Made by a program: the position numbers and the translations under genes. 64,000 nucleotides of DNA from the NCBI GenBank assembly GCA_022548915.1, contig JAKZES010000002.1, positions 1-64,000 on the forward strand, read 5' to 3'. Positions 1 through 64,000 of the stretch are shown here, piece after piece. The stretch's first letter is position 1. Each line of letters opens with the position of its first letter. The notes below the pieces were generated by a model. The model ran no database searches, was not told where the DNA came from, and was given only the letters and a program-made list of their open reading frames with translations. Origin of the DNA: Verrucomicrobiaceae bacterium E54 (GTDB taxonomy: Bacteria > Verrucomicrobiota > Verrucomicrobiia > Verrucomicrobiales > Akkermansiaceae).

Positions 1-57
1 GCTCGTCTCGGGAGGACTCAGACTCTCACTGGTTGGTTTCATGTAGGTGCACGCGCA

Positions 58-219
58 CGAGTGGCGCTTTCCAAGCGCCATACCGGGGCATGGCGGCATT
101 CCTGCCGCGTTGGAAGGCAGGCCCTACCCTCCCGGTTCAAATCCGAACCTGGAAGACCTCCCACCACCGCGACCTGGAGGTCGCCACGCCCCGGCATGGC
201 GCTTGGAGAGCGGCACTCC
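58..219. repeat. REP/BIME-like inverted repeat
   Basis: Arm 58-95 pairs with arm 182-219 over about 38 bp with a few mismatches. The left arm holds its own hairpin, TGGCGCTT and AAGCGCCA around a TCC loop. Read inward from the right end on the minus strand the unit begins GGAG, the foot typical of REP units. The right arm ends 1 nt before the stop codon of the DUF420 gene. I infer an intergenic palindromic element of unknown function. The rest of 1-220 shows no gene. Confidence 0.7.
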
Positions 220-220
220 C

Positions 221-781
221 TCAATAATACGGCCGCAGCATCCAGTAGCAGACCGGACCGGTCACCGCGACGTAGAGCCACAGCGGAAAGACCCAGCGGG
301 CCAGCTTGCGATGCGCCGCAAAGCGGTTCGTCCACGCCGCGACGAAGGTGAAGAGGATGAAGGGAAAGCTGACCGCCGCGGTGAGGATGTGGGTCAGCAG
401 CAAGACCAGGTAAAAACCCCGCATCGGCCCGTCCTCGGGATAGCGGGTCGGGTCGTTGGTCAGGTGGTAGGCGACGTAGGAGAAGAGGAAGAGCACCGAG
501 AGCACCATCGCGAACATCATCGCCGCCCGGTGCAGCGCCACCTTGCCCTGCTTGATGAAGACGAAGGCCGCGATCAGCACCACGGCACCGAGCGCATTCA
601 CCGTGGCGTGAAATGGCGGCAGCATGGAAGTATCCCAGCCCTTGGGAAGGTCCAGCCGCACCCGCTGCATCACACCGACCAGCAGCAGGACGGCCGCCGA
701 AACGATCCACGCCACCACGCGCAGCTTCGCCGCGAGTTCCTCCTTCGCCGGCCGCGCCAGCCATTTCTCGCGCTCGCTCAT
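221..781 (-). CDS. DUF420 membrane protein, cytochrome oxidase assembly
   Basis: 186 residues with about five hydrophobic segments, matching the DUF420 (YozB/CtaM-like) family of small inner-membrane proteins encoded beside haem-copper oxidase genes. Conserved-looking histidines include PFHATVNALG near residue 57, LHRAAM, YVAYHLTNDPTRYP and LLTHILTA, which suggests a haem- or copper-handling role. Its start overlaps the stop of the upstream Sco-like gene by 4 bp (ATGA), so the two are translationally coupled. It is the last gene of a four-gene minus-strand operon with ctaB. The precise biochemical role is not established for the family; the assembly role is inferred from context. Confidence 0.85.
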   Translation of the reverse strand: MSEREKWLARPAKEELAAKLRVVAWIVSAAVLLLVGVMQRVRLDLPKGWDTSMLPPFHATVNALGAVVLIAAFVFIKQGKVALHRAAMMFAMVLSVLFLFSYVAYHLTNDPTRYPEDGPMRGFYLVLLLTHILTAAVSFPFILFTFVAAWTNRFAAHRKLARWVFPLWLYVAVTGPVCYWMLRPYY

Positions 782-1473
782 TTTCCGAGTTCCTTGCGGA
801 TGCGCTCGTAGAGTTCGTGCTTCTCGCGCTCGTAGCGGGTCGCGTCCACCTTGCGTCCCTCCTCCGAGGCCGCACTCGCCAGCGGGTACTTGCCGGCCAC
901 GTTCATCTCCTTGTCGATCAAGAGCAGGTCGAGGTCGTGCGCGTAACGGCCGTTCGAGGCGATGTCCACCTCGTCGGTCCGCTCGCGGATCTTGAAGAAC
1001 CGCAGCTCCTCCTCGAGGAAGCGGTGGATCTCGGCCTGGTCATCCGTTCTCGTGAACCACCAGTTCGAGGCATCCGCCCCGAGGGTCTCGGCGTAGGCCG
1101 CCAGTTCCTCGACGCCGTCGGTGTCCGGATCCACCGAGATGCAAAGCATCCGGAAATCGGGATCGTCGCCGAAAGTCTCGTAGAGTTCCAGCAGGTCGCG
1201 GCCGTTGCGGATCGCGCATTTCGGGCAGACGGCGAAGAACTGTGCCAGCACGGTCACCTTGCCTTTCAGATCGCTCAGCCTGACCGGCTCACCGTCCTGG
1301 CGCGTCATCTCCAGATCGGCCTCGATCGGAAACAGGGTCTCGGGCACCTCGCGACCGACGTCGATGGCAACGGGCGTTTCCGGAACGGTGCCGGCGACCT
1401 TGATGAAAAAGGCGACCATCGCCACCGAGGCGACGACTACAAAGGCATAGATGGCAACAACTTTGGATTTCAT
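778..1473 (-). CDS. Sco1/SenC-like thioredoxin-fold copper chaperone
   Basis: 231 residues. One N-terminal membrane anchor (residues 5-25) is followed by a thioredoxin-like domain facing the periplasm. The motif FFAVCPKC (Cys83, Cys86) sits where Sco proteins have CxxxC, and a downstream YAHDLDLLLID matches the Sco histidine region, so copper delivery to cytochrome oxidase or thiol reduction is likely. The spacing is CxxC rather than CxxxC, which is thioredoxin-like. The ATG at 1473 was chosen because it overlaps the upstream stop as ATGA and puts the anchor at the N-terminus; an in-frame upstream extension to 1587 lies wholly inside the preceding gene. Middle of the ctaB operon. Confidence 0.85.
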   Translation of the reverse strand: MKSKVVAIYAFVVVASVAMVAFFIKVAGTVPETPVAIDVGREVPETLFPIEADLEMTRQDGEPVRLSDLKGKVTVLAQFFAVCPKCAIRNGRDLLELYETFGDDPDFRMLCISVDPDTDGVEELAAYAETLGADASNWWFTRTDDQAEIHRFLEEELRFFKIRERTDEVDIASNGRYAHDLDLLLIDKEMNVAGKYPLASAASEEGRKVDATRYEREKHELYERIRKELGK

Positions 1474-2264
1474 GTCGGATCCTCGGCGGGAGTGGCGAGC
1501 AGTTCGTCGATCGTGTCGATGAGCATCTCTTCCATCGTCTCGACATTGGTTTTGTCCAGACCTTCCGACCGGCCTTCGGCGTCCCATTCGGCCGCTTCCT
1601 CGAAGTCGAGGCGCACCGGATTCCGGTAGTTCAGCTCACGGCCGTTCGGCTTGCGGGCCCGAACCGTCGGCTGCCGCACGTGACGGTCGCGGTCGACCAC
1701 GATGATGGACGTGTCGTAGTTCCACTTGCCGTCACTTTTCTCGGGCATGATGCCGGCCTGGAGGACGTTCTTGAAGTACTTGTGCACGCTTTCCTCGCGC
1801 GCTCCCGCCAGCCACCAGAAGGGAAGCTCGGCTCCGAGTTCGTCGGCATGCCTGGCCAGTTCGGCCGGAGGCTCGTTCTCCGGATCGAGGGTGATCGTGA
1901 CCAGATGGAAATCGTCGCGGTCGCCATAGCGTTCCTTGAGGTCGAGGAGCACCCGGCGCGTCTCCCGCCAACCTTCCGGCTGCTCGAAGACCACCGGCGC
2001 GATCACGAAGACATCACCGGCGAGGTCGAGCAGGCTCGCTTCGCTCTCGTCCTGACGCCAGAGCTTGAAGTCGTGCTTGTCGGTCCGCAGGCGGGTGATG
2101 AACGCGGGCCGGTCGTCCTCGGCAAGCTTCTCCGCCTTGCGGTTGTAGGCGATCAGCACGCCGATCGATCCGAACACCATGATCCCGACCAGAATCAAGG
2201 CCGTGCGGCGCAACTTCTTTGGGTCGCGCACGGCGGGTTCGAGGTCTTGGGCGGCGTATCTCAT
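1470..2264 (-). CDS. Sco-like paralogue without cysteines
   Basis: 264 residues: a cytoplasmic N-terminus, one membrane anchor (about 22-41), then a Sco/thioredoxin-like domain (DKHDFKLW, FHLVTITLDPENEPPAEL, NYDTSIIVVDRD). The protein contains no cysteine; FVIAPVVF occupies the position of the Sco CxxxC motif, and the Sco histidine is replaced in YDTSIIVVD. It therefore cannot bind copper or do thiol chemistry the usual way. It lies between ctaB (18 bp gap) and the cysteine-bearing Sco gene (ATGA overlap) and may be a partner or scaffold of the active copy. The fold assignment is inferred from similarity to its neighbour. Confidence 0.75.
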   Translation of the reverse strand: MRYAAQDLEPAVRDPKKLRRTALILVGIMVFGSIGVLIAYNRKAEKLAEDDRPAFITRLRTDKHDFKLWRQDESEASLLDLAGDVFVIAPVVFEQPEGWRETRRVLLDLKERYGDRDDFHLVTITLDPENEPPAELARHADELGAELPFWWLAGAREESVHKYFKNVLQAGIMPEKSDGKWNYDTSIIVVDRDRHVRQPTVRARKPNGRELNYRNPVRLDFEEAAEWDAEGRSEGLDKTNVETMEEMLIDTIDELLATPAEDPT

Positions 2265-2282
2265 CGGGCGGCGGAACCTAGA

Positions 2283-3206
2283 CTAGCCCCATGCGAAGGC
2301 AAGCAATCCGAGCTCCAGCGGCAGGTAGAGCAGTGTGAAGAGAAACAATTTCCGGAAGGACCCCCGCTCGCCGTCGCGCATGAAGCGACCGGAAAGCGCG
2401 GCCATCAGAAGGCCGAGCAAAACCCCTCCGCCAAGCGCCACATGCCCGGGGATTCCGGGCGTCCAGCCCGCCAGCCACGGCCACACGGGAAGCGCCGCCA
2501 GCACCAGCGAGAACACCGCGCTCAGCAACCCGCTGCGCCGCCCCTCGACATCGCCATTGCTCCACATCTGGTAGCCGGCCTGCTCGTATTCCTCCCGGCA
2601 CAGCCAGGAGATCGCGACGAAATGCGGCAGCTGCCACAGGAACAGCAGCGCAAACAGGAAAAGCGCCACCCAGTCGAGGCCGTGGCCCGGCACCGCCGTC
2701 CACCCCATCACCGGCGGGATCGCCCCGGGAATCGCCCCGACCAGCGTGTTGGTCGTGCTGTAGCGCTTGAGCGGCGTGTAGATGAAGACGTAGATCGCGA
2801 CCGTCACCGCCGCGAGGATCGCCGGCAGCGGGCCGACCTTGACCGAAAGGTGGATGATGCCCGCCGCCGACAAGATCCAGCCGACGCCGAAGGCGAACAA
2901 GGGGTCCATCCGTCGCGACGGCAGCGGTCGATCGGCGGTGCGGCGCATCCGCGCATCGAGATCGACTTCCATCAACTGGTTGAAGGCCGCCGACCCGAAG
3001 GCCGCGAGCGCCGTGCCGACCAGGGTGTGGACCAGCAGCATCAGATCGAACGCCCCGCCCTTCGAGGCCAGCAGGAAGCCGAAGAAGGTGGTCAGCAGCA
3101 CGAACACATTGAGCCGCACCTTCATGAGAACCATGAGGTCCTTGCGAAGTCCCGGATTCGGGACCTCGGCGGTTTCGACCGGCTCGGCGGTTGGCTCCTC
3201 GCTCAT
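2283..3206 (-). CDS. ctaB: Protoheme IX farnesyltransferase (haem O synthase)
   Basis: 307 residues, polytopic UbiA-family prenyltransferase with about nine membrane segments. The first prenyl-diphosphate motif is visible as NQLMEVDLDARMRRTADRPL, and YTPLKRYSTTNTLVGAIPGA is diagnostic of CtaB/CyoE. It converts haem B to haem O with farnesyl diphosphate for haem-copper oxidases. First gene of the minus-strand operon ctaB, Sco-like, Sco-like, DUF420; oxidase structural genes are not in this window. The region before the start (3207-3320) is shared with a divergent small ORF. Confidence 0.95.
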   Translation of the reverse strand: MSEEPTAEPVETAEVPNPGLRKDLMVLMKVRLNVFVLLTTFFGFLLASKGGAFDLMLLVHTLVGTALAAFGSAAFNQLMEVDLDARMRRTADRPLPSRRMDPLFAFGVGWILSAAGIIHLSVKVGPLPAILAAVTVAIYVFIYTPLKRYSTTNTLVGAIPGAIPPVMGWTAVPGHGLDWVALFLFALLFLWQLPHFVAISWLCREEYEQAGYQMWSNGDVEGRRSGLLSAVFSLVLAALPVWPWLAGWTPGIPGHVALGGGVLLGLLMAALSGRFMRDGERGSFRKLFLFTLLYLPLELGLLAFAWG

Positions 3207-3320
3207 CGCGTCGGCCCGACCATGCCCCTCCCTGCTCCGCGCGCACGCACAAATTTTCAGCCGCTACTCTCCACGGCATCCCTCCTCGCTTCTCCGGAGG
3301 GAGCTGCTACACTTCCCCTC

Positions 3321-3545
3321 GTGGAAACGCCGATCAACCTCGAGGAAACGCCCGGCAAGACCGTCGGACGCCGGCGGCCTCCGGTCGATGCACTTGATCC
3401 GCAAGCGCATCTCAAGGCTGATGCCGAGGCATGGAGACGCGCATTTGGAAACGGAGGGCTGCCGAAAGGAGTCTTCAAGTTCCACTCGCACGAAGAGGCA
3501 GACGAATGGCTATGGAAGATGCTGACCCGGAATCAGGAGAGCTGA
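3321..3545 (+). CDS. Small hypothetical protein, antitoxin-like
   Basis: 74 residues from a GTG start with GGAGGGAG about 18 nt upstream, so the start is uncertain. The C-terminus (PKGVFKFHSHEEADEWLWKM) resembles short proteins often found next to nucleotidyltransferase-type toxins or as orphan antitoxin-like ORFs. No intact partner follows: 3546-3739 has no convincing ORF. It is transcribed divergently from ctaB. The family assignment is from recollection of similar small ORFs and is tentative; the reading frame itself looks coding. Confidence 0.55.
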   Translation: METPINLEETPGKTVGRRRPPVDALDPQAHLKADAEAWRRAFGNGGLPKGVFKFHSHEEADEWLWKMLTRNQES

Positions 3546-3652
3546 TATCGCGCGAGCCAACGGCGGAGGGCCTGGCAATATTGGATTCACCGCTCCCGCG
3601 CCCGCGGGACCAAGAATGCCAAGCTCAACCGATGGGATCTTAAGATTCTCTA

Positions 3653-3680
3653 CCTTTGCGACCTTGGCGTCTTGGCGGTT
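3653..3680 (-). repeat. Lone copy of the GxxExxY-associated repeat
   Basis: Read on the minus strand this 28-bp block is built of units AACCGCCAAG, ACGCCAAG and GTCGCAAAG, the same 8-10-bp-period pattern that forms the inverted ends of the GxxExxY cassette near 44.7-45.2 kb. It lies in the 194-bp gap between the small ORF and the sulfatase. No GxxExxY gene is present here. Nothing else is evident in 3546-3739. Confidence 0.6.
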
Positions 3681-3739
3681 AAATCTTTCGTCACCTGCAA
3701 TCGTCAGGTCGACTCTCAGGGATCGCATAAGATCGCCAC

Positions 3740-5239
3740 TCAGGGATAGTCCTCTCCCAGCAGGCTGCCGAGAACCGACTCCTGCCATTCCGTCAGCTGT
3801 GCCCGGAGCTTCCCCGCCAACTCGGGCTTCCCCTTGGCGAGATCGGACCGCTCGCCGGGATCCTTCACGAGGTCATACAATTCCGCCTCGCCCTCCCGGC
3901 CGCCGCCGATGAAGAGCTTGTAGCGCCCGTCGAGGATCGCCCGGGCCCCGGCGAAATCGCCGTCCCGGATCTCGCTGAAGCGGGAATTGGCGAAGTCGCG
4001 GGTCGGCTTGCCACCCATGAGCTTGACCAGCGGCGTCGTCCCCTTCTGCAGTTCGGGGTCGATGTAGGGTTCGGAGTTGTCCCGCTTGGCGCCGCGAAAG
4101 TCCCAGAAACAAATGGGCTTCCCTCGCTCCTTCATGGTGCCGTCGAGCATCGGGACGAGACTGATGCCATCGAGCGGACGCTCCGGAAGCGGCACGCCCG
4201 CCAGCTCGCAAAGGGTTGGCAGCATGTCGCTGGTCACGGCATTCACCTTGCTCACCTGCGGTTGCTTGATGCGGGCCGGCCACTCGATCACCCCGGGAAC
4301 CCGGGTGCCGCCCTCGTAGATGCTGCCCTTCAGCGCCCGGAAGCGCGACTCGACCAGGCCGCTGGGCGGGATCCCGTTGTCACCGCAGTACCAGAGGATG
4401 GTGTCCTCATGCAGGCCCTCGCTCTTGAGGTGATCGCGCAGCTTGCCGATGGCACGGTCCATCGCGGTGATCTCGGCGAAGCGCTCACGGATCACCTCCT
4501 TCAGCGGCCGCTTCACCCGCTTGCCGGTTTCATTCGAGGTCAGTGCCACCTCGCGCTCCGGAAAATCATCCGGCAGTTCCTCGTAGAGGGCCAGATCCTC
4601 CTCCAGCGCCTGATACGGCTCGTGGGGGGATCCGAACCAGATCACCACCAGGAATGGATCCTCGGTTTTCACGGATCGATCGATGAAACGGATCGCCTCA
4701 TCAACGATCACCTCCGAACCCTCGCCCTCGTAGCGCTTCGGCTCACCCCCGTTTCGCGACAGCACCGGATCGAGTTCGAAAAAGTTGTCGTGCGACAGCC
4801 ACTCGTCGAAGCCCATCGCGCCCGGGTTGGTCGGCGACGACGCCTTCACCGGTCCGACATGCCATTTGCCGAAATGCGCCGTCGCGTAGCCAGCCTTCTT
4901 CAACAGCGAAGCCACCGAGATCTCCTCCGGTCGCAGTGAGCAGCCGGGGTGAAAAGTGCCGTAGCGGTTGGGGTGGCGACCGGTCAGCACGCTGCCCCGG
5001 GTCGGCGAGCAGGAAGGATGCGCCGAATAGAACCGATCCATCCTCAGCCCTTCGGCGGCCATCTTGTCCAAGGTCGGCGTCTTGAGCAGCGGATGCCCGT
5101 TGTAGCCCACCTCTTCCCAACCGTGATCGTCGCCCATCAACAGGACGACGTTGGGCGGTCCGGGGAGTGCGGGCAGAACACTCAGGAAAAAGATGAGGCC
5201 GGGGAGGGCCCCCACGCGGTGGCGATGAATACGGAACAC
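3740..5239 (-). CDS. Secreted sulfatase (arylsulfatase family)
   Basis: 499 residues with an N-terminal hydrophobic signal sequence (residues 9-27). The sulfatase core begins at NVVLLMGDDHGW (metal-binding aspartates). CSPTR at 77-81 is the C-x-P-x-R signature whose cysteine becomes formylglycine, followed by GSVLTGRHPNRYG. Later metal-site regions are HFGKWHVG and CGDNGIPPSG. It would hydrolyse sulfate esters in the periplasm, with sulfated polysaccharide a likely but unproven substrate. It needs an anaerobic or aerobic formylglycine-generating enzyme, not seen here. Followed upstream by the NdpA-like gene, 25 bp away on the same strand. Confidence 0.93.
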   Translation of the reverse strand: MFRIHRHRVGALPGLIFFLSVLPALPGPPNVVLLMGDDHGWEEVGYNGHPLLKTPTLDKMAAEGLRMDRFYSAHPSCSPTRGSVLTGRHPNRYGTFHPGCSLRPEEISVASLLKKAGYATAHFGKWHVGPVKASSPTNPGAMGFDEWLSHDNFFELDPVLSRNGGEPKRYEGEGSEVIVDEAIRFIDRSVKTEDPFLVVIWFGSPHEPYQALEEDLALYEELPDDFPEREVALTSNETGKRVKRPLKEVIRERFAEITAMDRAIGKLRDHLKSEGLHEDTILWYCGDNGIPPSGLVESRFRALKGSIYEGGTRVPGVIEWPARIKQPQVSKVNAVTSDMLPTLCELAGVPLPERPLDGISLVPMLDGTMKERGKPICFWDFRGAKRDNSEPYIDPELQKGTTPLVKLMGGKPTRDFANSRFSEIRDGDFAGARAILDGRYKLFIGGGREGEAELYDLVKDPGERSDLAKGKPELAGKLRAQLTEWQESVLGSLLGEDYP

Positions 5240-5264
5240 GGAAACAGGGGGTGGGTGGTGGGGA

Positions 5265-6332
5265 CTAGAACTCGCTGCGGTAGTAGACCTTCACGAACTT
5301 CATACCCCGATCCTCGTCGTAGCCTTTCTCGATGACCGGCTCGGCGGCATCCAGGGCCTTCGGCTTGATCTTCAGCTCCACGCCGGTGTCCAGGCGCATC
5401 ACGGTCGCCATCAACTTGCGCGCCTTGGCCGCCTCGCGCTTGGCGATCGCAAAGCCGTCCTCGATCTTCAGGCCCTCGTCCTCCTCGGCCAGGCGCCGCT
5501 CTTCGGCGAAGCGGGCCCGTGCCTCCGGCGTGCGCAGCGCCTGCTCCTCGAACGCGGCGAGGCTGAAGTTCTTGTTGCCCTTGAAATAGCCCAGCGCGTC
5601 CTGCGCCGCCTTCTTCCGCTCCCACGGGGCCGGTGCGTCGTCCCCGTCGCCGGGATCGCCCCCGGCCACCGCGTTGACCGCCATTTCCGCCACCCGGCGG
5701 CTCACCAGCGACGGATCGGAAATCGGCACGACCCCGAGAAAATCCCGGACCCAGAAGCGCGATTCGGCGCCGGCCCGGTCGAAGGTCAGCACATAGAAAC
5801 CCTTCGCCCCGAAGTGCTCGAGAATCAGGCAGCCCTTGTCGATCCGCTCGGGGTTGATCCCTTGCTCGGTGTGCAGCTCGAGGTCGTCGCCCCGGGTCGA
5901 GATACTCAGAAACGGGGTGACGCTCTCGGACTTCAGGATGCAGATCGCCCGCTTCCTTTCCCCTTCGCAGGCGATCCCCTCGATCAGGCTCACGCAGAGG
6001 TCCCCCGACTTGATGTTCGGGTGGTTGGACTTCGAATACAGCCGCTGGGCGATCTCGCGGCCCTTGTCCAGCAACGCCTTGTCGTCCTTGAACACCGCCG
6101 CCGCGCAGCCGTTCATCTCGTGCTGCTCGAGCGAGGCGTGGTGGTCGAAGCGATGGCCGATCAGGTTGCGGAACGGCTTGAGGAAGATCGGCGTGAGCAG
6201 CTGCTGGTCCTCGTCCGAAACGGCGAACAGCTGCTTCGATGTCTGCAGCGGTTCCTCCCGCGACGGGTTGCCGACCTTGGCCAGCACCAGTCCCACGATG
6301 CCCGCGTTCTCAAAATCCAAATGCAGATTCAC
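5265..6332 (-). CDS. Nucleoid-associated protein, NdpA/YejK family
   Basis: 355 residues, close to the usual NdpA length of about 335. Recognised by overall similarity to the 37-kDa nucleoid-associated family (PF04245): an N-terminal region with FRNLIGHRFDHHASLEQHEMN, a central CVSLIEGIACEGERKRAICILKSE, and GCLILEHFGAKGFYVLTFDRAG. The C-terminus (270-355) is charged and helical. These proteins bind nucleoid DNA; the exact function is unclear. Divergent from upp across 98 bp that contain a heptamer-hairpin element. Confidence 0.8.
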   Translation of the reverse strand: MNLHLDFENAGIVGLVLAKVGNPSREEPLQTSKQLFAVSDEDQQLLTPIFLKPFRNLIGHRFDHHASLEQHEMNGCAAAVFKDDKALLDKGREIAQRLYSKSNHPNIKSGDLCVSLIEGIACEGERKRAICILKSESVTPFLSISTRGDDLELHTEQGINPERIDKGCLILEHFGAKGFYVLTFDRAGAESRFWVRDFLGVVPISDPSLVSRRVAEMAVNAVAGGDPGDGDDAPAPWERKKAAQDALGYFKGNKNFSLAAFEEQALRTPEARARFAEERRLAEEDEGLKIEDGFAIAKREAAKARKLMATVMRLDTGVELKIKPKALDAAEPVIEKGYDEDRGMKFVKVYYRSEF

Positions 6333-6385
6333 GGCGCTTGGGTAGCCGCTTCCGCGCGCCGCGCAATGCCCAAGTCACCCCTTGG

Positions 6386-6426
6386 CACTTGGAACTTCTC
6401 ACTTGGCACTGCAAGGCGCAGCCTTG
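6386..6426 (+). repeat. Heptamer array plus GCA hairpin before upp
   Basis: Four in-register 7-bp units (CACTTGG, AACTTCT, CACTTGG, CACTGCA) at 6386-6413 run into a 6-bp hairpin with a GCA loop, CAAGGC-GCA-GCCTTG, at 6412-6426. The hairpin ends 4 nt before the upp ATG, with no Shine-Dalgarno sequence between. The same arrangement, including the 4-nt spacing, occurs before the gene at 51572, and a related copy lies inside the U32 peptidase gene. Confidence 0.75.
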
Positions 6427-6430
6427 GGTC

Positions 6431-7048
6431 ATGCTGAAGGTCGTCGATCATCCGCTGATCCAGTCGGAGCTCACCTGCCTGCGGGATCGATCCTGCCCGC
6501 CCCACGCCTTCAGGACGCACGTCCGCCGGATCGCCTCGCTGATGGTCCCCGCCGTAACGGAGAACCTCGAAACCGAACCGGTCCCTTGTGAGACCCCCCT
6601 CGAGGTCACCAGCGGCGCGAGGCTCGTGCGGCCCATCGTGCTCGCTCCCATCCTGCGGGCCGGCATCGGCTTCTTCGACGGCTTTCTCGATCTCCTGCCG
6701 GAGGCCTCGACCGCCCACATCGGCCTCGCCCGCAACGAGGAAACGCTGCGCCCCGAACCCTACTATTTCAAGACCCCGCCGGAACTGCCCGAGGCCGACG
6801 TGCTCGTCCTCGACCCGATGCTGGCCACCGGCGGCTCGGCGGCCGAGGCCATCACCCGGCTCCGCGAGGCCGGTGCCCGGAACCTGATCTTCGCCTGCCT
6901 CGTCGCCGCCCCGGAGGGTGTGGCCACCCTGGAACAGGCGCACCCGGATGTGCCGATCTTCACCGCGGCCCTCGACCGCTGCCTCAACGGCAAGGGCTAC
7001 ATCCTCCCCGGTCTCGGCGACGCCGGGGACCGGATTTTCGGGACGTGA
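6431..7048 (+). CDS. upp: Uracil phosphoribosyltransferase
   Basis: 205 residues, the normal length for Upp. It salvages uracil with PRPP to make UMP in the cytosol. The PRPP-binding loop is VLVLDPMLATGGSA, the N-terminal VVDHPLIQSELTCLRD matches the family opening, and the C-terminal GYILPGLGDAGDRIFGT forms the uracil-binding end. Start ATG at 6431 gives the family N-terminus; the in-frame upstream sequence is repeat DNA. The start is preceded by a hairpin instead of a ribosome-binding site. Monocistronic, divergent from the NdpA-like gene. Confidence 0.95.
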   Translation: MLKVVDHPLIQSELTCLRDRSCPPHAFRTHVRRIASLMVPAVTENLETEPVPCETPLEVTSGARLVRPIVLAPILRAGIGFFDGFLDLLPEASTAHIGLARNEETLRPEPYYFKTPPELPEADVLVLDPMLATGGSAAEAITRLREAGARNLIFACLVAAPEGVATLEQAHPDVPIFTAALDRCLNGKGYILPGLGDAGDRIFGT

Positions 7049-7065
7049 TCCGGCCGCTCGGCGAC

Positions 7066-7479
7066 TCAGCGCACGGCCGCGTCGACACTTGCCTGGTAAG
7101 CCAGGAATTCGTCGAGCGTGATCGAGCCGTTCTTGTTCACATCGGCCTCGTCGAAGGGCACGGCCATGTGCTCGACGGCGGCTGGGTTCGACTGCGCCTC
7201 GGCAAGCGAGACTTCTCCAGCCCCGGCCGGATCGAGGGCCTTGAACTTCTCCGCGGTGCCGCCACCGGCGATGAATTCGGCTTCACTGACCTTTCCGTCG
7301 CCGTTGGAATCCAGGGCCTTGAACCTGGTGGCGATCATGATGTCGGTCGCCTCGTTCCGGGCAAGCAGCCCATCCCCGTCAGCGTCCGCACGCTTGAATG
7401 CCTGCTCGGGCGTGAGCGGAGCGGTCGAAGCGCAGGCGGCGAGCAGAACGGCGGGAATGGCGGCTGGAATGAGTTTCAT
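7066..7479 (-). CDS. EF-hand lipoprotein
   Basis: 137 residues with a lipoprotein signal peptide ending at the lipobox LLAAC (Cys16). Four EF-hand loops can be read: DADGDGLLARNE, DSNGDGKVSEAE, DPAGAGEVSLAE (degenerate) and DVNKNGSITLDE. It probably binds calcium at the envelope surface. Such small EF-hand proteins are frequent in Verrucomicrobiota and Planctomycetota; the specific role is unknown. Convergent with upp, 17 bp away. Confidence 0.88.
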   Translation of the reverse strand: MKLIPAAIPAVLLAACASTAPLTPEQAFKRADADGDGLLARNEATDIMIATRFKALDSNGDGKVSEAEFIAGGGTAEKFKALDPAGAGEVSLAEAQSNPAAVEHMAVPFDEADVNKNGSITLDEFLAYQASVDAAVR

Positions 7480-7531
7480 GATGAAAGTCTCCTAACCAAC
7501 GGCGCCATCGCCGTCGATTTCTTTCTACTTC

Positions 7532-9055
7532 TCACATCAGCGTCGCCCCGGCCTCGGCCAGCTCGGAGCGCTCGCCGCGGTTCAGCGGCACATGAGCGAC
7601 AAAGGGCTGACCCTTGAGCCGGTTGCGGGTGTAGACGAGGCCGTTGCTGCGGCTGTCGACGTAGGGGTTGTCGATCTGCGCCGGATCGCCGACCAGCACC
7701 AGCTTCGAGTCGCGCGACATGCGGGTGACCACCGTTTTCGCCTCCTGCGGCGTCAACTGCTGGGCCTCGTCGAGGACGAAGAAGCGGTTCGGGATCGAAC
7801 GCCCCCGGATGTAGGCCAGGGCCTCGATCTCGATGATCCCCTGCTCGAGGAGCGCCTCATACGGCTTGGCCGTGCTCGGTTCCGGGGTCGGCTTCTGCTT
7901 GCGCCGCGGCCCGGTCGATTTCAGCGGTCGCATCAGGAGGTCGAGGGCGTCGTGGATCGGCTGGAGCCACGGACGCATCTTTTCCTCGAGGGTGCCTGGC
8001 AGAAAGCCAAGCTGCTCGCCCATCGCCACCACCGGGCGGCTGACGGTCAGGCCGTTGTACTTGCGGGCGAACATCTCGTGAAGCCCCGCGGCGACGGCCA
8101 CCAGGGTCTTGCCGGTGCCCGCATGACCGAAGCAGGTCACCAGACTGATCTCCGGATTGAGCAAGGCGTCGATCAGGCAGCGCTGGCCGAGGTTGAGCGG
8201 CTTGAGCGCGATCCCTCCGGGGATCTTCAGGGACTCGGGAATCTGCAGGCGCACCAACCGGCCCTCGCTCGCGAGGCGCGCGGGCATCGTCTGCTTCTCG
8301 GAGGCCTCCAGCAACACATACTGGTTGAGCACCACCTCGGGACGACGCTCGTGGGGCACAACCAGTTCACCCGAGCTGGCGAAGCGCTGCATCTCACTCG
8401 CGTCGACGGGAATACGGCGGATATCGTAGCTCGTCACCTCCCGTGGGTCGACCTTGTCGTTGAGGTAGTCCTCGCAGTCGATGCCGACCGCCCGCGCCTT
8501 GAGCTGGAGATTGATGTCCTTCGTCACCAAGGTCACCGGGGCCTGGTTGTTCTGCATGATCAACAACGCCGCCGCCATGATCCGGTGGTCGACCCTTTCG
8601 CGGTCGGGAAAGATCCGGTGGAAGCGGTCGAGCGCCTGGGAATTCTTCGGGCAACTCGCCGGATCGTAGATGACCATCCGCAGCGTCCCCCCACCCTCCG
8701 TGGGCACCCCCGCCGTGATCGCCGAGGAACTGGAGAAAAGCTCGGTCAGCCGCCGGTGAACCCGTCGCGCATTCGCCCCCCGCTCCGACTGCTCGCTCTT
8801 GAAACGGTCCAGTTCGGCGAGCACGTCGACGGGAATGCAGATGTGGTGCTCCTGGAAGCGGTTGAGGCAGCTCGGGTCGTGAATCAACACATTGGTGTCG
8901 AGCACGAAGTTCTTCACGACCTGCGACGGCGCCCGCAATCCGAACTCCAGGGCCGTGGCCCGTTTCCGGGAACCCGCCTTGGACGTCTTTTCAGCAGTCG
9001 TGGGTGTCTTTTCTTCGAACAGCTTGGCTTGAGAGTCGTCGACGCGCTCGATCAT
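7532..9055 (-). CDS. PhoH-family ATPase with N-terminal PIN domain
   Basis: 507 residues. N-terminal PIN domain (about 50-190) opens with FVLDTNVLIHDP, with acidic PIN residues downstream. The C-terminal PhoH ATPase has a Walker A GHAGTGKT and a Walker B FVLDEAQQLTPQEAKTVVTRM. PhoH2-type PIN-PhoH fusions act as RNA helicase/ribonucleases in characterised cases. The ATG at 9055 was preferred to an upstream TTG at 9142 because the intervening residues are proline-rich and unlike the family. Cytosolic, probably transcribed alone. Confidence 0.9.
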   Translation of the reverse strand: MIERVDDSQAKLFEEKTPTTAEKTSKAGSRKRATALEFGLRAPSQVVKNFVLDTNVLIHDPSCLNRFQEHHICIPVDVLAELDRFKSEQSERGANARRVHRRLTELFSSSSAITAGVPTEGGGTLRMVIYDPASCPKNSQALDRFHRIFPDRERVDHRIMAAALLIMQNNQAPVTLVTKDINLQLKARAVGIDCEDYLNDKVDPREVTSYDIRRIPVDASEMQRFASSGELVVPHERRPEVVLNQYVLLEASEKQTMPARLASEGRLVRLQIPESLKIPGGIALKPLNLGQRCLIDALLNPEISLVTCFGHAGTGKTLVAVAAGLHEMFARKYNGLTVSRPVVAMGEQLGFLPGTLEEKMRPWLQPIHDALDLLMRPLKSTGPRRKQKPTPEPSTAKPYEALLEQGIIEIEALAYIRGRSIPNRFFVLDEAQQLTPQEAKTVVTRMSRDSKLVLVGDPAQIDNPYVDSRSNGLVYTRNRLKGQPFVAHVPLNRGERSELAEAGATLM

Positions 9056-9227
9056 CAGTAAGGGTGGGGTGGGAAGAAACGGAAAGGGACGGACATTTCG
9101 GGGCGGATCCCCAGGCCACTCCGGGCCTCCGTCAGTCCGCAACAGGGCGGAAACTCTGAACCTGAAATTATCAAGTTATCCGAAGTAATACGAACGGGGC
9201 CCTTGAGGCAATCCCCAAATGGCCGAT

Positions 9228-10316
9228 TCAACGAAGCTGTCGCGCAACTTCGCTCGACAACTCGGCCCGCCGGACCTTTCCGAGTTCGCTGCGTGGAAAC
9301 TTCGGGATCGAGACCGGGCCGTCCACTCGCTCCGGACCTTTTGCACTCGCATTGTGGTCGGAGACCGCCCCGGCGGCTTCCGGCGCCTCCCCTTCCACCA
9401 CGAGCACCAGGAGGTGCTGGCGACGCGCGTCGGGCACCGCCACCACCGCCGCATTCCGGAGCCCGATCTTCCGCTCGACCGCCACCGGGTCGACCAATTC
9501 TCCGAGCACCTTGACCAAGAAGTCGACGCGCCCGGCCAATTCGAGACCCGCCTCGCCCAGCCGTCCCCGGTCACCGGTCGGATACCACCCGTCACCGCAG
9601 TCGATGAACTGAACGCCTCCGGCGGACTCCAGCGCCTCCGCCACAAACAGGGACCGGCCGCGGATGGAAATCCGCCCCTCCCCGTCGCAGGCCACCTGCC
9701 AGTGCGGAAGCACGGGCAGGGGCCCGGATGAATACGGCTTTTCTAGTACTTCGATGGGAGCGGTGGCGACCTGCGACGCAGCCTCGGTCAGCCCGTAACT
9801 CGGCAACACCGGCCAGCCCAGCTGCCGGGCCCGCATCCCGTCCACCTCCGCCAGCGCCCCCCCGCCGACGACAAGCGTGCGCAGCGTGTCCGGCGCACGC
9901 AGGCCGGCCCCGACAAGGTCGTGGATCTGGGTCGGGACCAGGGACAGGTGGTTCACCCCGGCGTCCTCGAGCCACTCCACGAAGGACCGCGGCTCCCAGC
10001 CCTGCGGAAATGCCACCAGGCGCGCCCCGCTCTCGAAAGCCCGGGCCACCACCCCGAATCCGCCGACATGCCGGAGCGGCAGCGCAAGACCCCAGACATC
10101 CGAATCCGTGACCCCCAGGTGGCGGTTCACCACCGCCGCCGAAAGCAGGAGTCCTTCGCGGTCGTGGCCGATCCAGCGGGGGGTTCCGGTCGAACCCGAG
10201 GTCCGGAACCAGACGAGCCCGGGCGATTCCGCGACCCACGTCGGTGCCCCGGCACCGGGAAAAGCGGGATCCCCGGAGGCCCAGAATGCCGGATCGATCA
10301 GTCGAGTCGTTTCCAT
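9228..10316 (-). CDS. menE: o-Succinylbenzoate-CoA ligase
   Basis: 362 residues, shorter than typical MenE (about 450-490). ANL-family adenylating enzyme: the P-loop-like A3 motif is WFRTSGSTGTPR, A5 is SYGLTEAASQV, A7 is YPTGDRGRL, and the C-terminal lysine motif is PRSELGKVRR. It activates o-succinylbenzoate to its CoA ester in menaquinone synthesis. Its start overlaps the end of menC by 19 bp, so the pair is co-translated. The assignment over other acyl-CoA ligases rests on this linkage and on the neighbouring men genes. Confidence 0.92.
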   Translation of the reverse strand: METTRLIDPAFWASGDPAFPGAGAPTWVAESPGLVWFRTSGSTGTPRWIGHDREGLLLSAAVVNRHLGVTDSDVWGLALPLRHVGGFGVVARAFESGARLVAFPQGWEPRSFVEWLEDAGVNHLSLVPTQIHDLVGAGLRAPDTLRTLVVGGGALAEVDGMRARQLGWPVLPSYGLTEAASQVATAPIEVLEKPYSSGPLPVLPHWQVACDGEGRISIRGRSLFVAEALESAGGVQFIDCGDGWYPTGDRGRLGEAGLELAGRVDFLVKVLGELVDPVAVERKIGLRNAAVVAVPDARRQHLLVLVVEGEAPEAAGAVSDHNASAKGPERVDGPVSIPKFPRSELGKVRRAELSSEVARQLR

Positions 10317-11257
10317 GGCAAACGCTCCAGAAGATCATCGAAGCCGAGGCCCGTCCCACCCGGCGACTTGAAGTGCGGCGACCACCGACCAAGACGCTCG
10401 GCAAAGTCGCAGGGCGTGAAGATGTGGTGGGTCTGCAGCCCGCAGATGCCGACCAGGCCCGGAAACTGGACGTTCAGCTTCGCGGCCTCCCAAGCCGCGA
10501 AACACTGCCCCACGGGATGCTCCATGTAACTGGTCACCACCACCTGCTGGCCCTGTCCCGCCGCCGCCTCGGCCAACAGCCAGGGTTCATCGACCGCCGG
10601 CTTCACGACGACCACTCCGGCCGCCGTCGACAGCGGCGCCGCCTCGCGATCGACCGCGAGGATGGTGCGCGTCTCACGGCTCAAGGCCTTCCACACGTCC
10701 TCGGCATACGGACAGGGGTCCTCGACGAAATCCAGCCGCGCCCGCAGCGCCTCGGGAAGCCCGAGAAGGAAATCGCGGGCCTGCTCCGCCGTCGTCACCT
10801 CGTTGAAGTCAAGCCGCCAGCGGGTCTGGGGAAACTTGTCGCCCATCTCGATGAGGAAGGCGGCCTCCGTGGGAAGATCCCGTCCGACCTTCATCTTCAG
10901 CTGGGCGAAGCCTTTTGCCACCGCACTCTCGACGATCCGCTCGTCGTGCCAGGGAAGGGTGGCGTGACTGTCCGGCACGTCGATCTCGTCGAGAAGCTCG
11001 TCGCCGATGAAGCGGGCGTTCGCGTCTTCCTGCGCACAACGGATCGCCCGCCGCACGATGGGCCAGCGTCGCGCCCCCCGCAGGTCATCGAGGCAGCGCT
11101 GCAAGGTTGGATCCCCGAGTTCCGGCCACGGGTGCAGGCAGGCGAAGCCGTCGTCGATCCGCAGCAGCACGCCTTCGTAGGTCCGCCGCGTGGTCGTCGC
11201 GTTCACCGGCTGACGCGCCGTCAGCTTGTATTTCCAGTACCACAGCTCCTCGGCCAC
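10298..11257 (-). CDS. menC: o-Succinylbenzoate synthase
   Basis: 319 residues, enolase superfamily. Catalytic pattern visible in order: KxK (LKMKVG, about residue 120), metal ligands LDFNE, FVEDP and AVDRE, and the second lysine in VVVKPA. It dehydrates SHCHC to o-succinylbenzoate. Overlaps menE by 19 bp. A palindromic REP-like element (11305-11374) separates it from menA. MenC is poorly conserved in general, but the active-site series and context make this firm. Confidence 0.92.
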   Translation of the reverse strand: MAEELWYWKYKLTARQPVNATTTRRTYEGVLLRIDDGFACLHPWPELGDPTLQRCLDDLRGARRWPIVRRAIRCAQEDANARFIGDELLDEIDVPDSHATLPWHDERIVESAVAKGFAQLKMKVGRDLPTEAAFLIEMGDKFPQTRWRLDFNEVTTAEQARDFLLGLPEALRARLDFVEDPCPYAEDVWKALSRETRTILAVDREAAPLSTAAGVVVVKPAVDEPWLLAEAAAGQGQQVVVTSYMEHPVGQCFAAWEAAKLNVQFPGLVGICGLQTHHIFTPCDFAERLGRWSPHFKSPGGTGLGFDDLLERLPWKRLD

Positions 11258-11304
11258 GCCCGAAGCTCACCCGCGCAAGGCCACCGATCAACCGCCAAAC
11301 CCAC

Positions 11305-11374
11305 ATGGAGCGCCGATTATGGAATCGGCATCTTTCCCGGTCCTGAAGATGCCGATTTCATCATCGGCGCTCCA
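11305..11374. repeat. REP-like palindrome between menA and menC
   Basis: Arms 11305-11335 and 11344-11374 are inverted copies with about three mismatches and a short loop. The left unit reads GGAG-C-GCCGAT-N6-ATCGGC, the same consensus as the units flanking the RAYT gene at 34 kb. The right arm touches the menA stop codon. A single unit recurs at 52351. Confidence 0.8.
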
Positions 11375-12250
11375 TCACCAGACCACCGCCACCAGGTGAA
11401 ACATGCCCGCGAAAGCCACCAACTGCACGCCCGCCATCGCCAGTAGGCGGTTCATGGCCGGGCCTTCATCGAGGGCCAGGCCCCCCCAGGAAATCCGCAG
11501 ACCCAGCGTCCACAGCGGCAGGGTCGCCAGGAAAAGCCACGGCTGCCCGAGGAACACCCACCCGATTCCCAGCAGGCCGGCGAGCTTGATTTCGCCCCAG
11601 ATCGTCAGGCGCGCCGCCTTCGGCCCCCAGCGCACCGCCAGGGTGTGCTTGCCGGTCCCGGCGTCTTCCACGCGGTCGCGCAGGTTGTTGATCGAGATCA
11701 GCACAGCCGACAGCAGGCCGATCTGCGCACCGAGCAGCAGGGCCTCGACCCGCCACTCGCCGAGTTGGACGAACACCGTGCCGGCGACCGCCACGAAACC
11801 GAAGAACACGATCACGAACAACTCCCCCATCCCACGGTAGGCGAGCGGAAAGGGACCCCCGGTGTAGCCGTAGGCGAGAAAGAGCGAGGGCAGACCGATC
11901 ATCACGATCGGCCAGCCGGCTTCGCGGAAAAGCAGCAGCCCGCAAACCGCCGCCAATCCGAGAAAGCCGCTCCCCCACGCCATCACCGCCCGGGGACTCA
12001 TCAGGCCGCTCGCCGTCACCCGCGTCGGACCGGTGCGATTCCCGGTGTCGGCTCCCTTGCGGTGATCGATCGCGTCGTTGAAGAAATTCGTCGCGATCTG
12101 GATGGCCAGCGCGCCGACAAGGGTCAGCAGCGCCAGCGTCAGGCTCCACCGACCCTCCAGCCGCCACGCCAGCACCGTGCCGGCCCACACCGGCACCACG
12201 GCGGCGGGCAGCGTTTTCGGGCGGGTGGCCAACAGGAAGGCGCGAAGCAC
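11375..12250 (-). CDS. menA: 1,4-Dihydroxy-2-naphthoate polyprenyltransferase
   Basis: 291 residues, about eight membrane segments, UbiA superfamily. The prenyl-diphosphate motif appears as ATNFFNDAIDHRKGADTGNR (N-x-x-x-D-x-x-D type), followed by GPTRVTASG typical of MenA; the second acidic motif is INNLRDRVEDAGTGKHTLAVR. It attaches the polyprenyl tail to DHNA at the inner membrane. Same strand as menC, menE, menB and menH, but isolated from menB by an outer-membrane protein gene with its own terminator. Confidence 0.95.
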   Translation of the reverse strand: MLRAFLLATRPKTLPAAVVPVWAGTVLAWRLEGRWSLTLALLTLVGALAIQIATNFFNDAIDHRKGADTGNRTGPTRVTASGLMSPRAVMAWGSGFLGLAAVCGLLLFREAGWPIVMIGLPSLFLAYGYTGGPFPLAYRGMGELFVIVFFGFVAVAGTVFVQLGEWRVEALLLGAQIGLLSAVLISINNLRDRVEDAGTGKHTLAVRWGPKAARLTIWGEIKLAGLLGIGWVFLGQPWLFLATLPLWTLGLRISWGGLALDEGPAMNRLLAMAGVQLVAFAGMFHLVAVVW

Positions 12251-12282
12251 GCCCCAAGCAATGCGCGGGCGTCGCCGCCAAC

Positions 12283-12320
12283 AAAGAAAAAACGACCGCT
12301 CCGGACGAATGCCGGAGCGG
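12283..12320 (-). terminator. Intrinsic terminator of the barrel-protein gene
   Basis: CCGCTCCGG (12296-12304) pairs perfectly with CCGGAGCGG (12312-12320) around a 7-nt loop. On the minus strand the stem is followed by a run of six T (12287-12292) and further T-rich bases. It lies 30 bp past the stop of the gene at 12350-13489. Confidence 0.88.
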
Positions 12321-12349
12321 CCGCAGGATTCAATGGACAGGCCGCGCGA

Positions 12350-13489
12350 TCAGAATTCCTTGCCGACCTTGGCGCCGATGTAGTGACCCTCGACGTCGCT
12401 GCCGATCCGGGCTTCGTACTCGATCACCCCGTTCCAGCCGTTTCGCCCGTAGAAGCCGAGGCCAACGCCGACCACGGCGAAGTCCTCGTCAACCGTACCG
12501 AGCGGCAGCCCGAATACGGCACCGGCATTGTCCTCGAACTCGTGCTCCCAAGCGACCTTGGCCTGGGGAACCAGGACACCACCGCTCACCACGATCGGCA
12601 CCGAAATGCTGTAGCCGAGGGTCGAGACCAGCGACTCCAGGTCCTGCGACGGGAAGATCGCTCCACCGCCAGGGCCGAACTCGGTGTAGGCATCGACGCT
12701 GCCGTCGACCCAGCGCAGTCCCGCATACGGTCCGTGGTGAACGCTACCGCCCTTGAAGGTGAGGCCGGTGTTGAAGTCCAGCGAGTGCGTGTGCCCGTCC
12801 GGCGATGCGGATGCCAGAAGACCGAAGTTGTTCCTTTGAAGATCGTAGGAGATGTCATTGTAGGCATACATCAGATCCGCCCAATAGTATCCGCCCCAGA
12901 GGGCGTTTTCCCGCTGATACGAGACATAGGGCATGACGGCGTAGGCGTCGACATCGGCCGAGTTCAGGAGGATGCCGCCCACCGTGCTGTCGACCTCGCC
13001 TGAAGAGGCTCCGAGCGCCAGGCCGAGCGCCCAGTTGGGACCGAAGCGCCGCTCGACCCCGATCGTGCCGCCGAACAGATCGAACTCGGTTTCACCGATC
13101 AAGATCGCCCGGAAGTTGGTTCCCGGAGGAGGCACGATGTTCTGCCCGTCGATGTCCTCGGTGTAATAGTAGAGCGAACCCCAAACCTCCCACAGGGCCG
13201 GCTGCGTCGTGATGATCGGGCTCTTCGGCATACCGCCCTTGGCCATGCCACCCTTGGCGCTGGGCGGAGGGGCCGGCGTCGAGGTGGTCGTTTCGTGATT
13301 CGGGATCCCGGCCCGCTCGCGGAAGAAGCGATCGCCAACTTCCCGCGTATTGACGCGCGTGGTGGTCAGGGAAGACGCCCTCGTGGCGGCCCGGGCGCTC
13401 GGCCCCGACTCCAATCCTCTGGTTTGCGAAATCGCCGGAGGAGCCCCGCCGAAAAGAATAAGCACCGTAATCAAGTGGATGGTTCTCAT
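12350..13489 (-). CDS. Outer-membrane autotransporter-type barrel protein
   Basis: 379 residues with a signal peptide (1-21). A low-complexity linker (22-90, including KGGMAKGGMPK) precedes a C-terminal beta-barrel of about 280 residues with alternating aromatic strands (WEVWGSLYYYTED, NWALGLALGASSGEV, HYIGAKVGKEF) and a terminal Phe, as in autotransporter barrels. There is no sizeable passenger, so it is probably a barrel in its own right. It sits between menA and menB but is bounded by its own terminator. An 18-bp palindrome lies upstream of the start. Confidence 0.8.
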   Translation of the reverse strand: MRTIHLITVLILFGGAPPAISQTRGLESGPSARAATRASSLTTTRVNTREVGDRFFRERAGIPNHETTTSTPAPPPSAKGGMAKGGMPKSPIITTQPALWEVWGSLYYYTEDIDGQNIVPPPGTNFRAILIGETEFDLFGGTIGVERRFGPNWALGLALGASSGEVDSTVGGILLNSADVDAYAVMPYVSYQRENALWGGYYWADLMYAYNDISYDLQRNNFGLLASASPDGHTHSLDFNTGLTFKGGSVHHGPYAGLRWVDGSVDAYTEFGPGGGAIFPSQDLESLVSTLGYSISVPIVVSGGVLVPQAKVAWEHEFEDNAGAVFGLPLGTVDEDFAVVGVGLGFYGRNGWNGVIEYEARIGSDVEGHYIGAKVGKEF

Positions 13490-13547
13490 GGTTCTGGGTT
13501 GGTTCTGGTTTCCGGGTGAGAATGCATCTAACAGATCACACCCATTC

Positions 13548-13565
13548 CGACTATAGCAATAGTCG
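13548..13565. promoter_or_regulatory. Palindrome upstream of the barrel-protein gene
   Basis: CGACTAT-AGCA-ATAGTCG is a perfect 7-bp inverted repeat centred about 67 nt upstream of the ATG at 13489 in the menB-barrel gap. It could be an operator or part of the menB 3' end. No T-run follows, which argues against a simple terminator. Confidence 0.4.
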
Positions 13566-13637
13566 AGGCGTCAGATCAAGGTGAAACCCGAATGGGCACC
13601 TCGCGAAGCGCCCCGGAGATCCCATGCCAACCCGGCC

Positions 13638-14453
13638 TCAAGGCACTCGGGGAAACTTCGAGAAGTCGGGCTTCCGCTTCTCAATGAAGGCGTTCTTGCC
13701 CTCCTTCGCCTCCTCGCTCATGTAGTAGAGCAAGGTCGCATTGCCGGCGAGGTCGAGCAGTCCCATCTGACCGTCGCAGTCGGCGTTCATGCAGGCCTTC
13801 AGGCAGCGCAGCGCCATCGGCGAATGGGCGAGCATCTCGCGGCACCAGTGCAGGGTTTCCTCCTCGAGCCTCTCCAAGGGAACGACGGTGTTGACCAGCC
13901 CCATCTCAAGCGCCTGCTGGGCGTCGTACTGACGGCACAGATACCAGATTTCGCGAGCCTTTTTCTGGCCCACGATCCGCGCCAGATAGCTGGAGCCGAG
14001 ACCTCCGTCAAAGGAACCGACCTTGGGACCGGTCTGGCCGAAGCGGGCATTGTCGGCGGCGATCGACAGGTCACAAACGACGTGGAGCACGTGGCCGCCC
14101 CCGATCGCGTAGCCGGCGACCATGGCGACCACCGGCTTCGGCATCTGGCGGATCTTCTTCTGCACGTCGAGGATGTTCAGGCGAGGCACGCCATCGTCTC
14201 CCACGTAGCCGGCATGTCCGCGCACCTTCTGGTCGCCGCCCGAGCAGAAGGCCTTCTCGCCCTCGCCCGTCAGGATCACCACCCCGACCTCGGGATCCTC
14301 GTGCGCCAGTTCGAGGGCGATGAGCATTTCCTTCACCGTCTGAGGGCGGAACGCATTGCGCACCTCCGGACGGTTGATCGTGATCTTGGCGATCTGTCCC
14401 TCATCCGTCGTTTCGTAACGGATGTCCTCGAATTCGCGAACGGCGGTCCACAT
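13638..14453 (-). CDS. menB: 1,4-Dihydroxy-2-naphthoyl-CoA synthase
   Basis: 271 residues, crotonase fold. Oxyanion-hole regions are [11 protein letters not shown] and [39 protein letters not shown] is a MenB signature. It cyclises o-succinylbenzoyl-CoA to DHNA-CoA. Lies 17 bp downstream of menH on the same strand, forming a menH-menB pair. Confidence 0.97.
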
Positions 14454-14470
14454 GGCGGGCGCAGTCTGTA

Positions 14471-15247
14471 TCAGGAAACGGCACGCTCAAGGAATTCCCC
14501 CACCTTCGCCGGAAACTCTGCGCTCTCCCACGGCACGCGGTGCCCGGAACCGGCCACGATGGACGCCTCGAATCGCCCGAACTCTCCGACTTCCTCGGCG
14601 ATCGCCCGGAACTTCTCATCCCTCTCACCCGCCACCCACAGCAGCGGACAAGCGATCTCCCCAAGCCGGTCCCGCATCGCCTCCTGCGTCCCCAGCGACC
14701 AGTCCATGAAACTCCGCGCCACGGCCTGCCGCCTCATCTCCAGTCTCCCACGGTCGGCAAACTTCAATCCGAGATCTGAAATCCGAGATCTGAAACCCTC
14801 CAACACCGCCTGGCTGTTCCACTCCGTCAGGAAATCCTGCCAATCGCCCTTGAGGGCCCGGGCCGCCCACTCCGCGTCGCGCGCGCGGCGCGCCTTCCTC
14901 TCTTCCTCATCCGGCAGTCCCGGATGCGCCGACACGATCGCCGCCGCATCCCAGAGGTGACTGCCCCGGCCCGGGGCAGGCGATGATTGCGGCGGCCCGC
15001 CGCAATCTGCAAGCAGCGCGTGCAGCGCCAACCGCCCGCCCATCGAGTAACCCAGCAAGACCTTCCGCCCGTCCGTCGCCGCCGCTTCCTCGTTCAACGC
15101 CTTCCCGAACTCCGGCATCCCCATCGGGCAGCAATCCAGGAATCGCCACAGGTCGACCCGCTTCACCGCCCAGCCCGGCACCGAGAATCCGCGCCAGTCC
15201 TCCGACATTCCCACCGCCCCGTGCAGGCACCAGATCGTTCCCTTCAT
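14471..15247 (-). CDS. menH: SHCHC synthase-like alpha/beta hydrolase
   Basis: 258 residues. The nucleophile elbow is [12 protein letters not shown] (serine in GYSMGG), and the C-terminal histidine lies in [10 protein letters not shown]. With menB 17 bp downstream and menD, menC and menE nearby, it is best read as MenH, which eliminates pyruvate from SEPHCHC. Two stretches look foreign. One, encoding [19 protein letters not shown], comes from two tandem hairpins (14961-15007). The other, encoding [14 protein letters not shown], comes from a 7-bp-period array (14766-14793). Both keep the frame and probably add surface loops. Confidence 0.88.
14766..14793. repeat. Heptamer array inside menH
   Basis: AATCCGA and GATCTGA alternate twice in perfect 7-bp register (a 14-bp direct repeat). 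It lies inside the menH reading frame and is translated on the minus strand. It belongs to the class of degenerate heptamer arrays seen at six other sites in this window. Confidence 0.7.
14961..15007. repeat. Tandem hairpins inside menH
   Basis: Two adjacent perfect palindromes: CTGCCCCGG/CCGGGGCAG at 14961-14979 and GATTGCGGCG/CGCCGCAATC around GCC at 14985-15007. They fall where MenH proteins normally pass directly from the helix after the nucleophile elbow to the HPGL strand, so an in-frame insertion is likely. Confidence 0.65.
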
Positions 15248-15440
15248 CGCCCGGGAGTGTCGGCATCAAAGGGGGGGTGAGGCAAGAACCGGGCGACTCT
15301 CGGAACGCCCCACCTCTTGCGGATTTTGCGCGGATCAGGCACTGATCCTGCTTCGGCCGGCGCCGGGTCGATTCCGACCCATTCCCGAACTAGACAACCC
15401 CGATTTCTCCGCTAGGAATCTCCGGTCAAAATTCGCTCCC

Positions 15441-18400
15441 ATGCTCCCAAGAACCCTCGTTCTCGCCGCCACCGCCACCTTTCTCAACCACTCCCTCCAC
15501 GCCGCGCCCGACACCGTGGATAGTACCTTTGCCTCGGCGCTCTACCGCAACACCGAGAACGACTTCGGGAGTGTCGCCTCGCTGCTCGTGCTGCCGGACG
15601 GCTCCATCCTCGTCGGCTCCAACGAAATGGCGACCACGCTGGAGGCCCCGGACAACCTGCAGGCCCCCCTCCTCCGCCTCAACCCGGACGGCAGCGTGGC
15701 CGATGACTACTTCGCCGATGACGATCCTGACGGGGAAGGCGAGGGCATCGTCTTTGTCGGCAGCGGCTGGCCGGAGGTGATGGCCCTGGGCCGCCAGTCC
15801 GACGGCAAGATCATCGCCGGCGGGGTGATGACGGGCATGAATGACGGCACCACCAACGTCGTCTCGCGCAGCATCGTGCGGATCCATGCCGACGGCACCG
15901 CGGACGGCAGTTTCCAGAGCGCCGGCACCATCGGAAGCTTCAACGGTCTGAACTACATCAACCACCTCATCATTGACCCCGACGACAAGATTGTCGTCGG
16001 CGGCGGCTTCCGTGGTATCCAGAACCAGGGCGAAGGCTTCTTCACCCAACGCCAAGGTATCGCCCGCCTCAATGCCGACGGCTCGCTCGATACCGGCTTC
16101 GTCCTCGACCCGGTGGACTTCGGAATTTCACCGGGCTTTTCCAGCTCGGTCAGCATTGTGATTTACCAGGTCGGGCGCGATGCCGCCGGGAACTACTATG
16201 TGGTCGGCGAGATCTCCGGCGCCGGTTTGCCGGTTCAGGTATTCGCCCGTCTCTTCCCGGATGGCAGCCGCGACTTTTCCTTTGCCCCCGATCTGCCGGA
16301 AGCCCGCTGGAACAGTGTCGACCTGGACACCCAGGGGCGCATCACGGTGACCGGACTGGTCGATTTCAACCCCACGGTGGCTTACCGCGTCTTTGCCGAT
16401 GGCAGCATCGACAATAGTTTCAACCTCGCCATGGGATTGGGTGCCTTCCAGGCCCAGCCTTTGGAAATCGATACCGCGGGACGCTTCATTTACCGCAGCG
16501 GCGCAACGCTCGGCCGCATCCTCGCGGACGGCTCCGTCGATCCAAGCTTCACGCCCACCGCCAGCTGGGTGAACTGGACCACCTCGCCCTCCTTCAACCT
16601 CGCCACCACCGCGCCTGACGGGTCAATCTATGCGGGCGGATTTTTCGACCATGTCGAGGGCACCCCTGCGGTGAAACTCGTGCGCTTCGATGGCGACCCG
16701 GTCAGCGATGCCCTGCGCTTGGAGAATGCCGCAGTCTCGGTTGTCGAAAGTGCGGGCACGCTCTATCTCGGGGTGACGCGCGTCGGGCCCGCCGCCGGAG
16801 GGGCGACCGTCGACCTCGCCACGATCGCGGGCAGCGCCCTCGCCGGGGTGGACTTCACCACCACCAACGGCACCCTGAGCTGGGCGGCTGGCGAGACCGG
16901 CACAAGATACCTCGCCATCCCACTCATCGACAACGGCTCGACCGACGGCGACAAGAGCTTCTCCGTCAGCCTCAGCAATGCCTCCGGAGCGCCCGTCTCG
17001 GGTGCCAATCCAGCGGTGATCACCCTGGTCGACGACGAGGCTGGCCCGACCATCACCGCTCAGCCGCTCGCGCTTGAGGTGAGGGAAGGCTCCAGCGCCA
17101 CCTTCACCGTCGGAGTGAGCAGCGCCAGCCCGGTGACTTTCCAATGGCTGAAGAATGGCGACATCATCCCTGGGGCGACTGGCATCAGCTACACGATTGT
17201 CGCTGCGAGTGCTGCGGACGCCGCCAACTACGGCGTCGAAGTCACCGCCAGCGGAGTGAGCGTCACCAGCAGTGCCGCAGCTCTCACTGTGATCCCGCCC
17301 AAGGCGCTGCCGGATCCGGCATTCTCCGCGCCGAGCCTGAACTTCAGCACCTCCACGGTTTTCTCCGCCGACGGCAGCTTCCTCACCATCACCGGCAACT
17401 TCGCTACGGGCTACACCGTCACTCCCCACGCCAGCGACGGCACGCCGGGAACCGCCTGGCCGCTGATCACGACCAATGCCAACAGCGGTGGGCTCGGGCT
17501 ACTGCCGCTGCCGGACGGCAAGTTCATCGCACTTGGCGATTTCACGGTCATCAACGGCGAAAGCCGCCGCCGTATCGCCCGCTTCAATTCGGATGGCACA
17601 CTCGATACGGGCTTTGTGCCGTTTTTCAATGACGGGACTTTCCCGGTCGGTGAATTCACGGCCAACTTCAGCTTTTTCAGTGGCGTGAAAGTCGGCGAAA
17701 ACGGAGGGCTTTACGCGCTGATCAGAAGCAGCAATCAGGGCACCCGCTTCTTTAGATTCAACGAGGATGGTTCCGCTGATACCAGTTTCAACCTCGATTA
17801 CAGCTTTGGCACCAGTGGCTATCTTTATGCCGTCCACGAGCTCCCGGATGGCTCGGTTCTGATCGGATACACGGCTGGCGGTTTCGGCTCGCTGGATCGC
17901 GGCATCCGTCGGCTCCTGCCGGATGGTTCCTTCGATCCGAACTTTCCGCTCTACCCCACCTCCAGTAACGTCGCGGGTCTTCTTACAATCGATGACGACC
18001 GTTTCCTCGCGATCCACGGCAACCTGCTCACGGTGCACGACATCTCGGACGGCAGCCTGCTTGCCAGCCACAGCTTCACTGGCACGCTCACGAATATCGA
18101 GCCCTTCCGCTCGCGCTTCCTTGTGACCGGGCCCACCGCCTTCGGAGCCACGCCGCTCCCCGGCCTCGGGCTTTTCTCGCTGGATGGCTCCGTCGATGAT
18201 AACTTCCCCGGCGGCTCCGGCCCGGACGAAGACGTCACCCAAGCCAAGGTCCTCGACGACGGCAGCATTCTGGCGCGGGGCAATTTCACCACCTGGAACG
18301 GAGCCGCTGCGCCCGGCATGGTCCGCTTGTTAGTGGAGGGTGCGGAGGTCGGCTTTGCCACGCTCAGCGCCATAGTGTTGGAAAATGCCGGCCCGCTCAC

Positions 18401-21400
18401 AGTCGAACTGGTGCGCTACGGCGATGCCGGCAACGCCGCTTCGGTGCGTGTGACCAGCAGTCCGGATTCCGCCACCAGCCCGGCAGACTTTGCCACCGTC
18501 GATCAGATCATCCCGTGGGCTGCGGGCGACTCCTCACCGAAGAGCCTTTCTATCAGCCTGGTGGATGATGCCGACATCGAGGGCGATGAGACCTTCACCC
18601 TGAACCTCAGTGAGGCCAGCGGAGCGGAGGCCATTCCCGGCGCCCTGAGCGTCACCCTGCGCGATGACGATTCCCTGCCCCAGATCACCAGCCAGCCGGC
18701 CGCCGTGCAGGCGGTGCTCGGCCTTTCGGCCAGCTTCACGGTCGCGGCCACGAGCCCAACCGCACTCACTTACCAGTGGTTCAAGGACGGCAGCGAGATT
18801 CCGGGTGCCACCTCGGCGACCTACGACATCGCCAGCGTGGTCGAAGCCAGCGAGGGCACCTACAGCGTGCGCCTGACCAATGACTACGGCTTCGTCAACT
18901 CGACCGCCGCCTCCCTCACCATCATTCCCGACCCGGCCGCACTGGCACCGGGATATGTCGGTCCGGGCCTCAACAGCAGCGTCGTGGCCCTCGACTCGAC
19001 CCCGGATGGCGGGGCCGTCATCGTCGGCAACTTCACCGATGTCGGCGGAAATACGGCCATCGACCTGGTCGCCCGCGTGAACGCCGATGGCACCCTCGAC
19101 AGCAGCTTCGTCCCGCCCGTGATCGGCAGCGGCTCCGTGCTCGATGTGGCCGTGCAGCCGGATGGCAAGGTGGTCATCGTCGGCTCCTTCTCCACCGTCG
19201 GCGGCATCAGCCTGCGCGGCATGGCCCGCCTCAATGCAGACGGCTCGCTCGACACCGCCTTCGCTGCCAACGTCACCAACGGGACCAATGGCAACGCCTT
19301 CGCGGTGGACATCCTCGCCGACGGGCGCATCGCCTTCGGCGGCCGCTTCACCGCGTGGAACGGACAGACCGGGACCGGCTACGACGTGTTCGTGGCCAAT
19401 GCCGATGGCACCTACGCAGGCCGCCTTGCCCAAGGGGCCTTCCGCGACGTCAAGGCGGTCAAGGCCCTGCCCGACGGCGGCGTGCTGTTCTCTGTCGATA
19501 CCACTTCCAGTTCGACTGTGAAGGTCTTCAAATTCGGAGCCGACCTGCTCGGCCGGCCCTTCAGCTACAGCACCGGCCGCACCCGGGTCGATGCGATTGA
19601 TATCGCCGCCGACGGCGATTACCTGTTCGCCGGGAACGGGCAGGTGCTCAAGATCAATCCCGACGGCACCACCGACAGCAACGCCAGTCTCTTTTCTGCT
19701 TCCGAGGTCGCCGGGCAAATCAACGGCAAGTTTGTCGTCGCCGGCGGCACCCCGACCGGGCGGCCGGTTCGCTACCTCCCCAACGCCACTCTCGATCCCA
19801 GCTTCCTCCCCGGCACCGGCTTCAACAGCAGCGTCCAGGACCTTGCGGTCCGACTCGACGGCAAGATCTGGGCCGGCGGCAACTTCACCAGCTACAACGG
19901 CACGCCGGTGAGCTACCTTGCCCTGCTCAATGGCGACCCGGTCAACCTCGCCATCACCAGCCAGCCCGCCGCCCTCACCGTGGTCGATCCCGGCGAGGAG
20001 GTCACCCTCTCCGTGGCCGCGTTCGGGACCAGCACGATCAGCTACCAGTGGTTCAGGAATGGCATTGAAATGGTCGACGGCCCCGGTGTCTCCGGCAGCC
20101 AGACCGCCAGCCTGACGCTCAGCTCCGTGGACGACGCCGACAGCGGCAGCTATACCGTCGTCCTGACCAACACATCCGGCACCGAGACCAGCGATGCCGC
20201 CCAAGTGACGGTGCTCGGCGCACCGGAGATCCTCAGCCTGTCCGGCGATGTCAGTCAGTTGGAGGGCAATCCACTCACCCTCGAAGTCACTGCCTCAGGC
20301 GCAAGCACGCTCACCTACCAGTGGTTTCTCGACAGTGTCATCCTCCCCGGCCAGACCAGTGCGACTCTGACGATCTCCCCGGCCGGCCTCGACGACTCGG
20401 GCAGCTACACGGTCCGCGTCAGCAACTCGCTCGGTTTTGTCGACAGCGATCCAATCACCGTCACGATCTCGCCCAATGAGGCGGCGATCGCGCCGGACTG
20501 GACCGGCCCGACGGCCAACGGCACCGTCTTTGCCATCCTCCCGCTGACCAGTGGAAGCGCTCTGGTCGGAGGCAACTTCTCGTCGATCTCCGATGGGACA
20601 AACAGCTCCGGCGCAGGTCTTGCGGTGGTCAATGAGGACGGCAGCGTCGTCCCCGTGCCCGGCCTCTCCGCCACCGGCGGCACCGTGCGCGTGATCTCAC
20701 AGCAGAGCGACGGCAAGTTCCTCCTTGGCGGATCCTTCACCGCCATCAACGGCACTTCGCGTGGGCAGGTCGCGCGCCTCAATGCCGACTTCTCTCTCGA
20801 CACCGGCTTCACCCCCGACGGGGTCAACGCATTCGGTCAGGTGCGCGATATCCGGGAGGAAGCCAGCGGCTCTATCATGGTCGCCGGCGAATTCGGCAGC
20901 TACAACAACCTGCCGGACACCGCCTATGCGGTCCGCTTGACCAGCTCGGGCGCGCACGATCCAAGCTTCACCTCGAGCGCCAATTCCTGGGTCACCATGG
21001 TGCGCCCGCAAAGCGACGGCACCCTCGTGCTCGGGGGCTGGACCTTCGATTGGGCCGGCAACACCGCAGCCGACCACTTGTTCCGCGTCAGCAACAGCGG
21101 CACGGCGGTGGAGAACACGATCGTTTCCGGCTTCTTTTACGTGCGCGCTGGCACGCAATTGCCCAACGGCGACCTGCTCGTGAGTCAGGACTTTGGTTCG
21201 GCCGTGCGCCGATACAGCCTCGGTGGCACCCTCCTGCAAAGCTTCAGCGCCGGGGGTAATGTCAACGCCTTCGCCGAGGACGGTAACGGGTCTCTCCTCT
21301 TCGGTGGCACCTTTACGACCTTCGGCGGTGCTTCGAACCTCCGCATCGCCCGCGTTCTGGCCGACGGTTCGGCGGATCCGATATTCGATCCGGGCAGCGG

Positions 21401-21962
21401 CTTCGACGGCGACGTCGAGGCCCTGGCCATCGCACCCTCCGGCGGTATCTGGGTGGGTGGCGGTTTCTCCACCTACAACGGCATCCCCGCCACCAACCTG
21501 ATCCTGTTGAAGGGCGACGGCTCCGCACCCACCGATCCCTTCACGGATTTCGTCGCGGGCCTGCCCGGCGGACAGCAGGGCGAGGACGACGATCCGGATG
21601 GCGATGGCTGGGCCAACCTGGTCGAGTTCCTCTTCGGAACCGATCCCGGAAACGCCGCAACCGCCCCGGCACCCCTGTCGACCGGCAGCACCTCGACGGG
21701 TGCCTCGCTCAACAGCACCTACGGCCTCGCCCTCGACCCCGCCAAGAACTACCGCCTGGTCGAAGTCGAGATTCCAACCGACCTGCAGGGCCTGAGTGTC
21801 GCGCTGGAAGCCAGTACCGACCTCAGCTTCTCCGGCGATGCGACCGCCACGGAAGTCGGCACCCCGACCGACAACGGCACCACCGAGACCCGCCGCTACG
21901 TGATCACCCCCGCGACCGAAGACACCGCCACGCTCTTCTGGCGACTTGCCGTCACGCGATAA
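15441..21962 (+). CDS. Giant delta-60/Calx-beta/Ig surface protein
   Basis: 2173 residues with a signal peptide (1-22, ending HAA). Four blocks of delta-60 repeats (about 30-420, 623-965, 1166-1500, 1680-2030) show the recurring LPDGSIL...GNFT..NG...RLNADGSLDTGF pattern that builds beta-propeller-like domains. Calx-beta domains lie at about 425-530 and 970-1075. Ig-like domains lie at about 534-615, 1080-1160, 1503-1590 and 1593-1675 (TYQWFKDG type). The C-terminus has an acidic DDDPDGDGWANLVEFLFGTDP segment (thrombospondin-3-like) and a 110-residue end domain. Probably exported and surface-bound, in adhesion or matrix roles; no enzyme motif was seen. Confidence 0.92.
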   Translation: MLPRTLVLAATATFLNHSLHAAPDTVDSTFASALYRNTENDFGSVASLLVLPDGSILVGSNEMATTLEAPDNLQAPLLRLNPDGSVADDYFADDDPDGEGEGIVFVGSGWPEVMALGRQSDGKIIAGGVMTGMNDGTTNVVSRSIVRIHADGTADGSFQSAGTIGSFNGLNYINHLIIDPDDKIVVGGGFRGIQNQGEGFFTQRQGIARLNADGSLDTGFVLDPVDFGISPGFSSSVSIVIYQVGRDAAGNYYVVGEISGAGLPVQVFARLFPDGSRDFSFAPDLPEARWNSVDLDTQGRITVTGLVDFNPTVAYRVFADGSIDNSFNLAMGLGAFQAQPLEIDTAGRFIYRSGATLGRILADGSVDPSFTPTASWVNWTTSPSFNLATTAPDGSIYAGGFFDHVEGTPAVKLVRFDGDPVSDALRLENAAVSVVESAGTLYLGVTRVGPAAGGATVDLATIAGSALAGVDFTTTNGTLSWAAGETGTRYLAIPLIDNGSTDGDKSFSVSLSNASGAPVSGANPAVITLVDDEAGPTITAQPLALEVREGSSATFTVGVSSASPVTFQWLKNGDIIPGATGISYTIVAASAADAANYGVEVTASGVSVTSSAAALTVIPPKALPDPAFSAPSLNFSTSTVFSADGSFLTITGNFATGYTVTPHASDGTPGTAWPLITTNANSGGLGLLPLPDGKFIALGDFTVINGESRRRIARFNSDGTLDTGFVPFFNDGTFPVGEFTANFSFFSGVKVGENGGLYALIRSSNQGTRFFRFNEDGSADTSFNLDYSFGTSGYLYAVHELPDGSVLIGYTAGGFGSLDRGIRRLLPDGSFDPNFPLYPTSSNVAGLLTIDDDRFLAIHGNLLTVHDISDGSLLASHSFTGTLTNIEPFRSRFLVTGPTAFGATPLPGLGLFSLDGSVDDNFPGGSGPDEDVTQAKVLDDGSILARGNFTTWNGAAAPGMVRLLVEGAEVGFATLSAIVLENAGPLTVELVRYGDAGNAASVRVTSSPDSATSPADFATVDQIIPWAAGDSSPKSLSISLVDDADIEGDETFTLNLSEASGAEAIPGALSVTLRDDDSLPQITSQPAAVQAVLGLSASFTVAATSPTALTYQWFKDGSEIPGATSATYDIASVVEASEGTYSVRLTNDYGFVNSTAASLTIIPDPAALAPGYVGPGLNSSVVALDSTPDGGAVIVGNFTDVGGNTAIDLVARVNADGTLDSSFVPPVIGSGSVLDVAVQPDGKVVIVGSFSTVGGISLRGMARLNADGSLDTAFAANVTNGTNGNAFAVDILADGRIAFGGRFTAWNGQTGTGYDVFVANADGTYAGRLAQGAFRDVKAVKALPDGGVLFSVDTTSSSTVKVFKFGADLLGRPFSYSTGRTRVDAIDIAADGDYLFAGNGQVLKINPDGTTDSNASLFSASEVAGQINGKFVVAGGTPTGRPVRYLPNATLDPSFLPGTGFNSSVQDLAVRLDGKIWAGGNFTSYNGTPVSYLALLNGDPVNLAITSQPAALTVVDPGEEVTLSVAAFGTSTISYQWFRNGIEMVDGPGVSGSQTASLTLSSVDDADSGSYTVVLTNTSGTETSDAAQVTVLGAPEILSLSGDVSQLEGNPLTLEVTASGASTLTYQWFLDSVILPGQTSATLTISPAGLDDSGSYTVRVSNSLGFVDSDPITVTISPNEAAIAPDWTGPTANGTVFAILPLTSGSALVGGNFSSISDGTNSSGAGLAVVNEDGSVVPVPGLSATGGTVRVISQQSDGKFLLGGSFTAINGTSRGQVARLNADFSLDTGFTPDGVNAFGQVRDIREEASGSIMVAGEFGSYNNLPDTAYAVRLTSSGAHDPSFTSSANSWVTMVRPQSDGTLVLGGWTFDWAGNTAADHLFRVSNSGTAVENTIVSGFFYVRAGTQLPNGDLLVSQDFGSAVRRYSLGGTLLQSFSAGGNVNAFAEDGNGSLLFGGTFTTFGGASNLRIARVLADGSADPIFDPGSGFDGDVEALAIAPSGGIWVGGGFSTYNGIPATNLILLKGDGSAPTDPFTDFVAGLPGGQQGEDDDPDGDGWANLVEFLFGTDPGNAATAPAPLSTGSTSTGASLNSTYGLALDPAKNYRLVEVEIPTDLQGLSVALEASTDLSFSGDATATEVGTPTDNGTTETRRYVITPATEDTATLFWRLAVTR

Positions 21963-22067
21963 TTACCCTGGTCCCCGCACCCGGTGTTTTGCGCAACCTA
22001 CGTCCTTTGCCTGCGGCTGAGCATCCGTCAGCGCCGCCGCGCCCTCCAACAGGTCCCGGGGCGGAGT

Positions 22068-22802
22068 TCACGCCCTGAGCAGGTACTGCATCATCATCCC
22101 GCCGAAGTGCCTCCTGGCTTCCACCAACTCGAACCCGCACTCCACGAACTTCCTTTCGAGGCTTTCCGCATCCGGAAAGCTCCGCAGGCTTTTCGAAATG
22201 TAGCCATGGACTTCCGGATTGCCGTGAAGCACCAGGCCCCACAAGCCGCCCCAGAATCCCAACAGCAGGAACTGGATCCTCTGGAGGATCGCCGATCGAG
22301 GCTTCGAAAAATCCAGCAGTGCCAGCGTGCCGCCGGGCCTCAGAACCCGATGAAACTCGGCAAGCGCCTCGCCGAGGTCCGGGGCGTTGCGGATCGCATA
22401 GCTTCCCGTGAGGACATCGACCGACTGGTCCGGCATCCCGAGCCGGCTCATCTCACCACAATGGAAACGGACCCTGGCATCCCGATTCCGGCCCTTCGCC
22501 AGCTCGATCATTTCACGAGTCAGGTCGACACCCGTGAAGCTTCCCTCCCGATACCGTTGGGCCAGCAGGAAGACCACATCGCCGGTGCCACAAGCGACAT
22601 CCACGCAGACCGGATCCGGGATTGCGGGGAGACTGGCGACGAGCCTGCGCTTCCAGCCCATGTCCTGACCCAGCGAAAGCAGGCGCGTGGCCAGATCATA
22701 GCGTGGTGCCGATTCGGCGAAGTGCTTCTCATTGAACCACTTCTTGCCCTCGCTCGAGTGCAGCCAGTCATGGGCGCGGAGGGTGAACTTCTCGGTCTTC
22801 AT
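22068..22802 (-). CDS. UbiE/MenG-like SAM methyltransferase
   Basis: 244 residues, class I methyltransferase. The SAM loop is VDVACGTGDVVF, followed by FTGVDLTREMI; SVDVLTGSYAIRNAPD and RVLRPGGTLALLDFSKP are typical of UbiE/MenG. It could be the missing demethylmenaquinone methyltransferase of this genome, but its start overlaps the MMPL exporter by 4 bp and it sits with an FAD oxidoreductase and YceI. A tailoring methyltransferase of a lipid or polyketide pathway is therefore equally plausible. Convergent with the giant surface gene, with no clear terminator in the 105-bp gap. Confidence 0.85.
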   Translation of the reverse strand: MKTEKFTLRAHDWLHSSEGKKWFNEKHFAESAPRYDLATRLLSLGQDMGWKRRLVASLPAIPDPVCVDVACGTGDVVFLLAQRYREGSFTGVDLTREMIELAKGRNRDARVRFHCGEMSRLGMPDQSVDVLTGSYAIRNAPDLGEALAEFHRVLRPGGTLALLDFSKPRSAILQRIQFLLLGFWGGLWGLVLHGNPEVHGYISKSLRSFPDAESLERKFVECGFELVEARRHFGGMMMQYLLRA

Positions 22803-24541
22803 GGATATTCGTGTTGGTGGTTCGCCTCGCGCGGGGAGGCCAGTCGGAGAAATGACGGGAGCACCAGCAGATCGCAGACGATCGCAACCCCGAAGCTCCT
22901 GAGCTGCGAGTCGACCAGCTGGTTCGACTCCGTGATCACCCGGTAGAATCCCCCGACCGGGATCACTTTGTACGCTCCTCCCAGGCTCTCGCCCGCCATT
23001 CGACCAATCGCGTCAACCACCTGCTCCCCCTTCTCCGTTCCGATCAGATCGGTGCTCACCGTGATCCGCAGCTTTGCCCGATCCTTCGTCAGGAAGGGGT
23101 TTCCCTCGAAATCCGCAAGGACCTTCGAAAGAGGCGTTCCCCGTTCGAGCAAGGTCATCGCGAACTCCGGAAGCAGGTCCGCGATTCCCGTGACGGCCCT
23201 CACGTGCGGAATCCTCCTGACCCGGTCCTCGAAGTCCGTGATCGGGCCGAGGTCTTCCACCGCACTGCCATCCGCGCACTCCACCAGCAGCTCGATGGCC
23301 GAGGCTCCGGCCAGATGGCCGTCGATGAACTCCGTATCCGACACCAGCCGGGAATCGCCCCCGAGGAAATGCAGGAGGTCCGTGTCGGTCCGGATCCGTT
23401 GAAGGCCCGACACGCCGACCGCAGCAACCCCCAGCGCAACCACGACCACCTTCCATGGGTGATTCACCGACAGACCGGACACCGCCTGGAGCATCCGGTC
23501 GAAGAATCCCCAGCCCCGGTTGCCGTGCAGACGATCGGAGACGGGAGGGACGAGAAATCCCAATCCCACCGCGAGGCCGGCCACGCCGAGCAACAAGGAA
23601 ACCACCACCCCGAGAGCCGCGAACAATCCAAAATGCCGGACCGCCGGGGTCGAACTGAGAAGCAGGCTCAGGAAGCCGATCGCCGTGGTCAGCGTGGCAA
23701 AGAGGCACGGCTTGTAGAGCGTGCGCACGGCGCCGGTGATCCTCTTGACGCGGTCCGTTTCCCTGCTGCCCAGCCACTCGATGTAGATGTGGATACTCGT
23801 GGCCACCGACAAGGTCATGATCACCGGAGGAAGGAGCGAGGTGATCATGTTGAGCGAATGTCCGGTCCACGAATACACCCCGAGCGTCCAGCAGATCGTC
23901 AGCACCGAGACCAGCAAGGGAAACAGCATGCCCGACAGCCGCCGGGTGATCGCGAACAGGACGGTGCCCAGCACCAGCAGCGACAAGGGCGCGAACATCC
24001 GCTGGTCCCTGCGCACCAGCCGCCCCACCTCGTACTTCTGAATCGGCAATCCGGTGATCGCAATCCTCGTGAAGTCATCCGCGTGCGCATCGGTGATCCT
24101 TTCCAGCTCTCGAACGAGCCGGGCAAGGGTTTCACCGTTGTCGGAGAATTCGTGGAGGACCAAACGAATGGCCGTCACACTCTGGTCCTTCGAAATCAGC
24201 AGGCCCACCTGGTGGGGCAAAACGACGAAATCCGTATCGGCAAGACTCGTGACCCGTCGCACTCCCTCCAGGGCGCCAAGCTCCGCGACCATTCGCCGGA
24301 GGGCCGACCGTCCCCCGTCCCCGAGCAGGTCGGGGTGCCGGACCGCCACCAGGATCGATTCACCTTCGTCGAAATTCTCGCGAAATCGGGCCTCCAGCAA
24401 CGCCTGCCCGGCATTGTCGGCGTCCATCGAACGATTGTCCCGGTCCACCTCCAGATGGAGGCAGCGAAAGGCCAGCAGCAGGGTCACCGCTCCGATCAGG
24501 ATCAGGAACGGTACCCGCCCGCGCTCAACAAGCCACTGCAT
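22799..24541 (-). CDS. MMPL/RND-type exporter lacking second TM bundle
   Basis: 580 residues. The first RND half is complete: TM1 (10-25), a periplasmic domain (30-180), and TM2-6 (about 185-335) with the NMITSLLPPVIMTLSVATSIHIYIEW core. TM7 (about 360-380) and a second periplasmic domain follow. The protein then goes from SQLRSFG directly to VAIVCDLLVLPSFLRL, which resembles the last TM helix of the family. Helices 8-11 (roughly 150-190 residues) appear deleted in frame. Homologues are usually about 750-800 residues. Likely a lipid exporter by family; activity of this form is doubtful. Coupled by ATGA to the methyltransferase. Confidence 0.85.
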   Translation of the reverse strand: MQWLVERGRVPFLILIGAVTLLLAFRCLHLEVDRDNRSMDADNAGQALLEARFRENFDEGESILVAVRHPDLLGDGGRSALRRMVAELGALEGVRRVTSLADTDFVVLPHQVGLLISKDQSVTAIRLVLHEFSDNGETLARLVRELERITDAHADDFTRIAITGLPIQKYEVGRLVRRDQRMFAPLSLLVLGTVLFAITRRLSGMLFPLLVSVLTICWTLGVYSWTGHSLNMITSLLPPVIMTLSVATSIHIYIEWLGSRETDRVKRITGAVRTLYKPCLFATLTTAIGFLSLLLSSTPAVRHFGLFAALGVVVSLLLGVAGLAVGLGFLVPPVSDRLHGNRGWGFFDRMLQAVSGLSVNHPWKVVVVALGVAAVGVSGLQRIRTDTDLLHFLGGDSRLVSDTEFIDGHLAGASAIELLVECADGSAVEDLGPITDFEDRVRRIPHVRAVTGIADLLPEFAMTLLERGTPLSKVLADFEGNPFLTKDRAKLRITVSTDLIGTEKGEQVVDAIGRMAGESLGGAYKVIPVGGFYRVITESNQLVDSQLRSFGVAIVCDLLVLPSFLRLASPREANHQHEYP

Positions 24542-24611
24542 GGAGAGCCGGGGTTTCGAGGTGTCGGATGGAGATCACGGGTGGTTTTCGAGGCAGGGAC
24601 CCGAACCGGGT

Positions 24612-25790
24612 TCAGACCCCGGCCAGACTCAGGATCCGCTTCGGAAACGCCGGGGCATGAGACTCCCAGGTCGAGTCTTCATCCAGCGAGGAGCGGATCA
24701 CCCCGGGCAGGAAGGTGGCCGAGAGCGCGGGCAACAGGACACGCCGGGCGGGGCTTCGCAGCACCGAGGCCGTCAATCGCGTGAATCCCCGGTAGGACCG
24801 TCCCATCCGCCCCGCGCGTCCCGCGTAGCGGGCCAGGGAGGGTCCGGATTCCACCCCGTCGCGGCAAACCGGGATCAGGCTCTCCGCCGCCATCTCCGCC
24901 ATCAGAATGCCATGGGTCATGCCCATGCCGGCGATCGGATCGAGGTTCTCGGCCGCATCGCCGACCAGCATCACCGAGCCGTGAGCGTAACCCCGCCTCG
25001 CCGTGCCCACCGGACCCACCTGCAGGGGTTTCCCCATCGCTTGGCCGGTGAAACAGGACTTCTCCTTCGCTTCCGCCAGCAAGCGGGCCCGCAGACGCGG
25101 ATCCTGGAGCGCCCTCACCTTTTCCCTCTTCGCCAGAAAGGTCACGTTCAGGCGCGACGGACTCACCGGCGTGCAGTTGACCTCGAAGCCCTCCTTCAGA
25201 ATCACGACGACCTCGCCCGCAAACCGGCTGAACGACCCCTCCAGGATGAAACTCATCCCCCACAATGGATTGGCCTTCCGGTGTACCGGGATGCCGAGCA
25301 TCCGCCCGCACGGCGAGCTGGCGCCATCGGCGAGCACGAGGTGCCTCCCGCGCAGGGTTTGACCGGTCGACAGCGAAACGACATAGCCCTCCGGATCCTC
25401 CCGCACCCCGCTGACCGCAACCCCGCAGATCGAGGAGACCGCCGGAAGGCGCGAGGCCTGGTCGAGCAGCGCCTGATCGAGAAGCGTCCGCTGCATGCCG
25501 ATGCCCCTCAGACGTCGCTCCCTGCCCGTCGCGAATTCATGGGATCTTCCCTCGAGATCAATACGGTAGGCATAGTAGGGAAGGCCGGAGTCCACCACGT
25601 CCCCCATCTCGAAACCCATTCGCCCCAGTGCCGCCAGGGCCACGTTCGAGAGCCCTTCGCCGCACGCCTTCCGGCGGGGAAAGGACGCCTTGTCGACGAG
25701 CGCCACCGCAAGCCCCGCCTTCCCGAGACATGCCGCCAGCGACGCGCCGGAGACCGACGCGCCCACAATCACAACATCGTAGCTCCTCAT
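24612..25790 (-). CDS. FAD-dependent oxidoreductase, geranylgeranyl reductase-like
   Basis: 392 residues. N-terminal Rossmann motif VVIVGASVSGASLA, a CGEGLS motif near residue 43, a second FAD motif LVLADGASSP, and GDAAENLDPIAGMGM near residue 280. This layout matches the geranylgeranyl reductase/aromatic hydroxylase-like flavoproteins found in polyketide, aryl-polyene and lipid clusters. The substrate is unknown. It is in a minus-strand run YceI, FAD enzyme, MMPL, methyltransferase (10-bp and 70-bp gaps, then an overlap), probably one operon. Confidence 0.88.
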   Translation of the reverse strand: MRSYDVVIVGASVSGASLAACLGKAGLAVALVDKASFPRRKACGEGLSNVALAALGRMGFEMGDVVDSGLPYYAYRIDLEGRSHEFATGRERRLRGIGMQRTLLDQALLDQASRLPAVSSICGVAVSGVREDPEGYVVSLSTGQTLRGRHLVLADGASSPCGRMLGIPVHRKANPLWGMSFILEGSFSRFAGEVVVILKEGFEVNCTPVSPSRLNVTFLAKREKVRALQDPRLRARLLAEAKEKSCFTGQAMGKPLQVGPVGTARRGYAHGSVMLVGDAAENLDPIAGMGMTHGILMAEMAAESLIPVCRDGVESGPSLARYAGRAGRMGRSYRGFTRLTASVLRSPARRVLLPALSATFLPGVIRSSLDEDSTWESHAPAFPKRILSLAGV

Positions 25791-25799
25791 GGTCTCCGG

Positions 25800-26348
25800 C
25801 TAGACTTTTCCGACGATGTGGAAACGGACCGTCAGCTCCGGATCCACCTTCATCACCGCGAGCGCACGGATGATGGGAAGCCCGAAGTCCTCGTAGTCGA
25901 GGGTGGCAACGCCATCGATGGTCACCCAGTTTCCGTCCTTCTTCACCGTGAACGGAAAGGCGATCAACTTGTCCACGCCGTGGATCGTGATCCGTCCCTG
26001 GGCATGGGTCTTGCCGTCCTGCTCCCAGGTCTTGATGAACTTGAAGGACCCCTTCGGAGACCCCCCGCCCAACCACTTGATCATCTCCGCGTCCCGCTTC
26101 TTGTCCTCGGTCTTCAGGTCCTTGAATTCCCATGACAACTCGAAGGTGTGCGGCTTCATGGTTGCCGGATCGCCGGAAACCTTCGCCGTGTAGTCTTTGA
26201 GCGTCCCGGTGAATCCATGTCCGGTGGAGCGGCCATCCACCTGGATCCGGCTACGGGCCTTGTCCACCTTCAGCGTCGCCGCACCGGCGGATGCCACCAT
26301 CAACATGCCGCACAAGGCGGCTCCTATAAGTCTTTTCATTTGGTTCAT
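25800..26348 (-). CDS. YceI-family periplasmic lipid-binding protein
   Basis: 182 residues with a signal peptide (MKRLIGAALCGMLMVASAGA). The YceI beta-barrel is recognised from KVDKARSRIQVDGRSTGHGF, KSGGG-like and WVTIDGVATLDYEDFG segments. YceI proteins bind long-chain isoprenoids or amphiphiles, which fits a role holding a hydrophobic product of the neighbouring FAD enzyme, methyltransferase and exporter. The start at 26348 has GGAGAAG about 11 nt upstream; 26339 is an alternative. Longer in-frame starts add a charged leader and are rejected. Confidence 0.88.
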   Translation of the reverse strand: MNQMKRLIGAALCGMLMVASAGAATLKVDKARSRIQVDGRSTGHGFTGTLKDYTAKVSGDPATMKPHTFELSWEFKDLKTEDKKRDAEMIKWLGGGSPKGSFKFIKTWEQDGKTHAQGRITIHGVDKLIAFPFTVKKDGNWVTIDGVATLDYEDFGLPIIRALAVMKVDPELTVRFHIVGKV

Positions 26349-26630
26349 CTCAATTGTCACTTCTCCATCCTTTTCGAAGGCAGGGCCACATCCCCGCACG
26401 CTTCACTTTTCAAAGGTCCGTCCATTCCATGGATCGGTGGTGCCTTGAAATCCCGAAGGCCACCCGTCGCAGGGTCCGCCTGGATTCATGCCCCGGACCG
26501 ACCGTCCCAACGGTCTGGCTCGAACACCCGCACGGCACGACCGACGATCATCCGGACCGGGGGCAGGCATGCCTGCAAAGCAGACCTTCCACGGGCCGGG
26601 CAAAAGGCAGCACCGGCGATCCCGCAGGAA

Positions 26631-27110
26631 TCAACGCCGCATCACCTCGCCGCGGCGCATCGCTCGCGGCGGGGACAATCCGCCGCCCGCGGCGTCCGGG
26701 CACGCGACAGCAACCCGGTCGCACCCGGCGACCTCCAAGCGGACGACCTCGATGCATCCCGGCTCATGACAGGCAACCCAGCCCACTTCCTGATCCCGGG
26801 ACTCGTCGTCATCCACCAGAATCTCCTGCCATCCGAAACTCCATCGGTGATCCGGCTCGTCATGGGAAACCCCGCGGCCAACCAGCAGTTTCTCGACCAT
26901 GGTGTGCCGGTGAGTCCGCTGGGCCGTTCCAAGCACCGCGGATAACCGGGGATGGTGAAGGGTGAGTTCGACCCGGTGGTTGTCGAAATGGCACTGGAGC
27001 TCGTGGTCACCCTGCAGGCTCCCCATCACCAGCACCCCGGCAAAGACTTGCGGAAAACAGGCACCCAGCAGCAACACCGCCGCCAGACAACGGGCCGGTG
27101 CCGACGACAT
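26631..27110 (-). CDS. Hypothetical secreted protein
   Basis: 159 residues, no family recognised. A signal-like N-terminus (ARCLAAVLLLGACFPQVFAG) is followed by a histidine-rich region (HELQCHFDNHRVELTLHHP) and WSFGWQEILVDDDES. Codon choice is GC3-rich like the neighbours, which supports coding. The start could instead be the ATG at 27185. It lies upstream of yceI on the same strand with a 282-bp gap (26349-26630) in which nothing else is evident. Confidence 0.5.
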   Translation of the reverse strand: MSSAPARCLAAVLLLGACFPQVFAGVLVMGSLQGDHELQCHFDNHRVELTLHHPRLSAVLGTAQRTHRHTMVEKLLVGRGVSHDEPDHRWSFGWQEILVDDDESRDQEVGWVACHEPGCIEVVRLEVAGCDRVAVACPDAAGGGLSPPRAMRRGEVMRR

Positions 27111-27421
27111 GAACCCGAGAACCCGCCGCCGCCCCACCCTTGTGGAGGCTCGAAACCGGAGGAGGTTGGGTTGCTTCGGCGTCATCAGATCAAACGGCCC
27201 TTGATGACCCGGAAAATACAGGCATTCAAAAAAATCACCATCCAATTTTTCGGCACGGATTCCATCAGGCATGGCACCAAATCGGCCGGCACCGGATTGA
27301 GCTGCCGCTCCAGGGAGCATCGAGGCGACGACTTTCCACGGTTCCACACCCTTGTAAATTTGTATTGCGACTCAATCGCAACAGCGGCAAGTTTCTTCCC
27401 GTGACGCCGAGCGATCTTCAA
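27111..27421. other. Divergent intergenic region
   Basis: 311 bp between the hypothetical minus-strand gene and the plus-strand iron-transport genes, locally AT-richer (27225-27255 and 27350-27366) than the surroundings, as expected of promoters. It contains the Fur-like palindrome at 27365-27381. No credible ORF was seen here, although the minus-strand gene may start inside it at 27185. Confidence 0.6.
27365..27381. promoter_or_regulatory. Candidate Fur box (6-5-6 palindrome)
   Basis: TTGCGA-CTCAA-TCGCAA is a perfect 6-bp inverted repeat with a 5-bp spacer. It lies 40 nt upstream of the ATG at 27422 and ahead of the iron(III) ABC transporter. A second 6-5-6 palindrome of similar sequence lies at 32092. 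Fur-type regulation is inferred from this architecture and from gene content. Confidence 0.6.
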
Positions 27422-27775
27422 ATGCTGCTGCCCACCGTGACGCCCACGACTTCGAAGGGCGCCGATCTTCTCCTTGATCTCCGCGATCTGCTGCTTTCCC
27501 ACGGCCATCCCGGCAAGTGCGTGAGCTGCTTCTTCGGCCTGCTCGGCGACCTCCGCCAGCCGGGTGCGCTGAAGCCACTGCGGCACTGGTTGGAGCAGCA
27601 CCTCGAGGTCGAGGTCAGCGCCGGCGGACGCGAGATCGACGTGCTGCCCGTGCGCCTCGACGAGGCCGCGGATCTCGAGAGTTTCTGTCACCAGGCGATC
27701 AAGACCGTGCGCTTCGACCGATCCTTCCGCGATCGCCGCATCCAGCTGCGTTTCCGCTACAAAAGCGCCGCCTGA
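27422..27775 (+). CDS. Hypothetical protein, first gene of iron operon
   Basis: 117 residues, no recognised family. Features: an N-terminal helix-rich GADLLLDLRDLLLSHGHPGKC, a CxxC pair (HPGKCVSC), and a basic C-terminus (FDRSFRDRRIQLRFRYKS). An in-frame GTG at 27401 could add seven residues. It lies between the Fur-like palindrome and fbpA (113-bp gap) on the same strand, so it is probably iron-regulated. The CVSC pair could bind metal, but this is speculation. Confidence 0.6.
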   Translation: MLLPTVTPTTSKGADLLLDLRDLLLSHGHPGKCVSCFFGLLGDLRQPGALKPLRHWLEQHLEVEVSAGGREIDVLPVRLDEAADLESFCHQAIKTVRFDRSFRDRRIQLRFRYKSAA

Positions 27776-27888
27776 ATTTCCCTCCCCTTCATCTGCTCCA
27801 GAGTCGCGGGCCTCTCCCTTGAAGGCCCCGTCAAGCAACTCTTGCGATCCGAGCATCAGGCCTCTTATTGCCCCACCCCACCCGTGTC

Positions 27889-28890
27889 ATGAAACGAGTC
27901 ATCCTCCTCCTCAACATCCTGTTCCTCGCCGCGACGGCCGCCAAAGAAGTCCGCCTCTACACCGAGCGCCACTACGATTCGGACAAGCGCATCTTCAAGC
28001 AGTTCACCGAACAGACCGGGATCGAGGTCAAGGTGGTCAAGGCCGGCGCCGATGAGCTCATCGCCCGCATGGAGGCCGAGAAGGACGCGCCGCAGGCTGA
28101 TCTCTACATCACGGTCGACGCCGCCACCCTCGGCCGCGCCTCCGCCAAGGGCCTCTTCCAAGCCCACGACAGCCAGACGGTGGAGGACCGGATTCTCGAC
28201 GGCCTCGCCGCGGCGGACGGCACCTGGGTCCCGCTGACGATGCGCGCCCGCGTCTTCGCGACCTCGAAGGAGCGCCTCGAAAGCCCGCCGACGAGCTACG
28301 CCGGACTCGCCGAACCCGGGTATCGCGGCCGGGTGCTCGTGCGTTCCTCCACCTCGCACTACAACCAGTCGCTGCTCGCCGCCATCATCGCCGCCAGCGG
28401 CCGGGATGCCGCCATGAAGTGGGCCGGCGGAGTGAAGAACAACATGGCCCGGCCACCCCAGGGCGGCGACCGCGACCAGATCCGGGCCGTCGCCCTCGGC
28501 CTGGGTGACATCGCGGTGACCAATTCCTACTACCTCGGCCTGCTCGAGAAATCCGACGACCCCAAGGACCGCGCCGCCCGGGCTGCCGTGAACGTCGTCT
28601 TCCCCGATCTCGACGGGCGCGGCACCCACGTCAACATCAGCGGTGGCGGCATCATCAAGGGTGCGCCGAACCTGGAGAATGCCGTGAAGCTGCTCGAGTT
28701 CCTGACCTCCGATGAAATCCAGGGGCTCTATCAGGAACTCAATGCGGAGTACGCCGTGGTCAAGGGGGTCGAGCCCACGGCCATCCAGAAGGGCTGGGGT
28801 GAATTCACCCCGGACTTCGAATCCCTCGACGAACTCTCCAGCCACACCGTCGACGCGGTCCGGATCTTCAACCTCGTCGGCTGGCCCTGA
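27889..28890 (+). CDS. Iron(III) ABC transporter, substrate-binding protein
   Basis: 333 residues with a signal peptide (MKRVILLLNILFLAATAA). FbpA/FutA-family periplasmic binding protein: EVRLYTERHYDSDKRIFKQF at the mature N-terminus, DLYITVDAATLGRA, and the tyrosine pair NSYYLGLL that binds ferric iron in this family. It delivers Fe3+ to the permease encoded next. The ATG at 27889 was chosen because it starts the signal peptide; an alternative in-frame start lies seven codons upstream. The 90-bp gap to the permease gene contains a palindromic repeat. Confidence 0.94.
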   Translation: MKRVILLLNILFLAATAAKEVRLYTERHYDSDKRIFKQFTEQTGIEVKVVKAGADELIARMEAEKDAPQADLYITVDAATLGRASAKGLFQAHDSQTVEDRILDGLAAADGTWVPLTMRARVFATSKERLESPPTSYAGLAEPGYRGRVLVRSSTSHYNQSLLAAIIAASGRDAAMKWAGGVKNNMARPPQGGDRDQIRAVALGLGDIAVTNSYYLGLLEKSDDPKDRAARAAVNVVFPDLDGRGTHVNISGGGIIKGAPNLENAVKLLEFLTSDEIQGLYQELNAEYAVVKGVEPTAIQKGWGEFTPDFESLDELSSHTVDAVRIFNLVGWP

Positions 28891-28898
28891 GCAATGAC

Positions 28899-28970
28899 GT
28901 GGCCGGGCCTTCCAGGCCCGTTGCCTCGACCCTTGTTTTGATTGGCGACGGGGCTGGAAGCCCCGGCCAC
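28899..28970. repeat. Inverted repeat between fbpA- and fbpB-like genes
   Basis: Arms 28899-28925 and 28944-28970 are inverted copies with about four mismatches. Each arm also forms its own hairpin: CGGGCCT-TCC-AGGCCCG on the left, GGGGCT-GGA-AGCCCC on the right. It fills nearly all of the intercistronic gap and ends 10 nt before the permease GTG. It may stabilise the upstream message so that the binding protein is made in excess. Confidence 0.7.
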
Positions 28971-28980
28971 AGTCACCGAC

Positions 28981-30570
28981 GTGACCACCCTCCGCCTCAT
29001 CTTCTGGATCGTCTGCGCCCTGCTGCTGCTGCCGGTGGCCCATCTCCTTGCCGGACTGTTCACGGCGGTGCCGGACGACTCGTGGCAGCAGGTCCGCGAC
29101 TACCTGCTCGCCCCGGCGATCCGCGACTCGCTGATCCTGACCATCTCGGTCTGCGCCCTGACCCTGCTCATGGCGGTGCCCGCGGCGTGGTTCGTCACCC
29201 GCTTTGACTTTCCCGGGCGGCGGCTGTTCTCGATCCTGCTGGTGCTGCCCCTCGCGGTCCCGCCCTACGTCGCCGCCTACGTCAGCACCGAAGCCCGCGA
29301 GGCCCTCATCCCGTGGCTGGTGGAAATCCGCAACCGCCACGGCGTCGACACCTTCCTGATCGTCGAGCAGGTCCATCGCTTCGCGTGGCTGGCGGTGATG
29401 CTGGCGGCGGTCCTCTACCCCTACGTTTTTTTGGCCGCCCGGTCGGCCTTCGCCAGCCATGGCAGCCGGCTCGCCGAAACCGCGCGCACCCTCGGCGCCG
29501 GACCGCTGCGGTCCTTTTTTCGCGTCAGCCTGCCACTCGCCCGCCCCGCGCTCGCGGCCGGGCTGTTCCTGGTCGCCATGGAAACCCTCAACGACTACGG
29601 CGCAGTCGCCCATTTCGGGGTCCAGACGCTGACCCCCACCCTGTTCCGCACCTGGTTCCAACTCGGGGACCTGGAGAGCGCCCGCCGTCTTGCGGCGTGG
29701 ATGCTGCTGGCCGTGCTGCTGGCCCGCTTCGCGGAAATCCGCCTGAGGGGTCGCGCCGGGTTCGACAGCCGCCAGCGTGCCTCCGACCCGCGCGAGAAAC
29801 CCGGTCCGGTCGTTGCCGCGCTGTGCCTGCTCTCGTGCAGCCTCCCGGTCGCCATCGGGTTCCTCTATCCCCTGCTCACCCTCGGACAATGGTTGCGGGT
29901 CACCGGCGGGCCCGAGGAAGTCGGCCCCTTCCTGCGCGCGTCCTGGCACAGCCTCTCCCTCGGCCTGGGGGTCACGGGAATCTGCCTGCTGGCAGCCCTC
30001 GTCCTCACCGCCGTCCAGCGCTTTCACCGCGACCGCCTCCACGACCTCACCGCCCGCACGGCATCGATCGCCGGCTATGCCGCGCCCGGGGCGGTGGTCG
30101 CGATCGCCCTCTTCGGCACCGCCGCCTCGGCGCGGGATGTTCTGCCCGATTTCCTGGCTCCGGTGCTCGTCTCCGGATCGCTGCTGTGGCTCGTTTACGG
30201 GCTCACGGCGCGCTACTTCGCGGTCGCCGGCCAGCTCACCCGCGAGGGCCTCGACGCCATCCCGGCGGGCTACGATCACGGGGCCCGGCTGCTCGGCTCG
30301 ACCCCGCTGCAAGCCTTCCTCCGGGTCCATCTGCCCCTGCTTCGCCCGAGCCTTGCCGCCGGCGCGATTCTCGTCTTCATCGATGTTCTCAAGGAGCTCC
30401 CGCTGTCCCTGATCCTGCGTCCCTTCGACTACGACACCCTCGGCACCTGGACCTACGGGCTGGCAACCCAGGGCCAGGTCTTCGCCTGCGCCGCCCCCGC
30501 CCTCTCCATCATTGCCATCGGCTCGGTCGGCCTGATCGTGGTCGAACTCCTGATCTGGAAACGCCGCTGA
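28981..30570 (+). CDS. Iron(III) ABC transporter, permease
   Basis: 529 residues, FbpB/ThiP type: two fused BPD_transp_1 halves with about 12 membrane helices. EAA loops are visible in both halves (ETARTLGAGPLRSFFRVSLP near residue 165 and HGARLLGSTPLQAFLRVHLP near 440), which contact the ATPase. The GTG at 28981 is preferred: the longer in-frame TTG start at 28942 lies in the palindromic repeat. It is followed 5 bp later by the ATPase gene. Confidence 0.93.
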   Translation: MTTLRLIFWIVCALLLLPVAHLLAGLFTAVPDDSWQQVRDYLLAPAIRDSLILTISVCALTLLMAVPAAWFVTRFDFPGRRLFSILLVLPLAVPPYVAAYVSTEAREALIPWLVEIRNRHGVDTFLIVEQVHRFAWLAVMLAAVLYPYVFLAARSAFASHGSRLAETARTLGAGPLRSFFRVSLPLARPALAAGLFLVAMETLNDYGAVAHFGVQTLTPTLFRTWFQLGDLESARRLAAWMLLAVLLARFAEIRLRGRAGFDSRQRASDPREKPGPVVAALCLLSCSLPVAIGFLYPLLTLGQWLRVTGGPEEVGPFLRASWHSLSLGLGVTGICLLAALVLTAVQRFHRDRLHDLTARTASIAGYAAPGAVVAIALFGTAASARDVLPDFLAPVLVSGSLLWLVYGLTARYFAVAGQLTREGLDAIPAGYDHGARLLGSTPLQAFLRVHLPLLRPSLAAGAILVFIDVLKELPLSLILRPFDYDTLGTWTYGLATQGQVFACAAPALSIIAIGSVGLIVVELLIWKRR

Positions 30571-30575
30571 ATCCC

Positions 30576-31544
30576 ATGAGCTTGCTCGACATTCAATCCC
30601 TGACCCATCGCTACCCCGGAAACTCCCGACCGGCGGTGGACCGCATCACCCTGGAGCTGAGCCGCGGCGAGGTGCTGGCCCTGATCGGTGGCAGCGGCAG
30701 CGGCAAGTCGACCCTGCTGCGCTGCATCGCCGGCCTCGAGACGCCCAGCAAGGGCCGCATCACGCTCGGCGGGAGAACCCTCACCGGCCCCCGGCTGCAT
30801 CTGCCCCCCGAGCGACGCCGCATCGGCATGGTCGCGCAGTCCGGGGATCTCTTTCCCCATCTCACGGTGTTGAAAAATACCGCCTTCGGTCTGCACCGCC
30901 TGCCCCGTGCAAAGCGTCGCGAGCAGGCGCTGGATGCCCTCGCGATGGTCGGACTCGACGGCCTCGCCGACCGCTATCCCGCCGAGCTTTCCGGGGGCGA
31001 GGCCCAGCGCGTGGCCCTGGCCCGCTCACTCGCGACCGACCCCGAACTGATCCTCCTCGACGAGCCCTTCAGCAACCTCGACGCCTCGCTCCGCGATCAC
31101 CTGCGCAGCCAGACACTGGAGGTCCTCCGCCAGCGGGGCATCACCACGATCTTCGTCACCCACCACGGCGACGACGCCCTCGCCGCCGGCGACCGGATCG
31201 CGGTGCTGCGGGACGGTCGACTCGTGCAATGCGCCCCGCCACGCGTGGTCTGGCGCCACCCGGTGGACCGCGAGGTCGCCGCCCTCTTCGGTGGCGTCAA
31301 TCTACTTCCCGGCGCTGAGGTGCCACAATGCCTGCGGCCCGAGGAACTCGGTCTTTGCTCCGGCGACCAGGACGATTGCCTGGCCTGTGGCCGGATCGAG
31401 CGGGTCGACTTCCTGGGTTCGTGCCAGCTTGTGCTCGTCCGCACCCACGACGACGAAAACCTGATCCGCGTTCAGATCGGAGCGGATGACCGGGTCGAAA
31501 CCGGCACCCGGGTCGGCATCGTTCCCCGTCCCGCCCGCCACTGA
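30576..31544 (+). CDS. Iron(III) ABC transporter, ATP-binding protein
   Basis: 322 residues, FbpC-like. Walker A GGSGSGKST (about 39-47), ABC signature LSGGEAQRVALARSLA, Walker B LILLDEPFSNLD, and H-loop FVTHHGDDA. The C-terminal region (245-322) is a TOBE-type domain. It energises ferric-iron import with the two preceding genes. The start is 5 bp after the permease stop. Confidence 0.95.
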   Translation: MSLLDIQSLTHRYPGNSRPAVDRITLELSRGEVLALIGGSGSGKSTLLRCIAGLETPSKGRITLGGRTLTGPRLHLPPERRRIGMVAQSGDLFPHLTVLKNTAFGLHRLPRAKRREQALDALAMVGLDGLADRYPAELSGGEAQRVALARSLATDPELILLDEPFSNLDASLRDHLRSQTLEVLRQRGITTIFVTHHGDDALAAGDRIAVLRDGRLVQCAPPRVVWRHPVDREVAALFGGVNLLPGAEVPQCLRPEELGLCSGDQDDCLACGRIERVDFLGSCQLVLVRTHDDENLIRVQIGADDRVETGTRVGIVPRPARH

Positions 31545-31680
31545 AATTGCGATGGAAAGACCGGAAATCCACGCCATAGATCCCGCGTGGTGCGTTGCAG
31601 CACCCCGATCATCGGCCAGGCACCGGCCCTGATCGACCGCTTCCTCCTTCAATCCAACACCAACGAACCGCCATCCCACC

Positions 31681-32037
31681 ATGACCACCGCCGTCCGCAC
31701 CGCCATCATCTCCGGAGTTCTCCTGATCCTCTGGTCCGTCGTCTCCTATTTCATCTCGGAAAGCCGGAGCTTCACCGCCTTCATCCCCGCCATCTTCGGC
31801 GTTCTGCTCGCCATCTGTGGCGTGATCGGTCGGAGTGAAGGGGCGCGCAAGCACGCCATGCACGCCGCCGCCGTGGTCGGTCTGCTCGGCCTCCTCGGCG
31901 GCTTCGGGATGGGCCTGCGCAAGGTCTTCTCCGAACCCGGACTGGCCGCCTACAGCCAGGTATTTCTCGGAATCGTGAGCCTGGTTTTTCTGGTCACCTG
32001 CATCCGATCCTTCATCGCCGCAAGGCGTGGCTCGTAA
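31681..32037 (+). CDS. Small four-helix membrane protein
   Basis: 118 residues with four hydrophobic segments (about 7-24, 32-48, 63-78, 88-108) and short loops ending in a basic SFIAARRGS tail. No family was recognised. It follows the iron ATPase by 136 bp on the same strand; whether it is in the iron operon is not clear. A small channel or holin-like structural role cannot be judged. Confidence 0.75.
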   Translation: MTTAVRTAIISGVLLILWSVVSYFISESRSFTAFIPAIFGVLLAICGVIGRSEGARKHAMHAAAVVGLLGLLGGFGMGLRKVFSEPGLAAYSQVFLGIVSLVFLVTCIRSFIAARRGS

Positions 32038-32091
32038 AGGGCCGGGCGTGGGTCCTGCCGCATTGCCGATGGGACGAAGTCTTCGCTCTTA

Positions 32092-32108
32092 TTGAGACTG
32101 ACTCTCAA
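32092..32108. promoter_or_regulatory. Candidate Fur box upstream of Cys-rich ORF
   Basis: TTGAGA-CTGAC-TCTCAA is a perfect 6-bp inverted repeat with a 5-bp spacer, about 75 nt before the ATG at 32184. It resembles Fur-regulated promoters (TTGAGA...TCTCAA). A half-site, ATTGAGAC, recurs at 32158. Together with the palindrome at 27365 it brackets the iron-transport genes. Confidence 0.6.
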
Positions 32109-32183
32109 CCAGAAACCTTTTGATCTTTTGGAAATCCGGCAATTGGTGTTGTGCCTATTGAGACAACGAACCAACACAAGATC

Positions 32184-32375
32184 ATGACGAGCGAAACCAC
32201 GACCAAAGCCTGCGCAAGCTGCGCCCACTGGAAATCAGGAGCTGCCGGGGACGGTGAATGCCGCCGCCATGCGCCGCAGTTGATCACCTTCGAGATCGAT
32301 GACGATGTGAAGGTGGAATCCCGTTTCCCCACCACCGCCCAGGATGACTGGTGCGGCGATTTCGAGGCCAGCTGA
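32184..32375 (+). CDS. Small Cys-rich, probably metal-binding protein
   Basis: 63 residues with four cysteines in the pattern CASCAHW, GECRRHAP and DDWCGDF, plus one conserved-looking histidine. This C-x2-C...C...C layout suggests a zinc or iron-sulfur site. Similar tiny proteins with FPxTxxxDWCGxF endings are widespread but uncharacterised as far as I know. Preceded by a Fur-like palindrome and followed by a strong terminator, so it looks like an independently transcribed, perhaps iron-controlled, unit. Confidence 0.8.
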   Translation: MTSETTTKACASCAHWKSGAAGDGECRRHAPQLITFEIDDDVKVESRFPTTAQDDWCGDFEAS

Positions 32376-32395
32376 CAGTCTCTGCCTCCTTCTCC

Positions 32396-32426
32396 AAGGC
32401 CCGCCGGAAACGGCGGGCCTTTTTTC
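32396..32426 (+). terminator. Intrinsic terminator after Cys-rich ORF
   Basis: AAGGCCCGCCG pairs with CGGCGGGCCTT around a GAAA tetraloop, followed by six T. It is 20 bp downstream of the stop at 32375, and its T-run abuts the menD stop codon on the other strand. Confidence 0.95.
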
Positions 32427-33984
32427 ATGCCGGCGACCCGTCCCAGCGACTCCAGAAATCCGTGGTCTCGCTCGCCGATGGCCGCAGCTCGACCAGCAGC
32501 GGCTTTTCACCCGGCTCCAGCGCGTCGAAACCATCCTGCGAGTCGATCACCCGATAATCCATCCCCCACATCGACGCCCACCCTTCCAGCGAGAGTTCGT
32601 GAGGGTTGAGCATCAGCTCACGACCCCGCCCGCTCATCGAAGCCAGCCGCGGCACCCGGGAAAAGATCTGCCCGCCGCCGTTGTTCACGACCACGAGCAC
32701 CCGGCCCTTGCGCTCCACCTGCCCGAGCATCGCCGGGGCCGCCAGGTCGTAAAGCGCCGTCAGGTCCCCCACCACGCACCACGCGTCTTCGCGCGCGGCC
32801 GTCCAGCCGAGCCAGGTCGAGATCTGGCCGTCGATCCCGTTCACTCCGCGATTCGCGCGCACTTCGGGGATTGGCACGTCCCACTGCGCGAACAGGTTCC
32901 ACTCGCGAATCGGCAGGCTGTTTCCGAGGAACACTCCCGAGCCCAGCGCCGCGTAGGTGGACAGCGTCCTCAGCATGGCGGGCTCGCTGTCGGGAAAGGC
33001 CTCCAGCAACTCGTCGATCAGGGCCGCCCGTCGCGAATTGCCTTCCAACAAATCGAGGGCGTCGTCCGCGACTTCGACCTCTCCCAGCCCACGGATCGCG
33101 GCCCCGACCCGGGCCTGGATCGTGTGCGACTCGCGTGCCAGACCGGGATAGCCGCTGCGGGTCACGTTCCACACCTCGGTCTCCGGCATCTCCTCGAGAT
33201 CGCGCCAGAAGCGCCCGCTCGGCACCGCCCCCAGCCGCAGCACCTTGCCCGGTGGATGAGCCTTCAGCTGGCGGTCCGGATCCGCCAGCACCAGCGGGCC
33301 CAGCGCCTCGCGCAGGCCGCTGGTCGCTTCCGCCACCACCGGCACCTTCAGGTCATGGATGAAATGGTAGACATCCTCGGCATCTTCCGGCTCCAACTCA
33401 CCGATCATCACCACGAGTCCGCGGTAGAGATCGTCCTTGAGCCAGCGGGCCAGTCCCGCCATCGCCAGGCGCGGCCACTCGGCGCCGTGCCGCCGACCTT
33501 CATCCGCGAGACTCAACTCGCCGGGTTCGAACTCTTCCTCGAGTTCCACGTTCACATGCCACGGCGACCGCCGGTCCCATGCCTGCCAGTCGCCGCTGCC
33601 GGCGTGCCCACCGAAAATCCCCGGCTGGGTGATGCACTGCGGCGCGCCGGATTCTCGGAATCGCGCCGGGCGATCGGCGGTGACCAGCACCAGCGGCCGT
33701 CCCTGATAGGCCGCCTCGATCACCGACGGCAGCAACTCCGCCACCGCCGTGCCGCTGGTCGTGACCACCGCGCAGGGGGTTCCCTGCATCGTCCGGCCGA
33801 GGGCAAAGAATCCCGCCGAACGCTCCTCGAAGTGCCGTCGCAGGGTCACGTGGCCCGCCGCTTCCGCCCGCGCCAGCACCTCAACCAGCGCCGCATTCCG
33901 AGCCCCGGCACACACGACGAACTCCCGCACGCCGTTCGCCAGGCAATCCCGCACCGTTTCCACAGCGATGTCCCAACTCGTCAC
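32425..33984 (-). CDS. menD: SEPHCHC synthase
   Basis: 519 residues, thiamine-diphosphate enzyme of menaquinone synthesis that joins 2-oxoglutarate to isochorismate. N-terminal CAGARNAALVEVL and the catalytic-Glu region RRHFEERSAGFFALG are visible. The central ANRGVNGIDGQIST and the ThDP/Mg motif GDLTALYDLAAPAMLG followed by VVVNNGGGQIF are MenD signatures. It lies 17 kb away from the other men genes. No menF (isochorismate synthase) is seen next to it. Its stop overlaps the convergent terminator. Confidence 0.96.
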   Translation of the reverse strand: MTSWDIAVETVRDCLANGVREFVVCAGARNAALVEVLARAEAAGHVTLRRHFEERSAGFFALGRTMQGTPCAVVTTSGTAVAELLPSVIEAAYQGRPLVLVTADRPARFRESGAPQCITQPGIFGGHAGSGDWQAWDRRSPWHVNVELEEEFEPGELSLADEGRRHGAEWPRLAMAGLARWLKDDLYRGLVVMIGELEPEDAEDVYHFIHDLKVPVVAEATSGLREALGPLVLADPDRQLKAHPPGKVLRLGAVPSGRFWRDLEEMPETEVWNVTRSGYPGLARESHTIQARVGAAIRGLGEVEVADDALDLLEGNSRRAALIDELLEAFPDSEPAMLRTLSTYAALGSGVFLGNSLPIREWNLFAQWDVPIPEVRANRGVNGIDGQISTWLGWTAAREDAWCVVGDLTALYDLAAPAMLGQVERKGRVLVVVNNGGGQIFSRVPRLASMSGRGRELMLNPHELSLEGWASMWGMDYRVIDSQDGFDALEPGEKPLLVELRPSASETTDFWSRWDGSPA

Positions 33985-34022
33985 GGCGGGATGCTAGCAA
34001 GGAGCGATGCCTGGCCAAGAAA

Positions 34023-34090
34023 GGACCGCCGATCTCCGAATCGGCATCTTGGAGCATTGACTTGGGTGCCGATTCGGAGATCGGCGGTCC
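34023..34090. repeat. REP pair left of RAYT
   Basis: Perfect 24-bp inverted repeat (34023-34046 and 34067-34090) with a 20-nt loop. Each unit is GGAC-C-GCCGAT-N6-ATCGGC-A, so it has its own 6-bp hairpin and a 5' tetranucleotide foot. Confidence 0.9.
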
Positions 34091-34091
34091 A

Positions 34092-34667
34092 TTACTCCCG
34101 GAACGCGCTCCCGAAGGGCCACTCCTCCGGCTCCGAGCACAGGCCCGCCTTCACCGGATTGTTGCGGATGTATGCACGGGTACGGTTGAAGTGACTTTCA
34201 TCCCGGATGTAGCGATCAAAGTAGTCGCGGGCCCAGACGATTCCAGACCGTTCGAGACGGCGATTGATCTGGCGGGCACTGAAACGCTTCCAGCTCTGCA
34301 CGATGCGATCCAAGGTCGCGGCATCAGGTCGAAAGAGGACGTGAACATGATTGGGCATCACGACCCACTCCAGCAATCGATAGCGATCGCCGTCGAAATG
34401 CTGCAAGGTCTCCGCGACAATCCGGGCATGGTCCGGGTTGCGAAGCAGGCAGGCCCCTGCACCGACGTCTTCGTACCTGGCGATCTTTCTCAGCAGCTGC
34501 GTTCTCTCCTCTTCGGACTCGTAGCGAAGCGCGGATCGCCAGCGTTCGATCAAGTGCCTTGGCACCGCGTCCGCCAACCGGAAGGTCACCGCCTGAATTG
34601 CCTCTCGGAAATCCAAATGAGGTAGGTAGCCCCGTGAATACCAGCCACGCTGTTTGGCTTCGGGCAT
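34092..34667 (-). CDS. REP-associated tyrosine transposase (RAYT)
   Basis: 191 residues, Y1/HUH transposase of the RAYT group. The HUH metal motif is VVMPNHVHVLF (His107, His109), and the catalytic tyrosine is Tyr149 in WARDYFDRYIRDE. RNNPVKAGL near the C-terminus is typical of the group. These enzymes cut and rejoin single-stranded REP DNA at a tetranucleotide foot. It is flanked on both sides by REP pairs whose feet read GGAC. The gene is intact. Located between menD and uvrC. Confidence 0.93.
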   Translation of the reverse strand: MPEAKQRGWYSRGYLPHLDFREAIQAVTFRLADAVPRHLIERWRSALRYESEEERTQLLRKIARYEDVGAGACLLRNPDHARIVAETLQHFDGDRYRLLEWVVMPNHVHVLFRPDAATLDRIVQSWKRFSARQINRRLERSGIVWARDYFDRYIRDESHFNRTRAYIRNNPVKAGLCSEPEEWPFGSAFRE

Positions 34668-34720
34668 GCTGAATAAGTATTCACTTGAACAGCTTTTTCA
34701 AGTCCGAAAGCTCACAAGGT

Positions 34721-34776
34721 TGCCGATTCGGAGATCGGCGGTCCGCGCGTGAGGACCGCCGATCTCCGAATCGGCA
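34721..34776. repeat. REP pair right of RAYT
   Basis: Perfect 24-bp inverted repeat (34721-34744 and 34753-34776) with an 8-nt loop. The units are identical to those at 34023-34090 but in the opposite relative order. The right unit ends 4 nt before the uvrC stop codon. Confidence 0.9.
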
Positions 34777-34780
34777 AGCC

Positions 34781-36349
34781 TTACCCCAGCCACTCCAGAA
34801 TGGCCTCGGCGCTTTTTTCGGAGATGCCCGGCAGGCTGGCGATCTCGGCGGCGCTCGCCTTGCGGATGCGCTCGACGCTGCCGAACTTCGCCAACAGCGC
34901 CTGCTTGCGCTTGGGCGAGACCGCCGGGCAGTCGTCGAGCAGGCTCTCCTTCATCCGGCGACGCAGCAGCAACTCGTTGTAGCCGTTGGCAAAGCGGTGC
35001 GCCTCGTCGCGGATGCGCTGGAGCAGCTTCAACGCCCCCCGGTCGTGCGGGATCAGGATCGGCTCGCTCCTGCCCGGCACGAAGACCTCTTCACGCTGCT
35101 TGGCGAGTCCGATCACCGCCAGTTCGTGCAGCCCGAGTTGGCGTAGCTCCCTCACCGCGGACGTAAGCTGACCCTTGCCACCATCGACGATCACGAGGTC
35201 CGGCAACACGATCTTCGCCCGGCCTTCCTTCGCCAGGCGGCGCTGGATCTCGACCACGTCCTCCTGGGAATCACTCAACTCCGGTGCCCCCTCCGCATTC
35301 TCCTTGAGGATCCGCGAGTAGCGGCGGCGGATCACCTCGGCCATCGAGGCGAAGTCGTCCTGACCCGCCACCGTGCGGATGCGGTAGCGGCGGTAGTTCT
35401 GGTTGTCCGGCCGGCCTCCGGTGAAGCGCACCATCGAGGCGACGATGTGGTTCGACGACACATTCGAGATGTCGAAGCACTCCATCACCCGTGGCGGCCC
35501 GGCGAGACCGAGCTCCTCGCCGAGTTCGGCCAGATCCTCGGTCGGCTTCACGGTCGTCGGCACGCCGCGACCGCGCGCAAACCGCCGGGTCGGATTCAGG
35601 GTCTTGCGCAGGTTGCCGAGCACGTCGCGCAGCAGCGCCGCCTTCTCGAAGTCCATCTTGCCGGCCGCCTTCTCCATGTCGGCCTCCAGCTCGTCGAAGA
35701 TCTCGCGCCGGCCCTTTCCCGCGAGCACCTCGCAGGCCTCGTCGACCTTCGCCATGTAGTCCTCGCGGGAAATGCGATCCACGCAGGGCGCCGAGCAGTT
35801 GCGGATCACGTCGGCGTTGCAGTGCTTGTAGGCGACCTCGTCCGGCACCCGCGGGCGGCACACCCGCAGGCCGAAGCGGCGGTTGATCCATGACAGGGTG
35901 GCCCGCAGCGCCCCCGAATGGGCGAAGGGTCCGAAGTAGCGCGAGCCGTCGTCCTTTTTCAGCCGGGTGAGCACGAAGCGAGGCCACGGCTCGGCCGGAT
36001 CGATCTTCACCAGCAGGAAGCGCTTGTCGTCGCGGAACGAGACGTTGTAGCGCGGCCGGTAGTCCTTGATCAGCTTGCCCTCGAGCAGCAGCGCCTCGGC
36101 CTCGTTGCGCACCTCGTGGATCTCGAAGTCGGCGATGGTGTCGATGAGCGCGCGCGTCTTCAGGTCCGCGCGGGTCTTGCGCGAGGCCATGAAGTACGAC
36201 GAAAGCCGTTTCCGCAGGTCCCGCGCCTTGCCGACATAGATGATCGAGCCGAGGCGGTCCTTCATCAGATAGACCCCCGGCTTGTGCGGCACCTCCCGCA
36301 GTCTGGCTTTGAAATCCTGCGCCACTCTCGTGCAAGCCAAGCCCCGCAC
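34781..36349 (-). CDS. uvrC: Excinuclease ABC subunit C
   Basis: 522 residues, somewhat short for UvrC (about 600). GIY-YIG nuclease domain at the N-terminus (GVYLMKDRLGSIIYVGKA). A central Cys cluster (CRPRVPDEVAYKHCNAD, CSAPC), a UVR motif (about 205-240), the RNase-H-like 5' nuclease (ECFDISNVSSNHIVASMV ... VIVDGGKGQL) and two C-terminal helix-hairpin-helix units (FGSVERIRKASAAEIASLPG) follow. It makes both incisions in nucleotide excision repair. Starts with GTG; a GTG eight codons later (36325) is also possible and fits the family N-terminus better. Confidence 0.95.
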   Translation of the reverse strand: MRGLACTRVAQDFKARLREVPHKPGVYLMKDRLGSIIYVGKARDLRKRLSSYFMASRKTRADLKTRALIDTIADFEIHEVRNEAEALLLEGKLIKDYRPRYNVSFRDDKRFLLVKIDPAEPWPRFVLTRLKKDDGSRYFGPFAHSGALRATLSWINRRFGLRVCRPRVPDEVAYKHCNADVIRNCSAPCVDRISREDYMAKVDEACEVLAGKGRREIFDELEADMEKAAGKMDFEKAALLRDVLGNLRKTLNPTRRFARGRGVPTTVKPTEDLAELGEELGLAGPPRVMECFDISNVSSNHIVASMVRFTGGRPDNQNYRRYRIRTVAGQDDFASMAEVIRRRYSRILKENAEGAPELSDSQEDVVEIQRRLAKEGRAKIVLPDLVIVDGGKGQLTSAVRELRQLGLHELAVIGLAKQREEVFVPGRSEPILIPHDRGALKLLQRIRDEAHRFANGYNELLLRRRMKESLLDDCPAVSPKRKQALLAKFGSVERIRKASAAEIASLPGISEKSAEAILEWLG

Positions 36350-36371
36350 CGCTCATTCGGCAACCTGCAAC

Positions 36372-37064
36372 TTACCGTCCACGCAGCCGCTGCCGGTGAT
36401 ATTCGGCCCGGAGTTCCCGCAGGTCGCGGCGGGCCGATGCGAGACCTTCGCGGTCCAGACCGATCCGGGGCTCCGACAGTTCGGTGAAGATGGACCATCC
36501 CCCTTCGTAGAGCCTCGCCGCCTCCTCGTGGGGCAGGCCGCCATAGAGAAAAATCCGGCGAAGCCGGCGCTTGGCCTCCTCGTATCGGTCTCCCTCCGGA
36601 TCCGCCAAGGCCGCCATGTAGTAGCCGACGGCTTCCTCGCGCATGTCCACCTCCATCCCCTCGAGCTCGCCGGCGACGTCGAAGAGCAGCTCTCCGATCC
36701 GGCTCTTCGGGATGCGGGTCGCCGCCCCTTGCAGGCTGGCTTCGGAGAGCCCCCGGCGGGCGTTCCCGGCAGCGGTGTCGCCGGGAATGACACGACCGAC
36801 GGACCGCGCGGACGATTCGTTCCGGGCCGATTGCAGGCGAATCGCCGACTGCCTGCGGCCAGACTGAAGTCGGGTGTTTTCTGGACGCTTTCCACCCTGC
36901 AGCTCCATCCTGCCTGATCGCAATCCATCGCCACCCTCCAGCCCCCGGCTCCCTTGGAGTCCCCCGGATCGCGGTTCGGCCTCCGCCGACAACATGAGTC
37001 CGAGCACCACCGCCGGAACGATGCCGCCATAAAACCCACGTTCACTTGGGAAGAAAGATAACAC
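36372..37064 (-). CDS. Hypothetical secreted protein
   Basis: 230 residues with a hydrophobic signal-like segment (about 11-28). An Arg/Gln/Gly/Ser-rich low-complexity region (30-95) precedes a helical C-terminal half (EEAVGYYMAALADPEGDRYEEAKRR) reminiscent of a single TPR-like helical pair. No known family was recognised. It ends 22 bp before uvrC and is divergent from exbB. The low-complexity half could be disordered. Confidence 0.65.
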   Translation of the reverse strand: MLSFFPSERGFYGGIVPAVVLGLMLSAEAEPRSGGLQGSRGLEGGDGLRSGRMELQGGKRPENTRLQSGRRQSAIRLQSARNESSARSVGRVIPGDTAAGNARRGLSEASLQGAATRIPKSRIGELLFDVAGELEGMEVDMREEAVGYYMAALADPEGDRYEEAKRRLRRIFLYGGLPHEEAARLYEGGWSIFTELSEPRIGLDREGLASARRDLRELRAEYHRQRLRGR

Positions 37065-37177
37065 GCTCCTCTCAGGTTAGGCGACGCTCCCAGGGAGCCA
37101 AGGCCTTTTCGGGGTTGGTCCGGGGTTCCGCCCCCACCCTTGCCTTGAAGGCATCCTCCGCTAAACTCCGCCCCAAC

Positions 37178-38014
37178 ATGAGGCGCTTCCCAATCCCAAC
37201 GGCGATCCTGCTCCTGACCGCAACGGTCGCCCGCGCCGCCGAGGAAGGCGATGCCGGCACCCCCGCGCGCGAGTTCGATTTCATGGAGATCGTCGAAAAG
37301 GGCGGCGTGATGATGTACCCGCTGGCCGTGCTCTCGGTCTCGGCGATGGTGCTCATCCTTCTCTACCTCCTGACCATCCGCCGCAACGCCGTCGTCAGCG
37401 ACCGCTTCATGAACACGGCGGAGGCCATGATCCGCAAGCGCGACTACCTCGGGTTGATCAGCCACAGCCACCGCCAGAACCAATGCATGGCGCGGATCAC
37501 CCAGAAGAGCCTCGAGTTCATGACAAAGAACAGCTCGGCGACCTTCGGCGAGGTCCGCGAAATCGCCGAGTCGGAGGGTTCGCGCCAGGCCGGCATGCTC
37601 AGCTCGCGCATCACCTACCTCGCCGACATCGGATCGATCGCGCCGATGGTCGGCCTGCTCGGCACCGTGATCGGCATGATCAAGTCCTTCCTCGAAATCT
37701 CCGGCGGAGCCTTCGAGGGCGTGCGGCAGATGAAACTGGCCGAAGGTGTTTCGGAGGCTCTGGTCACGACGGCAACCGGCCTGGTCGTCGGCATCCCGGC
37801 GCTCGTCTTCTACTCGATCTTCCGCGGACGAGTACAGAAATACGTGTCCGAACTCGAGGCCGCCACCACCCACCTGATGGCGATGCTCCACGCGCAGGTC
37901 CAGCGCGAGCGACCGCAGCGCGAGCCGGCCCCCGAGCAGCGCCGCTCGGATGACTACGCGATGCCCGTTCCTTCCCCGCTGGCCGACGACCGTCCCGATC
38001 TTCACGGCATCTGA
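37178..38014 (+). CDS. exbB: MotA/TolQ/ExbB proton-channel protein
   Basis: 278 residues. A cleavable N-terminal signal peptide (1-20) precedes TM1 (about 43-62), a cytoplasmic domain, and TM2-TM3 (about 150-170 and 190-210) with DIGSIAPMVGLLGTVIGMI and ALVTTATGLVVGIPALVFY, the ExbB core. It forms the proton-driven motor with ExbD. Its stop overlaps the exbD start by 1 bp (TGATG). The ATG at 37178 is chosen to start the signal peptide. Confidence 0.92.
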   Translation: MRRFPIPTAILLLTATVARAAEEGDAGTPAREFDFMEIVEKGGVMMYPLAVLSVSAMVLILLYLLTIRRNAVVSDRFMNTAEAMIRKRDYLGLISHSHRQNQCMARITQKSLEFMTKNSSATFGEVREIAESEGSRQAGMLSSRITYLADIGSIAPMVGLLGTVIGMIKSFLEISGGAFEGVRQMKLAEGVSEALVTTATGLVVGIPALVFYSIFRGRVQKYVSELEAATTHLMAMLHAQVQRERPQREPAPEQRRSDDYAMPVPSPLADDRPDLHGI

Positions 38015-38433
38015 TGAAGTTCCAGAACCGAGAGCCGCAACCCGCGGCGATGCAGATGGCACCGATGATCGACATCGTGTTCCTGCTGCTGATCTTCTTC
38101 ATCGTCACCTGGCAGTTCTCGCGCGAGGAAATGGACCTCAAGATCGCGGTGCCCAGTTCCGAGGAGGGGGCCGATCCCAAGCGGGTGCTCGGCGAGATCG
38201 TGCTCAACGTGCGCACCGACGGTTCGGTATCGGTGTGGGGCGAGACCAAGACCAAGGATCAGCTCAAGGAGACCCTCGCCGCCATCGCCACCCAGCACAA
38301 GAACCAGCCGGTGCGGGTCCGCGGCGATGCCACCACGCCCTTCCAGAAGATCGTCGAAGTCATCGACACCTGCCAGCAGGCCGGCATCTGGAACATTTCC
38401 TTCGCCACCCAGCGACCCGAGACCGGGAACTAG
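38014..38433 (+). CDS. exbD: ExbD/TolR biopolymer transport protein
   Basis: 139 residues. A short cytoplasmic N-terminus, then one TM helix with the proton-carrying aspartate in APMIDIVFLLLIFFIVT (Asp20), then a periplasmic domain ending QAGIWNISFATQRPE. It couples the proton motive force to outer-membrane work with ExbB. Translationally coupled to exbB. A remnant of a second exbD C-terminus follows immediately. Confidence 0.93.
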   Translation: MKFQNREPQPAAMQMAPMIDIVFLLLIFFIVTWQFSREEMDLKIAVPSSEEGADPKRVLGEIVLNVRTDGSVSVWGETKTKDQLKETLAAIATQHKNQPVRVRGDATTPFQKIVEVIDTCQQAGIWNISFATQRPETGN

Positions 38434-38473
38434 GAATCTCTCGTCGTGAAAAAGGGATCGATTATCGCCATCG

Positions 38474-38575
38474 TCTGACGCCTCCCGACACCTTATGGAG
38501 GTCGTCGACATCTGCCGAGAAGCCGGCATTCAGGAGATTTCCTTGGCAACGAGAACTCCGGAGAACGCTGAGTAG
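38474..38575 (+). pseudogene. exbD C-terminal remnant
   Basis: The frame ending TAG at 38573-38575 reads SDASRHLMEVVDICREAG followed by IQEISLATRTPENAE. This aligns with the end of the intact exbD (GDATTPFQKIVEVIDTCQQAG, then IWNISFATQRPETGN). Only about 33 codons remain; upstream sequence does not continue the match and there is no TM segment. I read it as the tail of a duplicated, mostly deleted exbD gene. Confidence 0.75.
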
Positions 38576-38632
38576 CCGGGGATCCGTCGTTCGACGACTT
38601 GCAAATCGATCCCATATCCCGACACTTCCACC

Positions 38633-41011
38633 ATGCGCCACACGCTGCTTCTGCTGCTTTTCCCGACCCTTCTGGCTGCCCAGGAGGTGCCTCGCGCGCA
38701 GCCGGTGGACCCGACCCTGCAGCCCAACGCACCGGTCGATTCCTTCCAGCACGGCCGGAATGTCTACGAGTCGGCCAAGCGCTCGAGCGGCCCGGTCCAG
38801 CGTGACCTCTACTTCCGCTCGATCGAGATCTTCGTCCGCTACCTCAACCAGTTCCCGAACCACCCCAACGCCGAACCGGCCTGGTGGTATCTCGGCGAGT
38901 CCTACTACGCCGTCGGCCGGGTCGAGGATGCCAAGCGCTGCTTCCACTCGCTGCTCAACCGCTTCGGTCGCGGTCGCTACGCCGCCGCCGCCGCCTACAA
39001 GCTGGCCGCCGATCATTTCAACAACCGCGAATATGCCCTCGCCGCGACTCTTTTCGACAAGCTGGCCACGATCGCGACCAAGCCGGCCGAACGCCAGCGC
39101 GGGCTCTACTACGCCGGCCTGAGCTATGAACTGATGGGCCGCGGCAAGCAGGCCCAGGGCTACTTCCGCTCGGTCATCGAGGATCCCGAACAAGAGAACC
39201 CCTACATCGACAAGGCACGCATCGGCTACGGCAAGTTGCTCGCCGCCGACGGGAAGCTGGACGACGCGCTGCGCCTGCTCGATCAGGTCGCCGTGTCCCG
39301 CGCGACGCTCAAGCTGCGCGGCGAGGCCGCCCTGCACGCCGGCGCGGTCGCCGCCCGCCTCGGCGACAGCAAACGCTCCGACCTCTACTTCGACCTCATT
39401 CTCAAGACGCCCGGGATGGAGGACTACCGCCCGGATGCCCAGATCGCCATGATGGCGGCCCGCTTCGACCAGAAGCGGTACAGCGATGTCGTCTCGATCT
39501 TCCAGCGCAGCACCGATCGCAGCGAGGGCGAACGCGAGGCCCGCCGCCTGATGCTGGCGGCCCGGGCATTCATGATGCTGGACCGCAACGCCGAAGCGCT
39601 GCCGCTTTTCCGCGAGGTCGAGCGGCTGCAGGATGCGGATTCGAAGTATGCCTTCGACGCCACCTACTACCGGCTCCTTTGCTTCTACCGCATCGAGGGT
39701 CGTCACGTGCTCGACCAGGTCGAGGCCTTCCTCCAGCTCTATCGCAAAAAGCATCCGCGCGACCCGAAGATCCACACCGCCCTGCTGATGAAGGCGGAAA
39801 CGCTCTACGCCGAAGGCAAACCGGCGGAGGCCGCGGATACCTACCGCGACATCGACCCGGCCGCGATCTCGGAGAAGAACCGCAAGGGGATGCTCTACCA
39901 GCGTGGACGCTGCCTCGCCGAGGCGGGCGATCCCGAGGGGGCGATCGGATCGCTCGACGCCTTCCTCACCGCCTATCCCGACGACGAGCGCGCCCCTCTG
40001 GCGCTCGCCGCCCGTGGCCGGGCCCTCGCCACCACCGGTGCCACCGGCAAGGCGCTCGAGGACTTCCGGAAGATCATCGAGCTCACCGAGGATCCCAAAC
40101 TCCTGAGCCTGGCCTACCTCGAGGGCGCGGCCATCCACAAGCAACGCAACGAGCTTGAAGCCATGGTCGCGCGTTACCGCGAGTTTCTGGAAAAGGTCGG
40201 GAATGCCGACTCCGCCGCCACCGCCAAGGCCTCCTACTGGGCCGGCTGGGGCATGGTGAAGACCAACCGCGGGGGCGAAGCCATCCCGTATCTTGAAAAG
40301 GCGCGCGAGCTGGCACCCGAGCTCTATTCGAAGCACGCCGGACTGCTGCTGTGCCTGGTTCATCTCGCCGAGAAAAGCCCGACTCCGCTCATCACCGAAG
40401 TCGGCAAGGCGATCGAAGGCGACTACGCCGGCGATCTGCCCGAGCCGCTCATCCGCTGGGCCGCCGACCAGGCCTTCAACGCCGACGACTTCATCAATGC
40501 GGCGCGCTTCTACGACCTCATCGCCGATGACGAAAATCCGGAACTGGTGGTCAAGGAGGTGTGGCGCTTCCTCGGCAAGGCCCGCATCCGCGCCGGCGAT
40601 CCGGCCGGGGCCCTCAGCGCCATCGAGCATGCCCTTGCCGCCGAGCAGGAACCCGCCTGGCGCGCCGACACGCTGGCCGACAAGGGCCAGGCCTTGCTCG
40701 ACCTGAAGCGCTTCGACGAAGCCACCAAGGCCGTGGAGGAAGGGCTCAGCCTGCGCCCCGAAGGCCGGGTGGGTGCCGCCCTACACCTCGTCCGGGGAGA
40801 CATCCTGATGGCCGAAGGAAAGCCCCCGGAGGAAGCCGTCCGCTCCTACATTCTCCCCGTCCAACTCATGGACGACAACGACCGCATCGTGAAACCCAAG
40901 GCGCTCTACAAGCTCATCGCCGCCCTGGAAAAAGCCGGCAAGTCGGAGGACGCCGAACAGTACCGCCAGCAACTCCAGAGCAAGTATCCCGACTGGGAAC
41001 CGGAGGAGTAA
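38633..41011 (+). CDS. Large secreted TPR protein
   Basis: 792 residues with a signal peptide (MRHTLLLLLFPTLLAAQ). It consists almost wholly of TPR-type helical repeats, e.g. EPAWWYLGESYYAVGRVEDAKRCF, and ends with EDAEQYRQQLQSKYPDW. It lies directly after exbB-exbD, an arrangement seen for periplasmic TPR partners (CpoB/YbgF-like) of Tol or Ton motors. A periplasmic scaffold linking the motor to the outer membrane is inferred. It terminates at an inverted octamer array. Confidence 0.85.
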   Translation: MRHTLLLLLFPTLLAAQEVPRAQPVDPTLQPNAPVDSFQHGRNVYESAKRSSGPVQRDLYFRSIEIFVRYLNQFPNHPNAEPAWWYLGESYYAVGRVEDAKRCFHSLLNRFGRGRYAAAAAYKLAADHFNNREYALAATLFDKLATIATKPAERQRGLYYAGLSYELMGRGKQAQGYFRSVIEDPEQENPYIDKARIGYGKLLAADGKLDDALRLLDQVAVSRATLKLRGEAALHAGAVAARLGDSKRSDLYFDLILKTPGMEDYRPDAQIAMMAARFDQKRYSDVVSIFQRSTDRSEGEREARRLMLAARAFMMLDRNAEALPLFREVERLQDADSKYAFDATYYRLLCFYRIEGRHVLDQVEAFLQLYRKKHPRDPKIHTALLMKAETLYAEGKPAEAADTYRDIDPAAISEKNRKGMLYQRGRCLAEAGDPEGAIGSLDAFLTAYPDDERAPLALAARGRALATTGATGKALEDFRKIIELTEDPKLLSLAYLEGAAIHKQRNELEAMVARYREFLEKVGNADSAATAKASYWAGWGMVKTNRGGEAIPYLEKARELAPELYSKHAGLLLCLVHLAEKSPTPLITEVGKAIEGDYAGDLPEPLIRWAADQAFNADDFINAARFYDLIADDENPELVVKEVWRFLGKARIRAGDPAGALSAIEHALAAEQEPAWRADTLADKGQALLDLKRFDEATKAVEEGLSLRPEGRVGAALHLVRGDILMAEGKPPEEAVRSYILPVQLMDDNDRIVKPKALYKLIAALEKAGKSEDAEQYRQQLQSKYPDWEPEE

Positions 41012-41107
41012 AAGCTGAAACGCTGAAATCCTGAAAAGCTGAAAACATCCGGGGAGCGCATTCCTTTGTCGAATTTCAGCGTTTCAGAATTTCAGTTTTT
41101 CAGCTTT
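41011..41107. terminator. Inverted octamer array, bidirectional terminator
   Basis: Four octamers of the form NCTGAAAN (41014-41045) are mirrored by four of the form NTTTCAGN (41073-41104). The arms can form a 32-bp stem with about five mismatches. The TAA stops of the two convergent genes (41009-41011 and 41107-41109) stand at its base. It would fold in either transcript and end in an A/T-rich tract, so a bidirectional terminator is likely. Confidence 0.65.
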
Positions 41108-42282
41108 TACCAAAGCACCCACGCCGTCCACGCGACCGAGCAGATGATCAGCCCGAGGGCGATCCCTCCGGCCACACGGTCGAGCCCGGTCTCGGTCGGT
41201 CGCCGCGCCGACGACGAACCCGGGAACACGGCAAAGGCATAGGCCATCCCGGCCAGCACGCCTCCTCCGTGCGCGCCGTTGTCGATGAAGGCAAAGCCGA
41301 CCAGGCCGATCGCCGCGGTCAGCAGCAGCCCGGCAAGCAGGCGACGCCGCGAACTCTCCGGCACCAGCGGCCGGTGCATCCACTCGAAGACGAGCAGGAA
41401 GCCGAGCATCCCGAGCAGGCCGCCCGATGCCCCGAGCGACGGTTTGTCCGGCAGAAACCAGGCCGAAGCCTCACCGCCGATCCATGCCGCCAGCACGAAG
41501 ACGAGAGGCACGTGCGGCCAGCGCACCAGCACCTCCATGCGCCGGCCCAAATAAGCCAGCGCCGAGACATTGAAGAGGAAATGGATGAGGTTGCCGTGGA
41601 GAAACGGTGCCGTGGCAAGGCGCCACCAGTCGGCCGGCCGCCCGCCTTCCTTGACCAGCCCGGCCCGGGCCACCGTCTCGCCGATGCCTCCGGGAGCCAG
41701 CCACTGGATGACCCCGATCACCCCGAATAGAATGATCAGACCGCGGGTCACCGGTGCCTTCTGGCGCATCAGCCACGTTTCGAACCGCAGCCCGATGAGG
41801 TCGGGCTCGAGTTCGCCCTCGACCCAGCTCCGGGCACGGCGCAGGCGCTTCCTGCCCTGGTACCAGGGGAAAAAACCCAGCGCGAGGAACAAGAGAATCC
41901 CGAGCCCCAGGGGACCAAAACCGAGGACCGGTTTGCCGGTGGTCAGGGAATACAGGCCGAGCAGCACGAGAAATCCCCCGAAGATCATCATCTGCCGCCG
42001 CCCTTCCTCGATCTCCCACTCGGCCCAGCGGATCCTCGCCTCCTTCAGGGCCGGGTGCAGTTCCGGCAACTCCTCGGGCAACACGAGGTGCGTGTGATCC
42101 GGGGTCCACACCAGATCCACACGCGCCCCGGCATCGTCGACGATGGCCGAGGTCAGGCCCTCAAAGCTCGAGCTGGGGTGGCGCCGCCCTTTCCGGTCCA
42201 TCCAGCCCCAACCTTCGCCCGCTCGGGGAAAGGCCTCGGGCCGGGCCCAGATCGGCAGGTCCGTTGGCGCGGGTTCGCTCAT
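41107..42282 (-). CDS. Rhomboid intramembrane serine protease
   Basis: 391 residues. A long N-terminal extension (1-180) contains two TM helices. The rhomboid core follows: HGNLIHFLFNVSALAYLG, the catalytic serine in LGASGGLLG, and the catalytic histidine in NGAHGGGVLAGM. It cleaves membrane proteins within the bilayer; the substrate is unknown. Downstream of secG, separated by an intrinsic terminator. Confidence 0.92.
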   Translation of the reverse strand: MSEPAPTDLPIWARPEAFPRAGEGWGWMDRKGRRHPSSSFEGLTSAIVDDAGARVDLVWTPDHTHLVLPEELPELHPALKEARIRWAEWEIEEGRRQMMIFGGFLVLLGLYSLTTGKPVLGFGPLGLGILLFLALGFFPWYQGRKRLRRARSWVEGELEPDLIGLRFETWLMRQKAPVTRGLIILFGVIGVIQWLAPGGIGETVARAGLVKEGGRPADWWRLATAPFLHGNLIHFLFNVSALAYLGRRMEVLVRWPHVPLVFVLAAWIGGEASAWFLPDKPSLGASGGLLGMLGFLLVFEWMHRPLVPESSRRRLLAGLLLTAAIGLVGFAFIDNGAHGGGVLAGMAYAFAVFPGSSSARRPTETGLDRVAGGIALGLIICSVAWTAWVLW

Positions 42283-42324
42283 TTCTATCGGCCTAGCGTC
42301 TCCGGACTCCCGAACTGTTGGAAT

Positions 42325-42353
42325 GAAAAAGGGCGCACTTCCGTGCGCCCTTC
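42325..42353 (-). terminator. Intrinsic terminator after secG
   Basis: GGGCGCAC pairs with GTGCGCCC around TTCC (42331-42350), extended by AA/TT at the base. On the minus strand it is followed by a T-run (42326-42330). It lies 19 bp past the secG stop. Confidence 0.93.
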
Positions 42354-42371
42354 AAGAATGGTGTGGGCCAC

Positions 42372-43052
42372 TCAGGGCTGCTCGCCGGCCTCTCCGGCTC
42401 CGGCATCGCCACTGGCTGGCGGCGTCCCGGCAGCAGGTTCTTCAACCGGAGACTCCTCCGCGGGAGCCTCTTCCGCGGCAGGCTCTTCAGCAGGAGCCTC
42501 TTCGGCGGCAGGCTCGGTGGTTTCCGTCGCCGTGCCGGCTGGATCGCCGGCCGAAGACTCGTCGGCATCCGGAGACTCGGTCGTCCCTTCCGCAGGCTCG
42601 GTGGACTCGACGGACGGATCCGTTTCCCCGGCGGAATCCGTTTCGCCTGGATCGAGCTGGCCCTCGAGCGACTCCTCAAGCGAGGGCGTCTCTGCGGGCT
42701 CTTCGACCGGTTCCTCCACCGGCGGGGTCACGACCTCCTCTTCGGCGGGCGTTTCCTCGACCACCATCGAACTGGCATTGCCCCGCTCGTTCTTGCGGGC
42801 AAAGAGGATGGCCAGCGTCAGCGTGAGAATGAAGAACAGGGATCCAAGATAGACGGTGCCCTTCTGGAGCACGTTGGTCGTCCGCGCGCCGAACATCTGG
42901 TCGGTCATGCCCGAACCAAAGGCGGCACCGAGGCCTTCCTGCTTGGGGCGCTGCATCAGGATCAGCAGGCTCATCAGCAGCGCCGTGATGACGAAGAGAA
43001 TCAGCAGCAGGTTGATGCTGATCGAAAGCCAGTCGATGGACGCGAGAATCAT
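42372..43052 (-). CDS. secG: SecG with long acidic tail
   Basis: 226 residues, about twice the usual SecG. The first 90 residues are standard SecG: two TM helices with the conserved loop LMQRPKQEGLGAAFGSG. The remaining ~135 residues are Glu/Pro/Ala/Ser/Thr-rich (repeated AEEAPAEEP units) and lack hydrophobic segments. SecG supports SecYE protein export. Acidic tails on SecG occur in some PVC bacteria; function is unknown. Confidence 0.93.
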   Translation of the reverse strand: MILASIDWLSISINLLLILFVITALLMSLLILMQRPKQEGLGAAFGSGMTDQMFGARTTNVLQKGTVYLGSLFFILTLTLAILFARKNERGNASSMVVEETPAEEEVVTPPVEEPVEEPAETPSLEESLEGQLDPGETDSAGETDPSVESTEPAEGTTESPDADESSAGDPAGTATETTEPAAEEAPAEEPAAEEAPAEESPVEEPAAGTPPASGDAGAGEAGEQP

Positions 43053-43120
43053 GGGGGCGGGAAACTGTCAGAGGGTCCCGGGCTTGTAAAGCGGGCTTTT
43101 GCCCCGGAACCCGGGAGCAT

Positions 43121-43468
43121 TCAGCGACCGGAGCGGACGATGTTGTTGTTGGCGTCGAGCACCAGCTTGACCGGCTCGATCGGTGTTTCACTGAGTGCGA
43201 AGGCCATGATGGTCAGGCGCTCGCCCTTCTTGATGCGGTTGGCGGCTCCGCCATTGACCAGAATCTTGCCGGTTCCCGGCTCGCCGGGCAGCACGTAGGT
43301 TTCGAGCCGGGCGGTGGTGTCGATCGATGCCACCAGCACCTTCTCGCCGGGCCACAGGTCGGCCTCCTTCATCAGATCCCTGGGGATCTCGATGCTGCCC
43401 TCGTAGTCGACGATCGAATCGGTGACGACCGCCTGGTAGAGCTTGGACTTGAGCACCTGACGGAGCAT
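43121..43468 (-). CDS. panD: Aspartate 1-decarboxylase
   Basis: 115 residues. The self-processing site YEGS (Gly24-Ser25) yields the pyruvoyl group; KSKLYQAVVTDSIVDYEGS is the standard N-terminus. It makes beta-alanine for pantothenate. The ATG at 43468 gives the family start, while longer in-frame starts overlap the divergent CAP gene. A stand-alone coaB of the same pathway is encoded at 49.5 kb. Confidence 0.97.
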   Translation of the reverse strand: MLRQVLKSKLYQAVVTDSIVDYEGSIEIPRDLMKEADLWPGEKVLVASIDTTARLETYVLPGEPGTGKILVNGGAANRIKKGERLTIMAFALSETPIEPVKLVLDANNNIVRSGR

Positions 43469-43602
43469 GGCGCCGGGACGGAACCACCCGCGCCCCCCCG
43501 GGTCAAGCGCCAAGCAGCCACTAAGGTGGTGGCGGGAACCAGCCGGACCCTCACGCGCGGGCACTTGCAAGATCCCCCGTTCCTGCTTCCCTTTCCCTGC
43601 CC

Positions 43603-44649
43603 ATGAAACTCCTGCTGCTGCCGCTGCTGCTCCTGATGCCGGTTTTCGGGGACCAGGCGGCCTTTCTCCGCAAGGCCGAGCAGTGGATGGCATCGACCGA
43701 AGCCTCCAAGCGCCAGGCCGCCTACCGTACCTGGCTTCAGATGGGACCCGAGGCGATGCCGAAATACGAGACCTCCCTCGAACGCGCCCGGCGCTACCAT
43801 CAGGACGCCATCGACAAGCTCGCCGCCGGCCCGCGCAACCGGCCGAATCCCTACGCCGGGCACGAACTCTCCGACGACGCCCTCAGGGTCGAGCGCGAGC
43901 GCATCCTTCCGCTGATCCGCACCGATTGGAAAAAGGAGCCGAAACAGATCGCGATGCTGCGCGACGAGATGGCCACCCTCGACGACCTGCACAAGGAACT
44001 CGAACGATCCGCCAAGGTCGACACCACCGACTTCGACCAGGCCGTCGAGGGGCACCTCGAGGCACTTTTCGAAATCCACCGCGAGCTCGAGCGCTTCGAT
44101 CCCGAGGCCGACAGCCGCGACCTCGACGACGACGAACTCCGCGAGTACGTGCTCGAGGATCATCTTGAAGCGTCACACCTCGAGGAGTTGCGCCGCCGCT
44201 TCGAGCAAACCCGGGAGTTCCTGGCCGCCCACGAAGCCGCCAAGGAGTCGAATGCCGGCCACGGCAACTGGGCTTCGGGGACGATGAAGACCTTTGCCGA
44301 AATCCTCAATCGCGAGCGCCTCCTGCTCGGGCTGCAGCCCCTGCGCATGGACGAAAAGCTCTCCGACGCCGCCAGGGGCCATTCCGAAGACATGGCGCGC
44401 CTGGGATTCTTCGCCCACGAGTCCCCGGTGCCCGGAAAGAAAACCCCCTGGGATCGCGCGAAGAAGGCCGGGTTCGAAGGCCGCGGCACCGGCGAGAACA
44501 TCTACATGGGCTCCCCCGAGGCCCAGGCCGCCTACGACGCCTGGTTTGCCTCCGACGGACACCGTTTCATCATGCACGCCGCCGGCCCCGACACCCTCGG
44601 CGTCGGCATCTCCGGCCGCCACTGGACGATGATGACGGGGAGGAAATGA
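43603..44649 (+). CDS. Secreted CAP-domain protein
   Basis: 348 residues with a signal peptide (1-16). Residues 20-210 are charged and helical, probably coiled. A C-terminal CAP (SCP/PR-1) domain follows (about 225-345): LNRERLLLGLQPLRMDEKLSDAARGHSEDM, FFAHESP, GENIYMG and the terminal GVGISGRHWT. Bacterial CAP proteins are secreted and of unclear biochemical role. Divergent from panD. Confidence 0.88.
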   Translation: MKLLLLPLLLLMPVFGDQAAFLRKAEQWMASTEASKRQAAYRTWLQMGPEAMPKYETSLERARRYHQDAIDKLAAGPRNRPNPYAGHELSDDALRVERERILPLIRTDWKKEPKQIAMLRDEMATLDDLHKELERSAKVDTTDFDQAVEGHLEALFEIHRELERFDPEADSRDLDDDELREYVLEDHLEASHLEELRRRFEQTREFLAAHEAAKESNAGHGNWASGTMKTFAEILNRERLLLGLQPLRMDEKLSDAARGHSEDMARLGFFAHESPVPGKKTPWDRAKKAGFEGRGTGENIYMGSPEAQAAYDAWFASDGHRFIMHAAGPDTLGVGISGRHWTMMTGRK

Positions 44650-44674
44650 ATCGTTCGGAACCTCCGCGATTTCA

Positions 44675-45171
44675 AACCGCAAAGAACGCAGAGATCGCAA
44701 AGATCATCTTGGTGATTGGCTTCTTGCAAATTTGCGGATCTCGAATTGATAGGATCCGAAGTTGATCAGGAGCCCGTGCTCCAATTTTGCGGATTTCAGA
44801 TAGCCAAGGATCTGGGCCGTGTGCTCCGGAGCGAGTTTTTTCACGGCCTTCAGTTCGAGAATCAGGATGTCCTCGACCAGGATATCTGCAAAGTAGTGGC
44901 CGATGGGCGTCCCGTCTTCGTCGAAGACATCGATCTCCCGCTGCTGCTCAGCCTTCAGCCCCAGCTTCCGCAATCTGTGCGCCAGAGCATTCTCATAGAC
45001 TTTCTCCAAATGCCCGTGCCCATGATAGACGTGGATGTAGTAAGAAGTCTGCCGCACGCGGTCACACAGGTCTTTGATTTTCGGTTCCATGACCCCGAAA
45101 AGGGAATCTCCCGGTCTTGGTTCATCAAGCATCTCTGCCTCTTTTCTGCGATCTCTGCGTTCTTTGCGGTT
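44675..45171. mobile_element. GxxExxY cassette with 25-bp inverted ends
   Basis: 44675-44699 and 45147-45171 are perfect inverted copies of a 25-bp sequence with an inner 9-10-bp period (AACCGCAAAG, AACGCAGAG, ATCGCA). They stand just outside the stop and start of a single GxxExxY gene. The whole unit is about 500 bp. A diverged lone repeat is at 3653-3680. Mobility is inferred from this structure only; no transposase is present. Confidence 0.65.
44704..45132 (-). CDS. GxxExxY family protein
   Basis: 142 residues. The name-giving motif is GHLEKVYENAL, and a PD-(D/E)xK-like core is visible in YFADILVEDILILELKAVKKL (Asp and ExK). It ends GLLINFGSYQFEIRKF, typical of the family. Function is unknown; a nuclease fold is inferred. 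The ATG at 45132 has AGAGG 5 nt upstream; earlier in-frame starts translate the flanking repeat. The gene is enclosed by perfect 25-bp inverted repeats. Confidence 0.9.
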   Translation of the reverse strand: MLDEPRPGDSLFGVMEPKIKDLCDRVRQTSYYIHVYHGHGHLEKVYENALAHRLRKLGLKAEQQREIDVFDEDGTPIGHYFADILVEDILILELKAVKKLAPEHTAQILGYLKSAKLEHGLLINFGSYQFEIRKFARSQSPR

Positions 45172-45244
45172 CATCCTCCCCCCCCAACCAGCCCCCAACC
45201 CCGAATCGACATCGGCCTGATCCCTGCTTCACTCCCCCCGACCG

Positions 45245-47971
45245 ATGACTTCCTCGAAACGCGCTGAACTCCGCCTGCAGGGCTTCGACCTGATCGATGA
45301 CAAGCTGCAGTTCCTGATCGGCTGCCTCACCGACGCCCTCGGCGCCCTCGGCGAGGAGGAGCTGGTCCGTTACATGCCGTGGTCGGGAAACGCTCCCGAG
45401 GATGCGCCGCCCGAGGGACTCCAGCAGCTCTACTCGATCGGCTTCCAGCTCCTCAACATGGTCGAGGAACGGGTTGCCGCCGCGATCCGCCGGGAACGCG
45501 AGAAGGAACTCGGCGCCGAATCGATCCGCGGCCTCTGGCCGCGTGCACTGAAAGACATGGGCGAGACCGGGCTTTCCCCGGAGGAAATCATCGCCGTGCT
45601 GGCCGACGTCGATGTCCAACCGGTCCTCACCGCCCACCCGACCGAGGCCAAGCGCAGTTCCGTGCGCGAACGCCACCGCTCCCTCTACGATGACCTCGTC
45701 CGCTCGGAATACCCGAAATACACCGAGCGTGAACGCCGCCGACTGCGCGAAAAGATCGTCACCTCGCTGGAAACCCTGTGGCGCACCGGTGAGATCCACC
45801 TGGTGCGACCGGATGTGTTCCGCGAGCTGCGCGACGCGATCCACTACCTCCGCGACCTGTTCCCGTCCGCGCTTGATCGGCTCGACCTCCACTTCACCGA
45901 AGCCTGGCGCGATGCCGGCTTCCCGTTGTCGTTGCTGCGCTCGGCCGGCAACGTGCCCAACCTCTCCTTCGGCACCTGGATCGGTGGCGACCGCGACGGC
46001 CACCCGCTGGTCACCCCGGAGGTCACCCGCAAGGCGCTCGGCATGCTGCGCACCGGCGCCTTCCAGCTGCTGCACCGCGAGCTGACCCAGCTGGCCACCC
46101 AGCTCACCCTGTCGCGCCACCTCAACGAGGTCCCCGACGAACTCGAAACACGCATCGACGAGCTGGCATTCACCCTCGGTGACGAAACGACCGCCAACGA
46201 GCTGCACACCCGTTTCAACGAGGAACCGTGGCGTCATCTGGTGGCGCTGATGGCCGCCCGCATCCAGCGCCAGATCGACGGTCATCCGGGATACCCCGGT
46301 CCGGCCTCGCTGCTCGCCGACCTCGACCTGCTCTCGAAGACCATCCGCGGCACCGGCTGCACGCTCATCGAGGAACAGTATCTCCGTCCGCTGCGCCACA
46401 AGCTGGAGATCTTCGGCTTCCACCTCGCCACACTCGACGTCCGCCAGAACTCCGAGTTCCACGACCAGGCGATCTCGCAACTTCTCACCGCCGCCGGAAT
46501 CGAGGACGGGGAAAACTACGCGACGTGGCCCGAGGAAAAGCGCGTCGACTTCCTCACCCGCGAGCTCGAGTCGCCGCGGCCCTTTCTTCACGACTCCGCC
46601 AGGGCGGGCGAGCAGGCCGATCTCGTGCTCGACGCCTACCGGGTCCTCGTCGCTCATCGCCAGGAACACGACAACCGGGGCCTCGGCGCGCTGATCGTCT
46701 CGATGACTCGCCAGCTCTCCGACCTGCTCGGCGTCTATCTGCTGGCCCGCGAGGCCGGGCTGACCATCGAGAAGAACGGCGGCCTGACCTGCCCCCTGGA
46801 GGTGGTTCCCTTGTTCGAAACCATGGACGACCTCGAGCGCGCGCCGGGAATCCTTTCGGCCTTCCTCGAGCATCCCGTCGTCCGTCGCCGCGAGGCCGAC
46901 GGCCAGCAGGTCATGCTCGGCTACTCCGACTCGAACAAGGACTGCGGCATCCTCACCGCCGCATGGTCGCTGCATCGCGCCCAGGAAGAGCTCACCGAAG
47001 TGGGCCGCAAACACGGGGTGCCGCTTCGTTTCTTCCACGGCCGGGGCGGCACCATCTCCAGAGGCGCCGGCCCGACCCACTGGTTCATGGCCGCCCTGCC
47101 GCATGGCTCGCTGGCCGGCGGCTTCCGCATGACCGAGCAGGGCGAAACCATCGCCCAGAAGTACGCCAACCTCGCCAACGCCACCTACCACCTCGAACTG
47201 CTGCTCGCCGGGGCCGCCTGCACGACGGCCGATCACCGCCAGCCGAAGACCAAGGACGACCCCGCCGACGAACTGTTTCCCGCCCTCTCGAAGGCCAGCC
47301 AGAAGGCCTACCGGGACCTGCTCCACGCCGAGGGTTTCATCGACTTCTACCGTCAGGTCACGCCCATCGATGCGCTCGAAAACTCCCGCATCGGGTCGCG
47401 CCCCGCCCGCCGCACCGGCAAGAAGGGCCATTCCATCTCCGACCTCCGCGCCATCCCCTGGGTCTTCTCGTGGACCCAGGCCCGCTTCTACCTGCCGGGC
47501 TGGTACGGCGTCGGCACCGCCCTCCAGACCCTGAAGGACGAGAATCCGGACGAGTTCGCCCGGCTCAAGGCCGCCGTTCCCGAGTCGCCGTTCATCTCCT
47601 ACATCCTGACCAACGTCGAAACCAACCTCGCCTCCGCCAATCTCGAGCTGATGGGCGAGTATGCCGCGCTGGTTGCCGACGAGGACCTGCGCAAGCGCTT
47701 CATGGACCGCATCACCACCGAATTCCACCGCACGCGCGAATACCTCGCCGAGCTCTTCGATGGCGACATGCAGAAGCGGCGCCCCCGCATGGCCAAGACG
47801 CTCGACATCCGCGAGGAGCCGCTGCAAGTCCTCCACCGTCAGCAGATCGCCCTCCTGGCCGAATGGCGCGGCCTGCTCGCCGCCGGCGAGGAAAGGCAGG
47901 CCGACGAGCTTTTCCCACGACTCCTGCTCTCGATCAACGCCATCTCCTCCGGCCTCCGGACCACGGGTTGA
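45245..47971 (+). CDS. ppc: Phosphoenolpyruvate carboxylase
   Basis: 908 residues, full length. The catalytic histidine region is VLTAHPTEAKRSSV (about 130), with GTWIGGDRDGHPLVT, the glycine-rich FFHGRGGTISRGAGPTH loop and GYSDSNKDCG also present. It carboxylates PEP to oxaloacetate to refill the citric acid cycle. Followed by a Sel1-repeat gene after 64 bp. Confidence 0.97.
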   Translation: MTSSKRAELRLQGFDLIDDKLQFLIGCLTDALGALGEEELVRYMPWSGNAPEDAPPEGLQQLYSIGFQLLNMVEERVAAAIRREREKELGAESIRGLWPRALKDMGETGLSPEEIIAVLADVDVQPVLTAHPTEAKRSSVRERHRSLYDDLVRSEYPKYTERERRRLREKIVTSLETLWRTGEIHLVRPDVFRELRDAIHYLRDLFPSALDRLDLHFTEAWRDAGFPLSLLRSAGNVPNLSFGTWIGGDRDGHPLVTPEVTRKALGMLRTGAFQLLHRELTQLATQLTLSRHLNEVPDELETRIDELAFTLGDETTANELHTRFNEEPWRHLVALMAARIQRQIDGHPGYPGPASLLADLDLLSKTIRGTGCTLIEEQYLRPLRHKLEIFGFHLATLDVRQNSEFHDQAISQLLTAAGIEDGENYATWPEEKRVDFLTRELESPRPFLHDSARAGEQADLVLDAYRVLVAHRQEHDNRGLGALIVSMTRQLSDLLGVYLLAREAGLTIEKNGGLTCPLEVVPLFETMDDLERAPGILSAFLEHPVVRRREADGQQVMLGYSDSNKDCGILTAAWSLHRAQEELTEVGRKHGVPLRFFHGRGGTISRGAGPTHWFMAALPHGSLAGGFRMTEQGETIAQKYANLANATYHLELLLAGAACTTADHRQPKTKDDPADELFPALSKASQKAYRDLLHAEGFIDFYRQVTPIDALENSRIGSRPARRTGKKGHSISDLRAIPWVFSWTQARFYLPGWYGVGTALQTLKDENPDEFARLKAAVPESPFISYILTNVETNLASANLELMGEYAALVADEDLRKRFMDRITTEFHRTREYLAELFDGDMQKRRPRMAKTLDIREEPLQVLHRQQIALLAEWRGLLAAGEERQADELFPRLLLSINAISSGLRTTG

Positions 47972-48035
47972 TCAGGCGCAGGGGCGTCCACTTCGCCCTT
48001 CCAACCGGAGGATTTCCCTCCAAACTGCGCCTCCC

Positions 48036-49538
48036 GTGAAAGCCCTTGCCCTGCTCCTCGCCCTCGCTCTTCCCGTCGTCGCCCAGGACCCGATCGTTCC
48101 CGAAACTCCGGCACTTTCACCCGATGCCGGCGACGGTCCCGCCAAGGAAGCGCTGGCACTCTTCAATCAGGGCCGTCATCGCGACGCGGTCGAAGCCGCC
48201 CGCCCGCTGGCGGAAGAGGGAGACGCCGACGCGTTGTTCCTCCTCGGCTATGCGGCCGAAACCGGACAAGGCATCCTCGCTTCGCGGGAAGAGGCCCTCG
48301 ATTTCTACCGCAAGGCGGCCGCGAAGGATCATCAGGAGGCCACCTATCGCCGGGCACTGATCCTCCTCAACTCCAAGGACAAGGCCGAGCGCGAAACCGG
48401 CCGCAAGGTGCTCGAAGCCGCCTCCGAAACCGATCCGGGCACGGCGGGCCGGATCCTCGGCGAGGCGTGGTTGCGCGGCCTCCCCGAGGGCAAGGCCGAC
48501 TTCGAGAAGGCCGCCAAGTGGTGGACCAGCGCCAGCGAAGCGGGCGACACCACCGCCCTTCTCCTGCTCGCCCGGCTCTACAGCGGCAACTTCGGTTTCG
48601 CTGAAAAGGCGGATGCCGCCAAGGCCCTCGAACTCTATCAGAAAGCCGCCGACCTCGGCGAGAAGGCCGCCTACCTCCCGCTCGGCTCCCGCCTCCTGAA
48701 CGGCGACGAGGCACTCCGGGATGAGGCCAAGGGCCGCGAATGGCTGGCCAAGGCCATCGAGACCGACCAGCCGGCGGCATGGCTCGCGATCGGCGACTTC
48801 GAGGAGACCGTCAAGGAAGACGACAAGGCCGCTTACCTCGCCTACCTGAAGGGGGCCGACGCCGAGCAGCAGGACTGCATGCTGCGGGTCGCCGGCATGC
48901 TCTACAACGGCCGCGGGGTGGAGGAGGACAAGGCCGCCGCCACCCGCTGGCTCGAGAAGTCCGCCGAACTCGGAAACGCCCAGGCCCACCTCGAACTCGC
49001 CAACCTCGCGTCGGCCGGAGAAAACCCCGACCTGCTCACGGCTTACCGCCATCTGGTCGCGGCCGCCGATGGAGGCCTGGCGACCGCCCAAAACGAGCTC
49101 GGACTGCTCTACGTGTCGGGAAATCTTGGCGCAGCCGACGGGCCGGCCGCGGTCGCGTGGTTCACGCGTGCGGCGAAGGCCGGCATGGCCGCCGCGCAGA
49201 ACAACCTCGCCACCCTCTACGAACGGGGTGCCGGAGTTGCGCTCAACTACGGCAGTGCCGGCGAACTCTACAGCCTCGCCGCGAACCAGGGGCATGCCGA
49301 GGCCACCACCGCCCTGGCCCGGATGCACGCCCTCGGTCTCGGCACCGAGCCCGACCTCGCCAAGGCGTGGGCCCTCGCCACGATCGCCGTGGAGCGGGGA
49401 GACGAGAATGCCAAGTCCCTGCTCGGCGAGCTCTCACCCCGGCTGACACCCGAGCTGCTGACCGAAGCGAAAAAGCAACTCGAAGAGCTGAAAGCTCCGA
49501 AGACCGAGGAAGAAGAAGACGCACCCGAGGAACCCTGA
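48036..49538 (+). CDS. Secreted Sel1-repeat protein
   Basis: 500 residues from a GTG start, with a signal peptide (KALALLLALALPVVAQ). About ten Sel1-like repeats follow (e.g. AKWWTSASEAGDTTALLLLARLYSG, ATRWLEKSAELGNAQAHLELANLA), and the tail is Glu-rich. Sel1 solenoids mediate protein contacts, often in envelope stress or cell-wall functions. It ends 10 bp before coaB; the two may be co-transcribed without functional link. Confidence 0.9.
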   Translation: MKALALLLALALPVVAQDPIVPETPALSPDAGDGPAKEALALFNQGRHRDAVEAARPLAEEGDADALFLLGYAAETGQGILASREEALDFYRKAAAKDHQEATYRRALILLNSKDKAERETGRKVLEAASETDPGTAGRILGEAWLRGLPEGKADFEKAAKWWTSASEAGDTTALLLLARLYSGNFGFAEKADAAKALELYQKAADLGEKAAYLPLGSRLLNGDEALRDEAKGREWLAKAIETDQPAAWLAIGDFEETVKEDDKAAYLAYLKGADAEQQDCMLRVAGMLYNGRGVEEDKAAATRWLEKSAELGNAQAHLELANLASAGENPDLLTAYRHLVAAADGGLATAQNELGLLYVSGNLGAADGPAAVAWFTRAAKAGMAAAQNNLATLYERGAGVALNYGSAGELYSLAANQGHAEATTALARMHALGLGTEPDLAKAWALATIAVERGDENAKSLLGELSPRLTPELLTEAKKQLEELKAPKTEEEEDAPEEP

Positions 49539-49548
49539 CCCTTCCGTC

Positions 49549-50193
49549 TTGAAAGTCCTCATCACCGCCGGCCCCACGCGCGAGCCGCTCGACCCGGTCC
49601 GCTACCTGACCAACCGTTCGTCCGGCAAGATGGGCTATGCCCTCGCACAGGCCTTCGCCGATGCCGGCCACCAGGTTCTGCTGGTTTCGGGACCGAGCCA
49701 ACTCGACGTCCCTCCCGGCGTCGATTTCCTGCCGATCGAAACGGCCGATGAGATGCACCAGGCGGTCGCCCGCCATCTTCCCCGCATGGAGGCGGCCGTG
49801 TTCGCCGCGGCCGTGGCCGACTACCGTCCCGCGACCGTGGCCGGGCAGAAAATCAAGAAGGCAGGCGAAACGCTGACCCTCGAGCTCGTGCGCACCCCCG
49901 ACATCCTCGGCGAGGCACGGGATAAAATGGGCTTCGACGGGATCCTGGTCGGCTTCGCCGCCGAAACCGAGAACCTCGAGGCCAACGCCCGCGACAAACT
50001 CGGGCGCAAGCGCTGCGATCTCATCGTCGCCAACGATGTCTCGAAGCCGGACATCGGCTTCGACTCGGACCGCAACGAACTTCTCCTGGTCTTCCCCGAA
50101 CACACCGTCGCCCTTCCCGAAGACGAGAAGCACCACCTCGCCCGCCACGTGGTGAAGGAGATCGAATTGCTCGCGGCCGGCCGGAAAAGCTGA
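49549..50193 (+). CDS. coaB: Phosphopantothenate-cysteine ligase, stand-alone
   Basis: 214 residues starting at TTG. It corresponds to the CoaB half of bifunctional CoaBC: LITAGPTREPLDPVRYLTNRSSGKMG, FAAAVADYRP, and a conserved lysine region IKKAGETLTLELVRTPDIL, with DLIVANDV. It joins cysteine to phosphopantothenate for CoA. The CoaC decarboxylase half is absent here and must be encoded elsewhere. Confidence 0.93.
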   Translation: MKVLITAGPTREPLDPVRYLTNRSSGKMGYALAQAFADAGHQVLLVSGPSQLDVPPGVDFLPIETADEMHQAVARHLPRMEAAVFAAAVADYRPATVAGQKIKKAGETLTLELVRTPDILGEARDKMGFDGILVGFAAETENLEANARDKLGRKRCDLIVANDVSKPDIGFDSDRNELLLVFPEHTVALPEDEKHHLARHVVKEIELLAAGRKS

Positions 50194-50254
50194 ATCGCCC
50201 GCCCTTTTTCGCGCTGGTCAATTGCCGGCCCAACCCCAAGCGTCCACGCCGCCC

Positions 50255-51382
50255 ATGCTGAAGCACGCCCCAACCGCCAAGCGCCCGCGCCTCGGCTTCA
50301 TCGACCTGGCCCGGGCCGTGGCCATCCTGCTGATGCTCGAGGGGCACTTTGTCGACATCACCCTGGCCGACGAGTGGCGTCACGGCGATGGCACCTTCTT
50401 TGCGATCTGGCAGCACCTTCGCGGACTGGCGGCACCCATGTTTTTCACGGTCACCGGGCTGATCTTCGCCTTCCTGCTTCAAGGTTCCAGCGAGCCGGGA
50501 TTCTGGCGGAAGCGCCGCGTCCGCCGGGGACTGCGCCGGGTCGGTGAACTCCTTTTCTGGGGATACCTGCTGCAGATCAACCTGATGTATCTGCCCAAGG
50601 TCCTCGAGTCCGGACCCACCCTGCGCATGGGTGCCTTTCACGTCCTCCAGTGCATCGCCACCGGGCTGCTGGTCATCCTCGCGCTGTATGGCCTGGCAGG
50701 ACGCCTCGGAAGAAAGGCCCTCGCGCTGCTCTTTGCCGCAGGCGGATTCTCGATCTTCGCGGCTTCGATCCTGCTGGCCAACCACGACGGATTCCTCCCT
50801 GCCAACGCCCCCCTCGCGATCCAGAACGCCATCCACGGCCCCGTCGGCCCGTTTCCGATCTCGCCCTGGCTCGGTTTCACCCTCTACGGCGGAGCCATCG
50901 GCATCGCCCTGCAGGCCTACGGCAGGGTCAGCCGCCGCTTGGCCGGAGCATTCCTCGCCGCCGGCACCGGGCTCGCGTTGTTCGGCTGGAGCTTCGACCA
51001 CTCCTTCGGCAACCTTTGGCTGGAGGTCACCGGGCATGCCGCGGATGGCCGCACCCTCCCCACCCTTTTTCACGGTCGGTTCGGTGAGATCCTCGTGATC
51101 CTCGGCCTCCTGATCTGGATCGAACGTCAGTTCGCCGGCGTCCCCGAATGGCTGCAGACCATCGGTCGCAACACCTTTCCGATCTACGTCGGCCACGTCA
51201 TCCTCCTCTACGGCGGCATCTTCGGCATTGGTCTCGACGACTGGCTGCGCAATTCCCTCAACCCGTGGCAGGCGGCCCTGGGTGCCGTCCTGTTCTGCGC
51301 CCTCTTCGGCTACGCCGTCCAGTGGACCGGACCGATGACCCTCCGCTGGCGCGACTGGCGCCTCGCCAGCTCGGCCTCCTGA
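50255..51382 (+). CDS. DUF1624-like membrane acyltransferase
   Basis: 375 residues, about ten membrane helices. The N-terminus (FIDLARAVAILLMLEGHFVD) resembles the DUF1624/heparan-alpha-glucosaminide N-acetyltransferase group, which shares the D-x-x-R...H pattern with integral acyltransferases. It may modify an envelope glycan with an acyl group. The ATG at 50255 is used; an upstream TTG (50222) would add 11 residues. Confidence 0.75.
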   Translation: MLKHAPTAKRPRLGFIDLARAVAILLMLEGHFVDITLADEWRHGDGTFFAIWQHLRGLAAPMFFTVTGLIFAFLLQGSSEPGFWRKRRVRRGLRRVGELLFWGYLLQINLMYLPKVLESGPTLRMGAFHVLQCIATGLLVILALYGLAGRLGRKALALLFAAGGFSIFAASILLANHDGFLPANAPLAIQNAIHGPVGPFPISPWLGFTLYGGAIGIALQAYGRVSRRLAGAFLAAGTGLALFGWSFDHSFGNLWLEVTGHAADGRTLPTLFHGRFGEILVILGLLIWIERQFAGVPEWLQTIGRNTFPIYVGHVILLYGGIFGIGLDDWLRNSLNPWQAALGAVLFCALFGYAVQWTGPMTLRWRDWRLASSAS

Positions 51383-51391
51383 GCCGTGGCG

Positions 51392-51437
51392 CAAGGTTGC
51401 ACCTTGCGAATGCCAGGCAAAGCTCCCGCTTTGCCGC
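51392..51437. repeat. Tandem hairpins after acyltransferase gene
   Basis: CGCAAGGT-TGC-ACCTTGCG (51392-51410) and GGCAAAGC-TCCC-GCTTTGCC (51418-51437) are two perfect 8-bp hairpins in tandem, 10 bp after the stop. No T-run follows, so they look like REP-type elements rather than terminators. Confidence 0.65.
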
Positions 51438-51520
51438 CCCGGACCGGAAAAATTCATCGGCACCTTGCTCGATCACCTCCGCCCAGAATTCTCAATGCCG
51501 AGGCGCCCGGCCGACCATTC

Positions 51521-51567
51521 CATTCGACATTTAACATTTGTCATTCGTCATTGGAGGCGCAGCCTCC
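51521..51567 (+). repeat. Heptamer array plus GCA hairpin
   Basis: Five in-register heptamers of the form CATTNNN (51521-51555) run into the hairpin GGAGGC-GCA-GCCTCC (51553-51567). The hairpin ends 4 nt before the GTG start at 51572. The architecture and spacing equal those before upp, although the heptamer sequence differs. Confidence 0.8.
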
Positions 51568-51571
51568 CCCC

Positions 51572-52318
51572 GTGACCGATCTCGAACTGACCATCCACGC
51601 CGCCCACGAGGCCGGGAAGCTGCTTCGCGAACACTTCGGCCGCCCGGCCGACGTCGACGAGGCCCACCACCACGACATCAAGCTCGCCCTCGACCGCCAG
51701 TCGCAGGACCTCATCGAGGGCATCCTTCTCGGCGCCCGCGAGGGCGACGCCTTCTACGGCGAGGAAGGCATCGGCGGGACCGCCGGGTCGAACCGTCAGT
51801 GGATCGTCGACCCCATCGACGGCACCGTGAACTTCTTCTACGGCATCCCGCACTTCTGCGTCTCGATCGCCCTGCGGGTCGATGACGAGGTGGTCCTCGG
51901 CGTCATCCACGATCCGATCGTCGGGGAGACCTGGACGGTCGAGAAGGGCGGCGAGCCGATGCTCGACGGGAAACCGATCCGCTGCAGCAGCCGCGACAAA
52001 CTCGAGGAGAGCGTGCTCTTCATCGGCTGCGGCAAGGACGAGGAGGCGCTTCGTGTCGGGCTCGAGCGCTTCCGCAAGGCCTCGGTGCGCGCCCGCAAGA
52101 TGCGCATGATGGGCTCCGCCGCGCTGGGCCTCGCCTACATCGCCACCGGGCGCCTCGACTCCTACGTCGAGTCCCGTATTTCCCTGTGGGACATCGCGGC
52201 GGGCAAACTCCTCGTCGAAGCCGCCGGCGGCAAGGTCGACCTCGGCCCCTCCGACAAGGAGGACGCCTGGTCCATCGTCGCCACCAATGGCAAAATCCCG
52301 ATTGAAGAGATTCTGTAA
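51572..52318 (+). CDS. Inositol monophosphatase family protein
   Basis: 248 residues. Metal-binding motifs: GEEG near residue 67, WIVDPIDGTVNFFYG (about 80-94), and the C-terminal SLWDIAAGKLLVEAAGG. Li-sensitive phosphatase family; the substrate may be inositol phosphate, CysQ-type PAP or histidinol phosphate and cannot be fixed from sequence alone. Starts at GTG 51572, directly after a heptamer-hairpin element and without a Shine-Dalgarno sequence; the longer in-frame ORF upstream translates only repeat DNA. Confidence 0.9.
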   Translation: MTDLELTIHAAHEAGKLLREHFGRPADVDEAHHHDIKLALDRQSQDLIEGILLGAREGDAFYGEEGIGGTAGSNRQWIVDPIDGTVNFFYGIPHFCVSIALRVDDEVVLGVIHDPIVGETWTVEKGGEPMLDGKPIRCSSRDKLEESVLFIGCGKDEEALRVGLERFRKASVRARKMRMMGSAALGLAYIATGRLDSYVESRISLWDIAAGKLLVEAAGGKVDLGPSDKEDAWSIVATNGKIPIEEIL

Positions 52319-52350
52319 ACGGCCTGCAACCGTGATGGTCGATAGGCGAC

Positions 52351-52376
52351 GGAGCGCCGATTATGAAATCGGCAGC
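52351..52376 (+). repeat. Solitary REP unit
   Basis: GGAG-C-GCCGAT-N6-ATCGGC, the same unit as in the REP-like palindrome at 11305 and close to the RAYT-flanking units. It is unpaired here, in the 153-bp gap before ispF. Confidence 0.75.
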
Positions 52377-52436
52377 CTCACCCCAACCCGTCGCCTCGTC
52401 AGGATAGAGAGCATCATCCACCACGCCAACCAACCA

Positions 52437-52471
52437 CCATCCACCACCCACCATCCACCATCCACCATCCC
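52437..52471 (+). repeat. Heptamer array abutting ispF start
   Basis: Five in-register heptamers of the form CCAYCCN (CCATCCA three times, CCACCCA, CCATCCC) end exactly at the base before the ispF ATG. There is no hairpin and no Shine-Dalgarno sequence. Confidence 0.8.
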
Positions 52472-52936
52472 ATGACCGGTCTCGGCTACGACATCCACCG
52501 CTTCGCAGAGGGCCGCCCGCTGATTCTCGGCGGGGTGGAAATCCCGCACACCCAAGGACTCGACGGGCACTCGGATGCCGACGTGCTTTCCCACGCCATC
52601 GCCGACGCCGTGCTCGGCGCGCTTGGCCTGCCGGACATTGGACACTGGTTCCCGCCGGGCAATCCCGACTGCAAGGACATCTCATCGCTCAGGATCCTTG
52701 AGAAGGCGGCCGCGCTGATCCGCGAAAAGGGCCACGAGATCATCAACGTCGATGCCACCCTCATCGCCGAAGCCCCCAAGGTGCTTCCCCACCGCGAAGC
52801 GATGCAGGCGAAGATCGGAGCCGCCCTTGGCATCGCGCCGGAACGGGTCGGCATCAAGGCGACCACCAACGAGTTGCTCGGCGCCATCGGCCGCCGTGAA
52901 GGCATCGCCGCGATGGCGGTGGCCGAGGTCAAGTGA
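52472..52936 (+). CDS. ispF: 2-C-methyl-D-erythritol 2,4-cyclodiphosphate synthase
   Basis: 154 residues, normal length. Metal ligands in GYDIHRF (Asp7, His9) and the third in HSDADVLSHAIADALLGA-like DVLSHAIADAVLGA; the C-terminal KATTNELLGAIGRREGIAAMA is a signature. It forms the cyclic intermediate of the MEP isoprenoid pathway, which would feed the menaquinone side chain. A heptamer array sits immediately before the start and a REP-like pair begins immediately after the stop. Confidence 0.97.
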   Translation: MTGLGYDIHRFAEGRPLILGGVEIPHTQGLDGHSDADVLSHAIADAVLGALGLPDIGHWFPPGNPDCKDISSLRILEKAAALIREKGHEIINVDATLIAEAPKVLPHREAMQAKIGAALGIAPERVGIKATTNELLGAIGRREGIAAMAVAEVK

Positions 52937-53008
52937 GGAGGTCAGACGCTCCTGTCTGACATATGGAACTCTCGGGTGGTGCGGGTCAGACAGGAGCGTC
53001 TGACCTCC
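52937..53008. repeat. REP-like inverted pair after ispF
   Basis: Perfect 24-bp inverted repeat (52937-52960 and 52985-53008). Each unit starts GGAG and folds as GTCAGAC-GCTCCT-GTCTGAC. The first unit starts at the base after the ispF stop codon. Sequence differs from the RAYT units, but the GGAG foot and paired layout are the same. Confidence 0.8.
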
Positions 53009-53054
53009 GTTCGCACCCCTTGCCAAAACCCCTTTGGTTTTCTAAAGTAACCGC

Positions 53055-53318
53055 ATGCCTCCTCCCGAACGCCGCCACCTCGCCCAATGGCTGCGTCGCG
53101 CCCGCAAGCAGCTCGCGCCGAGCGGTCGCCTCAGCGAGGTGGCCCTGCTCCTTTCCCGGAAGGACGGCGGCAGCCCCGAATGGCACGCCGAACGCCTCCG
53201 CGCGATCCTCGAGGGCCACGTCGTCCCGACGCTCGATGAAGTCACGGCGCTCGACTCGCTTGTGGCCCGCCCCCGGAACATCCCGGCCTCGGTTGCCGAG
53301 CCCCCCTCGCTTTTCTGA
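53055..53318 (+). CDS. Small HTH-like hypothetical protein
   Basis: 87 residues. GRLSEVALLLSRKDGGSPEW followed by LRAILEGHVVPTLDEVTALDSLV has the rhythm of an XRE-type helix-turn-helix (recognition region, then PTLDEV...L), and the first 25 residues are basic. A DNA-binding role is plausible but not certain. Its stop codon lies inside a palindrome shared with the convergent porin gene. Confidence 0.65.
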   Translation: MPPPERRHLAQWLRRARKQLAPSGRLSEVALLLSRKDGGSPEWHAERLRAILEGHVVPTLDEVTALDSLVARPRNIPASVAEPPSLF

Positions 53319-53332
53319 AACCCCTCAGAAAA
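53311..53332. terminator. Shared stop-codon hairpin between convergent genes
   Basis: TTTTCTGA-AACCCC-TCAGAAAA is a perfect 8-bp palindrome. The TGA of the plus-strand gene (53316-53318) and the TGA of the minus-strand porin (53325-53327) both lie in its arms. The stem is weak, so terminator function is possible but not certain. Confidence 0.5.
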
Positions 53333-54539
53333 TCACCCGCGTCGAAAGCCACAGGGTGGTGCCGCGATACACGTTGGTGGAACGCGAGGTCAGCTGCTCC
53401 CACTCGACGCCACCCAGGACGCTCAGGTGCTTCGGGCACACCCACCACACCAGGCCGGTGTAGGCAGCCTGATGGAAGTCTCCCCGACCCGTTGCCAGCG
53501 AGGGAATCGCCTCGTTCTGCGGCCGACCCGCCTCCCGGGCGTAGCGCGAGCGCAGTTGGACGCCGAACGGCGCATCCGAGTTCATGAACTCGTAGCGGAA
53601 GACCAGTTGAAGACGGTCCTCCACCAGCCAGTAAACCGGCATCAGACACGCCCCGTAAAACGACCCGCCCGTGGTGGCTGCCGGACCCTCGAGTTCGCCG
53701 ACGGCCGCACTGAAATGCCACTGCCAACGACCTTCGGTGATGCGGAACCAAGGGGTGAACACCCACTCCCACGGCGAATACACTTCATCGCCCGCCTTGA
53801 CGTCCTGAATCCCGCCGCCGATCGACAGAAGCGCTTCCTCCAGACCCAGGGCCGTCGAGAAGTCGTGCTCCCACGAGCCGATCAGAAGTGTGCCGTCGTC
53901 CCACGTTCCGAACTCGGGAGTCGTGTCGGTGGAGAACACCCCGAGCGTCACTTCATCACGACCCCGGCCCATCGTCATCCACGCACCGGTCGTCCCGGTC
54001 GCCGCACGGAAGGGCACGACGAAACTTGAAAGTGAGGACCGCTCGACGGTCAGGATGCTGTTGATCGAGGTCTCGTCCTCCTCGTTCAGCTCGGTCAGCT
54101 TGCGCTTGCCGTAGCTCACGGAAAAAGTGTCGAGCGGGTTGTCGGGGAGCAACGCGTTCAGATCCAGCGTCGCATACGCGGTGAACAGCCCGAAGTAGTC
54201 GAACTCCACGCCGCCGCCGGTGCGCCCATCATCCTCGCTCATGTTGGCGTGCACACTCCACGAAAGGGCGTTGAGGGCCTTGCCCTTCATGGTGAGCCGT
54301 GAGCGCCGCACATCAAGGCCCCGGCCATAGGAAAAGTCCCGGCCGCCGGCTCGTCCATTCACCGCGGCGGACTGCAGGTGGATGTAGCCGCCGAACCGCA
54401 GCGACTGCAGCCACGGCGACTCGGCATCCGTCGGCACGGTCCCGATATCCCACGGGATCGCCTTGCACCAATCTCCATCATTGCCCTCGGCCGTCACCAG
54501 GACGGTCGCCATCAGCGAAAGCAGCACGCTCGGATTCAC
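53325..54539 (-). CDS. Phosphate-selective-porin-like outer-membrane barrel
   Basis: 404 residues from a GTG at 54539 that starts a signal-like N-terminus (VNPSVLLSLMATVLVTAEG). The barrel has alternating strands (LRFGGYIHLQSAAV, SYGRGLDVRRSRLTMKGKAL, LQLVFRYEFMNSDA) and ends in Phe. It matches the OprO/OprP-type porin layout in length and opening. Ion selectivity cannot be inferred. A longer ATG-less start upstream was rejected because it lacks a signal peptide start. Confidence 0.82.
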   Translation of the reverse strand: MNPSVLLSLMATVLVTAEGNDGDWCKAIPWDIGTVPTDAESPWLQSLRFGGYIHLQSAAVNGRAGGRDFSYGRGLDVRRSRLTMKGKALNALSWSVHANMSEDDGRTGGGVEFDYFGLFTAYATLDLNALLPDNPLDTFSVSYGKRKLTELNEEDETSINSILTVERSSLSSFVVPFRAATGTTGAWMTMGRGRDEVTLGVFSTDTTPEFGTWDDGTLLIGSWEHDFSTALGLEEALLSIGGGIQDVKAGDEVYSPWEWVFTPWFRITEGRWQWHFSAAVGELEGPAATTGGSFYGACLMPVYWLVEDRLQLVFRYEFMNSDAPFGVQLRSRYAREAGRPQNEAIPSLATGRGDFHQAAYTGLVWWVCPKHLSVLGGVEWEQLTSRSTNVYRGTTLWLSTRVIF

Positions 54540-54582
54540 GGCTGGAACCAAGCAGACCGGAGGCCAGCCCGGAAGCGCATGG

Positions 54583-55347
54583 TCAGATTCCGGCAGCGAA
54601 ACGCAGGATACGCCGGATCTTGTCAAACCGACCCCGCCAAGGCGTCCCGGGCCGGATCACCTCCCACCCCTTTTCCGCGGCGATCCGGGAGAGCCGCTCC
54701 GAGGGATTGACCACGGTCCCCTTGCGGCAGGCCATCATCATCGGCAGGTCGGCGGTGCTGTCGGTGTAGCCATGGCTACCCTCCCAGCCCGACCTTCCCG
54801 GCACTCCCAGCATCTCCGACAAACGTCGTACTTTCTCCTCGCCCTTGTGATTCCTCAGGTCCGGGAAAAGCGGCATCACCTGCCCGAACTCGACCTCGGT
54901 GCCGAGGGCCACGTCGAAGCCGAGGGCCCGACCCACCTCGGTCACGTAGAGGTCCGGGCTGGCCGAGGCAAGGACGGTCAGGTGGCCCGCCGCCTGGTGC
55001 TGCTCGAGCCGCTCGATCACCGCGGGATGGCAGATCGGCAGCAGCCGCTTTTCCACGAATTCCTTCGCCCACTCTTCGATCCTTCCCCTTTCGGCACGCC
55101 ACAGGTAACTCAGGAAGACCCGCTTCATCCCCTCGTCGCCGAGCACCCGGTAGAAGGGCCCGAAAGCGGCGAACAAAGTGAGGTAGAGACGACGGACCGG
55201 TTCCTGGCGCAGCACGTGATCCGCGAAAATCACCTGCGTGTCCCACGGGATCAGGGTCCCGTCGAAGTCAAAAAGTGCGAGCCCCCGCTTCCGTTTCTCG
55301 TCCTGCTCCGGCGTCACCCGCGCAGGCTTTCCCCAATCGGCTGCCAT
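54583..55347 (-). CDS. HAD-superfamily phosphatase (IB type)
   Basis: 254 residues. HAD motif I LALFDFDGTLIPWD (catalytic Asp), motif II LASASPDLYV, and motif IV GYTDSTADLPMM. The helical cap between I and II places it in subfamily IB (phosphoserine phosphatase/lipid-phosphatase-like). The substrate is unknown. Short gap (43 bp) to the porin gene on the same strand. Confidence 0.9.
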   Translation of the reverse strand: MAADWGKPARVTPEQDEKRKRGLALFDFDGTLIPWDTQVIFADHVLRQEPVRRLYLTLFAAFGPFYRVLGDEGMKRVFLSYLWRAERGRIEEWAKEFVEKRLLPICHPAVIERLEQHQAAGHLTVLASASPDLYVTEVGRALGFDVALGTEVEFGQVMPLFPDLRNHKGEEKVRRLSEMLGVPGRSGWEGSHGYTDSTADLPMMMACRKGTVVNPSERLSRIAAEKGWEVIRPGTPWRGRFDKIRRILRFAAGI

Positions 55348-55365
55348 GCCAAGGACGGACCTCCC

Positions 55366-56661
55366 TCAACCCATGAACCCGAGCGTTCCGTAGTTCTTTC
55401 CGAGGATCGGCGCCGACTTCGTGCGCAGCCATTGCTCGAGCATGGTCGAGTACACCTGACGGAAGTCGACCGTGTGCTTGAGGTCGCCCTTGTCGAGATC
55501 CGTGAGGCTCGGGTAGCGGCCGTAGAGACCGCCCTTCACCGGTGCTCCGGCCACGAACAGGCACGACGCCTTGCCGTGGTCGGTTCCGCGGCTGGCGTTC
55601 TCCGAAACCCGCCGCCCGAACTCCGAAAAGGTCATCACCGTCACCCGGTCCGCGTTGCCCTGCGTCTTGAGGTCCTCGAAGAACGCCTTCAGCGCGTCGT
55701 CGAGCTGCCCGAGCAGGCGGTCATGCGAGTTGGTCTGGCCGTTGTGGGTGTCGAAGCCGCCATGGCTCACGTAATAGACGCGCGTCGACATCCTGCCGGC
55801 GATCATCCGCGAGACCATGTTCAGGCTGCGCGCCACCGGCGTGCCCGGGTAACTCACCGTCGAGCGATGCTTCGCGGCCAGTTCGAGGATTTTCTTCGAG
55901 GAAACCCGCGCGTCCATCGCCACCCGCTCGAGGAAATCGAGGTTCGTCTCACCGACAATGCCCCCCGTCTTCGTCCCCGGCGACTCGGCGATCGAGGCGC
56001 CGTCCACCGGATCGTCGGGCGCATTGAGCGAATTGAAGAACTGCTCCGCTTCCGCCTTCTCCCCGCCGCCGTGGATCCAGCGGTAGAGCTCGGGTGAGGA
56101 AAGCGAGACGCCGGGATTCTTCATCGCACCGAAGGCCTCGGGATGCGTCTTCTTCAGCGAAATGCCCACCGTCGGATCCGCCCCCTGGCAGGCGTTGTCG
56201 AAGTAGCGACCCAGCCAGCCGGTATTCGCCCGGGCCAGTGTGTCGCCGGTCTCCCACACCGAGGTGGAGACGAAGTGCGAGCGGTTTGGATTGGGGTAGC
56301 CGACGCCCTGGACCACCGCCAGGTCCCCCTCCCGATACATCTCGCCAAGGTAGGGCATCGACGCATTCAGTCCGATCCCGTCGTCGAGCCGGATCAGATC
56401 CTTCGCATCCTTCGCCAGCTGCGGACGCGCCTTGTGGTAGGCGTCGTCCTCGAAGGGAACGACCGTATTCAAGCCGTCATTGCCGCCGGCCAGCTGGAGC
56501 ACGATCATGATCGTGTCGTCCTTTCCCGTCACCGCCTGGGTCGCCAGGTCCCGCGCGCCCAGGTGCAGGTCACCAAAGGTTCGCTCGACAAATGCCGGCA
56601 CCGTCCAGACCGACGATGCCCCCAGCATCGTCGACCGCAAGAACTCCCGTCTCGTTTTCAT
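55366..56661 (-). CDS. DUF1501 protein with Tat signal
   Basis: 431 residues. A twin-arginine signal begins TRREFLRSTMLGASS. DUF1501 signatures: QLAGGNDGLNTVVPFED, HFVSTSVWETGD, YVSHGGFDTHNGQ and FSEFGRRVSENASRGTDHG, in a sulfatase-like alkaline phosphatase fold. It is paired with the DUF1800 gene upstream (82-bp gap holding a heptamer array), the usual PVC arrangement. Export as a folded protein is likely; the biochemical role is unknown. Confidence 0.93.
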   Translation of the reverse strand: MKTRREFLRSTMLGASSVWTVPAFVERTFGDLHLGARDLATQAVTGKDDTIMIVLQLAGGNDGLNTVVPFEDDAYHKARPQLAKDAKDLIRLDDGIGLNASMPYLGEMYREGDLAVVQGVGYPNPNRSHFVSTSVWETGDTLARANTGWLGRYFDNACQGADPTVGISLKKTHPEAFGAMKNPGVSLSSPELYRWIHGGGEKAEAEQFFNSLNAPDDPVDGASIAESPGTKTGGIVGETNLDFLERVAMDARVSSKKILELAAKHRSTVSYPGTPVARSLNMVSRMIAGRMSTRVYYVSHGGFDTHNGQTNSHDRLLGQLDDALKAFFEDLKTQGNADRVTVMTFSEFGRRVSENASRGTDHGKASCLFVAGAPVKGGLYGRYPSLTDLDKGDLKHTVDFRQVYSTMLEQWLRTKSAPILGKNYGTLGFMG

Positions 56662-56675
56662 ATCTTCCTCTAAAT

Positions 56676-56710
56676 TGGAACTTGTTACTTGTTACTTGGA
56701 ACTTGCTTGC
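56676..56710 (-). repeat. Heptamer array before DUF1501 start
   Basis: On the minus strand, AGTTCCA, AGTAACA, AGTAACA and AGTTCCA run in perfect 7-bp register, with a fifth diverged unit, 14 nt before the ATG at 56661. An imperfect hairpin (CCCGCC...GGCGGG, 56710-56738) precedes it. Unit AGTTCCA recurs in the U32 gene at 60258. Confidence 0.75.
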
Positions 56711-56743
56711 CCGCCAGAGCCCGCAGGGCGACGGCGGGGAACT

Positions 56744-58300
56744 TCAACAGAGCTGGTAGTGCGGAGTGCTCATCATCAGGTGGCACAACTCCGCCACCTC
56801 GTGGTTGGTGAAGACCACGCCCTGCTTCGACCTCGCATAGTCGACGAAGGCCGCCTTCTGCTTGCTGCCGAGATCCGCCTGGAACAGCCGGTCCATCAGC
56901 GATGCCACCAGCTTCTCCGGATCCTTGCGCAGCTCCCTCGGCGCGATCGACTCGTAGTCCGGGCCGTCCCAGCGGTCCATCGAGCGCTTGACCATCCGCG
57001 CAAGCATCTGCTGGCCCGGCCGCCCACCGGCCGCGGCCATCTCCATCATCGAGTCGCCCTCGTCCTCGACCCCGTCAGCATTGACCGCTCCCTGGGTCAC
57101 CACTCCCGCCGTGTTGTAGCGGCTGAGCAGCGTGTTGGTATTGATCCATGCCCGGCCCCAGTCCCAGCCCGCGACGTTCGGCGGGTAGAAAAGCTGCTGA
57201 CCGAGCTCTCCCTGCGCGATCAGCACGAAGCCGCGCGGCAGGTCGTCGATCTCGAGTTCACGGCACATCTGCACCATGAACTGCACCGGGCTCTTGATCT
57301 GGTTCCGGATCACCGTGCCGTCGTAGAAGGCGCGCGACAGGAAAATCTCCCGAAGCACCGGCTTCAGCTGGAAACCGCCCGCCTTGAACGTGGCCGCAAG
57401 GTCCCTGACCACGGCATTCGGGGCCTCGTCTTCGACGAAGAACTGCCACAGCTTCGACGGCAGGTAGGCGGCCGCCGCATCCTGCTCGAAAATGAGATCA
57501 ATGACCTGCGGGCCGTCGAACTTCCCGGTCTTCCCGAGCACCGTCTTGGTGCCATCGTCCCACTGGCGCTTGTTGTGGTCCACCGCCCCGGTCAGGCGAT
57601 TCACCTGATATCCCGTGAACGCCCGGGCCGCTTCCTTGATGTCCTGCTCGGTGTAGTTGCCCTGGCCCAGGGTGAAGAGCTCCATCACCTCGCGCGCAAA
57701 ATTCTCGTTCGGCTTGCCCTTCTTCGAAGTCTGGGTGTCGAGGTAGAGCATCATCGCCGGGTCCGTCGCGATCGCATGGGTCAGCGCCCGGAAGTCGCCG
57801 AAGGCATGTTCGCGGAACAGCTGGTTCTGCTGCAGCATCAGCACCGGCTGCCGGACCTTCTGCGCCGAAGTGGCGAAATGGTCGTGAAGGAAGATGACCA
57901 TCTTCTCCCGCAGCGGCGCGCGCGACCGCATCATCCTCTCGAACCACCAGCCACCGGCGCTCACCAGGTTCTGCTGCTGCTCGCGGCGGATCTCCCGCTG
58001 CATCTTCTGCCGCGCTTCCAGGCGCTCCTCGGGCGTCATGTCGCGCTGCTCCAGGCGGGACTCCCGCATTTTGGCGGCGATCTCGCGGCGCTCCTCGGCG
58101 ACCCGCTCCGGCTCCGCCCACTCGGGCAGCTCGACGTCGGCGAGGGACTCGTCGGGCTCCAGGAGGCTGTCCACCGCCGCCTCCCGGCCCAACTCGTGGA
58201 TTTCCCGGATTTCGGACGGGGAGGCCCCGAATCCCGCCCGCCTCACCAGGTGGGCGGCTTCCTCAAGGGTCCAGTCGTTCTTGGCACGTGGGAGCATGAT
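56744..58300 (-). CDS. DUF1800 protein
   Basis: 518 residues. Opening WTLEEAAHLVRRAGFGASPSEI, then HDHFATS, NENFAREVMELFTLGQGNYT and PPNVAGWDWGRAWINTNTL are DUF1800 signatures. No clear signal peptide with the ATG at 58300. Residues 75-110 are charged and helical (coiled-coil-like). It is genetically paired with DUF1501; the pair is common in Verrucomicrobiota and Planctomycetota but lacks an assigned function. Divergent from the U32 gene (120-bp gap). Confidence 0.93.
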   Translation of the reverse strand: MMLPRAKNDWTLEEAAHLVRRAGFGASPSEIREIHELGREAAVDSLLEPDESLADVELPEWAEPERVAEERREIAAKMRESRLEQRDMTPEERLEARQKMQREIRREQQQNLVSAGGWWFERMMRSRAPLREKMVIFLHDHFATSAQKVRQPVLMLQQNQLFREHAFGDFRALTHAIATDPAMMLYLDTQTSKKGKPNENFAREVMELFTLGQGNYTEQDIKEAARAFTGYQVNRLTGAVDHNKRQWDDGTKTVLGKTGKFDGPQVIDLIFEQDAAAAYLPSKLWQFFVEDEAPNAVVRDLAATFKAGGFQLKPVLREIFLSRAFYDGTVIRNQIKSPVQFMVQMCRELEIDDLPRGFVLIAQGELGQQLFYPPNVAGWDWGRAWINTNTLLSRYNTAGVVTQGAVNADGVEDEGDSMMEMAAAGGRPGQQMLARMVKRSMDRWDGPDYESIAPRELRKDPEKLVASLMDRLFQADLGSKQKAAFVDYARSKQGVVFTNHEVAELCHLMMSTPHYQLC

Positions 58301-58420
58301 TTCTCGGGAGACTACGAGGAGGAGGAACCCAGGGTCACCGGGAAAGTTGCGCAAGGCCGGAAGCTTCGCGTCGATTTCTTCCGTGATTTCCCCGGCGCGC
58401 GTGGTTTCCTCCCCCAGCCG

Positions 58421-61015
58421 ATGACACCCGAACTCCTCAGCCCCGCCGGAAACTGGGACTGCGCCCGCGCCGCGGTCGCTGCCGGGGCGGATGCCATCTA
58501 CTTCGGGCTTCCGGCCTTCAACGCCCGCCTGCGGGCCGACAATTTCACCAACGAGGATCTTCCGGAGCTGATGGCCTTCCTCCACCGCCACGGCGTGAAG
58601 GGCTTCGTGACGATGAACACCCTCATCTTCACCGGCGAACTCGAGGCCGCCGAAGCCCAGCTCCGCCGCGTCGCCGAGACAGGCGTCGACGCCCTGATCA
58701 TCCAGGATATCGGTCTCGCCAGGATGGCCCGCGAAATCGCTCCCGGGGTCGAAGTCCACGCCTCGACCCAGATGACCATCACCTCGCCCGAGGGCCTGCG
58801 TTTCGTCGAGTCCCTCTTCCCCATGGAGCGCGCCGTTCTCGCCCGCGAACTCTCGGTGAAGGAGATCGAGCGCTTCGGGAAAAACGAACACACCCCGCTG
58901 GAAGTCTTCGTCCATGGCGCCCTCTGCGTCGCCTACTCCGGACAGTGCCTGACCAGCGAGTCGCTCGGGCAGCGCTCGGCCAACCGCGGCGAGTGCGCCC
59001 AAGCCTGCCGCATGCCCTACGAGTTGGTCGTCGATGGCGAAACCCAACCGATGGACGAGGTCCGCTACCTGCTCAGCCCCCAGGACCTTGCCGCCGCCGA
59101 CCTCATCCCCGACCTCGTTCGCGCCGGGGTCAAATCCTTCAAGATCGAAGGCCGCCTCAAGTCCCCCGAATACGTCGCCGCCGTCACCCGCGTCTACCGC
59201 AAGGCCCTCGACGCCTGCATGGAGAGAGCGGGTTTGAAACCCGCTTCAACCACCCTGCGCGAAGCGCACCAATCTTGCACTTCTCACTTCTCACTCGGCA
59301 CCCGGCACTCCGGCGAAGCCGGCTCCCCCATCACCGACGCCGATCGCTACGCGCTCGAGATGACCTTTTCCCGCGGTCTCTCCTCCGGCTGGCTGGCGGG
59401 AACGAATCATCCCTACCTGACCCACGGGCGCTTCGGCAAAAAGCGTGGACCTTTCCTCGGCACCATCACCGAGGCGCAGAACGGCTGGATCCGCCTCGAC
59501 ACCCCGCCCTCCGGCCAGAGCCCGCCCTTGAAGCCGGGCGACGGCGTGGTGTTCGACGCCGGCGAGAACCGCGACCTCGAGCAGGGCGCGCGCATCTGGA
59601 AGATCGAGAACGACCGCATCATCTTCCACCGCACCTACAGCGGCATCAACTTCGACCGCATCCGCCCCGGCGTCACCCTCTACAAGACCTCCGACCCCGC
59701 CCTCGAGTCCGAGATCCGCAAGTTCTGGCAGAACGCCAAACTCCCCGAGAAGAAGACGCCCCTCCATCTCACCGTCGAGGGCTCCCCCGGCGAGCCCCTC
59801 ACGCTCACCTGCCTGTGGCATGACCGTCCCGGTCATGAACCCACCACCGTCGCGAGTCCCACACCACTCCAAGCAGCCCAGAAACACTCCCTCACCACCG
59901 AAGTTCTCCAAAAACAGCTCGGACGCCTCGGCGACACCCCCTACGACCTCGCCTCCCTCGACAACCAACTCGACGGAGACTGCCACCTGCCCTTGTCCGA
60001 CCTCAACCGCCTCCGCCGCGCCCTCGTTGCCCAACTCAACGAACCCTCCCCGGACGGACCGCGAGCTTCAGCTCGCTCTTCAATCACCCACCACAACCTC
60101 CTCCCCTCTCCCACTCCGCCCTCCACGCTCCCCGCTCCGCGCTTGTCCGTCCTCTGCCGCACCCTCCCCCAGGTCGAGGCCGCCCTCGAAGCCGCTGTCC
60201 CCACCATTTACTGCGACTTCGAGGATCCGCGCCGCTACAAGCAGGCCGTTGGCCTGAAGTTCCAAGTTCCAAGTCCCAAGTCCCAAATCCATTTGGCGAC
60301 CCCGAGGATCCTGAAACCCGGCGAGACCGGCTACCTCAAGCTTATCGAAAAGGCCGGTCCCGACGGCCTCCTGCTCCGCAACCTCGCCGCCCTCGACTAC
60401 TACAAAGACCGTAGCGACCTGGTCAAGACCGCCGACTTCTCGCTCAACGTCGCCAATCCGATCACCGCGAAGCTGCTCAAGGAATCCGCCCGACTCGACC
60501 GCCTGACCATTTCCTACGACCTCAACATCGGCCAGGTGCTCGACTTGCTGGCCCAGGCCCCGCCCGACTGGTTCGAGCTGACCCTGCACCAGCACATGCC
60601 GATGTTTCACATGGAGCACTGCGTCTTCTGCACCTTCATGAGCGAGGGCACGACCTACAAGGACTGCGGGCGCCCGTGCGAGAAACATGTCGTCCACCTC
60701 CGCGACCGGGTCGGCCAGCTCCACCGCCTCCAGGCCGACGTCGGCTGCCGCAACACTCTTTTCAACGGCCGCGCCCAGACCGGGGCCCGCTTCTTCGAGG
60801 CCCTCCGGCGGACCGGCCTCGGCCACTACCGGATCGAGCTGCTCGACGAGGACCGCGAAGCCGCCACCCACACGATCGAGGCTTACCAGGCGATGCTCGA
60901 CGGCCGCCTCGCCCCAGCCGACCTCCTCGACCGCGTCACGGCCCTGGAGAAGCTCGGGGTCACCGAGGGGACGCTGAAGCAAACAGGCGAACCGCTGCCG
61001 CAGCCCGGAGTTTGA
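58421..61015 (+). CDS. U32 peptidase/RlhA-like protein with repeat insertions
   Basis: 864 residues, longer than RlhA/YdcP (about 650-670). N-terminal U32 TIM barrel: LLSPAGNWDCARAAVAAGAD, VHASTQMTI, ARELSVKEI, VHGALCVAYSGQCLTSE and the cysteine-rich GECAQACRMPY; a second cluster MEHCVFCTFM...DCGRPCEKH may hold Fe-S. A collagenase-like middle domain is present. Three stretches look inserted and derive from hairpins or heptamer arrays: about 269-302, 547-570 and 613-625. The frame stays open through all three. Related proteins modify rRNA or tRNA. Confidence 0.9.
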   Translation: MTPELLSPAGNWDCARAAVAAGADAIYFGLPAFNARLRADNFTNEDLPELMAFLHRHGVKGFVTMNTLIFTGELEAAEAQLRRVAETGVDALIIQDIGLARMAREIAPGVEVHASTQMTITSPEGLRFVESLFPMERAVLARELSVKEIERFGKNEHTPLEVFVHGALCVAYSGQCLTSESLGQRSANRGECAQACRMPYELVVDGETQPMDEVRYLLSPQDLAAADLIPDLVRAGVKSFKIEGRLKSPEYVAAVTRVYRKALDACMERAGLKPASTTLREAHQSCTSHFSLGTRHSGEAGSPITDADRYALEMTFSRGLSSGWLAGTNHPYLTHGRFGKKRGPFLGTITEAQNGWIRLDTPPSGQSPPLKPGDGVVFDAGENRDLEQGARIWKIENDRIIFHRTYSGINFDRIRPGVTLYKTSDPALESEIRKFWQNAKLPEKKTPLHLTVEGSPGEPLTLTCLWHDRPGHEPTTVASPTPLQAAQKHSLTTEVLQKQLGRLGDTPYDLASLDNQLDGDCHLPLSDLNRLRRALVAQLNEPSPDGPRASARSSITHHNLLPSPTPPSTLPAPRLSVLCRTLPQVEAALEAAVPTIYCDFEDPRRYKQAVGLKFQVPSPKSQIHLATPRILKPGETGYLKLIEKAGPDGLLLRNLAALDYYKDRSDLVKTADFSLNVANPITAKLLKESARLDRLTISYDLNIGQVLDLLAQAPPDWFELTLHQHMPMFHMEHCVFCTFMSEGTTYKDCGRPCEKHVVHLRDRVGQLHRLQADVGCRNTLFNGRAQTGARFFEALRRTGLGHYRIELLDEDREAATHTIEAYQAMLDGRLAPADLLDRVTALEKLGVTEGTLKQTGEPLPQPGV
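59227..59322 (+). repeat. Hairpins and heptamer array inside U32 gene
   Basis: In order: a palindrome AGCGGGTTT/AAACCCGCT (59227-59245), a TGCGC-GAA-GCGCA hairpin (59256-59268), five in-register heptamers of form CACNNNN (59278-59312), and a CCGGC-GAA-GCCGG hairpin (59310-59322). The array-then-hairpin order matches the elements before upp and the gene at 51572. All of it is translated in frame. Confidence 0.8.
60061..60076 (+). repeat. Short hairpin inside U32 gene
   Basis: GCGAGCT-TC-AGCTCGC, followed by a C-rich low-complexity stretch to about 60140 that encodes a Pro/Ser/Thr-rich loop. It appears to be part of a second in-frame insertion. Confidence 0.55.
60258..60292 (+). repeat. Second heptamer array inside U32 gene
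   Basis: AGTTCCA twice and AGTCCCA twice in perfect 7-bp register, then a diverged AATCCAT. The unit AGTTCCA is shared with the array before the DUF1501 gene. Translated in frame as FQVPSPKSQIH. Confidence 0.75.
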
Positions 61016-61128
61016 TTCCGGTCCGTGGCTACCGCTGCCGGACCGGTGCTCCCGGCAGGCAATCGACTTCGGACCACCCTCCATTCTCCGCGATCGACCT
61101 GGGGAGGATTCGCCGTCAGCCTGTCGAC

Positions 61129-61740
61129 ATGAAATCCGAGAAGCTTGGTCCGGACCGTCTCACCGCCTCGAGTGCCGTCGGCAGCGTCTGGTGGTACTTT
61201 CTCATCCGCGGGCTCCTCATCCTCGGAGCCGGAATCTTCGTCCTGCTCAATCCGGGACAGACCGCCGTGTTCTTCGCCCAGCTTGTCGGGCTCTTGATTC
61301 TCATCGACGGGGGCCTCGCCATCGTCGCCGCGGTCATGGGGCGTGCCGAGTCACGGCTGTGGTCCCTCACGCGGGGTGCGATCATGGTTTCACTCGGTCT
61401 CTTCTTCGTCCTGAAGCCCGACCTCGTCGCCTCGCTGGCCATGAAGACGGTCTTCTTCGTCGTCGGACCCATTGTCATCCTGAGCGGGATCTTCGAGATC
61501 GTCCGCAATGTCCGGGCTCGACGCGAATCCCGCGAAGGCACCGGCAGCCTGCTCACCGGCATCCTGGCCGTGGTCTTCGGCATACTCCTGATCGTGGCCC
61601 CGATCTTCTACGGTCTGTTTGTCATTCGTCTGCTTGCCATCGGGGCGATTCTCTTCTCGCTGATTCTGCTTTTTCTCTCCCTCAGATTCAGAAAACTGAG
61701 CAAGAAGCTCAAGGAGCCGTCCGGGGTGATCGACGTCTGA
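61129..61740 (+). CDS. HdeD-family membrane protein
   Basis: 203 residues with six hydrophobic segments arranged as repeated helix pairs (WWYFLIRGLLILGAGIFVLL, VGLLILIDGGLAIVAAVMG, GAIMVSLGLFFVLKP), which is the DUF308/HdeD pattern. HdeD is linked to acid resistance in enterobacteria; the role here is unknown. The ATG at 61129 has GGGGAGG about 21 nt upstream, so translation may be weak or the true start may differ. Confidence 0.85.
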   Translation: MKSEKLGPDRLTASSAVGSVWWYFLIRGLLILGAGIFVLLNPGQTAVFFAQLVGLLILIDGGLAIVAAVMGRAESRLWSLTRGAIMVSLGLFFVLKPDLVASLAMKTVFFVVGPIVILSGIFEIVRNVRARRESREGTGSLLTGILAVVFGILLIVAPIFYGLFVIRLLAIGAILFSLILLFLSLRFRKLSKKLKEPSGVIDV

Positions 61741-61791
61741 CAATCGGGCTTGTTGAAGATCCGTTGCCCGGCACCGGCGACGGCACCCGCC

Positions 61792-63219
61792 TCACGCCAG
61801 ATCCGGCACCGGCTCGCCAAGGAGAAACTCCAGCACCTCGCGCGCCGTGTAGCTTGTCCGCCCGGGAGCAAGAATCCGGCGCACTCCCGACAGATCCTTG
61901 CCGCAGGTCAGGAGCGGCGGCTCGACCTTGCCCTCCCGCCACTGTCCGAGCCCGAGGTTGGCCATCAGGCTGTTGCACAGGCACTTGCGGCCCTCGGTTT
62001 GCTCAAGCGTGCCTCCGGCCTCGACGAATGTCGCCGGATCCTCCGCCGGACAGCGCCAGCCGACCGTGCCGTCCTCACGCTCGTAGGCTTCACGCAGGTA
62101 ACCCAGGTCACATTGACGTTCCCGGCACTGATAAACCTCCTCCTTCGACAGCGTCTCCGGCAGCGCCAGCACCTGGAAGGGAAAGCCGGTCGGCGAGGCC
62201 ACCGGATCGCGGAACACCGTCACGTCTCCCGAAATCACGGCTTGGATCGCAGCCTGTTTGAGGTCCTCACGAAGTCCCGACTCCTCACAGAAGGCAAACA
62301 CGGTGCCGACCTGGACGCCCGCCGCCCCGACGCCGGGAGCCTCGCGGAGTTTCTCCGGACTGCCGTTCGAACCCGCCAGCCAGAAGGGCAGCCCAAGAGC
62401 AGCGATGGCGGCCGGGTCGACCGCGTCGCGGGTCCCGTAAACCGGCTCGCCGTGGTCATCGAGTTTCAGCGCGCCGCGTGGCGGGGCGTTGTGACCACCG
62501 GCCGTGGGATCCTCGATCACCAGCCCGTCGACTCCTCCCCCGGCTTTCCGGACCAGTACCGTGGCCAGCGCGACCGACGACACGATCGGAAAGAATGCCG
62601 GCCGCTTGAGTTCCGGTGCCCCGTCCGGAAACATCCGCGCCGGATCGAAGCGCAGCTTGTGTTCCCGGGTGGCCCCCGTGACCTGGAGCGCCATCTCCAC
62701 CGGCTCACCCGCCGCAAGTCCATCGAGAATCGATGGGATTTCCAAAGGGATGCCCGCACCGACCAGCACCACATTGACGCCCGCGAGCATCGCTCCGAAA
62801 AGCGACGGCAAGGTCGGCGTCTGGATCTTGTGCAGGTAGTTGATGCCGACCATCCCCGGATGTCCTTCCTTCGCCAGCCAGACCTCGACAAAGTTCGCCA
62901 CCACCAGCAACTCCTCCAAACGGGCTCCGGGTGCCTCGCCGACCAACGGCTTGCCGGCATAGGGCACGGCCTCGTCCTTCCCGTCCTCGACAAACCACCG
63001 GTCGAGAATCCGGCCGACGATTCCCGGTTCGGGAAAGGCCGCCAGGGCACGGCGCACGTGACCCTGCGGATCACCTTCCTGCAACCGCCGCGTCAGGATC
63101 AGGTCCAGCGCGGTACCGGAGACCACCCCGAGTTGCCCGGCAGTCGCCACCGCTCTCGCCAACCTCCAGTCCGAAACGCCGGCACCCATGCCCCCCTGGA
63201 TGATCTTGGGAAATTTCAT
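61792..63219 (-). CDS. Nitronate monooxygenase-like flavoprotein
   Basis: 475 residues. N-terminal FMN TIM barrel (IIQGGMGAGVSDWRLARAV; DGLVIEDPTAGGHNAPP carries the catalytic-His-like GGH; GVGAAGVQVGTVFAFCEES). The C-terminal 110 residues are cysteine-bearing (CRERQCDLGYL, GRKCLCNSLM, LLTCGKDL) and absent from short family members. It oxidises nitronates or acts as a FabK-like reductase; not decidable here. The ATG at 63219 gives the family start MKFPKIIQGGMG. Confidence 0.88.
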   Translation of the reverse strand: MKFPKIIQGGMGAGVSDWRLARAVATAGQLGVVSGTALDLILTRRLQEGDPQGHVRRALAAFPEPGIVGRILDRWFVEDGKDEAVPYAGKPLVGEAPGARLEELLVVANFVEVWLAKEGHPGMVGINYLHKIQTPTLPSLFGAMLAGVNVVLVGAGIPLEIPSILDGLAAGEPVEMALQVTGATREHKLRFDPARMFPDGAPELKRPAFFPIVSSVALATVLVRKAGGGVDGLVIEDPTAGGHNAPPRGALKLDDHGEPVYGTRDAVDPAAIAALGLPFWLAGSNGSPEKLREAPGVGAAGVQVGTVFAFCEESGLREDLKQAAIQAVISGDVTVFRDPVASPTGFPFQVLALPETLSKEEVYQCRERQCDLGYLREAYEREDGTVGWRCPAEDPATFVEAGGTLEQTEGRKCLCNSLMANLGLGQWREGKVEPPLLTCGKDLSGVRRILAPGRTSYTAREVLEFLLGEPVPDLA

Positions 63220-63403
63220 GAACACTGGTTCGGAGTTCCTGCATCGGTGCTGTCTGCAGCACCCGCGCGGCCATTCCTTCAAGCCGACCCTTCCGCGGCC
63301 TTCCCGTCGGGGAAAGCACAAAACCTCCGGACAGCCTATGGCGCGTGATCTTCCACAGCCCATGCGGAGGGCAATCCGCCGGTAAGCACCGAAACGCAGC
63401 CTT

Positions 63404-64000
63404 TCAGCCGTCGTTCGAGGCCTTGCAGGATGCCATCCATTTCTCCAGCGCCGCCTTCATCCGGGCGAGATCCTCCGGGCGGTCCGCGGCGATGTCGGTC
63501 CCTTCACCCGGGTCCGCCTTCAGGTCGTGAAGTTCAAAACCCCTGCTGCCCTTGGCCCGCACAAGCTTCAGATCGCCCTCGATCCAAGCCAGCTGGTTCT
63601 GCGATTGAAAACCGATGGGCTCCCTGCGCTCCGTGAGCCCGCCCTCGAAGACCGGCAGCAGCGAGCGACCGTCCAGCAACTCCACCGTTTCGGCTCCCAC
63701 CATTTCCGCGATGGTCGGCAGGTAGTCGCTGGTCACCACGGCGAAGTCGGTGCGCCCCGGTTTCACCCGCCCCGGCCACTCGACCACTCCGGGAACCCGG
63801 ATGCCGCCCTCCCACAGGCTGACCTTGAAGCCCTTGAAGGGACCCGCCGAACCGACGTGCTCCTTGTCCCCCTGCCGTGCGGGACCGTTGTCCGAACAGA
63901 AGGCGAGCAGCGTGTTCTTTTCGACGCCGAGCTCGCGCAGCTTCGCCCGAAGCCGGCCGACTTGCTCGTCCATTTCGGTCACGCAGGCGTAGTAGTGCTG
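63404..64000 (-). CDS. Sulfatase, C-terminal part (cut by window edge)
   Basis: 199 codons visible, open to the right edge, so the N-terminus with the formylglycine site is outside the window. Recognisable parts: YYACVTEMDEQVGRL, LLAFCSDNGPARQG (metal-site DNG), GGIRVPGVVEWPGRVKPG and FELHDLKADPGEGTDIA, which end most arylsulfatases. A second sulfatase besides the one at 3.7-5.2 kb. Confidence 0.92.
   Translation of the reverse strand, partial: QHYYACVTEMDEQVGRLRAKLRELGVEKNTLLAFCSDNGPARQGDKEHVGSAGPFKGFKVSLWEGGIRVPGVVEWPGRVKPGRTDFAVVTSDYLPTIAEMVGAETVELLDGRSLLPVFEGGLTERREPIGFQSQNQLAWIEGDLKLVRAKGSRGFELHDLKADPGEGTDIAADRPEDLARMKAALEKWMASCKASNDG

Follow-up and report, generated by a model that had tools for sequence, protein, structure and literature searches.

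Heptamer arrays and palindromes locked to start codons in an Akkermansia-related bacterium: probable leaderless promoters that keep their geometry while their sequence changes

Why do two genes within the 64,000-nucleotide stretch of DNA analysed here (the window) start directly behind the same arrangement of heptamer repeats and a small palindrome, while the repeated sequence itself differs between them? The first-pass annotation had described two such composites, one before upp and one before a gene of the inositol monophosphatase family, each an array followed by a GCA-loop hairpin, four nucleotides and the start codon, as well as a copy with a GAA loop inside a U32 peptidase gene; all of them are present on reading (Table 1). 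The array of upp has the units CTTGGCA/CTTGGAA/CTTCTCA/CTTGGCA (6381-6410) and that of the inositol monophosphatase gene has the units CATTCGA/CATTTAA/CATTTGT/CATTCGT. Four nucleotides separate the hairpins from the ATG at position 6431 and from the GTG at position 51572, respectively. Both palindromes contain the -10-like box CAGCCT (6419-6424 and 51560-51565), 6 nucleotides before the start codon. The unit CTTCTCA (6395-6401) occupies the -35 position of upp, with its CTT 24 nucleotides before the -10 box, and TTTGTC (51537-51542) is found 17 bp before the box of the inositol monophosphatase gene. The best NCBIfam profiles for the latter gene align from residue 4-7, with all five under their cut-offs. 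The host genome is 5.9 Mb in size with a GC content of 64.5% (from an 864-kb sample), and the closest upp sequences among named records are from a 'Verrucomicrobiia bacterium' (86% identity) and an 'Akkermansiaceae bacterium' (64% identity). The former has the same sequence upstream of upp as the closest relative, G014.

Table 1 Positions of heptamer arrays, palindromes and adjoining genes in the window
Feature	Position	Strand	Basis or remark
Heptamer array, ACTTGGM/ACTTCTC type, upstream of upp	6381-6411	+	TRF period 7, reading
Palindrome CAAGGC-GCA-GCCTTG	6412-6426	+	Sequence reading
upp, uracil phosphoribosyltransferase	6431-7048	+	Pfam PF14681; NCBIfam upp model aligned from residue 1
Heptamer array, CATTCGT/CATTTGT type, before the inositol monophosphatase gene	51521-51552	+	
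Palindrome GGAGGC-GCA-GCCTCC	51553-51567	+	
Inositol monophosphatase family gene, GTG start	51572-52318	+	Pfam PF00459
CATCCAC-type array up to the ATG of ispF (52472)	52415-52471	+	No hairpin, no -12 box
ACTTGTT-type array between two minus-strand genes	56675-56705	+	5' of the DUF1501 gene and antisense to it
Array and CCGGC-GAA-GCCGG hairpin in a protein linker of the U32 peptidase (U32/DUF3656) gene	59278-59322	+	No start codon follows
Degenerate CTCCNCN heptamer array in a U32 gene linker	60101-60143	+	
ACTTGGA-type array in another U32 gene linker	60253-60290	-	Antisense to the U32 gene

The composites belong to a real repeat family of dispersed copies, as the first-pass annotation had supposed; 35 composites with an open frame were read. 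In the window, degenerate heptamer arrays with at most two mismatches occur 11 times (2.5 expected; none of 100 shuffled sequences reaches 11), and the core GGCGNAGCC on its own is mildly enriched (15 versus 8.1 expected). Across the whole genome, the strict four-unit pattern of the ACTT type has 87 matches (45 + 42) versus 13 for the reversed pattern, and the pattern of the CATT type has 22 matches versus none for its reversed control. Within 864 kb of this genome there are 22 self-similar arrays at period 7, compared to 0, 0, 4, 3, 2 and 0 at periods 4, 5, 8, 10, 11 and 13; periods 14 and 21 gave 20 and 15 arrays, and one first-order Markov simulation produced no array at period 7. In six relatives (200 kb each, 1.2 Mb pooled) the same scan found ten arrays at period 7 and 4, 1, 2, 1, 2 and 4 at periods 4, 5, 8, 10, 11 and 13: multiples of three aside, period 7 is the commonest of the periods scanned, mostly with other heptamers, but its excess is weaker than in this genome, and the 200-kb scan of one genome, G002, found no period-7 array. 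A strict AYTT pattern was matched in 30 of 38 genomes (this genome included) in very uneven numbers, but as its reversed control was also high in some of them, the pattern is no measure of the element beyond the closest relatives. What is conserved is period and architecture rather than sequence, again as proposed: the heptamers include ACTTGGA, ACTTCTC, CATTCGT, CATTTGT and others, and they differ even between orthologous genes.

The distance between palindrome and start codon is fixed. Of the 35 composites, each followed by 60 or more codons of open frame, 24 are from this genome, nine from the closest relative (G014) and two from G002. The gap between core and start codon is 6 nucleotides in 29 composites, 7 in four and 5 in two; part of the set was fetched by a hairpin-plus-start pattern, which inflates the number of composites and not the distribution of gaps within 2-12 nucleotides. 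The core loop is mostly GCA (21) or GTA (11), with one case each of GGA, CTA and ATA. The strict three-unit array pattern is present within 62 nucleotides before the core in 32 composites; one more (L144) has an array in which a single unit deviates. The GCA-loop core AGGCGCAGCCT followed by RTG within 2-12 nucleotides occurs 13 times in this genome, 12 times with a gap of 6 and once with a gap of 7, which bears out the fixed distance noted at the first two loci. In G014 there are eight such matches (gap 6 in six, gap 7 in two). The second core, AGCCNTAGGCT, has nine sites in this genome, seven with gap 6 and two with gap 5. Among the remaining 16 genomes of the genus, AGGCGCAGCCT-RTG matches are few, their gaps are scattered, and the lock was not seen except for the two copies in G002. 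Triloop hairpins as such show no enrichment before starts in general (13 of 670 genes versus 18.2 +/- 3.2 in control windows).

Where the gap is 6 nucleotides, positions -12 to -7 are occupied by the palindrome's 3' arm with the sequence (T/C)A(G/C)(G/C)CT; in 28 of the 35 composites, (T/C)AnnnT is placed exactly at -12 relative to the start codon. This position also stands out across the genome: before 668 called genes, TAnnnT is found 18 times at -12 versus 0-8 times at every other offset between -30 and -6, and the more relaxed (T/C)AnnnT 38 times versus at most 22 times elsewhere. Six of these 38 genes carry arrays and 32 are array-free. Upstream of the 32 array-free boxes, CTT is present at a distance of 24 nucleotides in ten cases (0.6 expected) and TTG at a distance of 23 nucleotides in seven cases (0.5 expected); these rank first and second among the scanned combinations of trimer and offset and together give a -35 element CTTG with a 17-bp spacer. 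Among 60 array candidates that face a start codon, (T/C)AnnnT is at -12 in 20 (16 of 55 when the five candidates from hairpin-fetched loci are removed) and at any other offset between -22 and -5 in 0-3, while 34 of the 60 have no nAnnnT at -12 at all. The -35-like unit of the arrays is 16-18 bp upstream of the box, with variable spacer. By reading, the unit at this distance is usually the variant CTTCTCA in arrays of the ACTT type, whose TTCTCA matches TTGACA at only four of six positions, and mostly CATTTGT, CATTTAT or CATTTAA in arrays of the CATT type. The sequence at -35 distance in the composites, mostly TTCTCA or TTTGTC, is an imperfect -35 match. A reading with an ECF sigma factor and GGAACTT as -35 element was also considered, but its spacing to the box seemed not to fit (by reading, unscored).

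Bacterial leaderless genes are marked by a TANNNT motif some 12 bp ahead of the start codon (Zheng 2011, PMC3160421), and in Akkermansia muciniphila 10% of transcription start sites are leaderless by Cappable-seq (PMC4782308). Position of the -10 box, high GC content and measured leaderless transcription in Akkermansia muciniphila connect these data to our loci, whereas a heptamer array or a palindrome is not described in the parts of the two papers that we consulted. The first-pass annotation had pointed out that both genes start without a Shine-Dalgarno motif; this is true but not special to them, as Shine-Dalgarno-like 4-mers are at background level in the whole genome (before 15.5% of 672 called genes versus 17.0% of shifted control windows). 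The starts used for upp, coaD, trpC, pth, panB, purN, lpxC, pyrD and ispF have independent support, as family models align from within a few residues of them.

Which parts of the composite persist can be seen at coaD. In 16 genomes of the genus, 13 coaD orthologs have (T/C)AnnnT 5-7 nucleotides before the ATG and three have no box; nine of the 13 fit the arrangement TTGG(A/C)A-N17-CAnnnT-N6/7-ATG (partial matches to coaD and trpC, L121 and L138, are left out of the ortholog counts). The orthologs keep -35 and -10, mostly without the hairpin, and at the same place this genome (L105), G014 (L106) and G001 (L112) have arrays of three different heptamer types. The -12 box, the -35-like unit and the coaD arrangement all point to transcription from the start codon, which would place array and hairpin outside the mRNA. 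On this evidence from sequence, the composite is probably a leaderless promoter of the sigma-70 type with its -35 region in the heptamer array and its -10 box in the covarying palindrome. The housekeeping sigma factor would direct RNA polymerase to a -35-like array unit and to the (T/C)AnnnT box that the palindrome provides in its 3' arm; the RNA would begin at, or next to, the A or G of the start codon, and the ribosome would load on the 5'-terminal AUG or GUG. Arrays at promoters may be kept because one of their units sits at -35 distance.

The palindrome is retained as a palindrome, with arms that change together, even though a -10 box needs the 3' arm only. Array and nAnnnT box occur together in 26 candidates, of which 16 have at least four Watson-Crick pairs around a 3-nucleotide loop (12 of 22 without the hairpin-fetched loci), compared to two of the 32 array-free boxes. 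When the 3' arms were permuted among all 26 rows (5000 permutations, no selection for stems), five of six inner pair positions exceeded chance, with fractions of 0.0004-0.0058 (0.0018-0.0118 without the hairpin-fetched loci); the sixth is outside this test because its 3' base is fixed by the box. These fractions are from a test without palindrome selection, as selecting for at least four pairs would fix the inner four pairs by construction. One pair of orthologous loci, L242 and L253, shares the GCA loop while the two stems are completely different. If the mRNA is leaderless, the palindrome cannot be an RNA hairpin and would have to be a feature of the DNA that may aid local melting or hairpin extrusion; alternatively, it could have arisen incidentally, through hairpin-templated mutation while the promoter DNA is single-stranded. 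The promoter reading as such leaves the retention of the 5' arm unexplained.

A precedent for a hairpin in promoter DNA comes from the early promoters of the phage N4 virion RNA polymerase, which have a DNA hairpin with a 3-base loop (5'G, 3'A, G:C closing pair) near -11; C(GNA)G loops extrude, and stem positions are variable if pairing is kept (PMC4496689). The parts of this work that we consulted describe a small triloop DNA hairpin of a geometry similar to ours, which is centred at -12 from the start codon (6-nucleotide gap), and 33 of our 35 core loops fit GNA. The differences are that N4 uses a phage polymerase and a hairpin on the template strand, whereas our GNA loop lies on the coding strand, along with a -35-like unit, and the polymerase is presumably that of the host. 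The likeness, close in geometry but on the other strand, is a lead and not a test. Taken at its boldest, it would suggest a class of cellular promoters that present the -10 box on a supercoil-extruded C(GNA)G DNA hairpin and take their -35 from an interchangeable array made by a dedicated, sequence-independent copying of heptamers; we consider this improbable. If true, it would be a host counterpart of the N4 promoters, in which orthologous promoters swap sequence and keep geometry.

Arrays are not confined to promoter positions. With genes, and most starts, taken from a home-made gene caller, 60 ACTT-type sites were classed (of the 87 strict-pattern matches, C219:263, C255:89564 and C255:89697 are not among them): 32 point at a start codon, 17 (of the 49 intergenic sites) at the stop codon of an opposite gene and 11 are within genes. 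Between codirectional genes, sense and antisense arrays are about equally frequent (17 versus 15). Only one of 48 intergenic arrays is between convergent genes, while 8 are expected from intergenic length (p=0.003; the 49th site has no upstream neighbour in its stretch). Of the CATT type, 17 sites out of 30 loci of this genome and G014 were classed (left out were C217, C244, C252 and C255 of this genome and C93, C94 and C100 of G014): 14 point at a start codon, eight of these ending exactly 20 nucleotides before it, two face a stop codon, one of them between convergent genes, and one is in a gene. The stop-facing, in-gene and equally frequent antisense sites of the ACTT type show that an array alone does not make a promoter.

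The U32 peptidase gene illustrates the same point within coding sequence. Its linker array with the GAA-loop hairpin is absent from the same linker of the closest relative (L167), and the same linkers have other heptamer arrays in other species, of the AATCAAC, CATCAAC and CATCTCC types, and TTCGATG in G014 (15 of 18 loci gave a usable frame). Since arrays occupy antisense positions and the linkers of proteins as well, the 7-bp process is not restricted to promoters, and its use there is a subset. A separate process with a period of 7 bp (slippage, copying or conversion) would spawn and replace arrays at tolerant sites, among them antisense intergenic positions and protein linkers. The gene as a whole (56480-61015) has three heptamer-derived linkers; in some other species, U32 linkers translate into peptides with a period of 7 residues, for example NNQQSTIDN.

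Is there then any selected function, or is the composite a selfish or neutral short repeat that spreads by slippage or in a transposition-like manner, and is locked to start codons because the copied unit includes the -10/start segment? We regard this as doubtful, although it accounts for several observations. Sixteen of the 60 classed ACTT-type sites share an identical 24-mer with the internal variant unit CTTCTCA, which appears to favour copying of a unit of about 30 bp over independent slippage; copies are also found antisense and in coding positions, and different heptamers occupy the same U32 linkers in several species. A mere repeat does not explain why palindrome arms differ among copies yet stay paired, why convergent regions are avoided, or why box and start are retained at most of the ortholog pairs in which the array has changed. 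The last point is from a reading of eight genes in this genome and G014: the heptamer type was exchanged at coaD, trpC and the gene with a CEHC motif, panB and lpxC showed altered or additional units, G014 had fewer units than this genome before upp, and arrays were retained at the beta-N-acetylhexosaminidase-like gene and the gene with a PAFSTC motif. The start is kept in all eight pairs and the box in all but trpC, whose G014 ortholog retains the start and lacks the box. An unchanged array in a close relative, which the first-pass annotation had named as speaking against its own proposal of a mobile or slippage-generated element, was thus seen in two of eight pairs and not in the other six. 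Of that proposal, dispersal of the copies and gain and exchange of arrays between orthologs stand, while neither a mobility protein nor a target duplication was identified.

The first-pass annotation had further suggested that the element supplies a context for translation start. Transcription would then come from upstream, with array and hairpin in the 5' UTR, the heptamers serving as ribosome standby site or binding site for S1 and the hairpin setting the distance to the start codon. Arrays ending at a fixed distance before the start codon, a genome without Shine-Dalgarno signal and arms that covary as those of an RNA hairpin would are all in keeping with such an element. A GC-rich hairpin of 6-7 bp only 4 nucleotides before the AUG should, on the other hand, hinder loading of the 30S subunit. 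Further against it, the box at -12 with CTTG 17 bp upstream of it, seen genome-wide, is characteristic of promoters, the coaD orthologs retain -35 and -10 and mostly not the hairpin, and ACTT-type arrays are as frequent antisense as sense in codirectional pairs. We therefore find the suggested translational role unsupported: box, -35-like unit and coaD conservation point to a start of transcription, and a translational element is unlikely.

There is a precedent for a translational role in the TAACTGA repeats of marine Beggiatoaceae, for which possible roles of this kind were listed by the author (MacGregor 2015, PMC4679880). These are 7-bp direct repeats, mostly intergenic and species-specific with some in genes; many sets end a few nucleotides before a start codon without ribosome-binding site, and 'split' sets contain variant heptamers (PMC4679880). 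They resemble our arrays in being intergenic 7-bp direct repeats near starts without ribosome-binding site, with some in genes. They differ in that a single heptamer is repeated, which has stop codons in its forward frames, and in that neither a hairpin nor a -10 box is described in the parts of the paper that we consulted, whereas the arrays described here have a common period but many different heptamers, are followed by a palindrome and are spaced as would suit a leaderless promoter. As to orientation, which is preferentially forward in the TAACTGA sets, 14 of 17 sites of the CATT type face a start; of the 60 sites of the ACTT type, 32 do so, 17 face a stop and 11 are in genes. Text searches for heptamer repeats in an open-access library gave no description of the present module; the TAACTGA paper was the sole close match.

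An operator, with palindrome and/or heptamers bound by a dedicated regulator of a regulon, could explain a dyad at the -10 box, repeated sites and many targets. Both stems (as at L242 and L253) and heptamers differ among copies, unlike the site of a sequence-specific regulator, and by family models the targets come from housekeeping pathways that have no relation to one another (upp, coaD, trpC, pth, pyrD, panB, purN, lpxC), so that we consider an operator very unlikely. Membership in the REP/RAYT elements, whose hairpins have a constant GTAG or GGAG tetranucleotide at the base, is the least probable of all: the genome has 17 Y1_Tnp matches and some copies have GGAG at the hairpin base, but on reading the 35 composites we found variable flanks and stems and no constant tetranucleotide, and the Y1_Tnp gene of the window is flanked by a different repeat. 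The latter match (34158-34391, minus strand) lies between identical 25-nucleotide copies of AGGACCGCCGATCTCCGAATCGGCA (34022-34046 and 34752-34776), with related copies at 11307 and 52351, and this locus looks like a RAYT with REP-type repeats of its own.

Cyanobacterial short tandem heptanucleotide repeats (STRR) are likewise intergenic arrays of heptamers. The heptamer sets of Microcystis differ from the arrays described here in that most of them, in a small sample, are not in forward orientation to a start codon, according to the parts consulted of the work that mentions them (PMC4679880). Mobile promoters are another of the closest known systems. Those are reportedly near-identical promoter copies in front of non-homologous genes; here the architecture is kept while array and stem change in sequence, and despite the shared 24-mer core the hairpin stems diverge with compensation.

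If the leaderless promoter reading is right, dozens of copies of one module in an Akkermansia-related bacterium would resemble a switch that starts RNA at the start codon and not a signal to the ribosome. They would be promoters of conserved geometry (period 7, palindrome, 6-nucleotide gap) with a sequence that is replaced from one close relative to the next. It may then be worth re-examining, as leaderless promoters, the heptamer arrays near starts in other phyla for which translational roles have been proposed. The 7-bp-periodic mutational process, which would affect protein linkers as well as intergenic DNA, should be testable in culturable relatives.

Several other repeats were seen in the course of the analysis. 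An array of about 12 CATTCGT/CATCCGT units without hairpin (L264, from C199:23051 onward in this genome) ends 5 nucleotides from a called start. The window contains an open frame of 2173 codons (15441-21962) with many imperfect internal repeats (families D1, D2, D7, D13 and D17), a large repetitive protein. It also has two arrays of period 8, AAAAGCTG and TTTCAGCT, about 30 nucleotides apart (41010-41108). A tandem array of period 8, 'agctcact', precedes upp in G001 (L098), and other species have other sequences at this place.
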